Assembly (NCBI GenBank): GCA_021371875.1
Contig: JAJFVH010000107.1
Coordinates: forward strand, 1-43,240
Length of the DNA stretch: 43,240 bases
Reading direction: 5' to 3'
Source: Bacteroidales bacterium
Lineage (GTDB): Bacteria; Bacteroidota; Bacteroidia; Bacteroidales; Paludibacteraceae
This document shows positions 1 through 43,240 of the stretch, one piece after another. Position 1 is the first letter of the stretch; each line of letters begins with the position of its first letter. Position numbers and translations under genes: made by a program. A model generated the notes under the pieces. The model saw only the letters and a list, made by a program, of their open reading frames with translations. It was not told the origin of the DNA and did no database searches.

Positions 1-158
1 GATTCGTAAAGCGTTTCTCCGGTCTTCATATCTTTCACCAACAAACTGATATTGGCATTTTGCAGCAAAGGATTGTTGATTAGTTTTTCGACAGGATGTT
101 GTGAAAATATGCAGTTTGTAACAAGCAAAAACAATATCGGCAGGCACGAACGTTTCAT
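1..158 (-). CDS. dacB: D-alanyl-D-alanine carboxypeptidase / PBP4 family (DacB), N-terminal fragment
   Basis: Only the first 52 codons lie inside the window; the gene runs off the left edge. Translating the minus strand from the ATG at 158 gives a short charged start, a hydrophobic signal segment (LPILFLLVT) and then the mature start. The segment NANISLLVKDMKTGETLY follows; this is the typical opening of Bacteroidota PBP4-type DD-carboxypeptidase/endopeptidases just before the serine-containing motif. The family trims or cleaves peptidoglycan cross-bridges in the periplasm. The catalytic S-x-x-K, S-x-N and K-T-G motifs would lie beyond the edge and cannot be checked, so the call rests on the N-terminal pattern alone. 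A TACTTTTG -7-like box lies about 40 bp upstream. It is divergent from the lipoprotein gene at 335. Confidence 0.7.
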   Translation of the reverse strand, partial: MKRSCLPILFLLVTNCIFSQHPVEKLINNPLLQNANISLLVKDMKTGETLYE

Positions 159-197
159 AAGAAAAGAATTACAGAGTGATCACACAAATGTTATTTG

Positions 198-205
198 CAA
201 AAGTA
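198..205 (-). promoter_or_regulatory. -7 box TACTTTTG for the dacB-like gene
   Basis: On the minus strand this octamer matches the Bacteroidota -7 consensus TAnnTTTG. It lies 40 bp upstream of the ATG at 158. No clear -33 TTTG is seen at the expected distance. A GTGATCAC palindrome sits close by at about 175-182. Confidence 0.4.
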
Positions 206-280
206 AGCAGATAAAATAAATAATGAATAATTTCAGCCAAATAAATTCAGTTTTCTGGTACATAAAATTAAAACACTGAA

Positions 281-288
281 TACATTTG
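281..288 (+). promoter_or_regulatory. -7 box TACATTTG for the lipoprotein at 335
   Basis: Exact match to TAnnTTTG, 46 bp upstream of the GTG start at 335. The -33 region is not well matched. Confidence 0.45.
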
Positions 289-334
289 TGTCGAGTTAAT
301 CATTTGTTCGACAATATTTTAACATAGATGCATT

Positions 335-835
335 GTGAAAACAAGAAATCTCCTTTCTATAGCCATTTTATTGGTTATTTTTATTCCGTCGTGCGACCTT
401 TTAAATAATCAAAACGAAACGGGAAGCGCCGGACTGACCTGCAAGGTAACTTACATGAACGGCACAATCAGCATGGATTCTCTGTTTTTTGCCGAAGACG
501 ATATTTGGTGGTTCGATACCACCACCAATCAATTGAAACTTAAAACCACACCTGTTGTCAAGGGACTTCAATCTTTTCGTAACTTTACATTCTATCTCGG
601 ACCCGACTCTTTATTTACCGCTCGTTTGGCATTGGACATAATGTCGTCGATAGAAGACGATTTGGTGTTACACCACAACAGCGAGGATGGAAATCTGTAC
701 CTCGAAGATGGTTATCCGATGTGGATTAATCATCACGGATCAATTTCACGTCGCACTCAAAATAAAGAAAAAAGAGCGGCAAACTGGAAAAGATTTATTG
801 AAAGGTTAGAAAAAACAGGGAAGTTGAAGGTTTGA
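335..835 (+). CDS. Hypothetical lipoprotein, 166 aa
   Basis: I do not recognise the family. The product begins with a classical lipoprotein signal: positive start (MKTR), hydrophobic core (LLSIAILLVIFI), then a lipobox-like PSC with the modifiable cysteine at residue 20, so it is probably anchored in a periplasm-facing or outer membrane. The mature part is rich in aromatic and acidic residues, has no cofactor or enzyme motif I can name, and ends in a basic helical tail (about residues 140-166). The start is GTG: an ATG seven bases upstream (328) is in another frame, and the signal peptide only reads from the GTG. It stands alone between a divergent dacB-like gene and the convergent ogt gene, which ends 3 bp downstream. 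Confidence 0.7.
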   Translation: MKTRNLLSIAILLVIFIPSCDLLNNQNETGSAGLTCKVTYMNGTISMDSLFFAEDDIWWFDTTTNQLKLKTTPVVKGLQSFRNFTFYLGPDSLFTARLALDIMSSIEDDLVLHHNSEDGNLYLEDGYPMWINHHGSISRRTQNKEKRAANWKRFIERLEKTGKLKV

Positions 836-838
836 TAT

Positions 839-1336
839 TTATTTCTTCTCCCATTCCAGCATCTTCTTTTTAACTTTGAGCCCCCAACGGAAACCACCCA
901 AACCACCATCGGTGCGAATAACGCGATGACACGGGATCAGGAATGCAATCGGATTGGCGCCTATGGCTGTTCCAACGGCACGCACCGCTTTTGAGCGGCC
1001 AATGGCTTCGGCAATTTTGGCATAGGTTGTAGTTTCGCCCACCGGTATATTTTTTAGCGCATTCCAAACAGTTTGTTGAAAATCGGTGCCAATGGGATTT
1101 AAAGTGGGAATTTCTTTTTTCTCAAATATCATTGAAGCAAAGCGTTTGGCTTTGGCATCGTTTTGGGTGAAATCAGTCTCAGGGAAACGTTGTTCTATGT
1201 CGTACAGAGCGCTTTCGCGATCTTCGGGGAAAGTAAGGGCACAAATTCCTTCAGTTGAGAAAACAATACAACATTCTCCAAAAGGGCTGTCTGAAAAACC
1301 GAAGGTCGGTTCTGATTGGGGGGGTAATTGTCTCAT
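839..1336 (-). CDS. ogt: Methylated-DNA--[protein]-cysteine S-methyltransferase (O6-alkylguanine repair)
   Basis: This suicide enzyme moves the alkyl group from O6-alkylguanine in DNA to its own cysteine. The hallmark PCHRV is present (IPCHRVI, acceptor Cys136). Also present are the helix-turn-helix 'arginine finger' segment GRSKAVRAVGTAIGANP (about residues 113-129) and the C-terminal GGFRWGLKVKKKMLEWE motif. The length of 165 aa is normal for a stand-alone Ogt/MGMT and too short for an Ada protein, because the N-terminal phosphotriester-repair zinc domain is missing. It overlaps no other gene and is convergent with the lipoprotein. No Ada-type regulator is visible next to it, so inducibility by alkylation cannot be judged here. 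Confidence 0.93.
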   Translation of the reverse strand: MRQLPPQSEPTFGFSDSPFGECCIVFSTEGICALTFPEDRESALYDIEQRFPETDFTQNDAKAKRFASMIFEKKEIPTLNPIGTDFQQTVWNALKNIPVGETTTYAKIAEAIGRSKAVRAVGTAIGANPIAFLIPCHRVIRTDGGLGGFRWGLKVKKKMLEWEKK

Positions 1337-3952
<2,616 letters not shown>

Positions 3953-3959
3953 AATTAAA

Positions 3960-4054
3960 GAGTTTGAAAGTTTGGTGTTCGAAAGTTTGTCTTGCCTTTG
4001 GCGAAATGAAAGTTCAACAACAACTCAAACATCAAACCTTCAAACCTCAAACTT
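3960..4054. repeat. Low-complexity imperfect inverted repeat (AAGTTTG / CAAACTT units)
   Basis: Between gyrB and the LOG gene, several TTTGAAAGTTTGG-like units on the left are mirrored by CAAACATCAAACCTTCAAACC-like units on the right. Together they can form a long imperfect hairpin that may act as a terminator for gyrB. Confidence 0.45.
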
Positions 4055-4060
4055 AAAGAG

Positions 4061-4597
4061 ATGAATATAGCTGTTTACTGCTCGTCGAGTAACCACATTG
4101 CAGAAAATTACAAACAGTCGGCATACCGGTTAGGAGAATGGATTGCAGAAAGCGGAAATGTTCTTGTTTTCGGAGGCGCTACGGGCGGTTTAATGACTGC
4201 TGTTTCGGAAGGCGTTGCAAACGGGAAAGGACGAATTGTTGGCGTTATTCCACATGCCGTAATTAAAATGAACAGGCAAAGTCCTTTGTGTAGCGAGCTG
4301 ATAACCGTTGAATCCATGAGTGAGCGTAAGGCTAAGATGAAGGAAATTGCGGATATTTTTGTAGTTTTGCCCGGAAGTTACGGCACGCTCGACGAAATGT
4401 TTGATGTTACAGCTTCGGCCATTGTCGGGGAGCATAAAAAGCCTTTGATTGTCGTAAATGAAAATGGATTTTACGATGATTTACTGATGCTTATTGCAAG
4501 GATGCGTTTAGAGAAATTTATACCGGTTGAAAATTATAAACCTGTTGTTGTAGATAATATCGACGGTTGTATCGCATCTTTAAAATCACATTGTTAA
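4061..4597 (+). CDS. LOG family protein (TIGR00730, cytokinin riboside 5'-monophosphate phosphoribohydrolase-like)
   Basis: The 178-residue Rossmann-type protein has the family layout: start MNIAVYCSSS, nucleotide-binding GGATGGLMTAVSEGV (about residues 38-52), then SERKAKMKEIADIFVVLPGSYGTLDE (about 87-112). Characterised LOG proteins hydrolyse nucleoside 5'-monophosphates to base and ribose-5-phosphate, and the R-K-x-x-M and PGGxGTxxE motifs form the active site. Here the second motif reads P104-G-S-Y-G-T-L-D-E112, with Ser106 in place of the second glycine; the catalytic glutamate is kept. The physiological substrate in bacteria is often unknown. It has its own start 108 bp after gyrB and lies 47 bp before the GH16-like gene on the same strand. 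Confidence 0.88.
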   Translation: MNIAVYCSSSNHIAENYKQSAYRLGEWIAESGNVLVFGGATGGLMTAVSEGVANGKGRIVGVIPHAVIKMNRQSPLCSELITVESMSERKAKMKEIADIFVVLPGSYGTLDEMFDVTASAIVGEHKKPLIVVNENGFYDDLLMLIARMRLEKFIPVENYKPVVVDNIDGCIASLKSHC

Positions 4598-4644
4598 TGT
4601 TTTTTTGAGTTGAGAATTATTCATCCTCTAATTCTTTTTATATC

Positions 4645-5961
4645 ATGAATTTGTTCTGGAAAAATCTTTTTGGAGGCATTACTCCGACAGCGAAACTCGA
4701 AAAAGAAGAAGCTGCCCTGATTAAAGCCATGCATCGATTCCGGGAGATAGAGAAATCGGTGGAACTATCGGAGTATAAAACATTATTTCATGAAGTAAAG
4801 TCATCAGCCTTTATTGAAAATAAAAAGACACTGCAAAACAGAAAATACAAAGACACCGAAGAATACCGAAGTACTAATAAAATGAAGAAATTAGATGCTT
4901 CACCTGCGATAAACCTGTATTTCCAGGTTCTCAAATCAATAGAACTTGAGCAATATCTTGCATTTAAAACCAGTCCTGAATTTGAAGATCTCGGAGACAA
5001 AAAAAAAGTAAAGAATTCCGAAAAACTCCGGAAACTCAAACACTTCGAACATTCAAAAGCTTATAAAACTTACACCCGTTTTCATAATTCGTATATTATT
5101 AAAGAGTTTGAGCAATTAAAGATTCAAACGTCAACGCCCGAGTTTAAATTGAGAAACGAATTTTGGTCCAATCCGCATCGTTGGCAGTCAACACCCGAAT
5201 ACACAAAAGAGCAACGCTTCTACGAGTTAGCCAAAAATCCGGATATCGTGTTCTTTTTAAATGAAAAACCTGAAAGATTTGAAAAATACAGCCAGTTAAA
5301 ACTCACCTTCAAGGATGAATTTGAGTGGAATACACTCGATAAATCGCGCTGGAATTTCGGCTTTCATTACCGGAGTGCAAATTTAGTCGGGAATCATTCC
5401 TTTGCCAACGAAAAACAGGCAAACAATGCCGGTCAAAATGTGTCGGTTGAAAACGGGATTTTGAAGATAACAACAAAGCACGAAAAAGTAAAAGCTCCTG
5501 CCTGGCATCCCACTAAAGGATTCGTGGAAAAAGAATTTAGCTTTACTTCCGATGTTTTACAGGCTGCAGATGAATTCAGGCAAAAAGGCGGAGTTTTCAG
5601 GGCAAAAATTCGCTGTTCGGGAAATGTAAATCATGCATTTTGGTTGGGAGCGGACAATAAATTACCGCATGTAAACATTTTCCATTTTGATGGGAAATGT
5701 ATCAAAGTAGGGAATGCAAATCAGAACGTGGTGGATGGCATAAAAATAACCGGAATAAATGTTTCGCAATTTTTTATATACACACTTCGTTGGACTGAGA
5801 AAGAACTTGTTTGGCTGATCAACGATTTGGAAATATATCGAACTGCAAGTAATATTCCTTCGGAAGAAATGTATATGGTTTTCAACTCATTTATACCTCA
5901 AAAACAAAAAGGAAGCGCCGGCGTTTTCGAAGTGGATTGGGTGAGGGCATATCAATATTAA
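4645..5961 (+). CDS. GH16-like (laminarinase fold) protein without the catalytic motif, with an N-terminal helical repeat region
   Basis: The C-terminal half (about residues 215-438) has the order of segments expected of a family 16 beta-jelly-roll. LTFKDEFEWNTLDKSRWNF is the usual domain opening, followed by VENGILKITTKH, a mid-domain stretch GGVFRAKIRCSGNVNHAFWLGAD, WTEKELVWLINDLEIYR, and the closing strand FEVDWVRAYQY. In active GH16 enzymes an E-I/L-D-x-x-E motif supplies nucleophile and acid/base. The matching place here reads about KLPHVNIFHFDG, with neither glutamate. The N-terminal 210 residues are charged and helical, with loosely repeated units starting at motifs such as SEY, TEEY, SPEF, TPEF and TPEY. 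No signal peptide is seen, so the product is probably cytoplasmic. It may be a binding rather than hydrolytic protein; the real role is unknown. Confidence 0.65.
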   Translation: MNLFWKNLFGGITPTAKLEKEEAALIKAMHRFREIEKSVELSEYKTLFHEVKSSAFIENKKTLQNRKYKDTEEYRSTNKMKKLDASPAINLYFQVLKSIELEQYLAFKTSPEFEDLGDKKKVKNSEKLRKLKHFEHSKAYKTYTRFHNSYIIKEFEQLKIQTSTPEFKLRNEFWSNPHRWQSTPEYTKEQRFYELAKNPDIVFFLNEKPERFEKYSQLKLTFKDEFEWNTLDKSRWNFGFHYRSANLVGNHSFANEKQANNAGQNVSVENGILKITTKHEKVKAPAWHPTKGFVEKEFSFTSDVLQAADEFRQKGGVFRAKIRCSGNVNHAFWLGADNKLPHVNIFHFDGKCIKVGNANQNVVDGIKITGINVSQFFIYTLRWTEKELVWLINDLEIYRTASNIPSEEMYMVFNSFIPQKQKGSAGVFEVDWVRAYQY

Positions 5962-6082
5962 ATTCACGTTAAACAGACATGTTGAGTCCTGTCCGGTTAA
6001 AGTAAATATTTGAAAAGGAAATATGACGAGACAAGCACAAACTTGTCTTTTTCTTTATTTTAAACCTACGACAATAAAAAAA

Positions 6083-7480
6083 ATGATAACGACACGCAAA
6101 ATAAATGTGCTGAATCGCTTCGAAATAGGCGGAAACGATCGTTTTGTGCTGATTGCAGGACCATGCGCCATCGAAACCGAGGAAATGACCATGCAGGTGG
6201 CGGCGGAATTGAAACAAATATGTAGTGATTTAGGTATTCATTTGATATTCAAATCATCGTTCGACAAAGCAAATCGCTCGTCGGTAAAATCGCCACGCGG
6301 CGTAGGCATGGAGCGAGGTTTGCAAATCCTGCAACGTGTAAAAACCGAACTTAATTTGCCTGTCGTGACGGATGTGCACGAAACATGGCAATGCGCTCCG
6401 GTGGCCGAGGTGGCTGATATATTGCAGATACCCGCTTTTCTCTCGCGTCAAACCGACTTGTTGGTGGCTGCGGCTAAAACGGGAAAGATTGTAAACGTAA
6501 AAAAAGGCCAATTTATGGCTCCCTGGGATATGAAAAACGTGATAGACAAACTACGTGATTCCGGGAACGAAAATATCCTGCTTTGCGAACGGGGTTCCTG
6601 TTTTGGGTATAACAATCTGGTGGTCGATATGACCGGATTGGTGGAAATGCGCAGCTATGGATTTCCGGTGGTTTTCGATGCCACCCACGCCGTTCAGAAA
6701 CCGGGCGGACAAGGCACTTCAACCGGGGGAAACCGCGAAATGGTTCCATACCTCATGCGGGCTGCATTGGCAGTAGGTGTCGATGCTATTTTTGCCGAAG
6801 TTCACCCCGATCCCGACCATGCTTTCAGTGATGGACCTAACCAGATCCATTTATCCAACATCCGCAAAATACTGGAGCAGGCAATTTTGATTGATAATAT
6901 TACTAAAAATATATCATCGGAACCAAGAATCAAAAACCAAGAATCAAGATTATTGGTTGGAGAACAAGCAGCATTTACTCCTCTCTCCTCAAAGAGAGGG
7001 GTTGGGGGTGAGGTTAAACTTTTTCTGACCGATGTTGATGGCGTATTGACCGATGCCGGCATGTATTACTCGGAAAACGGCGATGAATTGAAAAAATTCA
7101 ATGCGCACGACGGCATGGGATTGCAGCTGATCCGCCAACATGGAATTAAAGTCGGAATTATCACTTCGGAAAACACTAAAATGGTGGAACGGCGGTTCAA
7201 TAAACTGAAACTTGATTATTTGTATCAAGGTAAACATGAGGGAGGTAAGCTGGCTTCGACATTGGAAATTTGTGAAAAAGAAGGTATTACGCTTGCCGAA
7301 GTAGCTTATATCGGAGATGATGTGAATTGCCTGGAATTATTATCAAATGTAGGTCTGGCAGCTTGTCCTGCTAATGCTTCAGAGGCTGTGAAACAAGTTC
7401 CAGGCATTATTCAACTGAACAAAAAAGGAGGCGAAGGTTGCGTTCGTGAATTTGTGGAAATGATTTTAGCCGGGCGCTAA
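6083..7480 (+). CDS. kdsA-kdsC: Fused KDO-8-phosphate synthase (KdsA) and KDO-8-phosphate phosphatase (KdsC)
   Basis: One open frame encodes two consecutive enzymes of KDO (lipopolysaccharide inner core) synthesis. The N-terminal ~275 residues are KdsA, which condenses phosphoenolpyruvate with arabinose-5-phosphate: [62 protein letters not shown] and [14 protein letters not shown] ~35-residue linker follows, and part of it is encoded by a palindromic repeat. The C-terminal ~155 residues are KdsC, a HAD phosphatase: [13 protein letters not shown], the hallmark [22 protein letters not shown] and [12 protein letters not shown]. The frame is open from 6023, but the KdsA start pattern [13 protein letters not shown] and its ATG at 6083 favour the later start. 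KdsD follows at 7585, so three steps of the pathway are adjacent. The two enzymes are usually separate proteins. Confidence 0.93.
6975..7015. repeat. In-frame palindromic repeat forming the KdsA-KdsC linker
   Basis: The stretch reads as ACTCCTCTCTCC-tcaa-AGAGAGGGG followed by TTGGGGGTGAGGT. It is clearly related to the repeat at 25938-25979 (CCCCTCTCC-tcaa-GGAGAGGGG, then GGGGGTGAGGT). It is translated in frame as [13 protein letters not shown] between the two enzyme domains. Confidence 0.8.
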
Positions 7481-7584
7481 GTTTACTAAGAACACAAAAC
7501 ATTCGCACTTTTGCAAGTCAATGATAGAAAAATAATAACATTACGTAGTGTGCCTGTGTACACTAAGCGCCTAAATGGTAAATA

Positions 7585-8532
7585 ATGGATGCAGTAAAAC
7601 GTTCTAAAGAAATATTCCAACAGGAAATCTGTGAACTTCAGAAACTTTCAGATAAAATCGGTGAAGAAATCAATGAAGCGGTTGAAATGATTTACGCCGG
7701 TAAGGGAAAATTAGTCATCATGGGTATCGGTAAAACCGGTATTATTGGGCATAAAATTGCTTCGTCGCTTGCTTCCACCGGAACGCCAACGATTTTTATC
7801 AATGCTGCCGAAGCCATGCACGGCGATTTAGGCATGATCAGGAAAGAGGATATTGCTTTACTTATTTCGAACAGCGGCAGTTCGTCTGAAATTTTAAATG
7901 TGGTTCCGCCGCTTCGGAAAATTGGTTGCCGCTTGATTGCCATGACCGGAAATATAAACTCGGCTTTGGCAAAAGAAGTGGAATTAGTGATCAATGTTGG
8001 CGTTGAAAAAGAAGCCTGTCCGCTGGATTTGTCTCCAACCACTTCTACAACTGCAACTTTGGTAATGGGCGATGCATTAAGCATTTGCCTGATGGAACGC
8101 CGGAATTTCAAAGCCGAAAATTATGCCCTTTATCATCCGGGAGGTGCTTTGGGGCGCCAGTTGTTGAGCCGTGTAAAGGACGAAATGACAACCGATATTC
8201 CAAAAGTTTATGAAAATACATTATTTAAAGATGTAATTTTTGAAGTCAGCAATAAACGGTTAGGAATGACGCTTGTTTATAACGCTGAAGACAAGGCTGT
8301 AGGTGTTATTACCGATGGAGATATTCGTCGCGCTGTTCAGAAATTTGATGATATCAAACATCTGAAAGCATCCGATTTTATGACTATAGGATTCAAATGC
8401 ATTGCCAAAGACGAAATACTGAGCGAAGCGCTCGAAACGATGGATGAAAACAACATCACTACTTTGGCTGTTATGGATAATGAAACGGTTGTTGGTGTTC
8501 TTTCAATTCATCATATTATTGATTTCAGATAG
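7585..8532 (+). CDS. kdsD: Arabinose-5-phosphate isomerase, KpsF/GutQ family (SIS + 2 CBS)
   Basis: This enzyme converts ribulose-5-phosphate to arabinose-5-phosphate, the sugar substrate of KdsA. Residues about 35-165 are a SIS (sugar isomerase) domain: VIMGIGKTGIIGHKIASSLAS, then FINAAEAMHGDLGMI and ISNSGSSSEI, and later DLSPTTSTTATLVMGDA, the usual serine/threonine-rich phosphosugar site. Residues about 200-315 hold two CBS domains (DEMTTDIPKVYENT..GVITDGDIRRA and KASDFMTIGFKCIAKDEIL..GVLSIHHIID), which normally bind nucleotides. The 315-aa length is usual. It lies 104 bp downstream of the KdsA-KdsC fusion on the same strand, which supports a role in KDO synthesis rather than sugar-alcohol use. 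Confidence 0.93.
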   Translation: MDAVKRSKEIFQQEICELQKLSDKIGEEINEAVEMIYAGKGKLVIMGIGKTGIIGHKIASSLASTGTPTIFINAAEAMHGDLGMIRKEDIALLISNSGSSSEILNVVPPLRKIGCRLIAMTGNINSALAKEVELVINVGVEKEACPLDLSPTTSTTATLVMGDALSICLMERRNFKAENYALYHPGGALGRQLLSRVKDEMTTDIPKVYENTLFKDVIFEVSNKRLGMTLVYNAEDKAVGVITDGDIRRAVQKFDDIKHLKASDFMTIGFKCIAKDEILSEALETMDENNITTLAVMDNETVVGVLSIHHIIDFR

Positions 8533-8588
8533 AAGTGTTTTTATGCCTAATATTTTTTGAATCTAAGGATACAAAAATTGAAAATTAA

Positions 8589-9434
8589 TTGAAATTCAAG
8601 AAAGTCTATATTGAAATAACGAATAGCTGCAATTTCGATTGCAGCTTTTGTTTTAAAACGGCACGAAGCACCCGGTTTATGTCGCCGGATGAGTTTCGTG
8701 TTATTGTAACCAAAATTCGTCCTTTTACCGATTATGTGTATTTGCATGTGCTCGGGGAGCCGCTTTTACACCCTGGTTTTGAAGAAATATTGAGCATTGC
8801 GGGAGATGTGAATCTAAACGTAAATATTACCACCAATGGCGGTTTAATCGCCCGAAAAAAAGAAATTCTGTTGCGTCAGGCGGTTCGTCAGGTTAATATC
8901 TCGCTACACGATGCCGAGGAAAATATTCAGTCCGAAAAATGGGGCGACTATCTCGATTCAATTTTTGACTATGTGCTTGTAGCAGCCGGTAAAACTTATA
9001 TAAACCTGCGTTTGTGGAATTCGGGAGTGGAAACAAGCTCCGGATTTAATTGTTTTTGTTTGGAAAAAATTGCCCTGAAATTTGATAAGAATATTGAAGA
9101 ATTATACCTGAAAGGAAAAGATACGGGTATTAAGCTTGCCAATCATATTTTTCTGCAACATGCGCCTCGTTTCGAATGGCCTGACGGTGAAAGAACACGT
9201 TCTGAAAATGCCAGAACGTGTTATGCACTGCGCGATCAGATCGCTATTCTGGTTGATGGAACGGTGGTTCCCTGTTGCCTGGATGCAGATGGAGCAATGA
9301 CCTTAGGAAATATTTTTGAGCACGATCTGAATTTGATTTTTAATTCGGAACGTGCTCAAAAAATACGGAACGGATTCTTAAATAGCCAAATAACGGAACC
9401 TTTCTGCAGGACTTGTGGTTTTTTTGTCAATTAA
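8589..9434 (+). CDS. Radical SAM protein with a SPASM-like C-terminal cysteine region
   Basis: The 281-residue protein carries the radical SAM cluster motif C14-x3-C18-x2-C21 (NSCNFDCSFCFK). Further family-type segments follow: LHVLGEPLLHP (the GEP motif), NVNITTNGG and VRQVNISLHD. The C-terminal part has further cysteines in CYALRDQIAILVDGTVVPCCLDADG and in PFCRTCGF. This is the spacing pattern of a SPASM/twitch auxiliary cluster seen in peptide-modifying and other radical SAM enzymes. The substrate cannot be told from sequence, and no candidate precursor peptide or partner lies nearby. Translation appears to start at TTG 8589, because no in-frame ATG precedes the cluster motif. It lies 56 bp after kdsD and may be co-transcribed; a strong hairpin element follows. 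Confidence 0.82.
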   Translation: MKFKKVYIEITNSCNFDCSFCFKTARSTRFMSPDEFRVIVTKIRPFTDYVYLHVLGEPLLHPGFEEILSIAGDVNLNVNITTNGGLIARKKEILLRQAVRQVNISLHDAEENIQSEKWGDYLDSIFDYVLVAAGKTYINLRLWNSGVETSSGFNCFCLEKIALKFDKNIEELYLKGKDTGIKLANHIFLQHAPRFEWPDGERTRSENARTCYALRDQIAILVDGTVVPCCLDADGAMTLGNIFEHDLNLIFNSERAQKIRNGFLNSQITEPFCRTCGFFVN

Positions 9435-9440
9435 TTCATT

Positions 9441-9611
9441 TTAATTCTACTTTGACAGATTAAAATCAGTAAAATTGTGCGTTTCTTTTTTTGGTTTATT
9501 TTTAGACTAATCCATACTTTTATGCTTCCAAACCTGTCAGATTTCAAAAATCTGACAGGTTTAAACAGACAATAAAACTACAATTAAAATAATGTGTCAA
9601 AGTAGAATTAA
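9441..9611. mobile_element. MITE-like element, copy 1 (171 bp, 17-bp terminal inverted repeats)
   Basis: The ends are a perfect 17-bp inverted repeat: TTAATTCTACTTTGACA at 9441-9457 and its reverse complement at 9595-9611. The match continues for five more bases with one mismatch. Inside is a perfect 15-bp hairpin, AAACCTGTCAGATTT (9530-9544) and AAATCTGACAGGTTT (9548-9562), with a 3-nt loop. There is no room for a protein. A diverged second copy lies near 21730-21895. It sits between the convergent radical SAM and pgl genes and could act as a two-way terminator. Confidence 0.65.
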
Positions 9612-9677
9612 TATCCGGGCAGAATAATTATTGATTTTATAAATAGCCGCAATAAAGAAAAAATGATACACGCAGGA

Positions 9678-10406
9678 TTAAATATCCATTGCTGCCGGTT
9701 TATCGAGATAAAAATCAACATTGCCTTTGTTATCGTGGATGTAGGCTGCCGGATAATTCAGGGCTGAAGATTCGTTTTTAATAATTTGTTCCAGCACCGG
9801 GGCTTTATTCTCGCCGGTAATCAAAAAAACTGTTTGTTCGGCGTTGCAAATAGTTTTGCCGGTAAGGGTGATGCGTTTTTGACCGCTCACCGGATGTACC
9901 GCTACTCCCACCGAAATATCAGCGTGCATTAAAGTCATATCATGGGGGAAAATGGATGCCGTATGTCCATCATCGCCCATGCCGAGTAAAATGATGTCGA
10001 AAACGGGGAACCCATTTTTCACCGGAAGTTCTTTCCACAATAGTTTACTATATCTTTCTGCTTCATCTTTCGGAAAATCCTCTCCTTTCATTCTAAATAT
10101 ATTTTGGGCAGGTATAACCGATTTGCGTAATAATGCATCGTAAGCCATCCCGAAATTGCTTTCAACGTGGGAAGGTTCAACACAACGTTCATCTACCCAG
10201 AAAAGGCGAACCGATTTCCACGGGATCGATTTTTCGTACCTTTCCGCAAGAAGTGTGAATAAGAATTTGGGTGTACTACCACCCGAAACCGCGATATTCA
10301 ACTGCTCCGATTCCGATTCTTTCAAAATCGCTTTGTCTTTAATTAATTCAGCAACAGCACGTGATGCGCTTTCCGCATTTTCGTAAATGTGAAGTTTGTG
10401 ATTCAT
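9678..10406 (-). CDS. pgl: 6-phosphogluconolactonase
   Basis: Second step of the oxidative pentose phosphate pathway: hydrolysis of 6-phosphogluconolactone. It has the family layout of a SugarP_isomerase-type fold: AVSGGSTPKFLF near the N terminus, VRLFWVDERCVEPSHVESNFGMAYDALL, and FDIILLGMGDDGHTASIFP, which holds the conserved GxGxDGHTAS motif. The frame is open to 10460. The first 18 residues look like untranslated leader and MNHKLHIYENAESASRAVAELI is the natural start, so the ATG at 10406 is used. It follows zwf on the same strand by 87 bp, so the first two oxidative steps are probably in one operon. No 6-phosphogluconate dehydrogenase gene is adjacent on either side. Confidence 0.93.
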   Translation of the reverse strand: MNHKLHIYENAESASRAVAELIKDKAILKESESEQLNIAVSGGSTPKFLFTLLAERYEKSIPWKSVRLFWVDERCVEPSHVESNFGMAYDALLRKSVIPAQNIFRMKGEDFPKDEAERYSKLLWKELPVKNGFPVFDIILLGMGDDGHTASIFPHDMTLMHADISVGVAVHPVSGQKRITLTGKTICNAEQTVFLITGENKAPVLEQIIKNESSALNYPAAYIHDNKGNVDFYLDKPAAMDI

Positions 10407-10493
10407 AAAATATGATAGTTTTATTGTTTGTTTTATCGTATAACTTTTCCTAAATTCCAAACTTTGGAAAAGTTTAAGTAGTAATTTTAGTTT

Positions 10494-12011
10494 TTATTCT
10501 GTTTTAAATTTCTCAAAAGGTTGTCGCCATTTCACGTATTTATCGTCAAACAAGGCATTCGACTCATTGGGTCCCCAAGTACCCGATTCGTAGAAATACA
10601 ACGGAATATCGGGATTGTTTTTCCACGCCTGTAAAATTGTATCTACAAATTTCCAGCTTGCTTTCACAGCATCGGCACGTGCGTAGAGCGTAGAATCACC
10701 TGTCATACAATCGAGCAAAAGGCGTTCGTAAGCTTCCGAAATCTTTTTCTCAGCCAGATCGGAATAATGAAAAGCCATGTTCACGTTTTGCACCTTGAAA
10801 CCGGCTCCCGGAATTTTCATCCCAAAATCAATTGCAACACCTGCATCGGGATGAATGCGCAAAATTATCATGTTATTGGGTTCGGTCAGGCAAAGTTGTT
10901 TAAATAATTGATGCGGAGCGGGTTTGAGGTGGATAACCACTTCTGTAACGCGTTCGGGTAATTGTTTTCCCGTACGAATGTAAAACGGCACATCGCCCCA
11001 ACGCCAGTTGTCGATAAACACCTTTAACGCAACAAAAGTTTCGGTTTTTGAATTAGGTGCAACTCCGGTTTCCTGGCGATAACCATTCTGCACCTCTTCG
11101 CCTACCTGGCCCGATATGTATTGGCCTCGAACCACATAATCGGCCACTTCATTTGCTTTTATTGGCCGCAAGGCTTGCAAAACCTTGACTGTTTCGTTAC
11201 GTATCGAATCCGAATCGAATACGGCAGGAGGCTCCATAGCCACAACTGCCAATACCTGAAGTAAGTGATTCTGAATCATATCACGCATGGCTCCCGAAGT
11301 ATCGTAGTAACCGCCACGATTGCCAACCCCGATTTTTTCGGACGAGGTAATTTCAATTCGCTGGATATATTTGCGATTCCAGATTGGTTCGAAAAATCCA
11401 TTGGAGAAGCGGGTAACCATAATATTCTGTACGGTTTCTTTGCCCAGGTAATGATCGATACGATAAATCTGATCTTCATTGAACCCCGAATGTAGTTTTT
11501 TATCTAAATCAACAGCCGTTTCGTAACTGTAACCAAAGGGTTTCTCCACTATGATGCGTTTCCAGCCATTTTCTTCCGTATTCAGTCCGTATTTTACCAG
11601 ACTTGCAGCCACTACTTCGTACAAAAACGGAGGAATGGAAAAATAATATACAATGTTTTGAGAAATTTCAAGTTTTGCCGAAATATGGTCAATGTATTCT
11701 TTCAAAGCGCCAAAATCTTCTTCGGTCTGGTTATTTACTTTTTTGTAATATACTTTTTCGAGAAAATCTTCGAGTCGTAGTGCGTTGTCGGAAATAGTTT
11801 TTTTTGCAAAAGTATTCAGGCTCTCGCGTACATCTGTACGGTAAGTTTGTTCGTCTTTCTCCTGGCTTCCGGCACCCAGTACTACGAAATGCTCCGGCAA
11901 TAAATTATCGATAAATAGCTGAAAAACAGCAGGTAATAATTTACGTTTGGCAAGGTCGCCGTTCGATCCGAAAATAACCAACATCTGGTTGTCTATTTGA
12001 TTTTTTTTCAT
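10494..12011 (-). CDS. zwf: Glucose-6-phosphate 1-dehydrogenase
   Basis: Oxidises glucose-6-phosphate to 6-phosphogluconolactone with NADP+, the entry to the oxidative pentose phosphate pathway. The N-terminal Rossmann signature LVIFGSNGDLAKRKLLPAVF is present. The active-site peptide IYRIDHYLGKETVQN and RIEITSSEKIGVGNRGGYYD also match the family, as does the C-terminal LLLDCMTGDSTLYARADAVKASW. The 505-aa length is normal. A TAATTTTG -7-like box lies 63 bp upstream, and pgl follows on the same strand. No redox or sugar regulator is visible next to it. Confidence 0.96.
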   Translation of the reverse strand: MKKNQIDNQMLVIFGSNGDLAKRKLLPAVFQLFIDNLLPEHFVVLGAGSQEKDEQTYRTDVRESLNTFAKKTISDNALRLEDFLEKVYYKKVNNQTEEDFGALKEYIDHISAKLEISQNIVYYFSIPPFLYEVVAASLVKYGLNTEENGWKRIIVEKPFGYSYETAVDLDKKLHSGFNEDQIYRIDHYLGKETVQNIMVTRFSNGFFEPIWNRKYIQRIEITSSEKIGVGNRGGYYDTSGAMRDMIQNHLLQVLAVVAMEPPAVFDSDSIRNETVKVLQALRPIKANEVADYVVRGQYISGQVGEEVQNGYRQETGVAPNSKTETFVALKVFIDNWRWGDVPFYIRTGKQLPERVTEVVIHLKPAPHQLFKQLCLTEPNNMIILRIHPDAGVAIDFGMKIPGAGFKVQNVNMAFHYSDLAEKKISEAYERLLLDCMTGDSTLYARADAVKASWKFVDTILQAWKNNPDIPLYFYESGTWGPNESNALFDDKYVKWRQPFEKFKTE

Positions 12012-12073
12012 TTATAAAGTTATTGTTAGCTGTACTATGAAAAACAAGTAAGAGCTCAATTATATGAACGTTA

Positions 12074-12081
12074 CAAAATTA
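12074..12081 (-). promoter_or_regulatory. -7 box TAATTTTG upstream of zwf
   Basis: Minus-strand TAnnTTTG match 63 bp before the zwf ATG. A weak CTTG at -33 spacing (12100-12103, plus-strand CAAG) may be the partner. Confidence 0.4.
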
Positions 12082-12242
12082 TATATTATTTAAACATAAC
12101 AAGTGCATGCCGCTTTTGTTTATAGGAAAAAACTTTGTTGTTATAGATTTTTTTTTGCAGAAGACGAACGAGATGCTAAAAATCAAAAAAATAATAATGT
12201 GCAAATGCTTAATGACATACGGTTGCTTTTTTTGGGGGTTGC

Positions 12243-13307
12243 TTAAAACCATTTTTTCCGCTTAAAATACCAAAGCATAATGGCGGTTAAAACAACCATG
12301 ACTCCCCACATGGCAAAATAGCCATAATTCCAGTGTAATTCGGGCAAATTATCGAAGTTGGTACCGTAAACACCAACAATAAAAGTGAGGGGAATGAAAA
12401 TGACTGAAAAAACCGTAAGTGTACGCATGATGTCGTTTAGTTTAGTACTCATCATGGTGTGATACATCGTGATCTGATCATACAGAATTTCGCGGTAACT
12501 ATCCGAGAGTTCGGTTGCTTCATTGATATTATCCTGCAATTCTTTGTAATGAAGCCTGTTTTCGCTGTGAATCATTTCAGTCTCCATTTTCGCAAGAGTC
12601 AGAATCATCTCTTTGGCAGGTTTTATGTTTTTTCGTAAAAAATTCATTTCGCCTTTGAACATGTTGATCTCTTCCAGTAGACTTTTATTCGGATCGTTGG
12701 TCATCCGTTCTTCCAGATTTTCTATTTTATCGCCAAGCAACCCAATGATATAAATGTAGTTGTCAACAACCACATCGAGCAATGCGAAAGCGAGGTAGTC
12801 GGAACCCGAAGTACGTATTTTGTTTTTGTGTTTTCTGATCCGTTCGCGAATGGGATCGAACACATCGGCCTGTTGTTCCTGGAACGAAATCAAAACATGA
12901 TTAATAATAATTAAACTCAGGTTTTCCACTGACAATTCGTTTTTCAATTCATTGTATTGTAGCATTTTAATCGTTATAAAAATACCGTTGTCGAGTTCCT
13001 GCACTTTAGGCCGTAAAGAAGGATTCATGACATCCGAAATAATATTAACCGGAATTTCGAAAATCTCAGCGATTTCCTCCATTCGAGACACATCCTGCAA
13101 GCCGTCGACATTAAGCCAACTGATATTTTTACTGCTTTTAAGTCCTTTTAGTTGCTCAACAGATTTAACATCGTACTCACGAACTTCGTCCAAATCAAAA
13201 TCCATGGCACGCAACCATGTTTTTTCGGTTTTCTTTTGTCCCCGAAAGACAAGCGCGTAAGGCGACAAACCGATATCTTCTTTTTTCTTTTTTGTAAAAC
13301 GAGACAT
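12243..13307 (-). CDS. corA: CorA-family divalent cation transporter with a GTN signature
   Basis: CorA proteins are pentameric channels for Mg2+ or Co2+. The 354-residue protein has a long cytoplasmic alpha/beta and coiled-coil part (residues ~1-290) and two C-terminal membrane helices: about TVFSVIFIPLTFIVGVYG and GYFAMWGVMVVLTAIMLWYF, with the usual basic tail KRKKWF. The selectivity loop between the helices is normally YGMNF...PEL. Here it is YGTNFDNLPEL, with Thr316 in the methionine position; glycine and asparagine are kept. The substitution could alter ion choice, or it may be a common variant in this phylum, which I cannot check. It is transcribed alone behind a TACCTTTG promoter. Confidence 0.9.
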   Translation of the reverse strand: MSRFTKKKKEDIGLSPYALVFRGQKKTEKTWLRAMDFDLDEVREYDVKSVEQLKGLKSSKNISWLNVDGLQDVSRMEEIAEIFEIPVNIISDVMNPSLRPKVQELDNGIFITIKMLQYNELKNELSVENLSLIIINHVLISFQEQQADVFDPIRERIRKHKNKIRTSGSDYLAFALLDVVVDNYIYIIGLLGDKIENLEERMTNDPNKSLLEEINMFKGEMNFLRKNIKPAKEMILTLAKMETEMIHSENRLHYKELQDNINEATELSDSYREILYDQITMYHTMMSTKLNDIMRTLTVFSVIFIPLTFIVGVYGTNFDNLPELHWNYGYFAMWGVMVVLTAIMLWYFKRKKWF

Positions 13308-13369
13308 AGTACCTTGATTTATATAATTAATTTATAATGATATAACTGCTACTTTGTTAATGATATTTT

Positions 13370-13402
13370 ACTCATCTGATGACTTAAAGCCATCGGATGA
13401 GT
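13370..13402. terminator. Hairpin, copy 1 of a CATCGGATGAGT-type inverted repeat
   Basis: ACTCATCTGATG at 13370-13381 pairs with CATCGGATGAGT at 13391-13402 (11 of 12) around a GACTTAAAG-type loop. It lies downstream of the amidase gene and upstream of corA. A sister copy with the same loop is at 28827-28859. Confidence 0.5.
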
Positions 13403-13443
13403 TGCTGTAATTTAACGCAGATGTAGCTACAATTGCAATATGA

Positions 13444-13477
13444 CAAAGGTAGGAATTTTTAGATTAACATCTTCAAA
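13444..13477 (-). promoter_or_regulatory. corA promoter: TTTG(-33)-N22-TACCTTTG(-7)
   Basis: On the minus strand TACCTTTG (13444-13451) is an exact -7 match, and TTTG (13474-13477) lies 22 bp upstream. It is about 137 bp before the corA start. Confidence 0.45.
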
Positions 13478-13592
13478 TGATGTGTAATTTTAGAAAAACA
13501 GTCACCATCAACCGACTAAAATAAAAAGTTAGTTGATTTTAAATATTTCAAGAAGCATTAAATTTAAACGAAAAGATGTTGAAGCTTAACGC

Positions 13593-14366
13593 TTAAACTT
13601 TCAGATCAAACTTATCTGCATCTTTCCAGAATGCAGATTTTTTTCTGAATTGAATCAAAGGTTCTTTTTTCAATTCATAAGTCTGAACCAAAGTTTGGCT
13701 TTCGGGAAAAGAGAGCAGGGGAGACGCCTTGTAATCGAGCAATATTGAATGTCCGTTGTAAGTAATTCCAAGCCCGTCAGTCCCTACGCAATTTACGCCA
13801 CAAACATAAGCCTGATTCTCAATGGCTCTCGCCTGCAGTAAAATATCCCAGTTTTTGATGCGGTTTTTGGGGAAATTGGCTACAAAGATTAGTAAATCAT
13901 ATTCGTTATTAACGTTGCGCGACCACACTGGAAATCTTATATCGTAACAAACCAAAAGTCTGATACTGAATCCACAGTAATTTGCAATTAATTTTTTGTC
14001 GCCGGCATTGAAGTACTTATCTTCTCCGCCCATCGAAAAAAGATGACGTTTATCGGCAGTCTCAATTTTTCCATCAGGAAAGACGAAAAATCCACGGTTG
14101 TAATTCTTTCCGTTTTCGGTAGCGATAAAACTTCCGGTAATGGCAAGATTGAATTTCAGAGCCCATTCACGGAGTCTCCGAACGGTTTCACTTTCCATGT
14201 TCTCGGCTAAGTCGGGTTGGTCGGTGCAAAAACCGGTGGTAAACATTTCGGGCAAAACAACCATATCTGTTTTTCCGGCAAGTTCAGCCAATTGTTTTTC
14301 TGCTTTTTGCAGATTAGCTGTTTTATCTGCCCAATGTATAATGTCTTGTATAAGGGTGATTTTCAT
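13593..14366 (-). CDS. Omega-amidase / carbon-nitrogen hydrolase (nitrilase superfamily, YafV-like)
   Basis: The 257-residue protein shows the nitrilase superfamily triad: Glu40 in VVLPEMFTTGF, Lys106 in ADKRHLFSMGGE and Cys140 in LLVCYDIRFPVWSRN. The MFTTGF and RFPVW contexts are those of the YafV/NIT2 omega-amidases, which hydrolyse alpha-ketoglutaramate or alpha-ketosuccinamate, or act in metabolite repair of the methionine-salvage by-product. Its ATG overlaps the stop of the upstream GxxExxY gene (ATGA), so translation is probably coupled. No aminotransferase or other salvage gene is next to it. The substrate assignment is by family only. Confidence 0.88.
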   Translation of the reverse strand: MKITLIQDIIHWADKTANLQKAEKQLAELAGKTDMVVLPEMFTTGFCTDQPDLAENMESETVRRLREWALKFNLAITGSFIATENGKNYNRGFFVFPDGKIETADKRHLFSMGGEDKYFNAGDKKLIANYCGFSIRLLVCYDIRFPVWSRNVNNEYDLLIFVANFPKNRIKNWDILLQARAIENQAYVCGVNCVGTDGLGITYNGHSILLDYKASPLLSFPESQTLVQTYELKKEPLIQFRKKSAFWKDADKFDLKV

Positions 14367-14749
14367 CTTTTTTTATATTTATTCATAAATACTTTTCTTC
14401 TGTATTCAGCTTCAGTTCCAAAATTAAACAGAAACCCTAATTCAATATTGGTGGCTTTTAAGTAATTAAGAAGTTGACATTCATGTTGCTCCTGGATAGC
14501 TGAGATCGCTTTAAGTTCAAGAATAATCAAGTCATTTACGATTATATCTGCAAAATATTCGCCAACTAATTCTGTTTCGTAATATACTCTGATAGGTTGT
14601 TGACATCTTACATTTAATCCCATTTTTCGTAATTCAATTGCTAAAGCATTTTCATAAACTTTTTCCAAGAAGCCATAGCCGAGTGTGTTGTATACCTTGA
14701 AATAGCATTTTATGATTTTTTCTGATAAATCTTTGTGAAGTAGTTCCAT
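14363..14749 (-). CDS. GxxExxY protein, PD-(D/E)XK nuclease-like (PF13366/TIGR04256)
   Basis: The 128-residue product carries the naming motif GFLEKVYENAL (about residues 26-36). It is followed by GEYFADIIVNDLIILELKAI, where the spacing of Asp, then Glu-x-Lys, matches a PD-(D/E)XK nuclease core. The remainder, HECQLLNYLKATNIELGFLFNFG, is the conserved family tail. Catalytic activity has, to my knowledge, not been shown for the family. It overlaps the start of the amidase by four bases (ATGA), an unusual pairing. A TATATTTG box lies 30 bp upstream. Immediately beyond it is a cluster of GGAACGCGGATGAAGC-type inverted repeats (14812-15146), suggesting that the gene and repeats may have arrived together. 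Confidence 0.85.
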   Translation of the reverse strand: MELLHKDLSEKIIKCYFKVYNTLGYGFLEKVYENALAIELRKMGLNVRCQQPIRVYYETELVGEYFADIIVNDLIILELKAISAIQEQHECQLLNYLKATNIELGFLFNFGTEAEYRRKVFMNKYKKR

Positions 14750-14778
14750 AATATTTATCTTTTTAAAGTTTGAGTTTA

Positions 14779-14786
14779 CAAATATA
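14779..14786 (-). promoter_or_regulatory. -7 box TATATTTG for the GxxExxY-amidase pair
   Basis: Exact minus-strand TAnnTTTG, 30 bp upstream of the start at 14749. No clear -33. Confidence 0.4.
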
Positions 14787-14811
14787 GCTGTATTTTTAAA
14801 ATAAATAAATA

Positions 14812-15146
14812 GGAACGCCGATACAGTGGATTTACCTGATTTCCACCGTATAGTATTACGGATTTTGAAGCCGATTTTATTTCATTTTTGAAAGAAGAAA
14901 CCGTTTCAGTTAACAACAAATAATAATTACAGAAAAGGACTCAAAGTGATAGAAGGAACGCGGATGAAGCGGATTTGCCTGATTTTCGCTGTGAGACGTT
15001 TACGGATTTCTTGCTGATTTAGATTTCATAAATGAAATCGCGGATTAAGAATCAATTCCGATTATTCGGAATTAAGATCCGCAATTCAATCCGTAGTGAA
15101 AATTAAGGTCTGTTTCAATCCGTTTCATCAGCTTCATCCGCGTTCC
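14812..15146. repeat. Repeat cluster with GGAACGCGGATGAAGC inverted ends and an internal hairpin
   Basis: This fills the 487-bp gap between the GxxExxY gene and serS; no gene is seen there. A 31-bp unit starting GGAACGC occurs twice in direct orientation (14812-14842, diverged; 14955-14985). Its first 16 bases recur in inverted orientation at 15131-15146 (GCTTCATCCGCGTTCC). Between the inverted ends lies a perfect hairpin, AATTCCGA (15054-15061), loop TTAT, TCGGAATT (15066-15073), itself nested inside outer GCGGAT / ATCCGC arms. It looks like a non-autonomous or decayed mobile repeat. Confidence 0.65.
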
Positions 15147-15236
15147 AATTTTAAAATAAAAAAAATCGGCCAACAAATCAACAATTTAAGTTGACTGTTG
15201 GCCGATAAACTATGTTGTAACCTTTAGGATGCGCTA

Positions 15237-16508
15237 TTAGTCGATCATTTCAAAACCTGTGTAAGGAATCAAAGCTTTTGGTATGCGGATACCTTCGGGT
15301 GTTTGGTTGTTTTCGAGCAGTGCTGCAACTATGCGTGGAAGCGCCATTGCGCTACCGTTCAATGTGTGAGCCAATTGTGTTTTTTTGTCGGCGCCTTTAA
15401 AACGACATTTCAAACGGTTGGCCTGATAGCTTTCGAAGTTCGAAACAGAACTTACTTCCAACCAACGTTCCTGGGCAGCAGAGTACACTTCAAAATCAAA
15501 AGTCAACGCCGATGTGAAGCTCATATCGCCACCGCACAAACGAAGAATTCGCCATGGAAGTTCTAATTTTTCAACCAGTGTTTGAACGTAGTTGACCATT
15601 TCGGTAAGCGTTTCGTACGATTTATCAGGATGTTGAATTTGCACGATTTCCACTTTGTCGAACTGATGCAAACGGTTTAGTCCGCGAACATCTTTACCGT
15701 ATGAACCTGCTTCGCGGCGGAAGCAAGCAGAATAAGCCGTATTTTTGATGGGCAATTCTTTTTCGTCCAGAATAACATCGCGATAGATATTGGTTACCGG
15801 CACTTCGGCGGTAGGGATCAAGTACAAATCGTCTATAGTGCAATGGTACATTTGTCCTTCTTTATCAGGTAACTGTCCGGTTCCGTAGCCCGAAGCTGCA
15901 TTTACAACATAAGGTGGTTGTACTTCGAGATAACCGGCTTCGCGGGCATTATCCAGGAAGAAATTGATCAAAGCGCGTTGCAAACGAGCGCCTTTCCCTT
16001 TGTAAACAGGGAAGCCTGCACCCGAGATTTTTACGCCTAATTCAAAATCAATTAAGTCGTATTTTTTTGCTAAATCCCAATGAGGAACAGCACCTTCGGG
16101 AAGATTTGGCATAACTCCGCCCGTACGTTCAACCAGATTATCCTCAGCATGTTTTCCGGCAGGAACACTTTCGTGCGGCAGGTTAGGAATCTGAACCAAT
16201 AAATTATTGAGTGACTGCTCAATTTCTGATAATTTATCGTCGAGTATTTTGATACTGTCTTTCAGTTCAGTAGTTTTTTCTTTGGCTGCGGCGGCTTCGG
16301 CTTGTTTGCCCTGTTTGAAAAGCATTCCGATTTCTTTCGACAGATTATTCATCTCGGCCGACTGATTGTCGAGCTGCGTTTGAGTGGCTTTGCGCAAACC
16401 ATCAAGTTCAACAACCTGAGCAATGATAGCAACTCCGTCGAAATTTTTCTTAGCCAACCGGGTAATTACTTCCTGAGTATTTTCGGTGATATATTTGAGT
16501 GTCAACAT
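15237..16508 (-). CDS. serS: Seryl-tRNA synthetase
   Basis: Class II synthetase that charges tRNA-Ser. The N-terminal long coiled-coil arm (about residues 25-100) grips the tRNA. The catalytic core shows motif 2 ACFRREAGSYGKDVRGLNRLHQFDKVE and motif 3 LNGSAMALPRIVAALLENNQ, together with LIPTAEVPVTN. From the ATG at 16508 the length is 423 aa, the family norm. The open frame extends 18 codons further, but that extension is encoded by a palindromic repeat arm (PSARRYPFGGLGGLI) and is surely not translated. It is the last gene of rplU-rpmA-serS, separated from rpmA by an inverted repeat pair. Confidence 0.96.
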   Translation of the reverse strand: MLTLKYITENTQEVITRLAKKNFDGVAIIAQVVELDGLRKATQTQLDNQSAEMNNLSKEIGMLFKQGKQAEAAAAKEKTTELKDSIKILDDKLSEIEQSLNNLLVQIPNLPHESVPAGKHAEDNLVERTGGVMPNLPEGAVPHWDLAKKYDLIDFELGVKISGAGFPVYKGKGARLQRALINFFLDNAREAGYLEVQPPYVVNAASGYGTGQLPDKEGQMYHCTIDDLYLIPTAEVPVTNIYRDVILDEKELPIKNTAYSACFRREAGSYGKDVRGLNRLHQFDKVEIVQIQHPDKSYETLTEMVNYVQTLVEKLELPWRILRLCGGDMSFTSALTFDFEVYSAAQERWLEVSSVSNFESYQANRLKCRFKGADKKTQLAHTLNGSAMALPRIVAALLENNQTPEGIRIPKALIPYTGFEMID

Positions 16509-16510
16509 AA

Positions 16511-16685
16511 TTAAGCCCCCTAATCCCCCGAAGGGGTACCTTCTTGCAGAGGGGAGCTGCATTTTAATGTGATATTGATTAAAAAATCTCCCGCAATTTT
16601 ACACTACGGTAAAACGACAGGAGATTATAATTTCGAGCTAAAAAGTTTTTTTTAAAGTCCCCTTTGGGGGATATTTAGGGGGCTT
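16511..16685. repeat. Inverted pair of GC-rich palindromic repeats between rpmA and serS
   Basis: Left arm at about 16511-16541 (AAGCCCCCTAATCCCCCG..GGGG); right arm at about 16653-16685 (AAAGTCCCC..GGGGGATATTTAGGGGGC). They are in opposite orientation around a ~110-bp AT-rich spacer. Same family as the pairs in the 31-37 kb operon. Confidence 0.8.
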
Positions 16686-16949
16686 TTAGTTAGCTTCGAT
16701 TGGTTTGATAGAAACGTAAGATTTATTATCTCTTTTTTTTCTGAATTCTACAGTACCGTCAATTAATGCGAACAAAGTATGGTCTTTTCCGATACCGATA
16801 TTTTCACCTACGTGGTGAACTGTTCCGCGTTGACGAACGATGATGTTACCTGCTTTTGCAAATTGACCACCGAAAATTTTAACGCCAAGTCGCTTGCTTT
16901 CCGATTCACGACCGTTCTTTGAGCTACCAACTCCTTTCTTATGTGCCAT
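16686..16949 (-). CDS. rpmA: 50S ribosomal protein L27
   Basis: Small basic 87-residue protein of the large ribosomal subunit whose N-terminal tail reaches the peptidyl transferase centre. [20 protein letters not shown] is the standard N terminus, and [11 protein letters not shown] appears here as [23 protein letters not shown]. The tail begins directly with MAHKKG, so no cleavable Firmicutes-type pre-sequence is present. It lies 26 bp after rplU. Confidence 0.97.
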
Positions 16950-16975
16950 TTTCTTCTAATTTTTATCGGTTTAAA

Positions 16976-17290
16976 TTAAGCTACGATTTCTTTGATTGTT
17001 AACTCTGTAAAGTCCTGACGGTGACCGTTGCGTTTACGGTATCCTTTGCGGCGTTTTTTGTGGAAAATGATTACTTTTTCGCCACGAACGTGCGATACAA
17101 CTTCACAAATCACTTTGGCTCCTTCAACTACTGGAGCGCCTACGGTAACCACCCCTTCGTTGTCGAGCAACAATACTTTGTCGAATTCAACCTGAGAGCC
17201 TCTTTCAGCTTCATTCATGCGATGGATAAACAGTTTTTTGCCGGCTTCCACCTTGAACTGCTGTCCTAAAATTTCTACAATTGCGTACAT
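16976..17290 (-). CDS. rplU: 50S ribosomal protein L21
   Basis: The 104-residue large-subunit protein has the family pattern [20 protein letters not shown] at the start, [28 protein letters not shown] (about residues 66-93) and the C-terminal TELTIKEI. It is first in the rplU-rpmA-serS group and is preceded by a very good -33/-7 promoter at 17376-17406. Confidence 0.97.
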
Positions 17291-17375
17291 TTGTTTATAA
17301 CAATTTATTATTACATCGGGAAGGTGAGATGCTTCACAGCAGCGCTTCTTGTTGACCTTATCCGAAAAGAGGGTG

Positions 17376-17406
17376 CAAATTTACGGTTTTTATTTTAATA
17401 TGCAAA
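17376..17406 (-). promoter_or_regulatory. rplU: rplU promoter: TTTG-N19-TAAATTTG
   Basis: On the minus strand TTTG (17403-17406) and TAAATTTG (17376-17383) are exactly 19 bp apart, an ideal match to the Bacteroidota -33/-7 promoter. It lies 86 bp upstream of rplU. Confidence 0.65.
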
Positions 17407-17457
17407 ACGTTGTGATTATTTTTTCGGTTAAAAACCGATAGTAATGCTATATTTTTA

Positions 17458-17841
17458 TCACAACACCAATTCTTCAAATAATCTTTGGGCTTCCGAGTCC
17501 AGGTTTTTAGCATAACCTGGATGCGGACGCGAAGTTTGGATGCACGAACTGCGTACTGCTGTAAGCCAGCGGAAACGCTCAGGAATATCAAGTTGTGCAA
17601 TGGTTCCGGCGGTTTTGTCGCCGTTGCAGATTCTTTCAAACGAAATCAGTGTTTTTCTCAGTAAATCAATATCTAATTCTGTTGAGAATAAACCTAAACG
17701 TTGTTCGTCCAACTTGTACATCATGCGGATGTATTTCGCCCGTTTTGAGAACAGGATAATTCCCACATTGATAAACTCTTCGCGCTCCACCCTGGGCAAA
17801 ACACGAATCACGGCGTATTCATATAAGTGTTTTCCTTGCAT
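17458..17841 (-). CDS. DUF3037 family protein
   Basis: The 127-residue protein matches the DUF3037 pattern: start YEYAVIRVLPRVEREEFINVGIILF, then KRAKYIRMMYKLDEQRL, and the conserved end segment RFRWLTAVRSSCIQTSRPHPG (about residues 90-110). The function is unknown. Its start overlaps the end of the upstream HipA-like gene by 23 bp. The HipA-like/DUF3037 pair is a recurrent arrangement, so the two probably work together. It is convergent with nothing; the rplU promoter region follows. Confidence 0.85.
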   Translation of the reverse strand: MQGKHLYEYAVIRVLPRVEREEFINVGIILFSKRAKYIRMMYKLDEQRLGLFSTELDIDLLRKTLISFERICNGDKTAGTIAQLDIPERFRWLTAVRSSCIQTSRPHPGYAKNLDSEAQRLFEELVL

Positions 17842-18601
17842 TTTGAGCTTCGTTTAAAAAGATTTCAGCGTTCTTGAGACGTAAAGTAAGGAACTGATAA
17901 TACACTTCACGAACCGATTCGGCGGTTTCGCCGGCTTCTATCGTGCTTGCCCATTCTTTGGGAATAAGGTTTACTATTTCACGGATCACTTCATCGGTCA
18001 GGACAGCCTTGCATTCAGCATCCGCTTCGTTTAGTTGATCGGCAAAAGGCAGCAAAACATGGTCTTTTATAAGTGAAAATGGCGTTAACGCCTGCTTTTC
18101 GTGGTTTGTCCACGAATGATGAAAATACAAGGTTGAGCCATGGTCAATCAACCACAACTCTTTATGCCACATCAGCATATTGGTGTTCTTTACCGTCCGG
18201 TCCACATTAGTCAGGAAAGCATCCATCCAGACTATTTTCGAAGCCAGCAGCCCATCTACTTTGGTAGTTACCGGATCGTAAGCCAAGGCTCCCGACAGGA
18301 AATGCAAGCCGAGATTCAAGCCGCGGCTGGCCTGCAACAAATCCTGTATTTCTTCGTCGCCTTCGGTTTGTCCGAAAGCTTCATCAAGCTCTACGAACAC
18401 CAGTTCGGGCACGCGCAATTTCAACAGTTTGGCTACCACGCCGCCAATCAGTTCCGAAATCAATGCTTTAGTTCCATGCCCGGCTCCCCGGAACTTGACA
18501 ACATACTTAAAGTCGTCATCGGCTTCAGCCAATGCCGGCAACGAACCTCCTTCGCGTAAAGGAGTGATATAGCGGGTTACATTTACGGTGCGTAGGGTCA
18601 T
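17819..18601 (-). CDS. HipA-like kinase-fold protein (HipA_2)
   Basis: The 260-residue protein resembles the kinase core of HipA without its N-terminal subdomain. A lysine (Lys36 in FKYVVKFRGAGHGTKALISE) may contact ATP. DAFLTNVDRTVKNTNML (residues 127-143) contains the D-x4-N-x-D-R-x3-N-x-N pattern of a catalytic loop, and LWLIDHGSTLYFH supplies the metal-binding Asp153. There is no HipB-type antitoxin next to it. The partner instead is the overlapping DUF3037 gene. HipA toxins phosphorylate glutamyl-tRNA synthetase; whether this shorter family phosphorylates anything is not known to me. A perfect 26-bp inverted repeat lies between it and radA. Confidence 0.8.
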   Translation of the reverse strand: MTLRTVNVTRYITPLREGGSLPALAEADDDFKYVVKFRGAGHGTKALISELIGGVVAKLLKLRVPELVFVELDEAFGQTEGDEEIQDLLQASRGLNLGLHFLSGALAYDPVTTKVDGLLASKIVWMDAFLTNVDRTVKNTNMLMWHKELWLIDHGSTLYFHHSWTNHEKQALTPFSLIKDHVLLPFADQLNEADAECKAVLTDEVIREIVNLIPKEWASTIEAGETAESVREVYYQFLTLRLKNAEIFLNEAQNARKTLI

Positions 18602-18621
18602 TGTCTATATTTTTTGTTTAT

Positions 18622-18731
18622 CTGCCCCAAACCCCTAAAGGGGCTTTTGGTTAGTTTCATCAAGTAGGTATTTAGTTTATTTACAGCGTCTCGTATATCG
18701 TTCTTAAAGCCCCTTTAGGGGTTTGGGGCAG
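18622..18731. repeat. Perfect 26-bp inverted repeat pair between radA and the HipA-like gene
   Basis: Arms at 18622-18647 and 18706-18731 are exact reverse complements. Each contains its own palindrome (CCCCTAAAGGGG), and the spacer is 58 bp. The pair fills the 139-bp gap between radA and the HipA-like gene and belongs to the same repeat family as those in the Qmo-like operon. Confidence 0.85.
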
Positions 18732-18740
18732 ATTACTTTT

Positions 18741-20111
18741 TTACTTCTTAAACAACACCCTAAACGCTTCTTCCACTTTCTTCACCCGCACCAGTTCAAT
18801 ATTCAGTTTAGTCAGATTAATGCTTTTCAGATTAATATCGGGAATAATCATTTTGGTAAAGCCGAGTTTTTCGGCCTCCAGGATACGTTGTTCGATGCGG
18901 TTGATGGGGCGGATTTCACCCGAAAGTCCCACTTCACCGGCCATGCAAAGCTGTTTTTCGATAGCGATATCCACGTTCGACGAAAGAATGGCCGAGATTA
19001 CCGCCAGGTCGATAGCCGGATCGTTTACCTTTATACCGCCGGCAATATTGAGGAACACATCCTTTTGCGCGATTTTAAATCCGGCCCGTTTTTCGAGCAC
19101 GGCCAGTAACATGTTCAACCGGCGCAGGTCGAAACCTGTACTGGAACGTTGCGGAGTGCCGTAAGCCGCCGAACTTACTAATGACTGGACTTCAATCAGG
19201 AAAGGACGAATGCCCTCGATGGCCGAGGCAATGGCCACGCCGCTCAATCCTTCGTGGTTTTGCGAAAGCAGCAATTCGGATGGATTACTTACCTCGCGCA
19301 GGCCGTTTTGCTGCATTTCGAAAATGCCCAGCTCGGAAGTACTCCCGAAACGATTTTTGACCGGACGCAGGATGCGGTACATATAATGCTGGTCGCCTTC
19401 GAATTGCAGCACCGTATCCACGATATGTTCGAGCACTTTAGGACCGGCAATGCTGCCTTCCTTGTTGATATGGCCAATCAAAAGAACCGGAATGGAAGTG
19501 GTCTTACAGTATTTAAGTAACTGGGCGGCGCACTCGCGCACTTGCGACACCGAGCCGGGGGACGATTCGATGGTTTCGGTGGAAACAGTCTGAATGGAGT
19601 CGACAATCACCAGGTTGGGTTGAATGTTTTGAATATGTACAAAAATCTGTTCGAGCGAAGTCTCACTCACAATATAACAATCGGGGTTGTCGAATTTCAG
19701 TCGTTCGGCACGCAATTTCAACTGTTTCACACTTTCCTCGCCCGAGATATAAAGTGTCCGTTTGCCTTTCAGATTTAAAACGACCTGTAATACCAACGTA
19801 GATTTACCGATACCCGGTTCACCGCCTATCAACACCAACGATCCCGGAACCAATCCACCGCCCAATACGCGGTTCAGTTCGTTGGAACTGGTATCAATAC
19901 GGCTTTCTTCATCCGTTACCACATCCGAAATCAATACCGGCTTTTGTTTGATCATTTCTACGCCGGCAAAATGAATTTTTGGTGTGGTGTCTCTGCTTAC
20001 CACTTCTTCCACATAGGTGTTCCATTCGCCGCACGACGGGCATTTGCCTATCCATTTGGGCGAATCGGCGCCACAGTTTTGACAAACATAAACGGTTTTG
20101 GTTTTGGCCAT
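18741..20111 (-). CDS. radA: DNA repair protein RadA (Sms)
   Basis: RadA is a RecA-like helicase that extends branch migration during homologous recombination. From the ATG at 20111 the 456-residue protein has the N-terminal zinc finger C10-x2-C13...C24-x2-C27 (VYVCQNCGADSPKWIGKCPSC), Walker A GEPGIGKST, Walker B LVIVDSIQT, the RadA-specific KNRFG motif, and a C-terminal Lon-protease-like domain (VSSAAYGTPQRSSTGFDLRRLNMLLAVLEKR..). The open frame extends 12 codons upstream, but MAKTKTVYVCQNCG is the usual start. A TACTTTTG box lies 61 bp upstream. Confidence 0.96.
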   Translation of the reverse strand: MAKTKTVYVCQNCGADSPKWIGKCPSCGEWNTYVEEVVSRDTTPKIHFAGVEMIKQKPVLISDVVTDEESRIDTSSNELNRVLGGGLVPGSLVLIGGEPGIGKSTLVLQVVLNLKGKRTLYISGEESVKQLKLRAERLKFDNPDCYIVSETSLEQIFVHIQNIQPNLVIVDSIQTVSTETIESSPGSVSQVRECAAQLLKYCKTTSIPVLLIGHINKEGSIAGPKVLEHIVDTVLQFEGDQHYMYRILRPVKNRFGSTSELGIFEMQQNGLREVSNPSELLLSQNHEGLSGVAIASAIEGIRPFLIEVQSLVSSAAYGTPQRSSTGFDLRRLNMLLAVLEKRAGFKIAQKDVFLNIAGGIKVNDPAIDLAVISAILSSNVDIAIEKQLCMAGEVGLSGEIRPINRIEQRILEAEKLGFTKMIIPDINLKSINLTKLNIELVRVKKVEEAFRVLFKK

Positions 20112-20171
20112 AATATTGATGTATTGATGTGATGATAAAGAATGCAAAAGAATCGGGGAAATTTGACATTA

Positions 20172-20179
20172 CAAAAGTA
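20172..20179 (-). promoter_or_regulatory. -7 box TACTTTTG upstream of radA
   Basis: Minus-strand exact TAnnTTTG, 61 bp from the radA ATG; no clear -33. Confidence 0.4.
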
Positions 20180-20270
20180 TGAAAAAAATATCATTGCGGA
20201 GCAATCTGATTTAATTGATAAATTTGTTATCAACTCAATCATTATATCATCACATCAATAAATTATGACA

Positions 20271-21593
20271 CTAAATTTCTTTTTCCCGCCAGTTTCCCTT
20301 CTGTAAAAACCGGTAACCAAGCCCACCAATCAGCGTCCAGTAAACAAGTTCGGATAGCCAAACCACAGCAACCGGTTGCGGGTTTATAATGGCAGTGTAA
20401 TAAACGTATGAAATATAAAAAACCAGGGTTACCAGTTCCATGTAGAAAGCCGTTTTGGTACTTCCAGTTCCCGATACGCCGTTGATAATTACATTGGCAA
20501 CTGCAAAAAACACAACAGCTATGGACACAACGCGAATTACAGGAATAGAGGCAAGTATCAACGAATGATCGTCGGTATAAATATGGGCAAAAAGCTCAGG
20601 GAAAATAAAAGTAAAAATCAGTAGCGGAGCAACGCAAATAAGTGCTATCCGGATAATTTTATTTACAGTTTTCATTACTTCATCTTTTTGCCCGGCTCCG
20701 ATCAGGTTACTGACTAAGGTGCCGGCTGTGGTAGAAAGCGCTGACGCAGGAATCATCAGTAAAATGTACATGCTTCGACCAATATTGGTAACAGCCAATG
20801 GACGCTCGCCCATACGTTCGATGAAAATAAAGAATAAAAACCAGGTAGAGATGGAAATGAAAAACTGAAACATAATGAAAATGGAGAGATTCAGTATTTG
20901 TCCTACAGTTTTCACATCAATACGGAGCGAAGTGAACAATCCGTACTTTTTTATATCGGTATATATTAACGTATGGAAAATAAGGTAGCCCAAGCTGGCT
21001 GCTTCGGCAATAACAGAGGCTATGGCTGCACCTGCAATTCCCAGTTCGGGGAAACCCAATTTGCCGAAAATTAAAACATAATCGAGAATAATGTTCGTAA
21101 TAGCCGTGATAAAAGCCGATGTGGTGAGAATGCGTGTGTCAGTAATCCCTACATAAAAACTGCGGAAAACAACATTCAGAAAAACGAAAAAATAACCATA
21201 TATTCGCCAATCCAGATATTCCATTGTGGCCAGGTAGATATGGTTGGAGCTAACGAGCAATTTCATTAAATGGGGCATCCCAAGAATGGACGCGGTAAAC
21301 AAAAGAAGTGCGAAAAATCCATTGAAAAGCAAGCTGTTGTTGAATATAGGTCCAATCTGGGTGAAATTTTTCTCGCCGTTTCGTCGCCCGATCAGTATTT
21401 GCGCTCCCTGACTAAACCCAAATCCAATCATGTAAACAGCAAAATAAAATACTCCAGCGATGGACGAAGCGCCCAAAGCCACTTCGCTTACACGCCCCAA
21501 GAATGCGGTGTCGGTTACATTAATAACATTTTGCGCCACAAGTGTCAAAATGATAGGATACGATATTTTGAGGATATTTTTAGTAGAATTCAC
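20271..21593 (-). CDS. MATE family efflux transporter
   Basis: A cation/drug antiporter of the multidrug and toxin extrusion family with about twelve membrane helices. ILKISYPIILTLVAQNVINVTDTAFLGRV is the standard N-terminal helix, and IGFGFSQGAQILIGRRNGE and STTAGTLVSNLIGAGQKDEVMK are the two family repeats. The open frame reaches 21656, but a -7 box (TACCTTTG, 21654-21661) covers that codon, so transcription must start downstream. The GTG at 21593, directly before NSTKNILKISYP, fits the family start best; ATG 21638 is the alternative. Substrate unknown. Confidence 0.9.
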   Translation of the reverse strand: MNSTKNILKISYPIILTLVAQNVINVTDTAFLGRVSEVALGASSIAGVFYFAVYMIGFGFSQGAQILIGRRNGEKNFTQIGPIFNNSLLFNGFFALLLFTASILGMPHLMKLLVSSNHIYLATMEYLDWRIYGYFFVFLNVVFRSFYVGITDTRILTTSAFITAITNIILDYVLIFGKLGFPELGIAGAAIASVIAEAASLGYLIFHTLIYTDIKKYGLFTSLRIDVKTVGQILNLSIFIMFQFFISISTWFLFFIFIERMGERPLAVTNIGRSMYILLMIPASALSTTAGTLVSNLIGAGQKDEVMKTVNKIIRIALICVAPLLIFTFIFPELFAHIYTDDHSLILASIPVIRVVSIAVVFFAVANVIINGVSGTGSTKTAFYMELVTLVFYISYVYYTAIINPQPVAVVWLSELVYWTLIGGLGYRFLQKGNWREKEI

Positions 21594-21653
21594 CGGATAA
21601 ATGTAAAAATGTGCTAAATAATTATGAACGATAAACATTGTATAGTTGTTCTG

Positions 21654-21661
21654 CAAAGGTA
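21654..21661 (-). promoter_or_regulatory. -7 box TACCTTTG for the MATE gene
   Basis: Exact minus-strand TAnnTTTG. It overlaps the most upstream ATG of the MATE frame, so it rules out that start. Confidence 0.45.
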
Positions 21662-21729
21662 AGAAAAGAAATCAGGTTAGCTTGTTTTTAAGCAACCCCG
21701 GAGTTTTAAATTCGGGAAAAAGCCAGGCA

Positions 21730-21895
21730 ATGATTAGTCTTGCTTCCACGAATCAGAATCAACGTTTTTTTTTCGTTTTGTTTTAATCGATTTTGAACTT
21801 TTATATTTCCAAACCTGCCAGATTTTTGAAATCAGACAGGTTTAAACAGATTGCAAAACAACAATTGAGATAATCTGTTAAAGTAAAATCAGACT
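21730..21895. mobile_element. MITE-like element, diverged copy 2
   Basis: The central and right parts match the element at 9441-9611. The hairpin AAACCTGCCAGATTT..AATCAGACAGGTTT (21811-21844), the following TTTAAACAGA, then AACAACAATT and TAATCTGTTAAAGTAAAATC all align. The left end is badly decayed, so the boundary is approximate. It lies between the divergent MATE and macroglobulin genes. Confidence 0.55.
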
Positions 21896-21926
21896 TTCAA
21901 CGAATAGGAATTCCGTTTATTGGTAT

Positions 21927-21934
21927 TATATTTG
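21927..21934 (+). promoter_or_regulatory. -7 box TATATTTG for the macroglobulin-like gene
   Basis: Exact TAnnTTTG, 34 bp upstream of the ATG at 21969. Confidence 0.45.
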
Positions 21935-21968
21935 TCCAATCTAAACGAACCCCTCAAAATTCAACTTT

Positions 21969-24900
21969 ATGAAAAAGATTTTTATCATAGTTTCGTTAGC
22001 CGTTGTCGTTGTTTTCGGATTTATGCGGGCTCAAAAAGAGCATAATATTCCAATCGACAATCGATGGAAAACCGTTGAGCAACTCGCCGAGAAACAACTT
22101 CCCGAATCGGCTTTGAAAGAAGTTGATGAAATACTTGCTCAGGCACAAAAAGAAAAAAATCAGGAGCAAGTGATCAAAGCCATGATTTATAAAATGCGCT
22201 TTACTTTAGAACAAGACCCCGACAAAGCGCCCGAGCTGATTCATGAATTTGAAATATTTGCCGAGAAAAACAGCGACCCTGTTGAACAGGCCTTATTACT
22301 TTCGATGACCGCTGAATTGTATGCCCAATACTACCAAAATGACTCTTGGACAATCAATAAGCGCACCGAAGTAGTTGGTTTTATACCCGAAAATATCAAG
22401 GAATGGACGAAAAATATCTATTTCGATAAAATATCTAAATTGCTTTCAGCATCTTTAGAAAATCCCATTGTTTTACAAAAAAACACTGCGCTTAAATTTG
22501 AGGAATTAATGGAAAAGGGCGAGGACAGTCGCATCTTGCAGCCCACGTTGTTCGATTTTCTGGCTTATCGAAAGATTGATATATTGAATGAAATTACCGA
22601 AGCTACCAATTTGAAAAATCCACTTGATGCTGAAGTTTATTTTGCCAAAGCAAGTCAGTTTGTGACCTTAAAACTGGACTCGATATATGAAAAATCAGTT
22701 GAAAATCAGACATTAGAAACGTACCAGCAATTGTTTGACTTTCACTTGAAAGAAAAGGATGCAGAAGCGCTGATTTATGCCGATTTGGAACGGCTTCAAT
22801 ATCTCAAAAATAAAACGGACAATAGTGAGCTTTATCTGAAAGCGTTGAATGTGCTGGAAGAAGAGTATTTTAAAAATGAGTTGGTAATCGAAATTTTAGC
22901 CGAAAAGGCCAATTATTACCTTCAAAAAAGCAATGAATCGGATGAAAATAAACCGCTCAAAAAAACAGCTTACGATATTTGTGCGGATGGAATTATGCGT
23001 TTTCCAACATACAAACGGATTGATTTGTTGAAAAATATTCAGAATAGTATCACTCGAAAGAGTTTATATGTAAGTCATAACGAAGTGCTTAAACCGGCTT
23101 CGAATCTTGCCGTAAAAATAAATTCCGCCAATATCGCCGCTTTGCAAATCAATATCTACCACATCAATGCTACAGCGCTGGAGTATTTCACCTTCAAGCA
23201 AAACAGACAAAATAGGGATCAGATTTTCCCGAAACGTACTTTGCTTGAAACCCGGGAGCTGAAACTAAAAGCTGATCCAAATTTCGGTGAAGTGGATATA
23301 ACATTGAGCCTGAAATCGAAAGAGTATGGTATTTACGAAATCTGTGTAAATACAAAAGAAAATCCAAGTAAAGACGAAACTTCAAATACTGTTTTTGTAG
23401 TTTCCGATTTTGGTTTTATTACTCGTTCAAATATTGCTAATTTGCAAAACATGTACGTGCTCGACCGACAAACCGGCTTGCAGCAATCCAAAGTGCAGGT
23501 CTCTGTTTATGAACCAAAATGGACTGGTAATGGTTACGAGTATAAGTTGAAAAGCAAATCCATATCTGATAAAAAGGGTTTGTGTAAAATACCTTTTGAG
23601 GCGAATTACTACGAAACAAAAGTATTTTTTGAACGTGGAAAAGACAAGTATTTTTCGTCGGTATCGTATGCATATTTTTACAACAATATTCCTTCGAACA
23701 GCGATGCGCCACGGCTTAATCTTTTTACCGATCGTTCTTTGTATCGTCAGGGACAAACAGTTTACTTCAAGGGAATAGCTTATTTCGCAAATAAAAATAG
23801 AAATACTGTTGATAAATATTCTAATTATGAAGTTTCGCTTTACGATGTCAATAATCAGAAAATTACTTCAAAATCATTTAAAACCAATGAATTTGGCTCA
23901 TTTGCCGGAGAGTTCATTTTGCCCGAAGGTAGATTAAATGGCGCTTCCCGCATAGAATCCGGTAATTTTTCACAAACCATTTATGTCGAAGAATACAAAC
24001 GCCCCACTTTTGAAGTAACGATTGAAAAACCTAAAACTGAAATTCGTTTTGGTGAAAAAATCACAGTTGCGGGGAATGTAAAAGCTTATGCGGGTTATAA
24101 CATGGGCGATGCCAAAGTGAAATACCGCGTGGTTCGCCGTCCGCATCGTTATTGCTGGTGGTGGAGCGAACCCGATAAGGAAATTACAAATGGCACAACA
24201 GTTTCGGATAATGAAGGTAATTTCGAGATTTCGTTTTTGCCCGAAAAAACAAAAAATCAACCGCACTCATGGCGTGGTGATTTTTATACCTACACCATTT
24301 ACGCTGATGTTACCGACCCGAAAGGCGAAACACAACAAGGCAAAATGTCCGTTTCAGTAGGTGATAAATCGTTATTTATCATAGCTAATGTGCCTGAAAA
24401 AACAGAGAAAAATGCAGATTCAAAATTGGAAATTTATACTGAAACGCTCAATGGCGAGCAAGTTAATTCAGTGATAGATTATGAAGTGTACCGACTTGAA
24501 GAATTGTCAGATTATGTCGAAAATCAAGATGGAAAAACTGAACCAAAAATAATAGAGAAAATTGCTTCAGGTAAATTCAATACTTCAGAGAAAAGGCTGG
24601 TTTTGGATATGAAGAAATGGAAATCGGCACAATATAAATTAGTGTTGAAAACTAAAGATACGTTTGGTGTTGATGTGAAAACCGAGCAGGTTTTTGTTTT
24701 GTATGATAATGACGATAAACGTCCGCCGGTAAAATGCTACGTTTGGATGTTGACGCCTAAAACTACCTGTGCGGTGGGTCAAAAAGCTGAAATCCATTTC
24801 GGAACATCTACGAAAAACTCTGTTGTACTGTACGAAATAATGCAGGGGAACAAGGTGTTGGAAAGCAAATGGGTCAAGTTCAACGATGAGATAAAAACTT

Positions 24901-27899
24901 TTGAGATACCGTTCAAAGCTGAGTATGATGCAGGTGTTACGGCGCTGTTTACCTTTATGAAGGACGAACAATTCTTTACGCAACAGGTTCAGATTACCCG
25001 AAAAGTGGAAGAAAAGAAACTGACTCCATCACTGAGCGTTTTCCGCGATAAGTTACTGCCCGGCGAAAAAGCAGAGTGGACTGTAACCATTCCTGAAATG
25101 GAAAAAGACAAGAAAACAGCCGAATTGCTTGTAGGTATGTACGATGCTTCGTTGGATGCCATTCGCCCGCATAGCTGGAACTTTAATCCAACATACCAGG
25201 AGGGAATTTTATATTCCGTGCCTTGGTCGGCGAATAATTTCAACAAAAGTAATGGCTATGCGTATTTCGATGTTGATACAAAAGAAGTTTACAATTACCG
25301 GTTTGATCATCTTAATTGGTTTGGACTTGAATTTGGTAGAAGTCATTACGGTAATTCGATCAGGATAAGAGGTGCTAAATCAATAATAGAAAATGATGAG
25401 ATAATTGTTCTTTCTGAAAAAACAGAACGAAAGACAGATATTACAGGAGCAATCGTTGCTAACTCTGAAATAGCTCCTTCATCTGTTCCTGAAGAAATTG
25501 CATTTCAAAAAAATGAAATGGATAAGAATGAAAGACCAAAACCTATTCAGATCCGTACCAATTTCAACGAAACCGCTTTCTTCTATCCGCAGTTTAAAAC
25601 AGATGCCCAGGGCAATGTGAAATTCAGTTTTACTGCTCCCGAAAGCCTGACACGCTGGAATGTGAAAATGCTGGCACATACGCCCGATTTGTATTTCGGA
25701 CAGGCAGAAACACAAGTGATTACTCAAAAAGAACTAATGGTGCAAATGAATCTGCCACGTTTTGTGCGTCGTTCGGATCGGTTAGTATTGACAGCCAATG
25801 TGATCAATCTCACTGAAAAAGAATTGAAAGCAGATGTTACTTTTGAATTGATTGATCCTGCCACGGAAAAGGTAATTTTCACACAAACAAAAAAAGCGCT
25901 CCTCTCATTATGTAAAAGTGCTGTAAACGAGGTTTCCATCCCCTCTCCTCAAGGAGAGGGGGCAGGGGGTGAGGTGGTTTCTTTCGAATTGCCAAACTTT
26001 CCTGATTACGAGCTTCTTATTTGTAAAATCGTTGCCCGTGCCGGAGATTTCAGCGATGGAGAACAAAAATATTTGCCTGTTTTGCCTGACAAAGTTTTGG
26101 TAACCGAAAGCATGCCTCTGACTGTTCGGGGTAATCAAACCCGGACATTCAACTTTGAAAGTCTACTGAAAAACGGTTCAAGCGTTGATACTAAAAATCT
26201 GACAGTGGAATTTTCATCGAATCCGGCGTGGTATGCCGTGCAGGCGTTACCGACTTTGGCCGCACCCGAAAATGATAACGCGTTGGATTGTTTCACCGCT
26301 TATTATGCTAACTCGTTGGCTGCATTTATTGCCAATTCCAATCCAAAATTAGCTTCGACATTCGACCGTTGGAAAAAAGCGGGAGGCAGTCGCCATGCAT
26401 TATTGTCGAATCTGGAGAAAAACACGGAACTGAAAAATATGTTGCTGGAAGAAACACCCTGGGTAATGGCTGCTAAAGATGAAACCGAACAAAAAAAGCA
26501 AATTGCATTGCTGTTCGACTTGAATATGCAGAAAAATCAGGCACAACAATATTTAGATAAATTACTGAAGTTGCAAACCGCTAACGGAGGATTTTCATGG
26601 TTCGAAGGAATGCCCGAAAGCCGTTATATTACGCAGGAAATCATGCTGAATTTGTCCAGGTTAAACCGAATGACCAAATCCAATGCTTTGCCGAAAAGTT
26701 CTGTTGAAAAAGCTTTGTACTATTTGGATTTGGAAATATCGAAAGATTTTGCGGAACTGAGGAAATCCAACAAGAACTACGAAAAAGAAATGTGTATCGA
26801 CAATGTGCAACTATTTTACTTGCATGTCCGTTCGGAATATCCCGAAATTCCCGTGCATGTTTCGGCGCAGGCAGCGTTGAAATACTACACTGCACAATCG
26901 GAAAAATATTGGACAAGTTTCACGCTTTACGGCAAAGCCATGATGGCTGTGGTAGCTAACCGGAACGGTAAAATAAAAGTGGCAAACGATATACTTAAAT
27001 CGTTGAAGGAAAATGCATTGAAGACCAGCGAATTCGGCATGTATTGGGCTAAAAACTCGGCTGGTTATTTCTGGAACGAACGTCCGATAGTCGTGCAAGC
27101 TGCCATTATCGAAGCATTTGCCGAAATATTGAAAAATCCTACTGATGTTGATGAAATGAAAATCTGGTTATTAAAACAAAAGCAAACCCAACGCTGGGAT
27201 TCGCCAATCGCAACTGTAAATGCCATTTACGCGCTGCTTTTGCAGGGCAACGATTGGCTGGCTAATGAAGGCTCGGTTCAGATTAAGCTGGGTGATATGC
27301 AATTGCAACCACAAAGCACCGAAGCCGGAACCGGATATTTCAAAGAAACTATTCCGGTGGCTGATGTTCGTCCGGCAATGGGCAAAGTTACCGTTACAAA
27401 AGCGGATAAAGATATTGGCTGGGGAGCCATGTACTGGCAATATTATCAGGACTTAAATAAAGTGGAAGCGCAAAGCGAAGCAATGAAAATAATTAAAAAG
27501 CTTTTTGTTGAAAAAATAACTCCAACCGGAAAAACCATGTTGCCGATAGAACAAACCAAACTCGTAAAAGGCGACAAAGTGATTACCCGATTGGTAATCA
27601 CGACGGATAGAAATTTGGAATTCGTAGCCTTGAAAGATTTACGTGCTTCCTGCTTCGAGCCTGTAAATCAGCATTCAGGCTGTGCGTGGAAAGAGAATGT
27701 TTGTTATTATCAAACTACCAAAGACGCATCGACACAATTCTTTTTCAATTATTTACCCAAAGGGACTTATGTGTTCGAATATGAACTCTGGACGAACAAC
27801 AGTGGTGAATTTACAAGTGGAATTGCCTTTGTTCAATGCCAGTACGCACCGGAATTTGTGAGTTATACGAGTGCTGGGAAAATTTTGATAAATAATTGA
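21969..27899 (+). CDS. Very large alpha-2-macroglobulin-family protein (1976 aa), no thioester
   Basis: Begins with a signal or anchor segment (KKIFIIVSLAVVVVFGFM) and is probably periplasmic. After a ~380-residue helical N-terminal region come beta-sandwich macroglobulin domains, including the MG2-type RLNLFTDRSLYRQGQTVYFKG (about residues 580-600). The A2M-type segment FYPQFKTDAQGNVKFSFTAPESLTRWNVKM lies near residues 1200-1235, followed by a bait/complement-like region and an alpha-helical toroid (about 1420-1800; GGFSWFEGMPESRYI). The C-x-E-Q thioester of trapping bacterial macroglobulins is absent. Bacterial family members are thought to inhibit proteases or guard the envelope; pbpC, the frequent partner, is not adjacent. 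A GC-rich repeat is inserted in frame near residues 1323-1337. Confidence 0.88.
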   Translation: MKKIFIIVSLAVVVVFGFMRAQKEHNIPIDNRWKTVEQLAEKQLPESALKEVDEILAQAQKEKNQEQVIKAMIYKMRFTLEQDPDKAPELIHEFEIFAEKNSDPVEQALLLSMTAELYAQYYQNDSWTINKRTEVVGFIPENIKEWTKNIYFDKISKLLSASLENPIVLQKNTALKFEELMEKGEDSRILQPTLFDFLAYRKIDILNEITEATNLKNPLDAEVYFAKASQFVTLKLDSIYEKSVENQTLETYQQLFDFHLKEKDAEALIYADLERLQYLKNKTDNSELYLKALNVLEEEYFKNELVIEILAEKANYYLQKSNESDENKPLKKTAYDICADGIMRFPTYKRIDLLKNIQNSITRKSLYVSHNEVLKPASNLAVKINSANIAALQINIYHINATALEYFTFKQNRQNRDQIFPKRTLLETRELKLKADPNFGEVDITLSLKSKEYGIYEICVNTKENPSKDETSNTVFVVSDFGFITRSNIANLQNMYVLDRQTGLQQSKVQVSVYEPKWTGNGYEYKLKSKSISDKKGLCKIPFEANYYETKVFFERGKDKYFSSVSYAYFYNNIPSNSDAPRLNLFTDRSLYRQGQTVYFKGIAYFANKNRNTVDKYSNYEVSLYDVNNQKITSKSFKTNEFGSFAGEFILPEGRLNGASRIESGNFSQTIYVEEYKRPTFEVTIEKPKTEIRFGEKITVAGNVKAYAGYNMGDAKVKYRVVRRPHRYCWWWSEPDKEITNGTTVSDNEGNFEISFLPEKTKNQPHSWRGDFYTYTIYADVTDPKGETQQGKMSVSVGDKSLFIIANVPEKTEKNADSKLEIYTETLNGEQVNSVIDYEVYRLEELSDYVENQDGKTEPKIIEKIASGKFNTSEKRLVLDMKKWKSAQYKLVLKTKDTFGVDVKTEQVFVLYDNDDKRPPVKCYVWMLTPKTTCAVGQKAEIHFGTSTKNSVVLYEIMQGNKVLESKWVKFNDEIKTFEIPFKAEYDAGVTALFTFMKDEQFFTQQVQITRKVEEKKLTPSLSVFRDKLLPGEKAEWTVTIPEMEKDKKTAELLVGMYDASLDAIRPHSWNFNPTYQEGILYSVPWSANNFNKSNGYAYFDVDTKEVYNYRFDHLNWFGLEFGRSHYGNSIRIRGAKSIIENDEIIVLSEKTERKTDITGAIVANSEIAPSSVPEEIAFQKNEMDKNERPKPIQIRTNFNETAFFYPQFKTDAQGNVKFSFTAPESLTRWNVKMLAHTPDLYFGQAETQVITQKELMVQMNLPRFVRRSDRLVLTANVINLTEKELKADVTFELIDPATEKVIFTQTKKALLSLCKSAVNEVSIPSPQGEGAGGEVVSFELPNFPDYELLICKIVARAGDFSDGEQKYLPVLPDKVLVTESMPLTVRGNQTRTFNFESLLKNGSSVDTKNLTVEFSSNPAWYAVQALPTLAAPENDNALDCFTAYYANSLAAFIANSNPKLASTFDRWKKAGGSRHALLSNLEKNTELKNMLLEETPWVMAAKDETEQKKQIALLFDLNMQKNQAQQYLDKLLKLQTANGGFSWFEGMPESRYITQEIMLNLSRLNRMTKSNALPKSSVEKALYYLDLEISKDFAELRKSNKNYEKEMCIDNVQLFYLHVRSEYPEIPVHVSAQAALKYYTAQSEKYWTSFTLYGKAMMAVVANRNGKIKVANDILKSLKENALKTSEFGMYWAKNSAGYFWNERPIVVQAAIIEAFAEILKNPTDVDEMKIWLLKQKQTQRWDSPIATVNAIYALLLQGNDWLANEGSVQIKLGDMQLQPQSTEAGTGYFKETIPVADVRPAMGKVTVTKADKDIGWGAMYWQYYQDLNKVEAQSEAMKIIKKLFVEKITPTGKTMLPIEQTKLVKGDKVITRLVITTDRNLEFVALKDLRASCFEPVNQHSGCAWKENVCYYQTTKDASTQFFFNYLPKGTYVFEYELWTNNSGEFTSGIAFVQCQYAPEFVSYTSAGKILINN
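25938..25979. repeat. In-frame GC-rich palindromic repeat inside the macroglobulin-like gene
   Basis: CCCCTCTCC-tcaa-GGAGAGGGG followed by GCAGGGGGTGAGGTG. Translated as SPQGEGAGGEV between two predicted domains. Same repeat type as the KdsA-KdsC linker. Confidence 0.8.
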
Positions 27900-27989
27900 T
27901 GGATAAATTAATTGGTTGGCTGATTCAGATTGATTCATCGAATAGAAGTTTTATAAAAAAAATAAGGCTGCTGAATTGATATTTTGAAT

Positions 27990-27997
27990 TAACTTTG
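27990..27997 (+). promoter_or_regulatory. -7 box TAACTTTG for the TauE-like gene
   Basis: Exact TAnnTTTG, 49 bp upstream of the ATG at 28047. It overlaps a TTTGTG-T-CACAAA palindrome (27994-28006). Confidence 0.45.
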
Positions 27998-28046
27998 TGT
28001 CACAAAATCAAGACCCAATAATTTCAACGAACTAATAACTACACTA

Positions 28047-28820
28047 ATGGCAGAAATAGGATATCTAATTCTCGGCATAATAGCAGGTATTTTATCCGGC
28101 TTATTCGGTATCGGCGGTGGAATTGTTATGGTGCCTTCGCTGATCGTTATTTTCGGGATGGATATACTTGATGCCAATGCCACTTCGTTGGCTGCTATGT
28201 TGTTGCCGGTGGGTGCGTTAGGAGTTTGGGCTTATTATAAAGCCGGACTGATTAATATTAAAGATTCATTGTGGATTTCTTTGGGACTGTTTCTGGGTTC
28301 GTTTGCCGGAGGCGAGCTTGCGGTGAATATAAGCGAAAACTTATTGGCTAAGCTGTATGCTGCCATTTTGTTGTATATTGCAGTGAGTTATTTCGATATT
28401 CCACGGTATTTTAAAACGAAAAAAAAGCCAGAGCCAATTAACTGCTCAAACGTTCAGAAACCTTTCTGGGCTTATATTTTAGTAGGAATAGGAGCAGGTA
28501 TTTTTGCAGGGCTTTTTGGTAAAGGTGGCGGGATAATTATTGTTCCTCTGCTGATCGGTATTTTTCATTACGATCCGAAAGCTGCTGCTGCAACCTCTTT
28601 AGCTGCTTTGCAACTGCCGGTTGGTTTGCCGAGCGTATTGATTTATGCCCACGATGGCCATCTCAACATTTTGTATGCTGCACTGATTGCGGTTGGTATT
28701 CTTGCCGGCGCTTTTTTCGGTTCGAAACTCGGAGTGAGATTACCCTCGGCCATGTTTAAAAAAGTGTATGCAGTGTTTTTACTGGCAGTGGCGGTGTTTA
28801 TGGTTTATAAATATATTTAA
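28047..28820 (+). CDS. TauE/SafE family sulfite/organosulfur exporter-like membrane protein
   Basis: The 257-residue integral membrane protein has the duplicated structure of PF01925. GLFGIGGGIVMVPSLIVIFGM in the first half is repeated as GLFGKGGGIIIVPLLIGIF in the second, each followed by ATSLAAM/ATSLAAL. About eight membrane helices are expected. Characterised members move sulfite, sulfoacetate or related anions, but many have unknown substrates. The position about 1.7 kb before the sulfur-linked Crp/DsrE/TusA/Qmo-like cluster is suggestive, but tcdA on the other strand lies between them, so it is not part of that operon. It has its own TAACTTTG box. Confidence 0.88.
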   Translation: MAEIGYLILGIIAGILSGLFGIGGGIVMVPSLIVIFGMDILDANATSLAAMLLPVGALGVWAYYKAGLINIKDSLWISLGLFLGSFAGGELAVNISENLLAKLYAAILLYIAVSYFDIPRYFKTKKKPEPINCSNVQKPFWAYILVGIGAGIFAGLFGKGGGIIIVPLLIGIFHYDPKAAAATSLAALQLPVGLPSVLIYAHDGHLNILYAALIAVGILAGAFFGSKLGVRLPSAMFKKVYAVFLLAVAVFMVYKYI

Positions 28821-28826
28821 CTTTTC

Positions 28827-28859
28827 ATTCATTCGATGACTTAAAATCACCGGATGAGT
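28827..28859. terminator. Hairpin, copy 2 of the CATCGGATGAGT-type inverted repeat
   Basis: ATTCATTCGATGA (28827-28839) can pair with TCACCGGATGAGT (28847-28859), allowing G-U pairs, around a CTTAAAA loop. It lies exactly between the convergent TauE-like and tcdA genes, so it probably ends both transcripts. Confidence 0.55.
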
Positions 28860-28864
28860 ATAAT

Positions 28865-29650
28865 TTATTCTTCTTTCTTTATCACCTGAACGACCAATCC
28901 TGTAATCGTCATTCCGAACATGGCCGGCATATAGGATGTTGTTCCGTTAATACAGGCTTTTTTATCACTCCAGTTATCAGCCTTCAAATCAGTGAAATCG
29001 TTGTTGTTTTCCGAACTGTTCTCTTTGATTATTATTTCTTCCCCCTGATTTTTTAATAATTCGTCGCTGTAAACGCACATAAACTTTTTGCTGGTTCCTC
29101 CTGTTTTTTTTAATCTGCTCCGTAGCGCAGCTCCCAGCGGACAACCCTGCACTTTCCAGAATTCAGCCACTTTGATGCGGGTCGGATCCATTTTAAGTGC
29201 AGCTCCCATCGATGAAAAGAAAGTGGCGTTGGTCTTGGTAGCTGTTTGTATAAGATGTACTTTATTGGATAAACTGTCGATACAATCGATGATAAAATCG
29301 TATGAATCAAGTTCAAATGATTCGGAAGTTTCCGGACTATATATTTTTTGAAGAGCTGTGATTTCAGCTCTTGGATTGATTTCAAGTAATCGCTCTTTCA
29401 ATACTTCTGTTTTTGTTTTTCCTACGGTTTTGGTGGTCGCCAGAAGTTGCCGGTTGATGTTCGTAACGCTTACCCTGTCGGAGTCGACTATGGTCAAATG
29501 ACCAATGCCTGAACGGATTAAACTTTCGGCACACCAGCTTCCAACGCCACCTATACCAAAAATAATTACCTGCTTTGCGGCAGCTTTTTTTATAAAACTC
29601 CTCCCTAAAAGCAGTTCCGTGCGTTGGAAAATATCTTTTTCAATATCCAT
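28865..29650 (-). CDS. tcdA: tRNA threonylcarbamoyladenosine dehydratase (ThiF/E1-like)
   Basis: TcdA/CsdL converts t6A at position 37 of ANN-decoding tRNAs to the cyclic ct6A form, using ATP. The E1-like fold is clear: GIGGVGSWCAESLIRSGIG (nucleotide-binding loop, about residues 32-50), TIVDSDRVSVTNINRQ with the ATP-contacting Asp, Asn and Arg, and DYDFIIDCIDSLSNKV. The C-terminal CINGTTSYMPAMFGMTITGLVV is also typical of this subfamily rather than ThiF or MoeB. The 261-aa length is normal. A Sua5-type t6A gene lies at the right edge of the window but is not linked. Confidence 0.92.
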   Translation of the reverse strand: MDIEKDIFQRTELLLGRSFIKKAAAKQVIIFGIGGVGSWCAESLIRSGIGHLTIVDSDRVSVTNINRQLLATTKTVGKTKTEVLKERLLEINPRAEITALQKIYSPETSESFELDSYDFIIDCIDSLSNKVHLIQTATKTNATFFSSMGAALKMDPTRIKVAEFWKVQGCPLGAALRSRLKKTGGTSKKFMCVYSDELLKNQGEEIIIKENSSENNNDFTDLKADNWSDKKACINGTTSYMPAMFGMTITGLVVQVIKKEE

Positions 29651-29830
29651 TAACTGATTGATTATTTATTCGTTTTCTTTTTGCTGTTGTGGGAGATTGG
29701 TTAATCTGTTAATTAGTTCACCCTGTTTATACAACATCAAATTTTTCAAACCTGCAATTCTGAAATCGTAAAACCCAAAACATGACTACCGTCAGGCAGG
29801 CACGAAATATTAAACACTAAACGCAAAACA

Positions 29831-30508
29831 CTATCCATTCTGACTAATCATCAACAACGATTTTTTATTTAAAATTTCGATTCGTTTTCCGGTTACTATG
29901 ATAATTTTGTCTTTATCAAATTCCGCCAAAACGCGACTCACGCTTTCGCGACTTGTATCTACCAGGTTTGCCAATTCGGCTTGCGAAAGAGGCAAAATAA
30001 AGGCATCCGACATGAAAATTTTATCCGAGAATTCTAACAATGCATCTGCCATATTCCCGCGGATCAATTTTTGTGTGCGGTTGGCACAACGCCGAAACGA
30101 TTCCAGTTCGTTCTGACACAATTCAAGAATAATTTCGTGAGAAAACTCCCTGTTTTCGTTCAAAATATTTTCGAAAACATGTACATCGATAAAACAAACT
30201 TCCACTTCGGTCACGGCTGTTACCGAATATTGATTGATTTTATCTCCGAACGTGGTTGGCAAACCTAGATAGGTAGGAGATTTTACAACCCTGACAATTT
30301 GCTCGTGATACGGACCTGCTAAATGAATTTTCGCCAAGCCGGTGCGCAGAAAAACCACATTGGTGGAATACATGCCCTGTTTGATAATTGTATCACCTTT
30401 TTTGAATTTCAAAACAAGATGATTTTCAGATAATTGTTCGAAACTGCAATCGCTGAGCGTGGCTGCCGCTTTTGAATTAAACGGACAATTTTTACAATCG
30501 TTTTGCAT
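29831..30508 (-). CDS. Crp/Fnr family transcriptional regulator
   Basis: From the ATG at 30508 the 225-residue protein has an N-terminal cysteine pair C5-x2-C8 plus C21, a cyclic-nucleotide-binding-type beta-barrel (LKFKKGDTIIKQGMYSTNVVFLRTG..YLGLPTTFGD), a dimer helix, and a winged helix-turn-helix. The recognition helix TSRESVSRVLAEF matches the R-E-x3-R signature of CRP, which reads TGTGA half-sites; the same stretch also fits the E-x2-S-R pattern of FNR. The cysteines could hold an Fe-S cluster or act as a thiol switch, but this is inference. The frame is open to 30589, but 30508 is preferred because the promoter at 30535-30565 lies inside the longer frame. It is divergent from the DsrE2-TusA-Qmo-like operon. 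Confidence 0.9.
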   Translation of the reverse strand: MQNDCKNCPFNSKAAATLSDCSFEQLSENHLVLKFKKGDTIIKQGMYSTNVVFLRTGLAKIHLAGPYHEQIVRVVKSPTYLGLPTTFGDKINQYSVTAVTEVEVCFIDVHVFENILNENREFSHEIILELCQNELESFRRCANRTQKLIRGNMADALLEFSDKIFMSDAFILPLSQAELANLVDTSRESVSRVLAEFDKDKIIIVTGKRIEILNKKSLLMISQNG

Positions 30509-30534
30509 AAATACCGGGGTGCTTAAATAAGTTG

Positions 30535-30565
30535 CAAATATATACAATGTGATGCAAATCACAAA
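30535..30565 (-). promoter_or_regulatory. Regulator promoter: TTTG-N19-TATATTTG
   Basis: On the minus strand TTTG (30562-30565) and TATATTTG (30535-30542) are separated by exactly 19 bp. The Crp-type palindrome at 30548-30563 lies between them and touches the -33 box, which predicts self-repression. Confidence 0.6.
30548..30563. promoter_or_regulatory. Crp/Fnr-type operator TGTGAT-N4-ATCACA
   Basis: A perfect palindrome, TGTGATGCAAATCACA, in the 158-bp divergent region. It equals the ideal TGTGA-N6-TCACA CRP site. It overlaps the regulator's promoter, and its centre is about 75 bp upstream of the expected transcription start of the dsrE2 operon, a place from which activation is possible. Confidence 0.7.
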
Positions 30566-30617
30566 ATAATGTACTAATATACACATCAAAAAAATGAATT
30601 TTAATACAACTACTCCA

Positions 30618-30625
30618 TATATTTG
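30618..30625 (+). promoter_or_regulatory. -7 box TATATTTG of the dsrE2-tusA-Qmo-like operon
   Basis: Exact TAnnTTTG, 41 bp upstream of the ATG at 30667. The -33 position is poorly matched, as expected for a promoter that needs an activator. Confidence 0.5.
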
Positions 30626-30666
30626 CAGAAAAATTTCTTTAATTAAATTCCTTTAAATTAATAGGT

Positions 30667-31233
30667 ATGGAAAACTCAACAGAACTTACCCTCGAACAAC
30701 TTCAAAAGCAGGTAGAACTCTTGCAAAAAAAAGTTGGAAAACTCGAAAAAAACCGCAAAGACCAACTGGCTATTGCCATTGTTTCGGGCGATATGGACAA
30801 AGTGTTAGCTGCCATGGTTATATCATTAGCCGCTGCTGCTATGGATACGCAAGTAAAACTTTTCTTCTCATTCTGGTCACTTTCAGCTCTTCGCGATCCC
30901 AAGAAAAGTCCGAAAGGAAAAGATTTTATCTCTAAAATGTTTGGTATTATGCTTCCAAAAGGAAAAGACAAACTCAAACTGTCGAATATGAATATGGCTG
31001 GTATGGGTCCGATGATGATTAAAATGTTGATGAAGAAACAAAATGTGCTTTCATTGGACGAAATGTTCAAGCAAGCAGGCGATTTAGGTGTAGAAATCAC
31101 CGTTTGCGAAATGTCGATGGGTTTAATGGGCTTCAAAAAAGAAGAAATGATCGATTATCCGAATCTGCGTTTCGCCGGCGCTGCCACTTTTGTTGCCGAT
31201 GCAGGTGAAAGTGCAATGCAGTTGTTTATCTAA
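30667..31233 (+). CDS. DsrE2-like sulfur-carrier family protein (DsrE/F/H superfamily)
   Basis: The 188-residue protein starts with a short coiled coil (residues ~8-30), followed by the DsrE fold: LAIAIVSGDMDKVLAAMVISLAAAAM, VKLFFSFWSLSALRD, a methionine-rich middle part, LDEMFKQAGDLGVEITVCEMSMGLMGF and the FAGAATFVADAGES end. Cys147 in VCEMS is the only cysteine and sits where DsrE2 proteins carry their persulfide. DsrE2 proteins typically occur beside TusA and Hdr-like complexes and pass protein-bound sulfane sulfur in the cytoplasm. It is the first gene after the Crp-type operator and is followed by tusA. It may serve as sulfur donor or acceptor for the complex encoded downstream. Confidence 0.87.
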   Translation: MENSTELTLEQLQKQVELLQKKVGKLEKNRKDQLAIAIVSGDMDKVLAAMVISLAAAAMDTQVKLFFSFWSLSALRDPKKSPKGKDFISKMFGIMLPKGKDKLKLSNMNMAGMGPMMIKMLMKKQNVLSLDEMFKQAGDLGVEITVCEMSMGLMGFKKEEMIDYPNLRFAGAATFVADAGESAMQLFI

Positions 31234-31238
31234 AAAAT

Positions 31239-31365
31239 GCCCCCTAACCCCCTAAAGGGGGAATATAGATGATAGCTTCAGTTATTAACAAAACAAAAAC
31301 TAATTTAAAAAACAAATAATCCAAAGACTTACACTTTATTCCCCCCTTTAGGGGGTTAGGGGGCA
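31239..31365. repeat. Inverted palindromic repeat pair, dsrE2/tusA junction
   Basis: Arms at 31239-31262 (GCCCCCTAACCCCC-taaa-GGGG) and 31339-31365 (its reverse complement with one extra C). The spacer contains AAAACTAATTTAAAA. The pair runs from just after the dsrE2 stop to 21 bp before tusA. Confidence 0.85.
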
Positions 31366-31385
31366 AGTTCTAATAACTTACAATT

Positions 31386-31637
31386 ATGACAACCGAAGAA
31401 TTAAAAAACGTAAAATCGAATTTAGTAGTTGATGCCCGTGGAACAGCTTGTCCGGGTCCACTTTTAGCAGCCAAAAAGGCAATTGGCGATATTGAATCAG
31501 GCGAAATTTTGGAAGTGCTTTCAGCCGATGAAGGAACCAAGAACGATATTCCACGCTGGTGCGAAAAAGTTGGTCACGAATATCTTGGTTTTTATGACGA
31601 AGATAGTTTTAGCCGCCTATTTTTAATCAAAGAATAA
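31386..31637 (+). CDS. tusA: TusA-family sulfurtransferase
   Basis: The 83-residue cytoplasmic sulfur carrier has the signature VVDARGTACPGPLLAAKKAI with the sulfur-binding Cys22 in a C-P-x-P motif. It continues with the usual beta-alpha-beta pattern GEILEVLSADEGTKNDIPRWCEKVGHEYLG. TusA holds sulfane sulfur as a persulfide and hands it to partners such as DsrE proteins or Hdr-like complexes. Here it lies between the DsrE2-like gene and the Hdr/Qmo-like genes, so a role in energy or sulfur metabolism is more likely than tRNA thiolation (no TusBCDE genes are seen). Repeat pairs flank it on both sides. Confidence 0.93.
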   Translation: MTTEELKNVKSNLVVDARGTACPGPLLAAKKAIGDIESGEILEVLSADEGTKNDIPRWCEKVGHEYLGFYDEDSFSRLFLIKE

Positions 31638-31765
31638 AGCCCCATCAAACCTTCCCTATGGGGAGGCTTAAAGACTTATTCTCTGAAATTGAGAAACTAA
31701 TTTACAGAAACTAATTTTAATATAGCTAACCCAAAAGTTCCCCTTCGGGGGATTTAGGGGGCTTT
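31635..31765. repeat. Inverted palindromic repeat pair, tusA/FlpD junction
   Basis: Left arm about 31635-31672 (AAAGCCCCATC..CCC-tat-GGGGAGGC, diverged), right arm about 31735-31765 (AAGTTCCCC-ttc-GGGGGATTTAGGGGGC). The spacer holds AAACTAATTTTAATA just before the right arm. Confidence 0.75.
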
Positions 31766-31771
31766 ACCACT

Positions 31772-32170
31772 ATGTCAACATCACCCAAGATTTTGGTTTT
31801 TTCGACCGATAAAATATCCGACCCGGGAATTGACCAGGCAGGTTTGCGTAAAATACATTACGCGCCTTCCGTTTATGTTATCAGTTTACCATGTTCGTCC
31901 GGCATCAAGCCCAGATGGATTTTACATGCATTGGAAAATGGCTTTGATGGCGTTTTCATTGCTGCAGATGGCCATGAATGTTCCTATAGTGCACGATGTG
32001 CTGACCACACAAATACCATTGTGGAAACAACTCAGGAACTTATGAAAGAGAAAAATATTAATCCCAGACGTGTGCGTATGGCTGCACTTTGCTCAGTGTG
32101 TGCCGAACCTTTTATGAATCACATGGAAAATTACGGGAAAATTTTAGCAGGGTTAGAAGAAGCCCCCTAA
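31772..32170 (+). CDS. FlpD/MvhD-type iron-sulfur protein (hydrogenase iron-sulfur subunit family)
   Basis: The 132-residue protein resembles the delta subunit that connects hydrogenase or formate dehydrogenase to HdrA in methanogens, and the C-terminal domain of QmoB. ILVFSTDK at the start, RWILHALENGFDGVFIAADG in the middle and NINPRRVRMAALCSVCAEPFMNHMEN near the end fit PF02662. Its cysteines are C41, C70, C76 and a C107-x2-C110 pair. The usual G-C-x-x-G-x-C-H-Y segment is changed to GHECSYSARC, so the cluster may differ from the classical [2Fe-2S]. Its stop lies inside the next repeat arm. It probably docks to one of the two HdrA-like proteins encoded next. Confidence 0.8.
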   Translation: MSTSPKILVFSTDKISDPGIDQAGLRKIHYAPSVYVISLPCSSGIKPRWILHALENGFDGVFIAADGHECSYSARCADHTNTIVETTQELMKEKNINPRRVRMAALCSVCAEPFMNHMENYGKILAGLEEAP

Positions 32171-32310
32171 ATCCCCCGAAGGGGGACTTTAATAATAGTA
32201 TTGATTATCAAAATAGAGAATCAGAATTTTATGAATAATGATAAAAATATAAAAAAAGATACTAACTCAAACTTCCCCCCTTCGGGGGGATTGAGGGGGA
32301 CTTCTGGGGG
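32158..32310. repeat. Inverted palindromic repeat pair, FlpD/HdrA junction, overlapping both genes
   Basis: The left arm (about 32158-32190) covers the last codons and stop of the FlpD gene. The right arm (about 32270-32310) lies inside the HdrA/GltD reading frame and encodes about NFPPSGGLRGTSGG. The spacer contains AGATACTAACTCAAA before the right arm. Confidence 0.8.
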
Positions 32311-35095
32311 TTACGATGCATTAGTTATCGGAGGCGGAATTGCCGGTCAGGAAGCTGCTTTAAGCCTTGCTGATATGGGTCATGAAGTACTTTTAGTGGA
32401 TAAAGCCTTATCCATCGGCGGTAAAATGATTCAGCTCAGTAAAGTGTTCCCAACGCTGGACTGTGCGGCCTGTATTACCACTCCGAAAATGTCGGAAACC
32501 GCTCGCCACCCTAACATCACGCTTGCACTCAACAGCGAGATTGACGGTATTACGAAAGAGGGAGATGATTTTAATGTGCAAATCTCGAAAAAAGCCCGTT
32601 ACATTATACCTGAAGATTGCACCGGTTGTGCCGAGTGCGAAGCGGTTTGTCCCGAAGTACGCAGCGATGATTATAATGCCAACCTTGCAGGACGTAAAGT
32701 GGCTTATATTCCTTTCAATCTCGCTAATCCTCGTATTGCCACTATCGACCGTCAGGATCATTCTGCTCCTTGTATCAACGAATGTCCGGGAGGCGTAAAA
32801 CCTTATGGATACATTACCTTGGCACGCAACGGACAATATGAAGAAGCCATGAAGCTTCACCTCGAAGATATTCCTTTTCCCGGAAGTTTGGGTCGTGCCT
32901 GTTACGCTCCTTGTCAGAATGCTTGTACACGTGCAAGTCTGGAAGCTGCAGTGGACATTCGCAAAACTAAACGCTTTTTTGCCGACTGGTATTACGAAAA
33001 ATATCCCGAAGCTCCTGCAGTGGAAATTAAAAATAAGACTGACAAGAAAATTGCCGTAATCGGTTCGGGTCCTGCCGGAATCACTGCTGCTTATCATTTG
33101 GCTTTGAAAGGTCATACAGTGACTATTTTCGAAGCTGCTCCTGCTGCCGGTGGAATGTTACGCTTGGCTTTGCCGGAATATCGTGCACCTAAAAGCGTGG
33201 TCGATCGCGATTTGAAAAATATCACCGTTTTGGGTGTAAAAATAGAAGTAAACAAAAAAATTACCGATTTGAAAGCCTTGAAAAAAGAAGGTTATGATGC
33301 CGTTTTCGTTTCGGTTGGAACACACGATGCAGTTTCATCAAAAACGGAAGGTTCGGATTTGGCAGGTGTTGTGGATTGCCTTCATTTTCTTCGTGAAGCC
33401 AATATCGGTAAAAAAGAAGACCTGAAAGGCAAACGCGTGATGGTGATTGGTGGTGGTAACACAGCCATTGATGCTGCCCGCACCTCATTGCGTTTGGGCG
33501 CTGAAAAAGTAACGGTTGTTTACCGTCGCAGCCGTGAAGAAATGCCATGTTTTGCTCCTGAAATTCACGAAGCGGAAGAAGAAGGGGTGGAAATTATGAT
33601 ACTCCGCAATCCGGTGAAATACATGGGCGAAGAAGGCCAAATCAAACAGGTTCAATTAGTAAAAATGCAGTTAGGCGAAAAAGATGCCAGCGGTCGTCGT
33701 AGTCCTGAACCTGTAAAAGGTTCGGAATATATCGAAAATGTAGATTATGTAATCGAAGCTATCGGTTTGAAACCTTCCACTTCACCTTTTGCGGGACAAA
33801 TTGATTTGAATAAAAACGGAACAATTGTAGCCGACAAAAAAACGCTGCAAACTTCTGTTGATTATATTTTTGCAGGTGGCGATACAGTTACAGGTGCAAC
33901 CACTTTGATTGAAGCGGCCGGACAAGGTAAAAAAGCTGCTTTCTACATGGACAAATACTTACGTGATTTGAACATGGAAGATTTTGAAGATGGCGACAAA
34001 CTGCCCGCTATTGATAAAAGCAAGGTTCTCAGCAAATACAACGGCAAAGTACAACCGGCTGTTCCGGGTGGTATGATGCCGCTTGCACAACGTGCAACAA
34101 GTTGGGAGGAAGTGGAACAAACATTTACCGAAGCCGAATTGAAAGCCAGCACCGAACGCTGCCTGGATTGCAGTAATTGCCGCGAATGTCACCAGTGTGT
34201 GGCTGCCTGTCCGTCGAATGCGATTGATTTTAGTCAGAAAACACAGGTGATCAATACAACCGTAAAATCGGTAGTGCTAACAACAGGTTACAAACTGTTC
34301 CCTCCAACGGGAAAACCGAATTACGGTTATGCAAAATATGCTAACGTGATTGATTCCATGCAAATGGACCGCCTCATTGCACCAACACGTCCGTTCAACA
34401 ATGTGCTTCGTCCGGGAGATGGGAAAACGCCGGATAATATTGCGTACGTGCTTTGTACCGGTTCGCGTGACTCGGCTATTGAGAATTCAGGTTGTGGCGC
34501 CGATTGTGAAAATAATCCGATTTGCTCGCAAATTTGCTGTATGTATTCCATTAAGCAAGCGCAATTATTGATGGGTGCGTTGCCCATGGCCGATATCACC
34601 ATTTATTATATGGATATCCGTGCATTTGGTAAAGGTTATGAGGAATTTTTCCAGGAAGCTAAATCGATGGGAGTGAACTTTGTAAAAGGGAAAGTGGCTA
34701 AAATCCGAGAGAACGAAAATGGAAGCGGCGACCTGATTATTCGTTACGAAGATGTTACCAAAGGCATTGTAAAAGAAGCCAAACACGATGTGGTGGTACT
34801 TTCGGTAGGTGTTGTTCCAAATAAAGAAATTCCGCAAATGTTCAAAAATCAGTTACTGGAACTGGACGCTTTCAACTTTGTAAAACAAACCGATGAATTG
34901 ATAAGCCCTTCATTGACAAGTATCGAAGGAGTTTATGTGGCGGGAGCTGCTTCAGGACCAAAAGATATCCCTGATTCAATTTTGTCGGCGGGCGCTGCTG
35001 CTTCGGAAGTTGCTGGATATTTGAATAGAAGAACCAGCCCCCTAAATCCCCCGAAGGGGGACTTCAAGAGGGAAAAGTCTTTGAAATTGCAATAA
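32231..35095 (+). CDS. HdrA/QmoA-like flavoprotein with an inserted GltD/NfnB-type NAD(P)H-flavin module
   Basis: Numbering is from the first open codon (TTG 32201); ATG 32231 is residue 11 and is the likely start. An HdrA-type FAD site comes first: GGGIAGQEAALSLADMGHEV (44-63), C88/C91 in DCAACITTPKM, and a [4Fe-4S] motif C140-x2-C143-x2-C146-x3-C150. A full glutamate-synthase small-subunit/NfnB module follows: cysteines 191, 195, 234, 238 and 242; FAD loop GSGPAG (288-293); NAD(P)H loop GGGNTA (417-422); FAGGD (557-561). Next is a cysteine-dense ferredoxin motif (654, 657, 660, 663, 666, 670). The HdrA fold then resumes, with C752, C765, C769, C775 and CC779-780. Two FADs, a nucleotide site and several clusters would suit NAD(P)H-coupled, perhaps bifurcating, electron transfer. 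The last residues are repeat-encoded. Confidence 0.87.
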   Translation: MNNDKNIKKDTNSNFPPSGGLRGTSGGYDALVIGGGIAGQEAALSLADMGHEVLLVDKALSIGGKMIQLSKVFPTLDCAACITTPKMSETARHPNITLALNSEIDGITKEGDDFNVQISKKARYIIPEDCTGCAECEAVCPEVRSDDYNANLAGRKVAYIPFNLANPRIATIDRQDHSAPCINECPGGVKPYGYITLARNGQYEEAMKLHLEDIPFPGSLGRACYAPCQNACTRASLEAAVDIRKTKRFFADWYYEKYPEAPAVEIKNKTDKKIAVIGSGPAGITAAYHLALKGHTVTIFEAAPAAGGMLRLALPEYRAPKSVVDRDLKNITVLGVKIEVNKKITDLKALKKEGYDAVFVSVGTHDAVSSKTEGSDLAGVVDCLHFLREANIGKKEDLKGKRVMVIGGGNTAIDAARTSLRLGAEKVTVVYRRSREEMPCFAPEIHEAEEEGVEIMILRNPVKYMGEEGQIKQVQLVKMQLGEKDASGRRSPEPVKGSEYIENVDYVIEAIGLKPSTSPFAGQIDLNKNGTIVADKKTLQTSVDYIFAGGDTVTGATTLIEAAGQGKKAAFYMDKYLRDLNMEDFEDGDKLPAIDKSKVLSKYNGKVQPAVPGGMMPLAQRATSWEEVEQTFTEAELKASTERCLDCSNCRECHQCVAACPSNAIDFSQKTQVINTTVKSVVLTTGYKLFPPTGKPNYGYAKYANVIDSMQMDRLIAPTRPFNNVLRPGDGKTPDNIAYVLCTGSRDSAIENSGCGADCENNPICSQICCMYSIKQAQLLMGALPMADITIYYMDIRAFGKGYEEFFQEAKSMGVNFVKGKVAKIRENENGSGDLIIRYEDVTKGIVKEAKHDVVVLSVGVVPNKEIPQMFKNQLLELDAFNFVKQTDELISPSLTSIEGVYVAGAASGPKDIPDSILSAGAAASEVAGYLNRRTSPLNPPKGDFKREKSLKLQ

Positions 35096-35148
35096 AATTA
35101 TTACGAAACTAATTAAAAAGTCCCCCTTCGGGGGATTTAGGGGGCTAT
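35035..35148. repeat. Inverted palindromic repeat pair, HdrA-GltD/QmoB-like junction
   Basis: Arms about 35035-35064 and 35117-35148 are reverse complements of the AGCCCCCTAAATCCCCC-gaa-GGGGG type. The left arm and following bases encode the last ~20 residues of the HdrA/GltD protein (SPLNPPKGDF..). The right arm ends at the ATG of the next gene. The spacer holds GAAACTAATTAAAA. Confidence 0.87.
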
Positions 35149-37404
35149 ATGAAACAAAGAATAGGTGTATATATTTGTCATTGCGGCGGAAATATTTCCG
35201 ATTACGTAGATGTGGAAGAGTTGGGCAAAATGTTCCATCAGGAGGAAAACGTTGTTGTTTCCAAAGACGTAATGTTTGCGTGTGCCGACTCTAACCAAAA
35301 AGACATGGTCAGTGACATACAGGCAAATAATCTGGATGCTATCGTGGTTTGCTCTTGCTCGCCAAAATTGCATTTACATACTTTCAAGAATGTGGCGATA
35401 CGTGCGGGTTTGAATCCTTCGAACTATGTGCAGGTAAATATCCGCGAGCAATGTTCGTGGCCACACAGCGACCGTCCACGTGAAGCAACCGTAAAAGCAG
35501 CCGGACTTATCCGTGCCGGCATCAACCGCGTGTCGTATTCCGAATCGTTGGAAAACATTGAACTATCGGTAAAAAAATCGGCATTGGTGATTGGGGCAGG
35601 GGTTTCGGGCATGAAAGCGGCCATCGATCTGGCTCGCTCGGGCAACGAAGTTTTCCTGATAGAGAAAGATTATTTTGTAGGCGGACGCGTTGCCCAGAAA
35701 GAAATTCTTTTCCCAACTAATCAGAATGGAAAAGAAGTGGTGGCAGCGCTTTACAATGAAATGAAAAAGTTTCCGAACATCACTATTTTCACCGGAGCAA
35801 CGGTTGAAAAAGTATCGGGTAGTTTGGGAAATTTCAACGTAGACATAAAAGTAAAACCACGTTATATCAACCCGAATGCAGATAAAAAAGCCGTTAAACG
35901 TGCTATGGACGAATGTCCTGTGAACGTTCATGACGATTTTAACCTGGGATTAATTGAACGCAAAGCCATTTATAAAAATTACCCCGAAGCGTTGCCGGAT
36001 GTGCCGGTAGTGGTGGCAGAAGCGTTGAAAGATGCTACTGATTTTACAGGAAAATTTGCTTCCACGCTTAATTTGAACGAAGAAGCGCAAACGCTTTCGT
36101 TGATTGCCGGTTCGGTGTTGGTAACTACCGGTTACGATCATTATCAACCCAAAGAAGGTGAATTTGGCTACAAGACTATTTCGAATGTAGTGACATTGCC
36201 GGAGCTAAACCGTTTGATGGAAATGAATTCCGGCAAACTGGTTTACAATGGTAAAAAAATCAACAGTGTCGCATTTATCTATTGCGTGGGAAGCCGTCAG
36301 ACCAAAGGTGATAATAAATATTGTTCTCGCCAGTGCTGTACTTCTACCATACATACCTCATTGCAACTGAAAGAAAAATACAAAGATATCCAGACTTACC
36401 ACCTGTACCGCGATATTCGCACGTATGGTAAACAGGAATTGATATATGCCGAGTCTTCAAAACAAGGCGATTTGTATTTTAAATACGAAGAAAAAGAAAT
36501 GCCGGTTGTAGCCTCTCCCAGCCTCTCCAAAGGAAAGGGGAAAGACAAAGTTCTGATAAAAGTCAAAGATTATTTGACAGCCAAAAAAGAAATGGAAATT
36601 GAAGCTGATTTGGTCGTGTTAGTTACCGGCATGGTGGCTCGCGAAGATGCAACGCACATTTCTGAACTATTCAAAATTCCGATTGGACGCGATAAATTCT
36701 TCAACGAGATTCACCCTAAACTGAAACCGGTTGAAACGGTTATCAAAGGCGTGTATATCGGCGGAACCTGCCAGGGACCGAAGAACGTAAGCGAATCGGT
36801 TCAATCGTCATTGGCAGGTGCTTCAAAAATTACTGCATTGCTCAAAAGCGGCACTGTTTCGGTCGACCCGATTATTGCCCGCGTAAATGCCGATGCTTGT
36901 ACCTGGTGCGGAAAATGCTCGGATGTGTGCGATTATACGGCTATCAAAGAAGTCCTCTTTGGCAATAAACACGTGGCTGGTGTTAACAAAGCGGTTTGTA
37001 CCGGTTGCGGAATTTGTGCTCCGGTTTGTCCTGAAAATGCCATTGAAATTGCTCAATATACCGATAATGAAATTGAATCGATGATTGACGGATTTATGAT
37101 GGATTTTGATATCAAAGAAAAAGGAGCAGGCGAAACCGAAGATGTTCTTACTCCCCCTTCAGGGGGTGGGGGGCAGGCCATGAAAGAATATCCACAGGTT
37201 TGGCGCGAAATCCTTGCCGGCATGACTGACGAGAAAAACACGATTCCTGAAATTGCTGCTAATTCCAGACTTGCCAGTGAACTGGTTACCTTCCACCTGA
37301 TGACCATGAACAAATACGGCGTAGTGGTTCCGGCAGGTATGGATGAGAAGGAAACGTACTATTATTATAAACAGCCCCCTAAATCCCCTAAAGGGGGATT
37401 TTAA
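35149..37404 (+). CDS. HdrA/QmoB-like iron-sulfur flavoprotein, 751 aa
   Basis: A complete HdrA-type subunit. Its N-terminal domain is RIGVYICHCGGNISDYVDVEEL with VCSCSPKLHLHTF. The FAD loop is GAGVSGMKAAIDLARSG (149-165). The cysteine set C379, C392 and CC396-397 is where HdrA binds its own [4Fe-4S] cluster. A ferredoxin pair follows at C584-x2-C587-x2-C590-x3-C594 and C617-x2-C620-x2-C623-x3-C627. A ~120-residue helical tail, lacking the FlpD domain of canonical QmoB, closes the protein; the separate FlpD gene upstream may replace it. Repeats are inserted in frame near residues 453-466 and 668-676, and the last ten residues are repeat-encoded. Between the HdrA/GltD and QmoC-like genes, it is probably the central electron-transfer subunit. 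CoB/CoM chemistry is not implied. Confidence 0.88.
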   Translation: MKQRIGVYICHCGGNISDYVDVEELGKMFHQEENVVVSKDVMFACADSNQKDMVSDIQANNLDAIVVCSCSPKLHLHTFKNVAIRAGLNPSNYVQVNIREQCSWPHSDRPREATVKAAGLIRAGINRVSYSESLENIELSVKKSALVIGAGVSGMKAAIDLARSGNEVFLIEKDYFVGGRVAQKEILFPTNQNGKEVVAALYNEMKKFPNITIFTGATVEKVSGSLGNFNVDIKVKPRYINPNADKKAVKRAMDECPVNVHDDFNLGLIERKAIYKNYPEALPDVPVVVAEALKDATDFTGKFASTLNLNEEAQTLSLIAGSVLVTTGYDHYQPKEGEFGYKTISNVVTLPELNRLMEMNSGKLVYNGKKINSVAFIYCVGSRQTKGDNKYCSRQCCTSTIHTSLQLKEKYKDIQTYHLYRDIRTYGKQELIYAESSKQGDLYFKYEEKEMPVVASPSLSKGKGKDKVLIKVKDYLTAKKEMEIEADLVVLVTGMVAREDATHISELFKIPIGRDKFFNEIHPKLKPVETVIKGVYIGGTCQGPKNVSESVQSSLAGASKITALLKSGTVSVDPIIARVNADACTWCGKCSDVCDYTAIKEVLFGNKHVAGVNKAVCTGCGICAPVCPENAIEIAQYTDNEIESMIDGFMMDFDIKEKGAGETEDVLTPPSGGGGQAMKEYPQVWREILAGMTDEKNTIPEIAANSRLASELVTFHLMTMNKYGVVVPAGMDEKETYYYYKQPPKSPKGGF
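36511..36545. repeat. In-frame GC-rich repeat within the QmoB-like gene (1)
   Basis: CCTCTCCCAGCCTCTCC-aaa-GGAAAGGGG; translated as ASPSLSKGKGK inside a surface-like loop between conserved strands. Confidence 0.6.
37148..37178. repeat. In-frame GC-rich repeat within the QmoB-like gene (2)
   Basis: ACTCCCCC-ttca-GGGGGTGGGGGGC; translated as TPPSGGGGQ, joining the ferredoxin region to the C-terminal helical tail. Confidence 0.7.
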
Positions 37405-37488
37405 GAAAAGAGATTCTTTACAAAATGAGAAATACAAAAATCAATACTAATTTTAATTCCTCCCCTTCGGGGAGGTTAGGAGGGGCTT
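37371..37488. repeat. Inverted palindromic repeat pair, QmoB-like/QmoC-like junction
   Basis: The left arm about 37371-37402 encodes the final residues (QPPKSPKGGF) and reaches the stop codon. The right arm about 37457-37488 ends directly before the ATG at 37490. The spacer includes AATACTAATTTTAATT just before the right arm. Confidence 0.85.
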
Positions 37489-37489
37489 T

Positions 37490-38536
37490 ATGTCAAGAGT
37501 AAATCCAAAATTTGCAACTGAATTATCAAAATATGGGTCGGACGACTTCAATGCTTGTTTCAATTGCGGAAACTGTACGGCAACCTGTTCGCTTTCGACT
37601 GCCGACAGTTCGTTTCCACGCGAAATGATTCGTTACGCCACGCTCGGGTTGGAAGACGATATCAAAGCGTCGCTCAAACCCTGGGAATGTTATTATTGCG
37701 GCGAATGCAGTGCTGAATGTCCCCGTCAGGCAAGTCCGGGCGAGTTGATGATGTCGCTGCGACGTTATCTTACCGCTCAATACGACTGGACAGGTTTTTC
37801 GGGGCTTATGTATAAATCATTGCACGTAAGTCTGGCGGCATTTATCCTGACTTTTGTCGGCGTAATAGTATTCGTGGCATCGGTAGGCTTTGAACTGGAA
37901 AAAATGATGCATTTTGGCCATCTGTTCGAAATGATAGCCATTGGTACCGTAGGTCTGCTTATTTTGATGCCAAACGTGGCGCGTATGTGGTATTTCACTA
38001 TTCTGAAGCCAAAAGTGAAAGTGCCGCTTATGAAGTATGTAAAGAGTATGGGCGAATTGTTTATTCACATGTTTACCCAGAAACGCGCACTGGGGTGCGA
38101 CGATAATCAATTCCGGTGGTTCGAACATTTTATACTGGTTATCGGGTATCTGTCGTTGCTGTTCACCACAGTAGTTTTGAACTGGTTCGGGTCGCCTTAT
38201 TTGTTTGTAATCATTTTAGGATATGTAATGAGCGCCATAGTTTTCGTGGTAACCATCGATTTTGTTTCGAGCCGCATCAAGCAAAAGAAACAGGTGAGCA
38301 AACACTCCCAACCTTCGGATATATTTTTCGTGGTATGGTTGTTTCTAATGGGCTTAACTGCTTTTATGGTTCGCCTGTTTATCGACCTCGATATCCTGGA
38401 AACGAATAAATGGCTGTATATTTTCCATCTCACCGTATTGGTGCAATGGGCGCTGATTATAGTTCCATTTGGTAAATGGACACACTTCCTGTACCGTTCG
38501 TTCGCTATGTATTTTGCGAAACTGAAGGAGAAATAA
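37490..38536 (+). CDS. QmoC-like membrane protein: HdrC-type [4Fe-4S] domain fused to a heme-b-type membrane domain
   Basis: Residues 1-95 are HdrC-like with two cluster motifs, C23-x2-C26-x2-C29-x3-C33 (CFNCGNCTATC) and C67-x2-C70-x2-C73-x3-C77 (CYYCGECSAECP). Residues ~104-345 form about six membrane helices with histidines suited to heme b: H112, H141/H144, H213 in FEHFILVIGY, H313 in FHLTVLVQW and H332. This cytoplasmic-cluster plus HdrE/NarI-type arrangement is that of QmoC, the quinone-reactive subunit of the Qmo complex of sulfate reducers. It is the last gene of the operon and would connect the two HdrA-like proteins to the quinone pool. Its ATG follows a repeat arm by one base. The 348-aa length is slightly below usual QmoC size. 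Confidence 0.88.
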   Translation: MSRVNPKFATELSKYGSDDFNACFNCGNCTATCSLSTADSSFPREMIRYATLGLEDDIKASLKPWECYYCGECSAECPRQASPGELMMSLRRYLTAQYDWTGFSGLMYKSLHVSLAAFILTFVGVIVFVASVGFELEKMMHFGHLFEMIAIGTVGLLILMPNVARMWYFTILKPKVKVPLMKYVKSMGELFIHMFTQKRALGCDDNQFRWFEHFILVIGYLSLLFTTVVLNWFGSPYLFVIILGYVMSAIVFVVTIDFVSSRIKQKKQVSKHSQPSDIFFVVWLFLMGLTAFMVRLFIDLDILETNKWLYIFHLTVLVQWALIIVPFGKWTHFLYRSFAMYFAKLKEK

Positions 38537-38587
38537 AGAAAATGATTATCTGCAAAAGTTCCTAAAGCTTCAAATAATATATTCCGG

Positions 38588-38751
38588 CGCTCTGCACCTT
38601 AAATTTATCTGATTATTAACGGACTACAAAGATGATCGGTACTCCGTACCTAAAACATAGAATATAAAGTTAGTTACCCATAAAAGGGACAGCGTCCCGA
38701 TCATCTTTGTAGAAATAGTTAAGCCTCTCAAACCAGAGGTGCAGCGCACCT
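38588..38751. repeat. Compound inverted-repeat element with three look-alike mini-hairpins
   Basis: A perfect 16-bp inverted repeat, CTACAAAGATGATCGG (38624-38639) and its complement (38697-38712), is enclosed by an outer imperfect pair (GCGCTCTGCACCT near 38588; AGGTGCAGCGC ending near 38747). Three short hairpins share the form GGnnC-3 nt-GnnCC: GGTAC-tcc-GTACC (38638-38650), GGGAC-agc-GTCCC (38686-38698) and GGTGC-agc-GCACC (38738-38750). Confidence 0.65.
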
Positions 38752-38832
38752 AACTATAAATTAGGACACATTGCGGATAATCATTATAAATAATATGATG
38801 ATTTGATGATGCGGTAATGTGATGATTAAAAG

Positions 38833-38868
38833 AACCGGCTGAATTTCTGAGAGGAAATTCAGCCGGTT
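38833..38868 (+). terminator. Strong intrinsic terminator, 15-bp perfect stem
   Basis: AACCGGCTGAATTTC (38833-38847), 6-nt loop, GAAATTCAGCCGGTT (38854-38868), then TTAGTTTTATTCTTTT. It lies about 300 bp after the QmoC-like gene and can stop its transcript. The reverse strand also has a T-rich tail, so it may serve rlpA too. Confidence 0.75.
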
Positions 38869-39111
38869 TTAGTTTTATTCTTTTATTTTTGGCAATTTGA
38901 CACACCAGAGGTAGAAAATCTTTATTTAATCGCGAGGGTTAATCATTATTTGCTTTCTTAATTTCACTGTGTTACACGGTATAATTTTCCCGTTTCCCAT
39001 CTAAAAGGCTTGCATATTGAATAAAAGCCTAGGATATAATACACTTTTTATCAACAATGTATGTGTTTTTCAACAAGTCCTAAATTATATTAACTGCAAA
39101 AGGAAGCCGGA

Positions 39112-39615
39112 TTATTCGCTGCGTTTTGCCCCACGTTTTTTTGTGGATTTTACCGGTGGCAGGATATTTTTAATATGCGATTGTAGTTCGGGGGTCAAAA
39201 ACCTCAGTGGCGACACGGGCACATACACTTTGGGAACAGGTATCAGGCGGATTTCTTCGGGCAGGAGGTCGATTTTTGTTATTTCCACTTTGGCAACTCC
39301 GGCGCGTATAATATCCAATCGTTCGGCTGCACAATACGACAGGTCGATTAGCCGGTTGCGGATGTGCGGACCGCGGTCGGTTACTTTTACAATTACCTCG
39401 TTGTCATTTTTAGGATTGCGCACGAGCAGCAAGGTGCCGAAAGGGTAGGTTTTGTGGGCGCAGGTAAGGCTGTCGTTGTGGTAATGGCTGCCATCCGAAG
39501 TATGCCGCCCGTGCAGCCGTTTGCTGTAAAACGACGCATAACCCGATTCCTGTGCGCAAACAACCGACATGGAAATAAGGATAAAAAGAAAGAAAAACAG
39601 GGGGTGTTTTTGCAT
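39112..39615 (-). CDS. rlpA: RlpA-like double-psi beta-barrel protein (septal ring lytic transglycosylase family)
   Basis: The 167-residue secreted protein has a signal peptide (HPLFFFLFILISMSVVCAQ) and the RlpA/DPBB domain: GYASFYSKRLHGRHTSDG, TCAHKTYPFGTLLLVRNPKNDNEVIVKVTDRGPH and RLIDLSYCAAERLDI. The aspartate of VTDRGP matches the catalytic acid of RlpA lytic transglycosylases, which cut glycan strands lacking stem peptides. No SPOR domain is present, so septal targeting by that route is not expected. A basic proline-containing tail (about residues 140-167) is extra. It is not a lipoprotein here: the signal ends in VVCAQ without a clear lipobox. Confidence 0.9.
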   Translation of the reverse strand: MQKHPLFFFLFILISMSVVCAQESGYASFYSKRLHGRHTSDGSHYHNDSLTCAHKTYPFGTLLLVRNPKNDNEVIVKVTDRGPHIRNRLIDLSYCAAERLDIIRAGVAKVEITKIDLLPEEIRLIPVPKVYVPVSPLRFLTPELQSHIKNILPPVKSTKKRGAKRSE

Positions 39616-39786
39616 AATTCAGTTGTTTCAGTTACAAATATCGTGAAATTGTTCGGAATATCCATGCACGGACAGGAGGTTTTAACGAATATCAAAGCTT
39701 TATTTCATTCCGTTTACATTTTCATTGAGGCGCCTAAATGTGAATTATGAGCATTTTTTTGAATTGTCCGTTTCAACAAAAAATTG

Positions 39787-39794
39787 TACCTTTG
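39787..39794 (+). promoter_or_regulatory. -7 box TACCTTTG for the DUF1599 gene
   Basis: Exact TAnnTTTG, 26 bp upstream of the ATG at 39821; a TTTG at 39758-39761 is 25 bp further up. The position rules out the longer open frame from 39725. Confidence 0.5.
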
Positions 39795-39820
39795 TCAATT
39801 CAAAAAAACCGCTTTACATT

Positions 39821-40357
39821 ATGAGCCAAACCGACCAGCAATTCGATCAGGTAGCTGCTATTTGCCGTGATATTTTCACCAAAAAGATGAAAGATTACGG
39901 TGCATCGTGGCGAATTTTGCGTCCGCAATCGGTTACCGATCAGATTTTCATCAAAGCCAACCGCATACGCAGCATCGAAACCAAAGGCGTTTCGAAAGTG
40001 GACGAGGACATACGTTCTGAGCTGATTGCCATTGTGAATTACGGCATTATCGGATTGATTCAACTGGAACTTGGTTTTTCGGAAACCGACGATATGACTT
40101 TCGACCGCGGACTGGAAATGTACAACAAATACATGCAGCAGGCCAAAGACTTGATGATGGCTAAAAACCACGATTACGACGAAGCGTGGCGCACGATGCG
40201 CATGGAGTCGTACACCGATTTGATACTGATGAAAATTTACCGAACTAAACAGATTGAGGATAACCAGGGCAAAACATTGATTTCGGAAGGAGTTGATGCC
40301 AATTACTTTGATATGATTAACTATTCGGTGTTCGGGCTGATTAAAATGGAAAAGTAG
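39821..40357 (+). CDS. DUF1599 protein (nucleotide modification-associated domain 1, two repeats)
   Basis: The 178-residue protein consists of two copies of the same helical domain. KMKDYGASWRILRPQSVTDQIFIKANRIRSIE..NYGIIGLIQLE in the first half is matched by AKNHDYDEAWRTMRMESYTDLILMKIYRTKQIED..NYSVFGLIKME in the second. PF07659 is linked by context to nucleotide modification, but no activity is established to my knowledge. The ATG at 39821 is chosen over the upstream frame because a -7 box lies between them. In Bacteroidales this gene commonly precedes the MauE/DoxX-like gene and tpiA, as here. Confidence 0.9.
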   Translation: MSQTDQQFDQVAAICRDIFTKKMKDYGASWRILRPQSVTDQIFIKANRIRSIETKGVSKVDEDIRSELIAIVNYGIIGLIQLELGFSETDDMTFDRGLEMYNKYMQQAKDLMMAKNHDYDEAWRTMRMESYTDLILMKIYRTKQIEDNQGKTLISEGVDANYFDMINYSVFGLIKMEK

Positions 40358-40661
40358 CGATAAATGTGTCGGATTCACGCCACTTCTGATATTGCCGGAT
40401 TTATAGCGAGGGCTTCACTATATGTCGAACTCACGTTAATTAGTGTTTGCAAGAAAACGCCAATCTCTGCGTTGCACTCACATCAAAAACTACTCATCCC
40501 GATTCATCGGGACTCCTTTTGCTGTTTCGTGCGCCTTGACCTTGACGTTTTCTTATCAAACACTGAGTTTTCTTTCAAGTACTAATTATGATTCATTTGA
40601 TTTTTCAGACCGTTATTTTCGGTCTGCAGTGTTAAACTTATAGCTTATCCACTATTTCAAC
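40358..40661. other. 304-bp intergenic region before the MauE/DoxX-like gene
   Basis: No credible gene; the longest frame has an atypical composition. It contains a short palindrome CCCGATTCATCGGGA (about 40499-40513) and CAGACCGTTATTTTCGGTCTG (about 40604-40624), a hairpin near the downstream gene. Confidence 0.45.
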
Positions 40662-41804
40662 ATGTCGTTCAACAGTAATAATTCTCCTATAAAAACTGCC
40701 TTGCAAAAACCGGTTCCGGTTCTGATATTCATAAGCCGTGTATTGCTGGCTGTGGTTTTCATTTTTTCGGGCTTTGTAAAATCTATCGATCCGCTCGGGT
40801 TCACCTATAAAATCGAAGATTATCTCACAACTTTCGGAGGCGCTTTTGCAAGCTTTACTCCTGTAGCCCTGCCTGCCGCCATTGCACTTTCAACACTCGA
40901 ATTGCTGATTGGGCTGAATCTTTTGTTCCGGATTCATCTACGAGCCACAAGTTTCGTGGCGCTGGCATTTATGCTGGTCATGACGCCGCTCACCTTGTAT
41001 ATTGCCCTCTACAACCCCGTTACCGACTGCGGATGTTTTGGCGATGCACTGGTGATAAGCAATTGGCATACCTTTTATAAAAATATAGTTTTATTTATTC
41101 TTGTCATTGTCCTGTTGATAACAACCCATGACAAACGCCCGGTGTTTTTACCGCGTGCCGAATGGATAATCACGCTGGTTTTTATCGGAACAGGGGTGGC
41201 TCTTTCGCTTTATTCGTATAACCATTTACCCTTGATCGATTTCCGCCCCTATAAAGTGGGTGTGAATATCCCCGAAGCCATGTTTGTGCCCGAGGATGCG
41301 CCTGCCGACGAATATCTCACCACTTTTATCTACGAAAAAGACGGCGTGCAAAAAGAGTTTACACTCGAAAATTATCCCAAAGATGATTCGACCTGGGTTT
41401 TTGTAGACCAGAAAACAGTGCTGGTTTCGACGGGATACAAACCGCCCATCCACGACTTCTCAATTGTTGATGCCAATTTCGACGATATTACCGAAAATGT
41501 GATTTACAATCCCGGCTATACCTATCTGCTTATTATGTATGATGTAAATAAAGCCTCGGAAGAAGGCGCAAAAATTGCCGAAAAGCTTTATCAGAAATAT
41601 AAAAACTCAACAACAAGATTCTATGCGCTTACCGCTTCGGGCGATGATGAGGTAAGGAATTTTGTGGCTAAAACCAAGGTAACATATCCATTTTGTAAAA
41701 CCGACCCGATTACGCTGAAAACAATGATTCGCGCCAATCCCGGACTTATACTTATAAAAAATGGTACCATCACGGGTAAATGGCACTGGCGCGACTTTGA
41801 ATAA
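40662..41804 (+). CDS. MauE/DoxX-like membrane protein with a C-terminal thioredoxin-like domain (BT_3928-type)
   Basis: The first ~190 residues form four to five membrane helices of the DoxX/MauE type (SRVLLAVVFIFSGFVKSIDPLGFTYKIEDYL). They include the MauE-like signature TDCGCFGD with a cysteine pair that may exchange electrons with thiol partners. The C-terminal ~180 residues look like a thioredoxin-like fold without a C-x-x-C motif: GYTYLLIMYDVNKASEEGAKIAEKLYQKY, then NPGLILIKNGTITGKWHW, a typical closing strand pattern. A periplasmic redox function is likely but unproven. It lies 38 bp before tpiA. Confidence 0.85.
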   Translation: MSFNSNNSPIKTALQKPVPVLIFISRVLLAVVFIFSGFVKSIDPLGFTYKIEDYLTTFGGAFASFTPVALPAAIALSTLELLIGLNLLFRIHLRATSFVALAFMLVMTPLTLYIALYNPVTDCGCFGDALVISNWHTFYKNIVLFILVIVLLITTHDKRPVFLPRAEWIITLVFIGTGVALSLYSYNHLPLIDFRPYKVGVNIPEAMFVPEDAPADEYLTTFIYEKDGVQKEFTLENYPKDDSTWVFVDQKTVLVSTGYKPPIHDFSIVDANFDDITENVIYNPGYTYLLIMYDVNKASEEGAKIAEKLYQKYKNSTTRFYALTASGDDEVRNFVAKTKVTYPFCKTDPITLKTMIRANPGLILIKNGTITGKWHWRDFE

Positions 41805-41842
41805 ATTGATTTAAATATCAAACTATAAATAATAAAAGAAAA

Positions 41843-42598
41843 ATGAGAAAAAACATTGTTGCAGGAAACTGGAAAATGAACAAAAGCCTTCAGGAAGGGT
41901 TGGCTTTAGCTACGGAATTGAACGAAGCATTGGCAGGTGCAAGCCTGAATTGCAAGGTAGTAATCGGGACTCCGTTTATCCATTTGGCAAGTGTTGTTGC
42001 TGCTATCGATACCCGGAAAATCGGTGTGGCCGCCCAAAACTGTGCTAACAAGGAATCGGGAGCTTATACAGGCGAAGTGAGCGCCTCTATGGTAAAATCC
42101 ACAGGCGCCGGATATGTAATTCTTGGCCACTCTGAACGTCGTGAGTATTATGGCGAAACAAGCGCTATCCTGAACGACAAGGTTGCTTTGGCGCTGGCTA
42201 ACGGTCTGACTCCTATCTATTGCTGCGGCGAAGCGTTGGATATTCGTAATGCTGACAAACAAAACGCTTATGTTCAGCGTCAATTGGAAGAAACCGTATT
42301 TAACCTGAGTGCCGACGATTTTAATAAAATCGTGATTGCTTACGAACCTATCTGGGCTATCGGAACCGGCGTAACGGCTTCAACCGAACAGGCACAGGAA
42401 ATGCTGGCATTTATCCGCTCATTGATTGCTGCTAAATACGGACAGGAAATTGCCGAAAACACTTCCATCCTTTACGGTGGCAGCTGTAACGCTAAAAACG
42501 CTCCCGAATTGTTTGCTCAACCCGATATCGACGGTGGCCTGATTGGTGGCGCTTCGTTGAAAGTGGCCGACTTCAAAGCCATTATCGACGCTTTTTGA
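41843..42598 (+). CDS. tpiA: Triose-phosphate isomerase
   Basis: Glycolytic TIM barrel that interconverts dihydroxyacetone phosphate and glyceraldehyde-3-phosphate. All key segments are present: AGNWKMNKS with Asn and Lys, the electrophile His in [16 protein letters not shown], the catalytic Glu in [12 protein letters not shown] with its flexible loop after it, and [11 protein letters not shown] plus GGLIGGASL for phosphate binding. The 251-aa length is standard. An intrinsic terminator follows at 42640-42672. Confidence 0.97.
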
Positions 42599-42639
42599 TG
42601 GTGAGCCGACGGCTATTCAGTTGGTAGTTTTAAATATAG

Positions 42640-42672
42640 AATCCTGTAAAGTTAATTTGCAGGATTTTTTTG
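42640..42672 (+). terminator. Intrinsic terminator after tpiA
   Basis: AATCCTG (42640-42646) pairs with CAGGATT (42660-42666), followed by a T run. The loop is 13 nt. Confidence 0.6.
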
Positions 42673-42680
42673 TAACTTTG
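42673..42680 (+). promoter_or_regulatory. -7 box TAACTTTG before the Sua5-like gene
   Basis: Exact TAnnTTTG directly after the tpiA terminator, 63 bp upstream of the ATG at 42743. A partial GC-rich repeat (CTCC..GGGAGG, about 42706-42738) lies in the leader. Confidence 0.45.
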
Positions 42681-42742
42681 TAATTCATTACAAACTTAAA
42701 ATACGTCCTCCTTTGCCGTGTCACGAGAGGGAGGTTGAGGCT

Positions 42743-43240
42743 ATGCTTATTAAACTTTACGAGGATAATCCGAATCCTGCCGAAATACGTCGTATTGCAG
42801 GTATTCTGCGTAACGGGGGAATTATAATTCTTCCCACGGATACCGTTTATGCTTTCGGCTGCGATATTTTCAACGGGGCGGGAGTAGAGTTTATTGCAAA
42901 AATTAAAAACCACGATTTACGCCGCTCCAACCTCTCATTTATTTGCCACCAGCTGAGCGAGGTAAGCGAGTATGCCAAAATGGATGATACTGCTTTTATG
43001 TTGATGAAGAAAAACCTGCCCGGACCATTTACCTTTATCCTGAATGGCAGCAGTAAACTTCCCAAGCTTTTCAAAAATAAGAAAACCGTCGGTATCCGTA
43101 TGCCCAAGAATAATATTGCGCTGGAGATTGTCCGCGAACTGGGCAATCCCATGATGACCAGTTCCATTTTTACCGACGAAGCCACCACCGAATATATCAC
43201 CGACCCCGAATTGATCGACGAAAAATACGGCCATCAGGTC
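42743..43240 (+). CDS. L-threonylcarbamoyladenylate synthase family (Sua5/YciO/YrdC), 3' end cut off
   Basis: The first 166 codons are in the window and the gene runs off the right edge. The YrdC fold is clear: EIRRIAGILRNGGIIILPTDTVYAFGCD at the start, then RRSNLSFICHQLSEVSEYA, and KNLPGPFTFIL, the family LPGP(Y/F)T motif. VGIRMPKN and the following SSIF are also family features. Members make threonylcarbamoyl-AMP from threonine, bicarbonate and ATP for the t6A tRNA modification. The order and spacing resemble the YciO branch as much as TsaC, so the exact subfamily is open. The ATG at 42743 fits the family start. Confidence 0.88.
   Translation, partial: MLIKLYEDNPNPAEIRRIAGILRNGGIIILPTDTVYAFGCDIFNGAGVEFIAKIKNHDLRRSNLSFICHQLSEVSEYAKMDDTAFMLMKKNLPGPFTFILNGSSKLPKLFKNKKTVGIRMPKNNIALEIVRELGNPMMTSSIFTDEATTEYITDPELIDEKYGHQV

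What the first reader, a model, noticed from the sequence alone, without database searches (positions are those of the whole stretch)
29831..38536. Crp-controlled DsrE2-TusA-FlpD-HdrA/GltD-HdrA-QmoC gene set: a possible NAD(P)H-quinone-sulfur-carrier complex
Seen: six same-strand genes behind a divergent Crp/Fnr regulator combine two protein-persulfide carriers with a FlpD-type Fe-S protein, two HdrA-like flavoproteins and a QmoC-like membrane subunit. Known: QmoABC joins quinones to AprBA in sulfate reducers; sHdr clusters use DsrE2/TusA/Lbp2A-type carriers in sulfur oxidation; Hdr complexes bifurcate electrons. Inference: this is a hybrid of these systems in a Bacteroidota, linking NAD(P)H, menaquinone and sulfane sulfur, used for reducing or oxidising polysulfide, thiosulfate-derived or protein-bound sulfur. 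aprAB, sat, dsrAB and lbp genes are not visible in the window.
Basis: partly seen in the sequence, partly recalled or inferred. Interest (0 to 1): 0.88.

Follow-up and report, generated by a model that had tools for sequence, protein, structure and literature searches.

The report
Quinone-linked Hdr complex with sulfur carriers
Many anaerobic Bacteroidales seem to carry an undescribed, jointly regulated gene set that looks like the quinone-linked Qmo complex of sulfate reducers but is joined to protein sulfur carriers instead of sulfate enzymes, which may give these fermenters an overlooked way to respire or recycle reduced sulfur.

Summary
A Paludibacter-group MAG has dsrE2-tusA-flpD-hdrA(with GltD insert)-hdrA-qmoC behind a divergent Crp gene. 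The order is complete in 61 of 80 named loci; the marker FlpD is in 68 of 393 genomes of the order. All 69 distinct divergent spacers hold TGTGA-N6-TCACA with at most one mismatch, 57 exactly; shuffles gave no exact site. It is no ordinary Qmo: aprA is below cut-off in G000, dsrA in 35 of 35 genomes, sat absent in 34 of 34. The parts match QmoA, QmoB, QmoB's MvhD domain (here a separate gene) and QmoC. FlpD has five invariant cysteines unlike MvhD's. The NAD(P)H module is optional, and within the genus the hdrA genes of the two versions are not sisters. Most likely a menaquinone-linked Hdr complex exchanging electrons with TusA-bound sulfane sulfur, probably reducing it to sulfide; GltD adds NADPH (YRR motif in 68 of 69). 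Complex, substrate, site and direction are inferred. Nine library searches listed no description of it.

The parts
29831..30508 (-). Crp/Fnr-family regulator, divergent; three nearly invariant cysteines (numbered C32, C35, C132 on the longer listed ORF)
   Evidence: Pfam cNMP_binding + HTH_Crp_2; C32 86/86, C35 85/86, C132 86/88 distinct sequences; start from relatives
30548..30563 (.). operator TGTGATGCAAATCACA (TGTGA-N6-TCACA)
   Evidence: only exact match in the window; exact in 57 and one mismatch in 12 of 69 distinct divergent spacers, 0 exact in shuffles
30667..31233 (+). DsrE2-like sulfur carrier, invariant Cys147
   Evidence: PF13686 9.3e-44; C147 in 96/96 distinct sequences; nearest solved structure 3pnx 'putative sulfurtransferase dsrE'; below the NCBIfam DsrE2 cut-off (60 of 210 bits)
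31386..31637 (+). TusA sulfur carrier, CPGP Cys22, second Cys59
   Evidence: PF01206 3.4e-21; C22 105/105, C59 100/105 distinct sequences
31772..32170 (+). FlpD/MvhD-like connector with a remodelled set of five cysteines (C41, C70, C76, C107, C110)
   Evidence: PF02662; five Cys 109/109 distinct sequences; aligned to 5odc_D and to QmoB's C-terminal domain; fold match to 5odh_D from a model of moderate confidence
32231..35095 (+). QmoA-like HdrA flavoprotein with an inserted GltD/NfnB-like NADP(H) module (about residues 176-640 of the 955-aa query)
   Evidence: PRK12771 at 176-679 and HdrA2 at 644-934; 32% to a canonical QmoA without the insert; YRR motif
35149..37404 (+). HdrA/QmoB-like flavoprotein with N-terminal Cys domain, two C-terminal [4Fe-4S] motifs and a winged-helix tail
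   Evidence: NF040770 571 bits; 438 bits to 5odc_A; 129 and 76 bits to a canonical QmoB; tail aligned to the separate small gene
37490..38536 (+). QmoC-like membrane subunit: HdrC-like two [4Fe-4S] motifs plus hydrophobic segments with three invariant His
   Evidence: NF038018 150 bits; 8 Cys and H213 92/92, H313 and H332 91/91, shared with canonical QmoC
38831..38870 (+). terminator-like hairpin 295 bp behind qmoC
   Evidence: 18-pair stem, scan (consensus match only)

Best explanation
A Crp-controlled operon for a membrane-bound Hdr/Qmo-type complex that moves electrons between the menaquinone pool and sulfane sulfur carried on TusA/DsrE2. QmoC (haem-type membrane part plus HdrC-like clusters) exchanges electrons with quinone; the QmoA-like and QmoB-like HdrA flavoproteins pass them through FAD and Fe-S clusters; FlpD, which in methanogen Hdr complexes is the connector to hydrogenase or formate dehydrogenase, is here rebuilt with three new cysteines and would be the docking and redox point for persulfidated TusA. 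Most likely net reaction: carrier-S-SH + 2 e- to carrier-SH + sulfide, i.e. disposal of electrons onto polysulfide, elemental or cysteine-derived sulfur. In the window's version an inserted GltD module lets NADPH contribute electrons (confurcation with menaquinol); in the other version it is absent and the core still stands. Shown: gene content, order, operator, invariant residues, optional GltD, lack of aprA/sat/dsrA over the cut-offs. Inferred: complex formation, substrate, direction, FlpD-TusA contact.
For: Order conserved. Operator in 69 of 69 distinct divergent spacers at <=1 mismatch. Parts match QmoA, QmoB, QmoB's MvhD domain and QmoC of the apr-qmoABC locus of G418. No aprA over cut-off in G000 or 17 genus genomes, no sat in 34, no dsrA over cut-off in 35, so the Apr/Sat/Dsr routes of oxidation are not open there. 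G832 holds canonical qmoABC on one contig and this core on another, and G418 has both too: a different job from Qmo. HdrA-GltD relatives with a classical FlpD stand beside a NiFe hydrogenase (L058) or MetVF-like genes (L057); passages of PMC12350162 state that MvhD connects Mvh or Fdh to Hdr. In 8 of 89 loci a dsrC with both end cysteines and DsrM/K- or Hmc-like genes stand upstream. GltD has YRR in 68 of 69 distinct copies; PMC7596348 ties YRR to NADP(H) and to DsrL-2, the type found with reductive DsrAB and at times with oxidative DsrAB (abstract and passages). 7 of 10 genomes of the Petrimonas genome's genus carry this FlpD; the Petrimonas IBARAKI genome has no PF00384 match; PMC9695182 calls Petrimonas an S0 reducer (passages).
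Against: No catalytic site for sulfur was shown; the FlpD model is weak just where it matters (mean pLDDT 68.8, residues 105-114 under 50). Menaquinol alone is too oxidising to reduce elemental sulfur at standard potentials (recalled), so GltD-less versions need another driving force or run the other way. DsrE2 is not constant: the window's DsrE2 finds a match in 12 of 20 GltD-less loci. Rhodanese genes (L218, L225) and a YeeE-type transporter (L218) near two loci fit oxidation as well. The single-contig genome G409 of the genus has no match to the fused protein at E<=1e-110, so the set is accessory. In G000 itself dsrC was not found. FlpD, DsrE2 and QmoC trees do not reject one Paludibacter clade, so the exchange is shown only for the two hdrA genes. 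G000 is 88% complete: a missing gene may lie outside the bin.
Confidence: 0.5

Rival explanations
1. Same complex run in the oxidative direction: sulfide or thiol-bound sulfur is oxidised to carrier-bound sulfane sulfur, electrons go to menaquinone and, where GltD is present, are bifurcated to NADP+.
For: Rhodanese genes near two of 20 GltD-less loci and a Sulf_transp (YeeE-type) gene in L218; an SQR-like gene in L052 by eye (only a generic Pyr_redox_2 match). Works without NADPH, which suits the GltD-less versions. Potentials allow it (recalled).
Against: No dsrA, aprA or sat to carry oxidation further; YRR motif as in DsrL-2 (not exclusive to reducers); Petrimonas is called an S0 reducer.
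Confidence: 0.25
2. Sulfur (or selenium) delivery for biosynthesis or thiol redox balance: the Hdr part keeps TusA/DsrE2/DsrC thiols reduced, with no respiratory role.
For: PLP cysteine-desulfurase-like genes in 18 of 89 loci, one over the TIGR01977 cut-off; the TusA family serves tRNA and cofactor sulfur (known).
Against: A haem-type membrane subunit is needless for that; molybdopterin enzymes (PF00384) are without a match in 10 of 16 genomes tested, G000 among them, so no Mo-cofactor demand of that kind there.
Confidence: 0.12
3. A plain NADPH:menaquinone dehydrogenase; sulfur carriers only happen to be co-transcribed.
For: NADP(H) module and QmoC in one gene set.
Against: GltD is the part that varies while TusA stands next to FlpD in 19 of the 20 GltD-less loci (L232 is cut there); FlpD's five cysteines stay invariant in both versions.
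Confidence: 0.08
4. Ordinary QmoABC feeding APS reductase encoded elsewhere.
For: Homology of all three subunits to QmoABC.
Against: aprA below cut-off in G000 and 17 genus genomes, sat absent in 34 of 34, QmoC under the family cut-off, both systems together in G418 and G832.
Confidence: 0.02

Closest known systems
QmoABC of sulfate reducers and Chlorobi
   Same: QmoA-like, QmoB-like and QmoC-like subunits; QmoB's MvhD domain matches FlpD; Fe-S Cys and three His of QmoC shared
   Different: no AprA/Sat found; FlpD is its own gene; HdrA2 scores higher with methanogen HdrA; QmoC under cut-off; TusA/DsrE2 in the gene set; optional GltD insert
Type II Qmo (Neukirchen 2023, PMC10504309; passages)
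   Different: the passages shown say nothing of TusA or DsrE2 beside it and 'Bacteroid' does not occur in the main text; FlpD and GltD were not searched there; I had no type II sequences for a tree
HdrABC-MvhAGD / Fdh / MetVF bifurcating complexes
   Same: HdrA plus FlpD connector; L058 and L057 show HdrA-GltD with classical FlpD beside a NiFe hydrogenase and MetVF-like genes
   Different: no HdrB, hydrogenase, formate dehydrogenase or MetVF in the cluster; FlpD cysteines differ
DsrL-2 (NADPH:acceptor oxidoreductase of DsrAB; PMC7596348, abstract and passages)
   Same: GltD/NfnB-type NADPH module with YRR motif serving a sulfur enzyme
   Different: here built into an HdrA; no DsrA found
YTD cluster / DsrEFH type II (PMC9751629, PMC8780430, PMC13293266; passages)
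   Same: TusA with DsrE-type carriers in anaerobes
   Different: YTD is described as yedE, tusA, dsrE (DsrEFH II), without Hdr/Qmo genes
sHdr (Hdr-like sulfur oxidation with LbpA; recalled, listing of PMC6067878)
   Same: Hdr proteins with DsrE/TusA carriers
   Different: no HdrB or lbpA next to this cluster

Membership tests
Canonical QmoABC | QmoA, QmoB (with MvhD domain), QmoC in one operon | tested here: inconclusive
   all parts present as homologues, 26-32% identity, QmoB split, QmoC 150 bits against a 300-bit cut-off
Canonical QmoABC | partner AprAB (with Sat) in the genome | tested here: not met
   aprA below cut-off in G000 and 17 genus genomes, sat without match in 34 genomes; aprB not searched
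Type II Qmo | qmoAB nearer to hdrA than to bacterial qmoAB | tested here: inconclusive
   HdrA2: 438 bits to 5odc_A (phmmer), 129 and 76 bits to one canonical QmoB (blastp); no tree with named type II sequences
HdrABC (methanogen type) | HdrB catalytic subunit with CCG domains beside HdrA/HdrC | tested here: not met
   no such gene between 29831 and 38536; not searched genome-wide
HdrABC (methanogen type) | FlpD/MvhD with CxxWC and GC cysteines | tested here: not met
   these are lost, five Cys (two old, three new) invariant
sHdr sulfur oxidation | HdrB/HdrC pairs and lipoate-binding protein LbpA in the cluster (recalled) | tested here: not met
   none between 29831 and 38536; lbpA in the rest of the genome not tested
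TusA / DsrE2 persulfide carriers | conserved sulfur-binding cysteine | tested here: met
   TusA C22 105/105; DsrE2 C147 96/96 distinct sequences
NADP(H)-dependent GltD/NfnB module | FAD fold and YRR motif for NADP phosphate | tested here: met
   PRK12771 484.7 bits (cut-off 516, so just under); YRR 68 of 69 distinct copies; activity not testable
Electron bifurcation/confurcation | flavin splitting electrons between two partners | not testable with these tools
   inferred only

The most novel reading that the evidence does not exclude
A new class of cytoplasmic sulfur respiration enzyme: a menaquinone:TusA-persulfide oxidoreductase in which FlpD, rebuilt with a five-cysteine site, takes the place of the hydrogenase connector and handles sulfur directly, found in about a sixth of sampled genomes of the order and serving as a Mo-free sulfur reductase of fermenters such as Petrimonas. 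In one group of loci it is joined to DsrC and a DsrMK-like pair, in genomes without DsrA where tested.
Probability: 0.4. Interest if true: 0.87.

Novelty: new variant of a known kind. Interest (0 to 1): 0.78.

Why it matters
If right, a large and little suspected part of the Bacteroidales can use sulfur as electron sink or source without the genes now used as markers of sulfur metabolism, so surveys based on dsr, apr, sox, psr or phs would miss it. It also makes an open question testable: how Hdr-type flavoproteins act on protein persulfides, using paired natural versions with and without the NADPH module, and how fermenters such as Petrimonas reduce sulfur.

Tried and rejected
Ordinary Qmo: rejected after aprA, sat and dsrA searches. 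A weak aprA match in G000 (21.6 bits against a 641.75 cut-off) was read as an unrelated flavoprotein; four genus genomes have weak dsrA matches (at most 40.1 bits against 392.85), read as other sulfite-reductase-like proteins. YTD cluster: rejected, described without Hdr genes. FNR-type operator TTGAT-N4-ATCAA: 0 hits; TGTGA-N6-TCACA came out instead. The first spacer count (30 of 64) used the long Crp start, which cut part of the spacers; one search replaces it. At up to two mismatches the motif is at chance level in the window (21 against 18.1 expected). The clade test on FlpD, DsrE2 and QmoC did not reject one Paludibacter clade; only the two HdrA genes did (AU p 0.0077 and 5.85e-5), and the two groups were named after I had seen the identity drop, so these p values are not blind; L172 and L173 are long rows there. 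The FlpD quick tree drew the versions far apart, but the AU test did not back that. In some searches L168 was labelled unfused though its state was undetermined. The FlpD model gave no coordinates to measure cysteine distances. The phylum search around G831 for reference Qmo gave only 2 of 77 genomes over the cut-off; L198-L200 gave poor ORF calls by my simple caller and were left out of the trees. Tree sets: 54, 53 loci and 50/48 rows of 116 gathered; incomplete loci dropped, L201/L202 as duplicates. The counts (e.g. FlpD 112/112) held repeats of the same contigs and left out L057, L058, L181, L196; one search recounts on distinct sequences with 20 more loci, still without L057/L058, whose FlpD has the classical pattern. 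A slip in my scripts took the wrong record as window, so the window was missing from those sets; it was added by hand and read rightly. The YRR count (62 of 63) came from a pattern; one search is the aligned recount. One search reports matches only at E<=1e-110.
Full report
WHAT IS THERE. The window is contig 13 of a 2.97-Mb, 233-contig MAG, 87.9% complete. Its nearest named kin are Paludibacter sp. MAGs (L101's contig has the length of the same-genus G801 contig). The first flavoprotein is an HdrA whose FAD half and ferredoxin half are parted by a GltD/NfnB-like module (PRK12771 at 176-679, HdrA2 at 644-934). The second is a nearly full HdrA. The last is QmoC-like.

IT IS A CONSERVED UNIT. 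In 27 of 31 loci from genus, order and phylum relatives all six genes recur in order (L051 and L082 are cut, L057 and L058 differ). In 61 of the 80 all seven blocks stand in order on one strand. The FlpD marker is in 68 of 393 sampled genomes of the window's order (taken to be Bacteroidales), 51 of 207 genera; the fused hdrA-gltD, E<=1e-140, in 13 of 393, one of them (G788) a far relative. In the phylum sample 3 of 395 genomes, G000 included, show a match over the whole fusion; the other two stand in other surroundings. The set is accessory: 13 of 48 genus genomes have no match at the limit.

REGULATION. Between the Crp gene and dsrE2 lies TGTGATGCAAATCACA (30548-30563), the only exact TGTGA-N6-TCACA in the window. 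In 87 loci with both genes, 74 have them divergent within 700 bases, 69 distinct spacers; all 69 have the site with at most one mismatch, 57 exactly, while shuffled spacers average 0.38 at one mismatch and none exact. The regulator keeps three cysteines (86/86, 85/86, 86/88 distinct sequences), which suggests, but does not show, a redox or sulfur sensor.

TWO VERSIONS AND AN EXCHANGED CORE. Inside the genus, 19 of 35 genomes with a match have the fused gene (three of them in pieces) and 16 match only outside GltD. Twenty loci that I picked from other families among the hits (19 genomes, G764 with two; one is the second copy in G718) carry a GltD-less core with a separate winged-helix gene of about 92 aa; in the window that domain is the tail of the second HdrA. 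Identity to the window, fused against GltD-less genus loci: DsrE2 81-96 and 72-87, QmoC 71-92 and 73-84, Crp 66-96 and 62-80, but TusA 86-100 and 58-63, FlpD 86-94 and 59-63, second HdrA 66-93 and 46-52. Trees of the two HdrA proteins put the GltD-less genus form with other GltD-less lineages and reject a single Paludibacter clade (AU p 0.0077 and 5.85e-5); DsrE2, QmoC and FlpD do not reject it (p 0.239, 0.577, 0.595). On the HdrA trees GltD changed state at least 3 or 4 times. So NADPH input is an option on a core of FlpD, two HdrA and QmoC, with TusA in 19 of the 20 further loci (the other is cut) and a DsrE2 match in 12.

NOT AN ORDINARY QMO. aprA is under cut-off in G000 and all 17 genus genomes searched; one of 30 relatives, G418, has a true apr-qmoABC locus. 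Against it the window proteins match QmoA (32%), QmoB (29% in the best stretch), QmoB's C-terminal MvhD domain (FlpD, 27%) and QmoC (26%). sat has no match in 34 of 34 genomes including G000, G418 and Petrimonas IBARAKI; dsrA is under cut-off in 35 of 35. G418 carries the GltD-less cluster too (L215), and G832, in the phylum of the MAG labelled Deltaproteobacteria, holds flpD-hdrA/gltD-hdrA-qmoC-dsrE on one contig and qmoABC on another, so the two systems have different work.

FLPD. The MvhD-type FlpD of L057 and L058 carries CxxC near the start, one Cys, and GC-x-x-GxC; PDB chain 5odc_D is alike. Here the first motif and one Cys are gone; C41 and C70 stay; C76, C107 and C110 are new; all five are invariant in 109 of 109 distinct sequences of both versions (far relatives left out). 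L058 has NiFe-hydrogenase genes and L057 MetF-, MetV- and HdrB-like genes beside it. The fold search puts the model nearest to 5odh_D and 5odc_D, with low confidence at 105-114. In known complexes MvhD is the connector to the electron donor (PMC12350162, passages). Where donor genes stand in those operons, tusA and dsrE2 stand here. That swap is the main reason for placing TusA at FlpD; it is inference.

DIRECTION. For reduction: no aprA, sat or dsrA for further oxidation; YRR motif for NADP(H) in 68 of 69 distinct GltD modules, as in DsrL-2, which goes with reductive and at times with oxidative DsrAB (PMC7596348, abstract and passages); in 8 of 89 loci dsrC with both end cysteines, DsrM/HmcE- and DsrK/HmcF-like genes and cysteine-desulfurase-like genes stand upstream, and the two of these whose genomes were searched, G608 and G479, have no dsrA match; Petrimonas is called an S0 reducer in print (PMC9695182 and PMC11664143, passages), 7 of 10 genomes of the IBARAKI genome's genus have this FlpD, and IBARAKI, like G000, has no PF00384 match, which speaks against Psr/Phs/Ttr types there but not against other sulfur reductases. 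Against: GltD-less versions would have only quinol as the visible donor, weak for sulfur (recalled), and sulfur-import-type genes near two loci fit oxidation. I put reduction at about two to one.

PRINT. Searches for the gene combination, for Petrimonas/Paludibacter sulfur physiology and for MvhD/QmoB listed no paper whose title or abstract start describes this cluster, nor did the passages that I read; subscription papers are mostly not held. [quoted passage not shown] The main text of the Petrimonas mucosa multiomics paper holds neither 'heterodisulfide' nor 'elemental sulfur' (PMC7768429, find).

VERDICT. A real, widespread, regulated and, as far as searched, undescribed variant of the Hdr/Qmo kind, with sulfur carriers as probable partner. 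Function is a supported proposal, not a demonstration.

Noticed in passing
window 31230-31291, 31311-31369, 31713-31766, 32153-32214, 32245-32303, 35028-35089, 35096-35149, 37152-37167, 37365-37426, 37430-37488: Short palindromic repeats (CCCCCTAAATCCCCCGAAGGGGG type) sit between and inside the operon's genes: 8 overlapping pattern hits at four places against 0.16 expected, repeat families D1, D2, D4. Some lie in frame near the ends of the two HdrA ORFs.
   Followed up: partly
L181 (G418:C54) 5841-12175: A genome of the same order, 99% complete, has qmoABC beside aprA but no sat match.
   Followed up: partly
L131, L133, L148, L153, L154, L167, L168, L170, upstream of the cluster: dsrC plus DsrM/HmcE-like and DsrK/HmcF-like genes and cysteine-desulfurase-like genes before this cluster; no dsrA match in the two genomes tested.
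   Followed up: partly
L076 8752-9249; L153 15202-15633; L160 1779-2144: Extra DsrE-family proteins inside or near the cluster, the first two with a signal- or lipoprotein-like start by eye.
   Followed up: no
window 28047-28820: TauE/SafE family exporter upstream; kept near the cluster in a few genus loci.
   Followed up: no
L058 6182-14914: qmoC, a tandem HdrA-GltD-HdrA of 1490 aa, classical FlpD and NiFe-hydrogenase genes: a possible quinone- and NADP-linked Hdr hydrogenase.
   Followed up: partly
L047 and L234 (G718); L232 and L233 (G764): One genome holds both versions of the cluster and another two GltD-less copies, L232 on a cut contig.
   Followed up: no
window 21969-27899: A 1976-aa ORF upstream that looks like a bacterial alpha-2-macroglobulin-type protein (by eye, no family search).
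   Followed up: no
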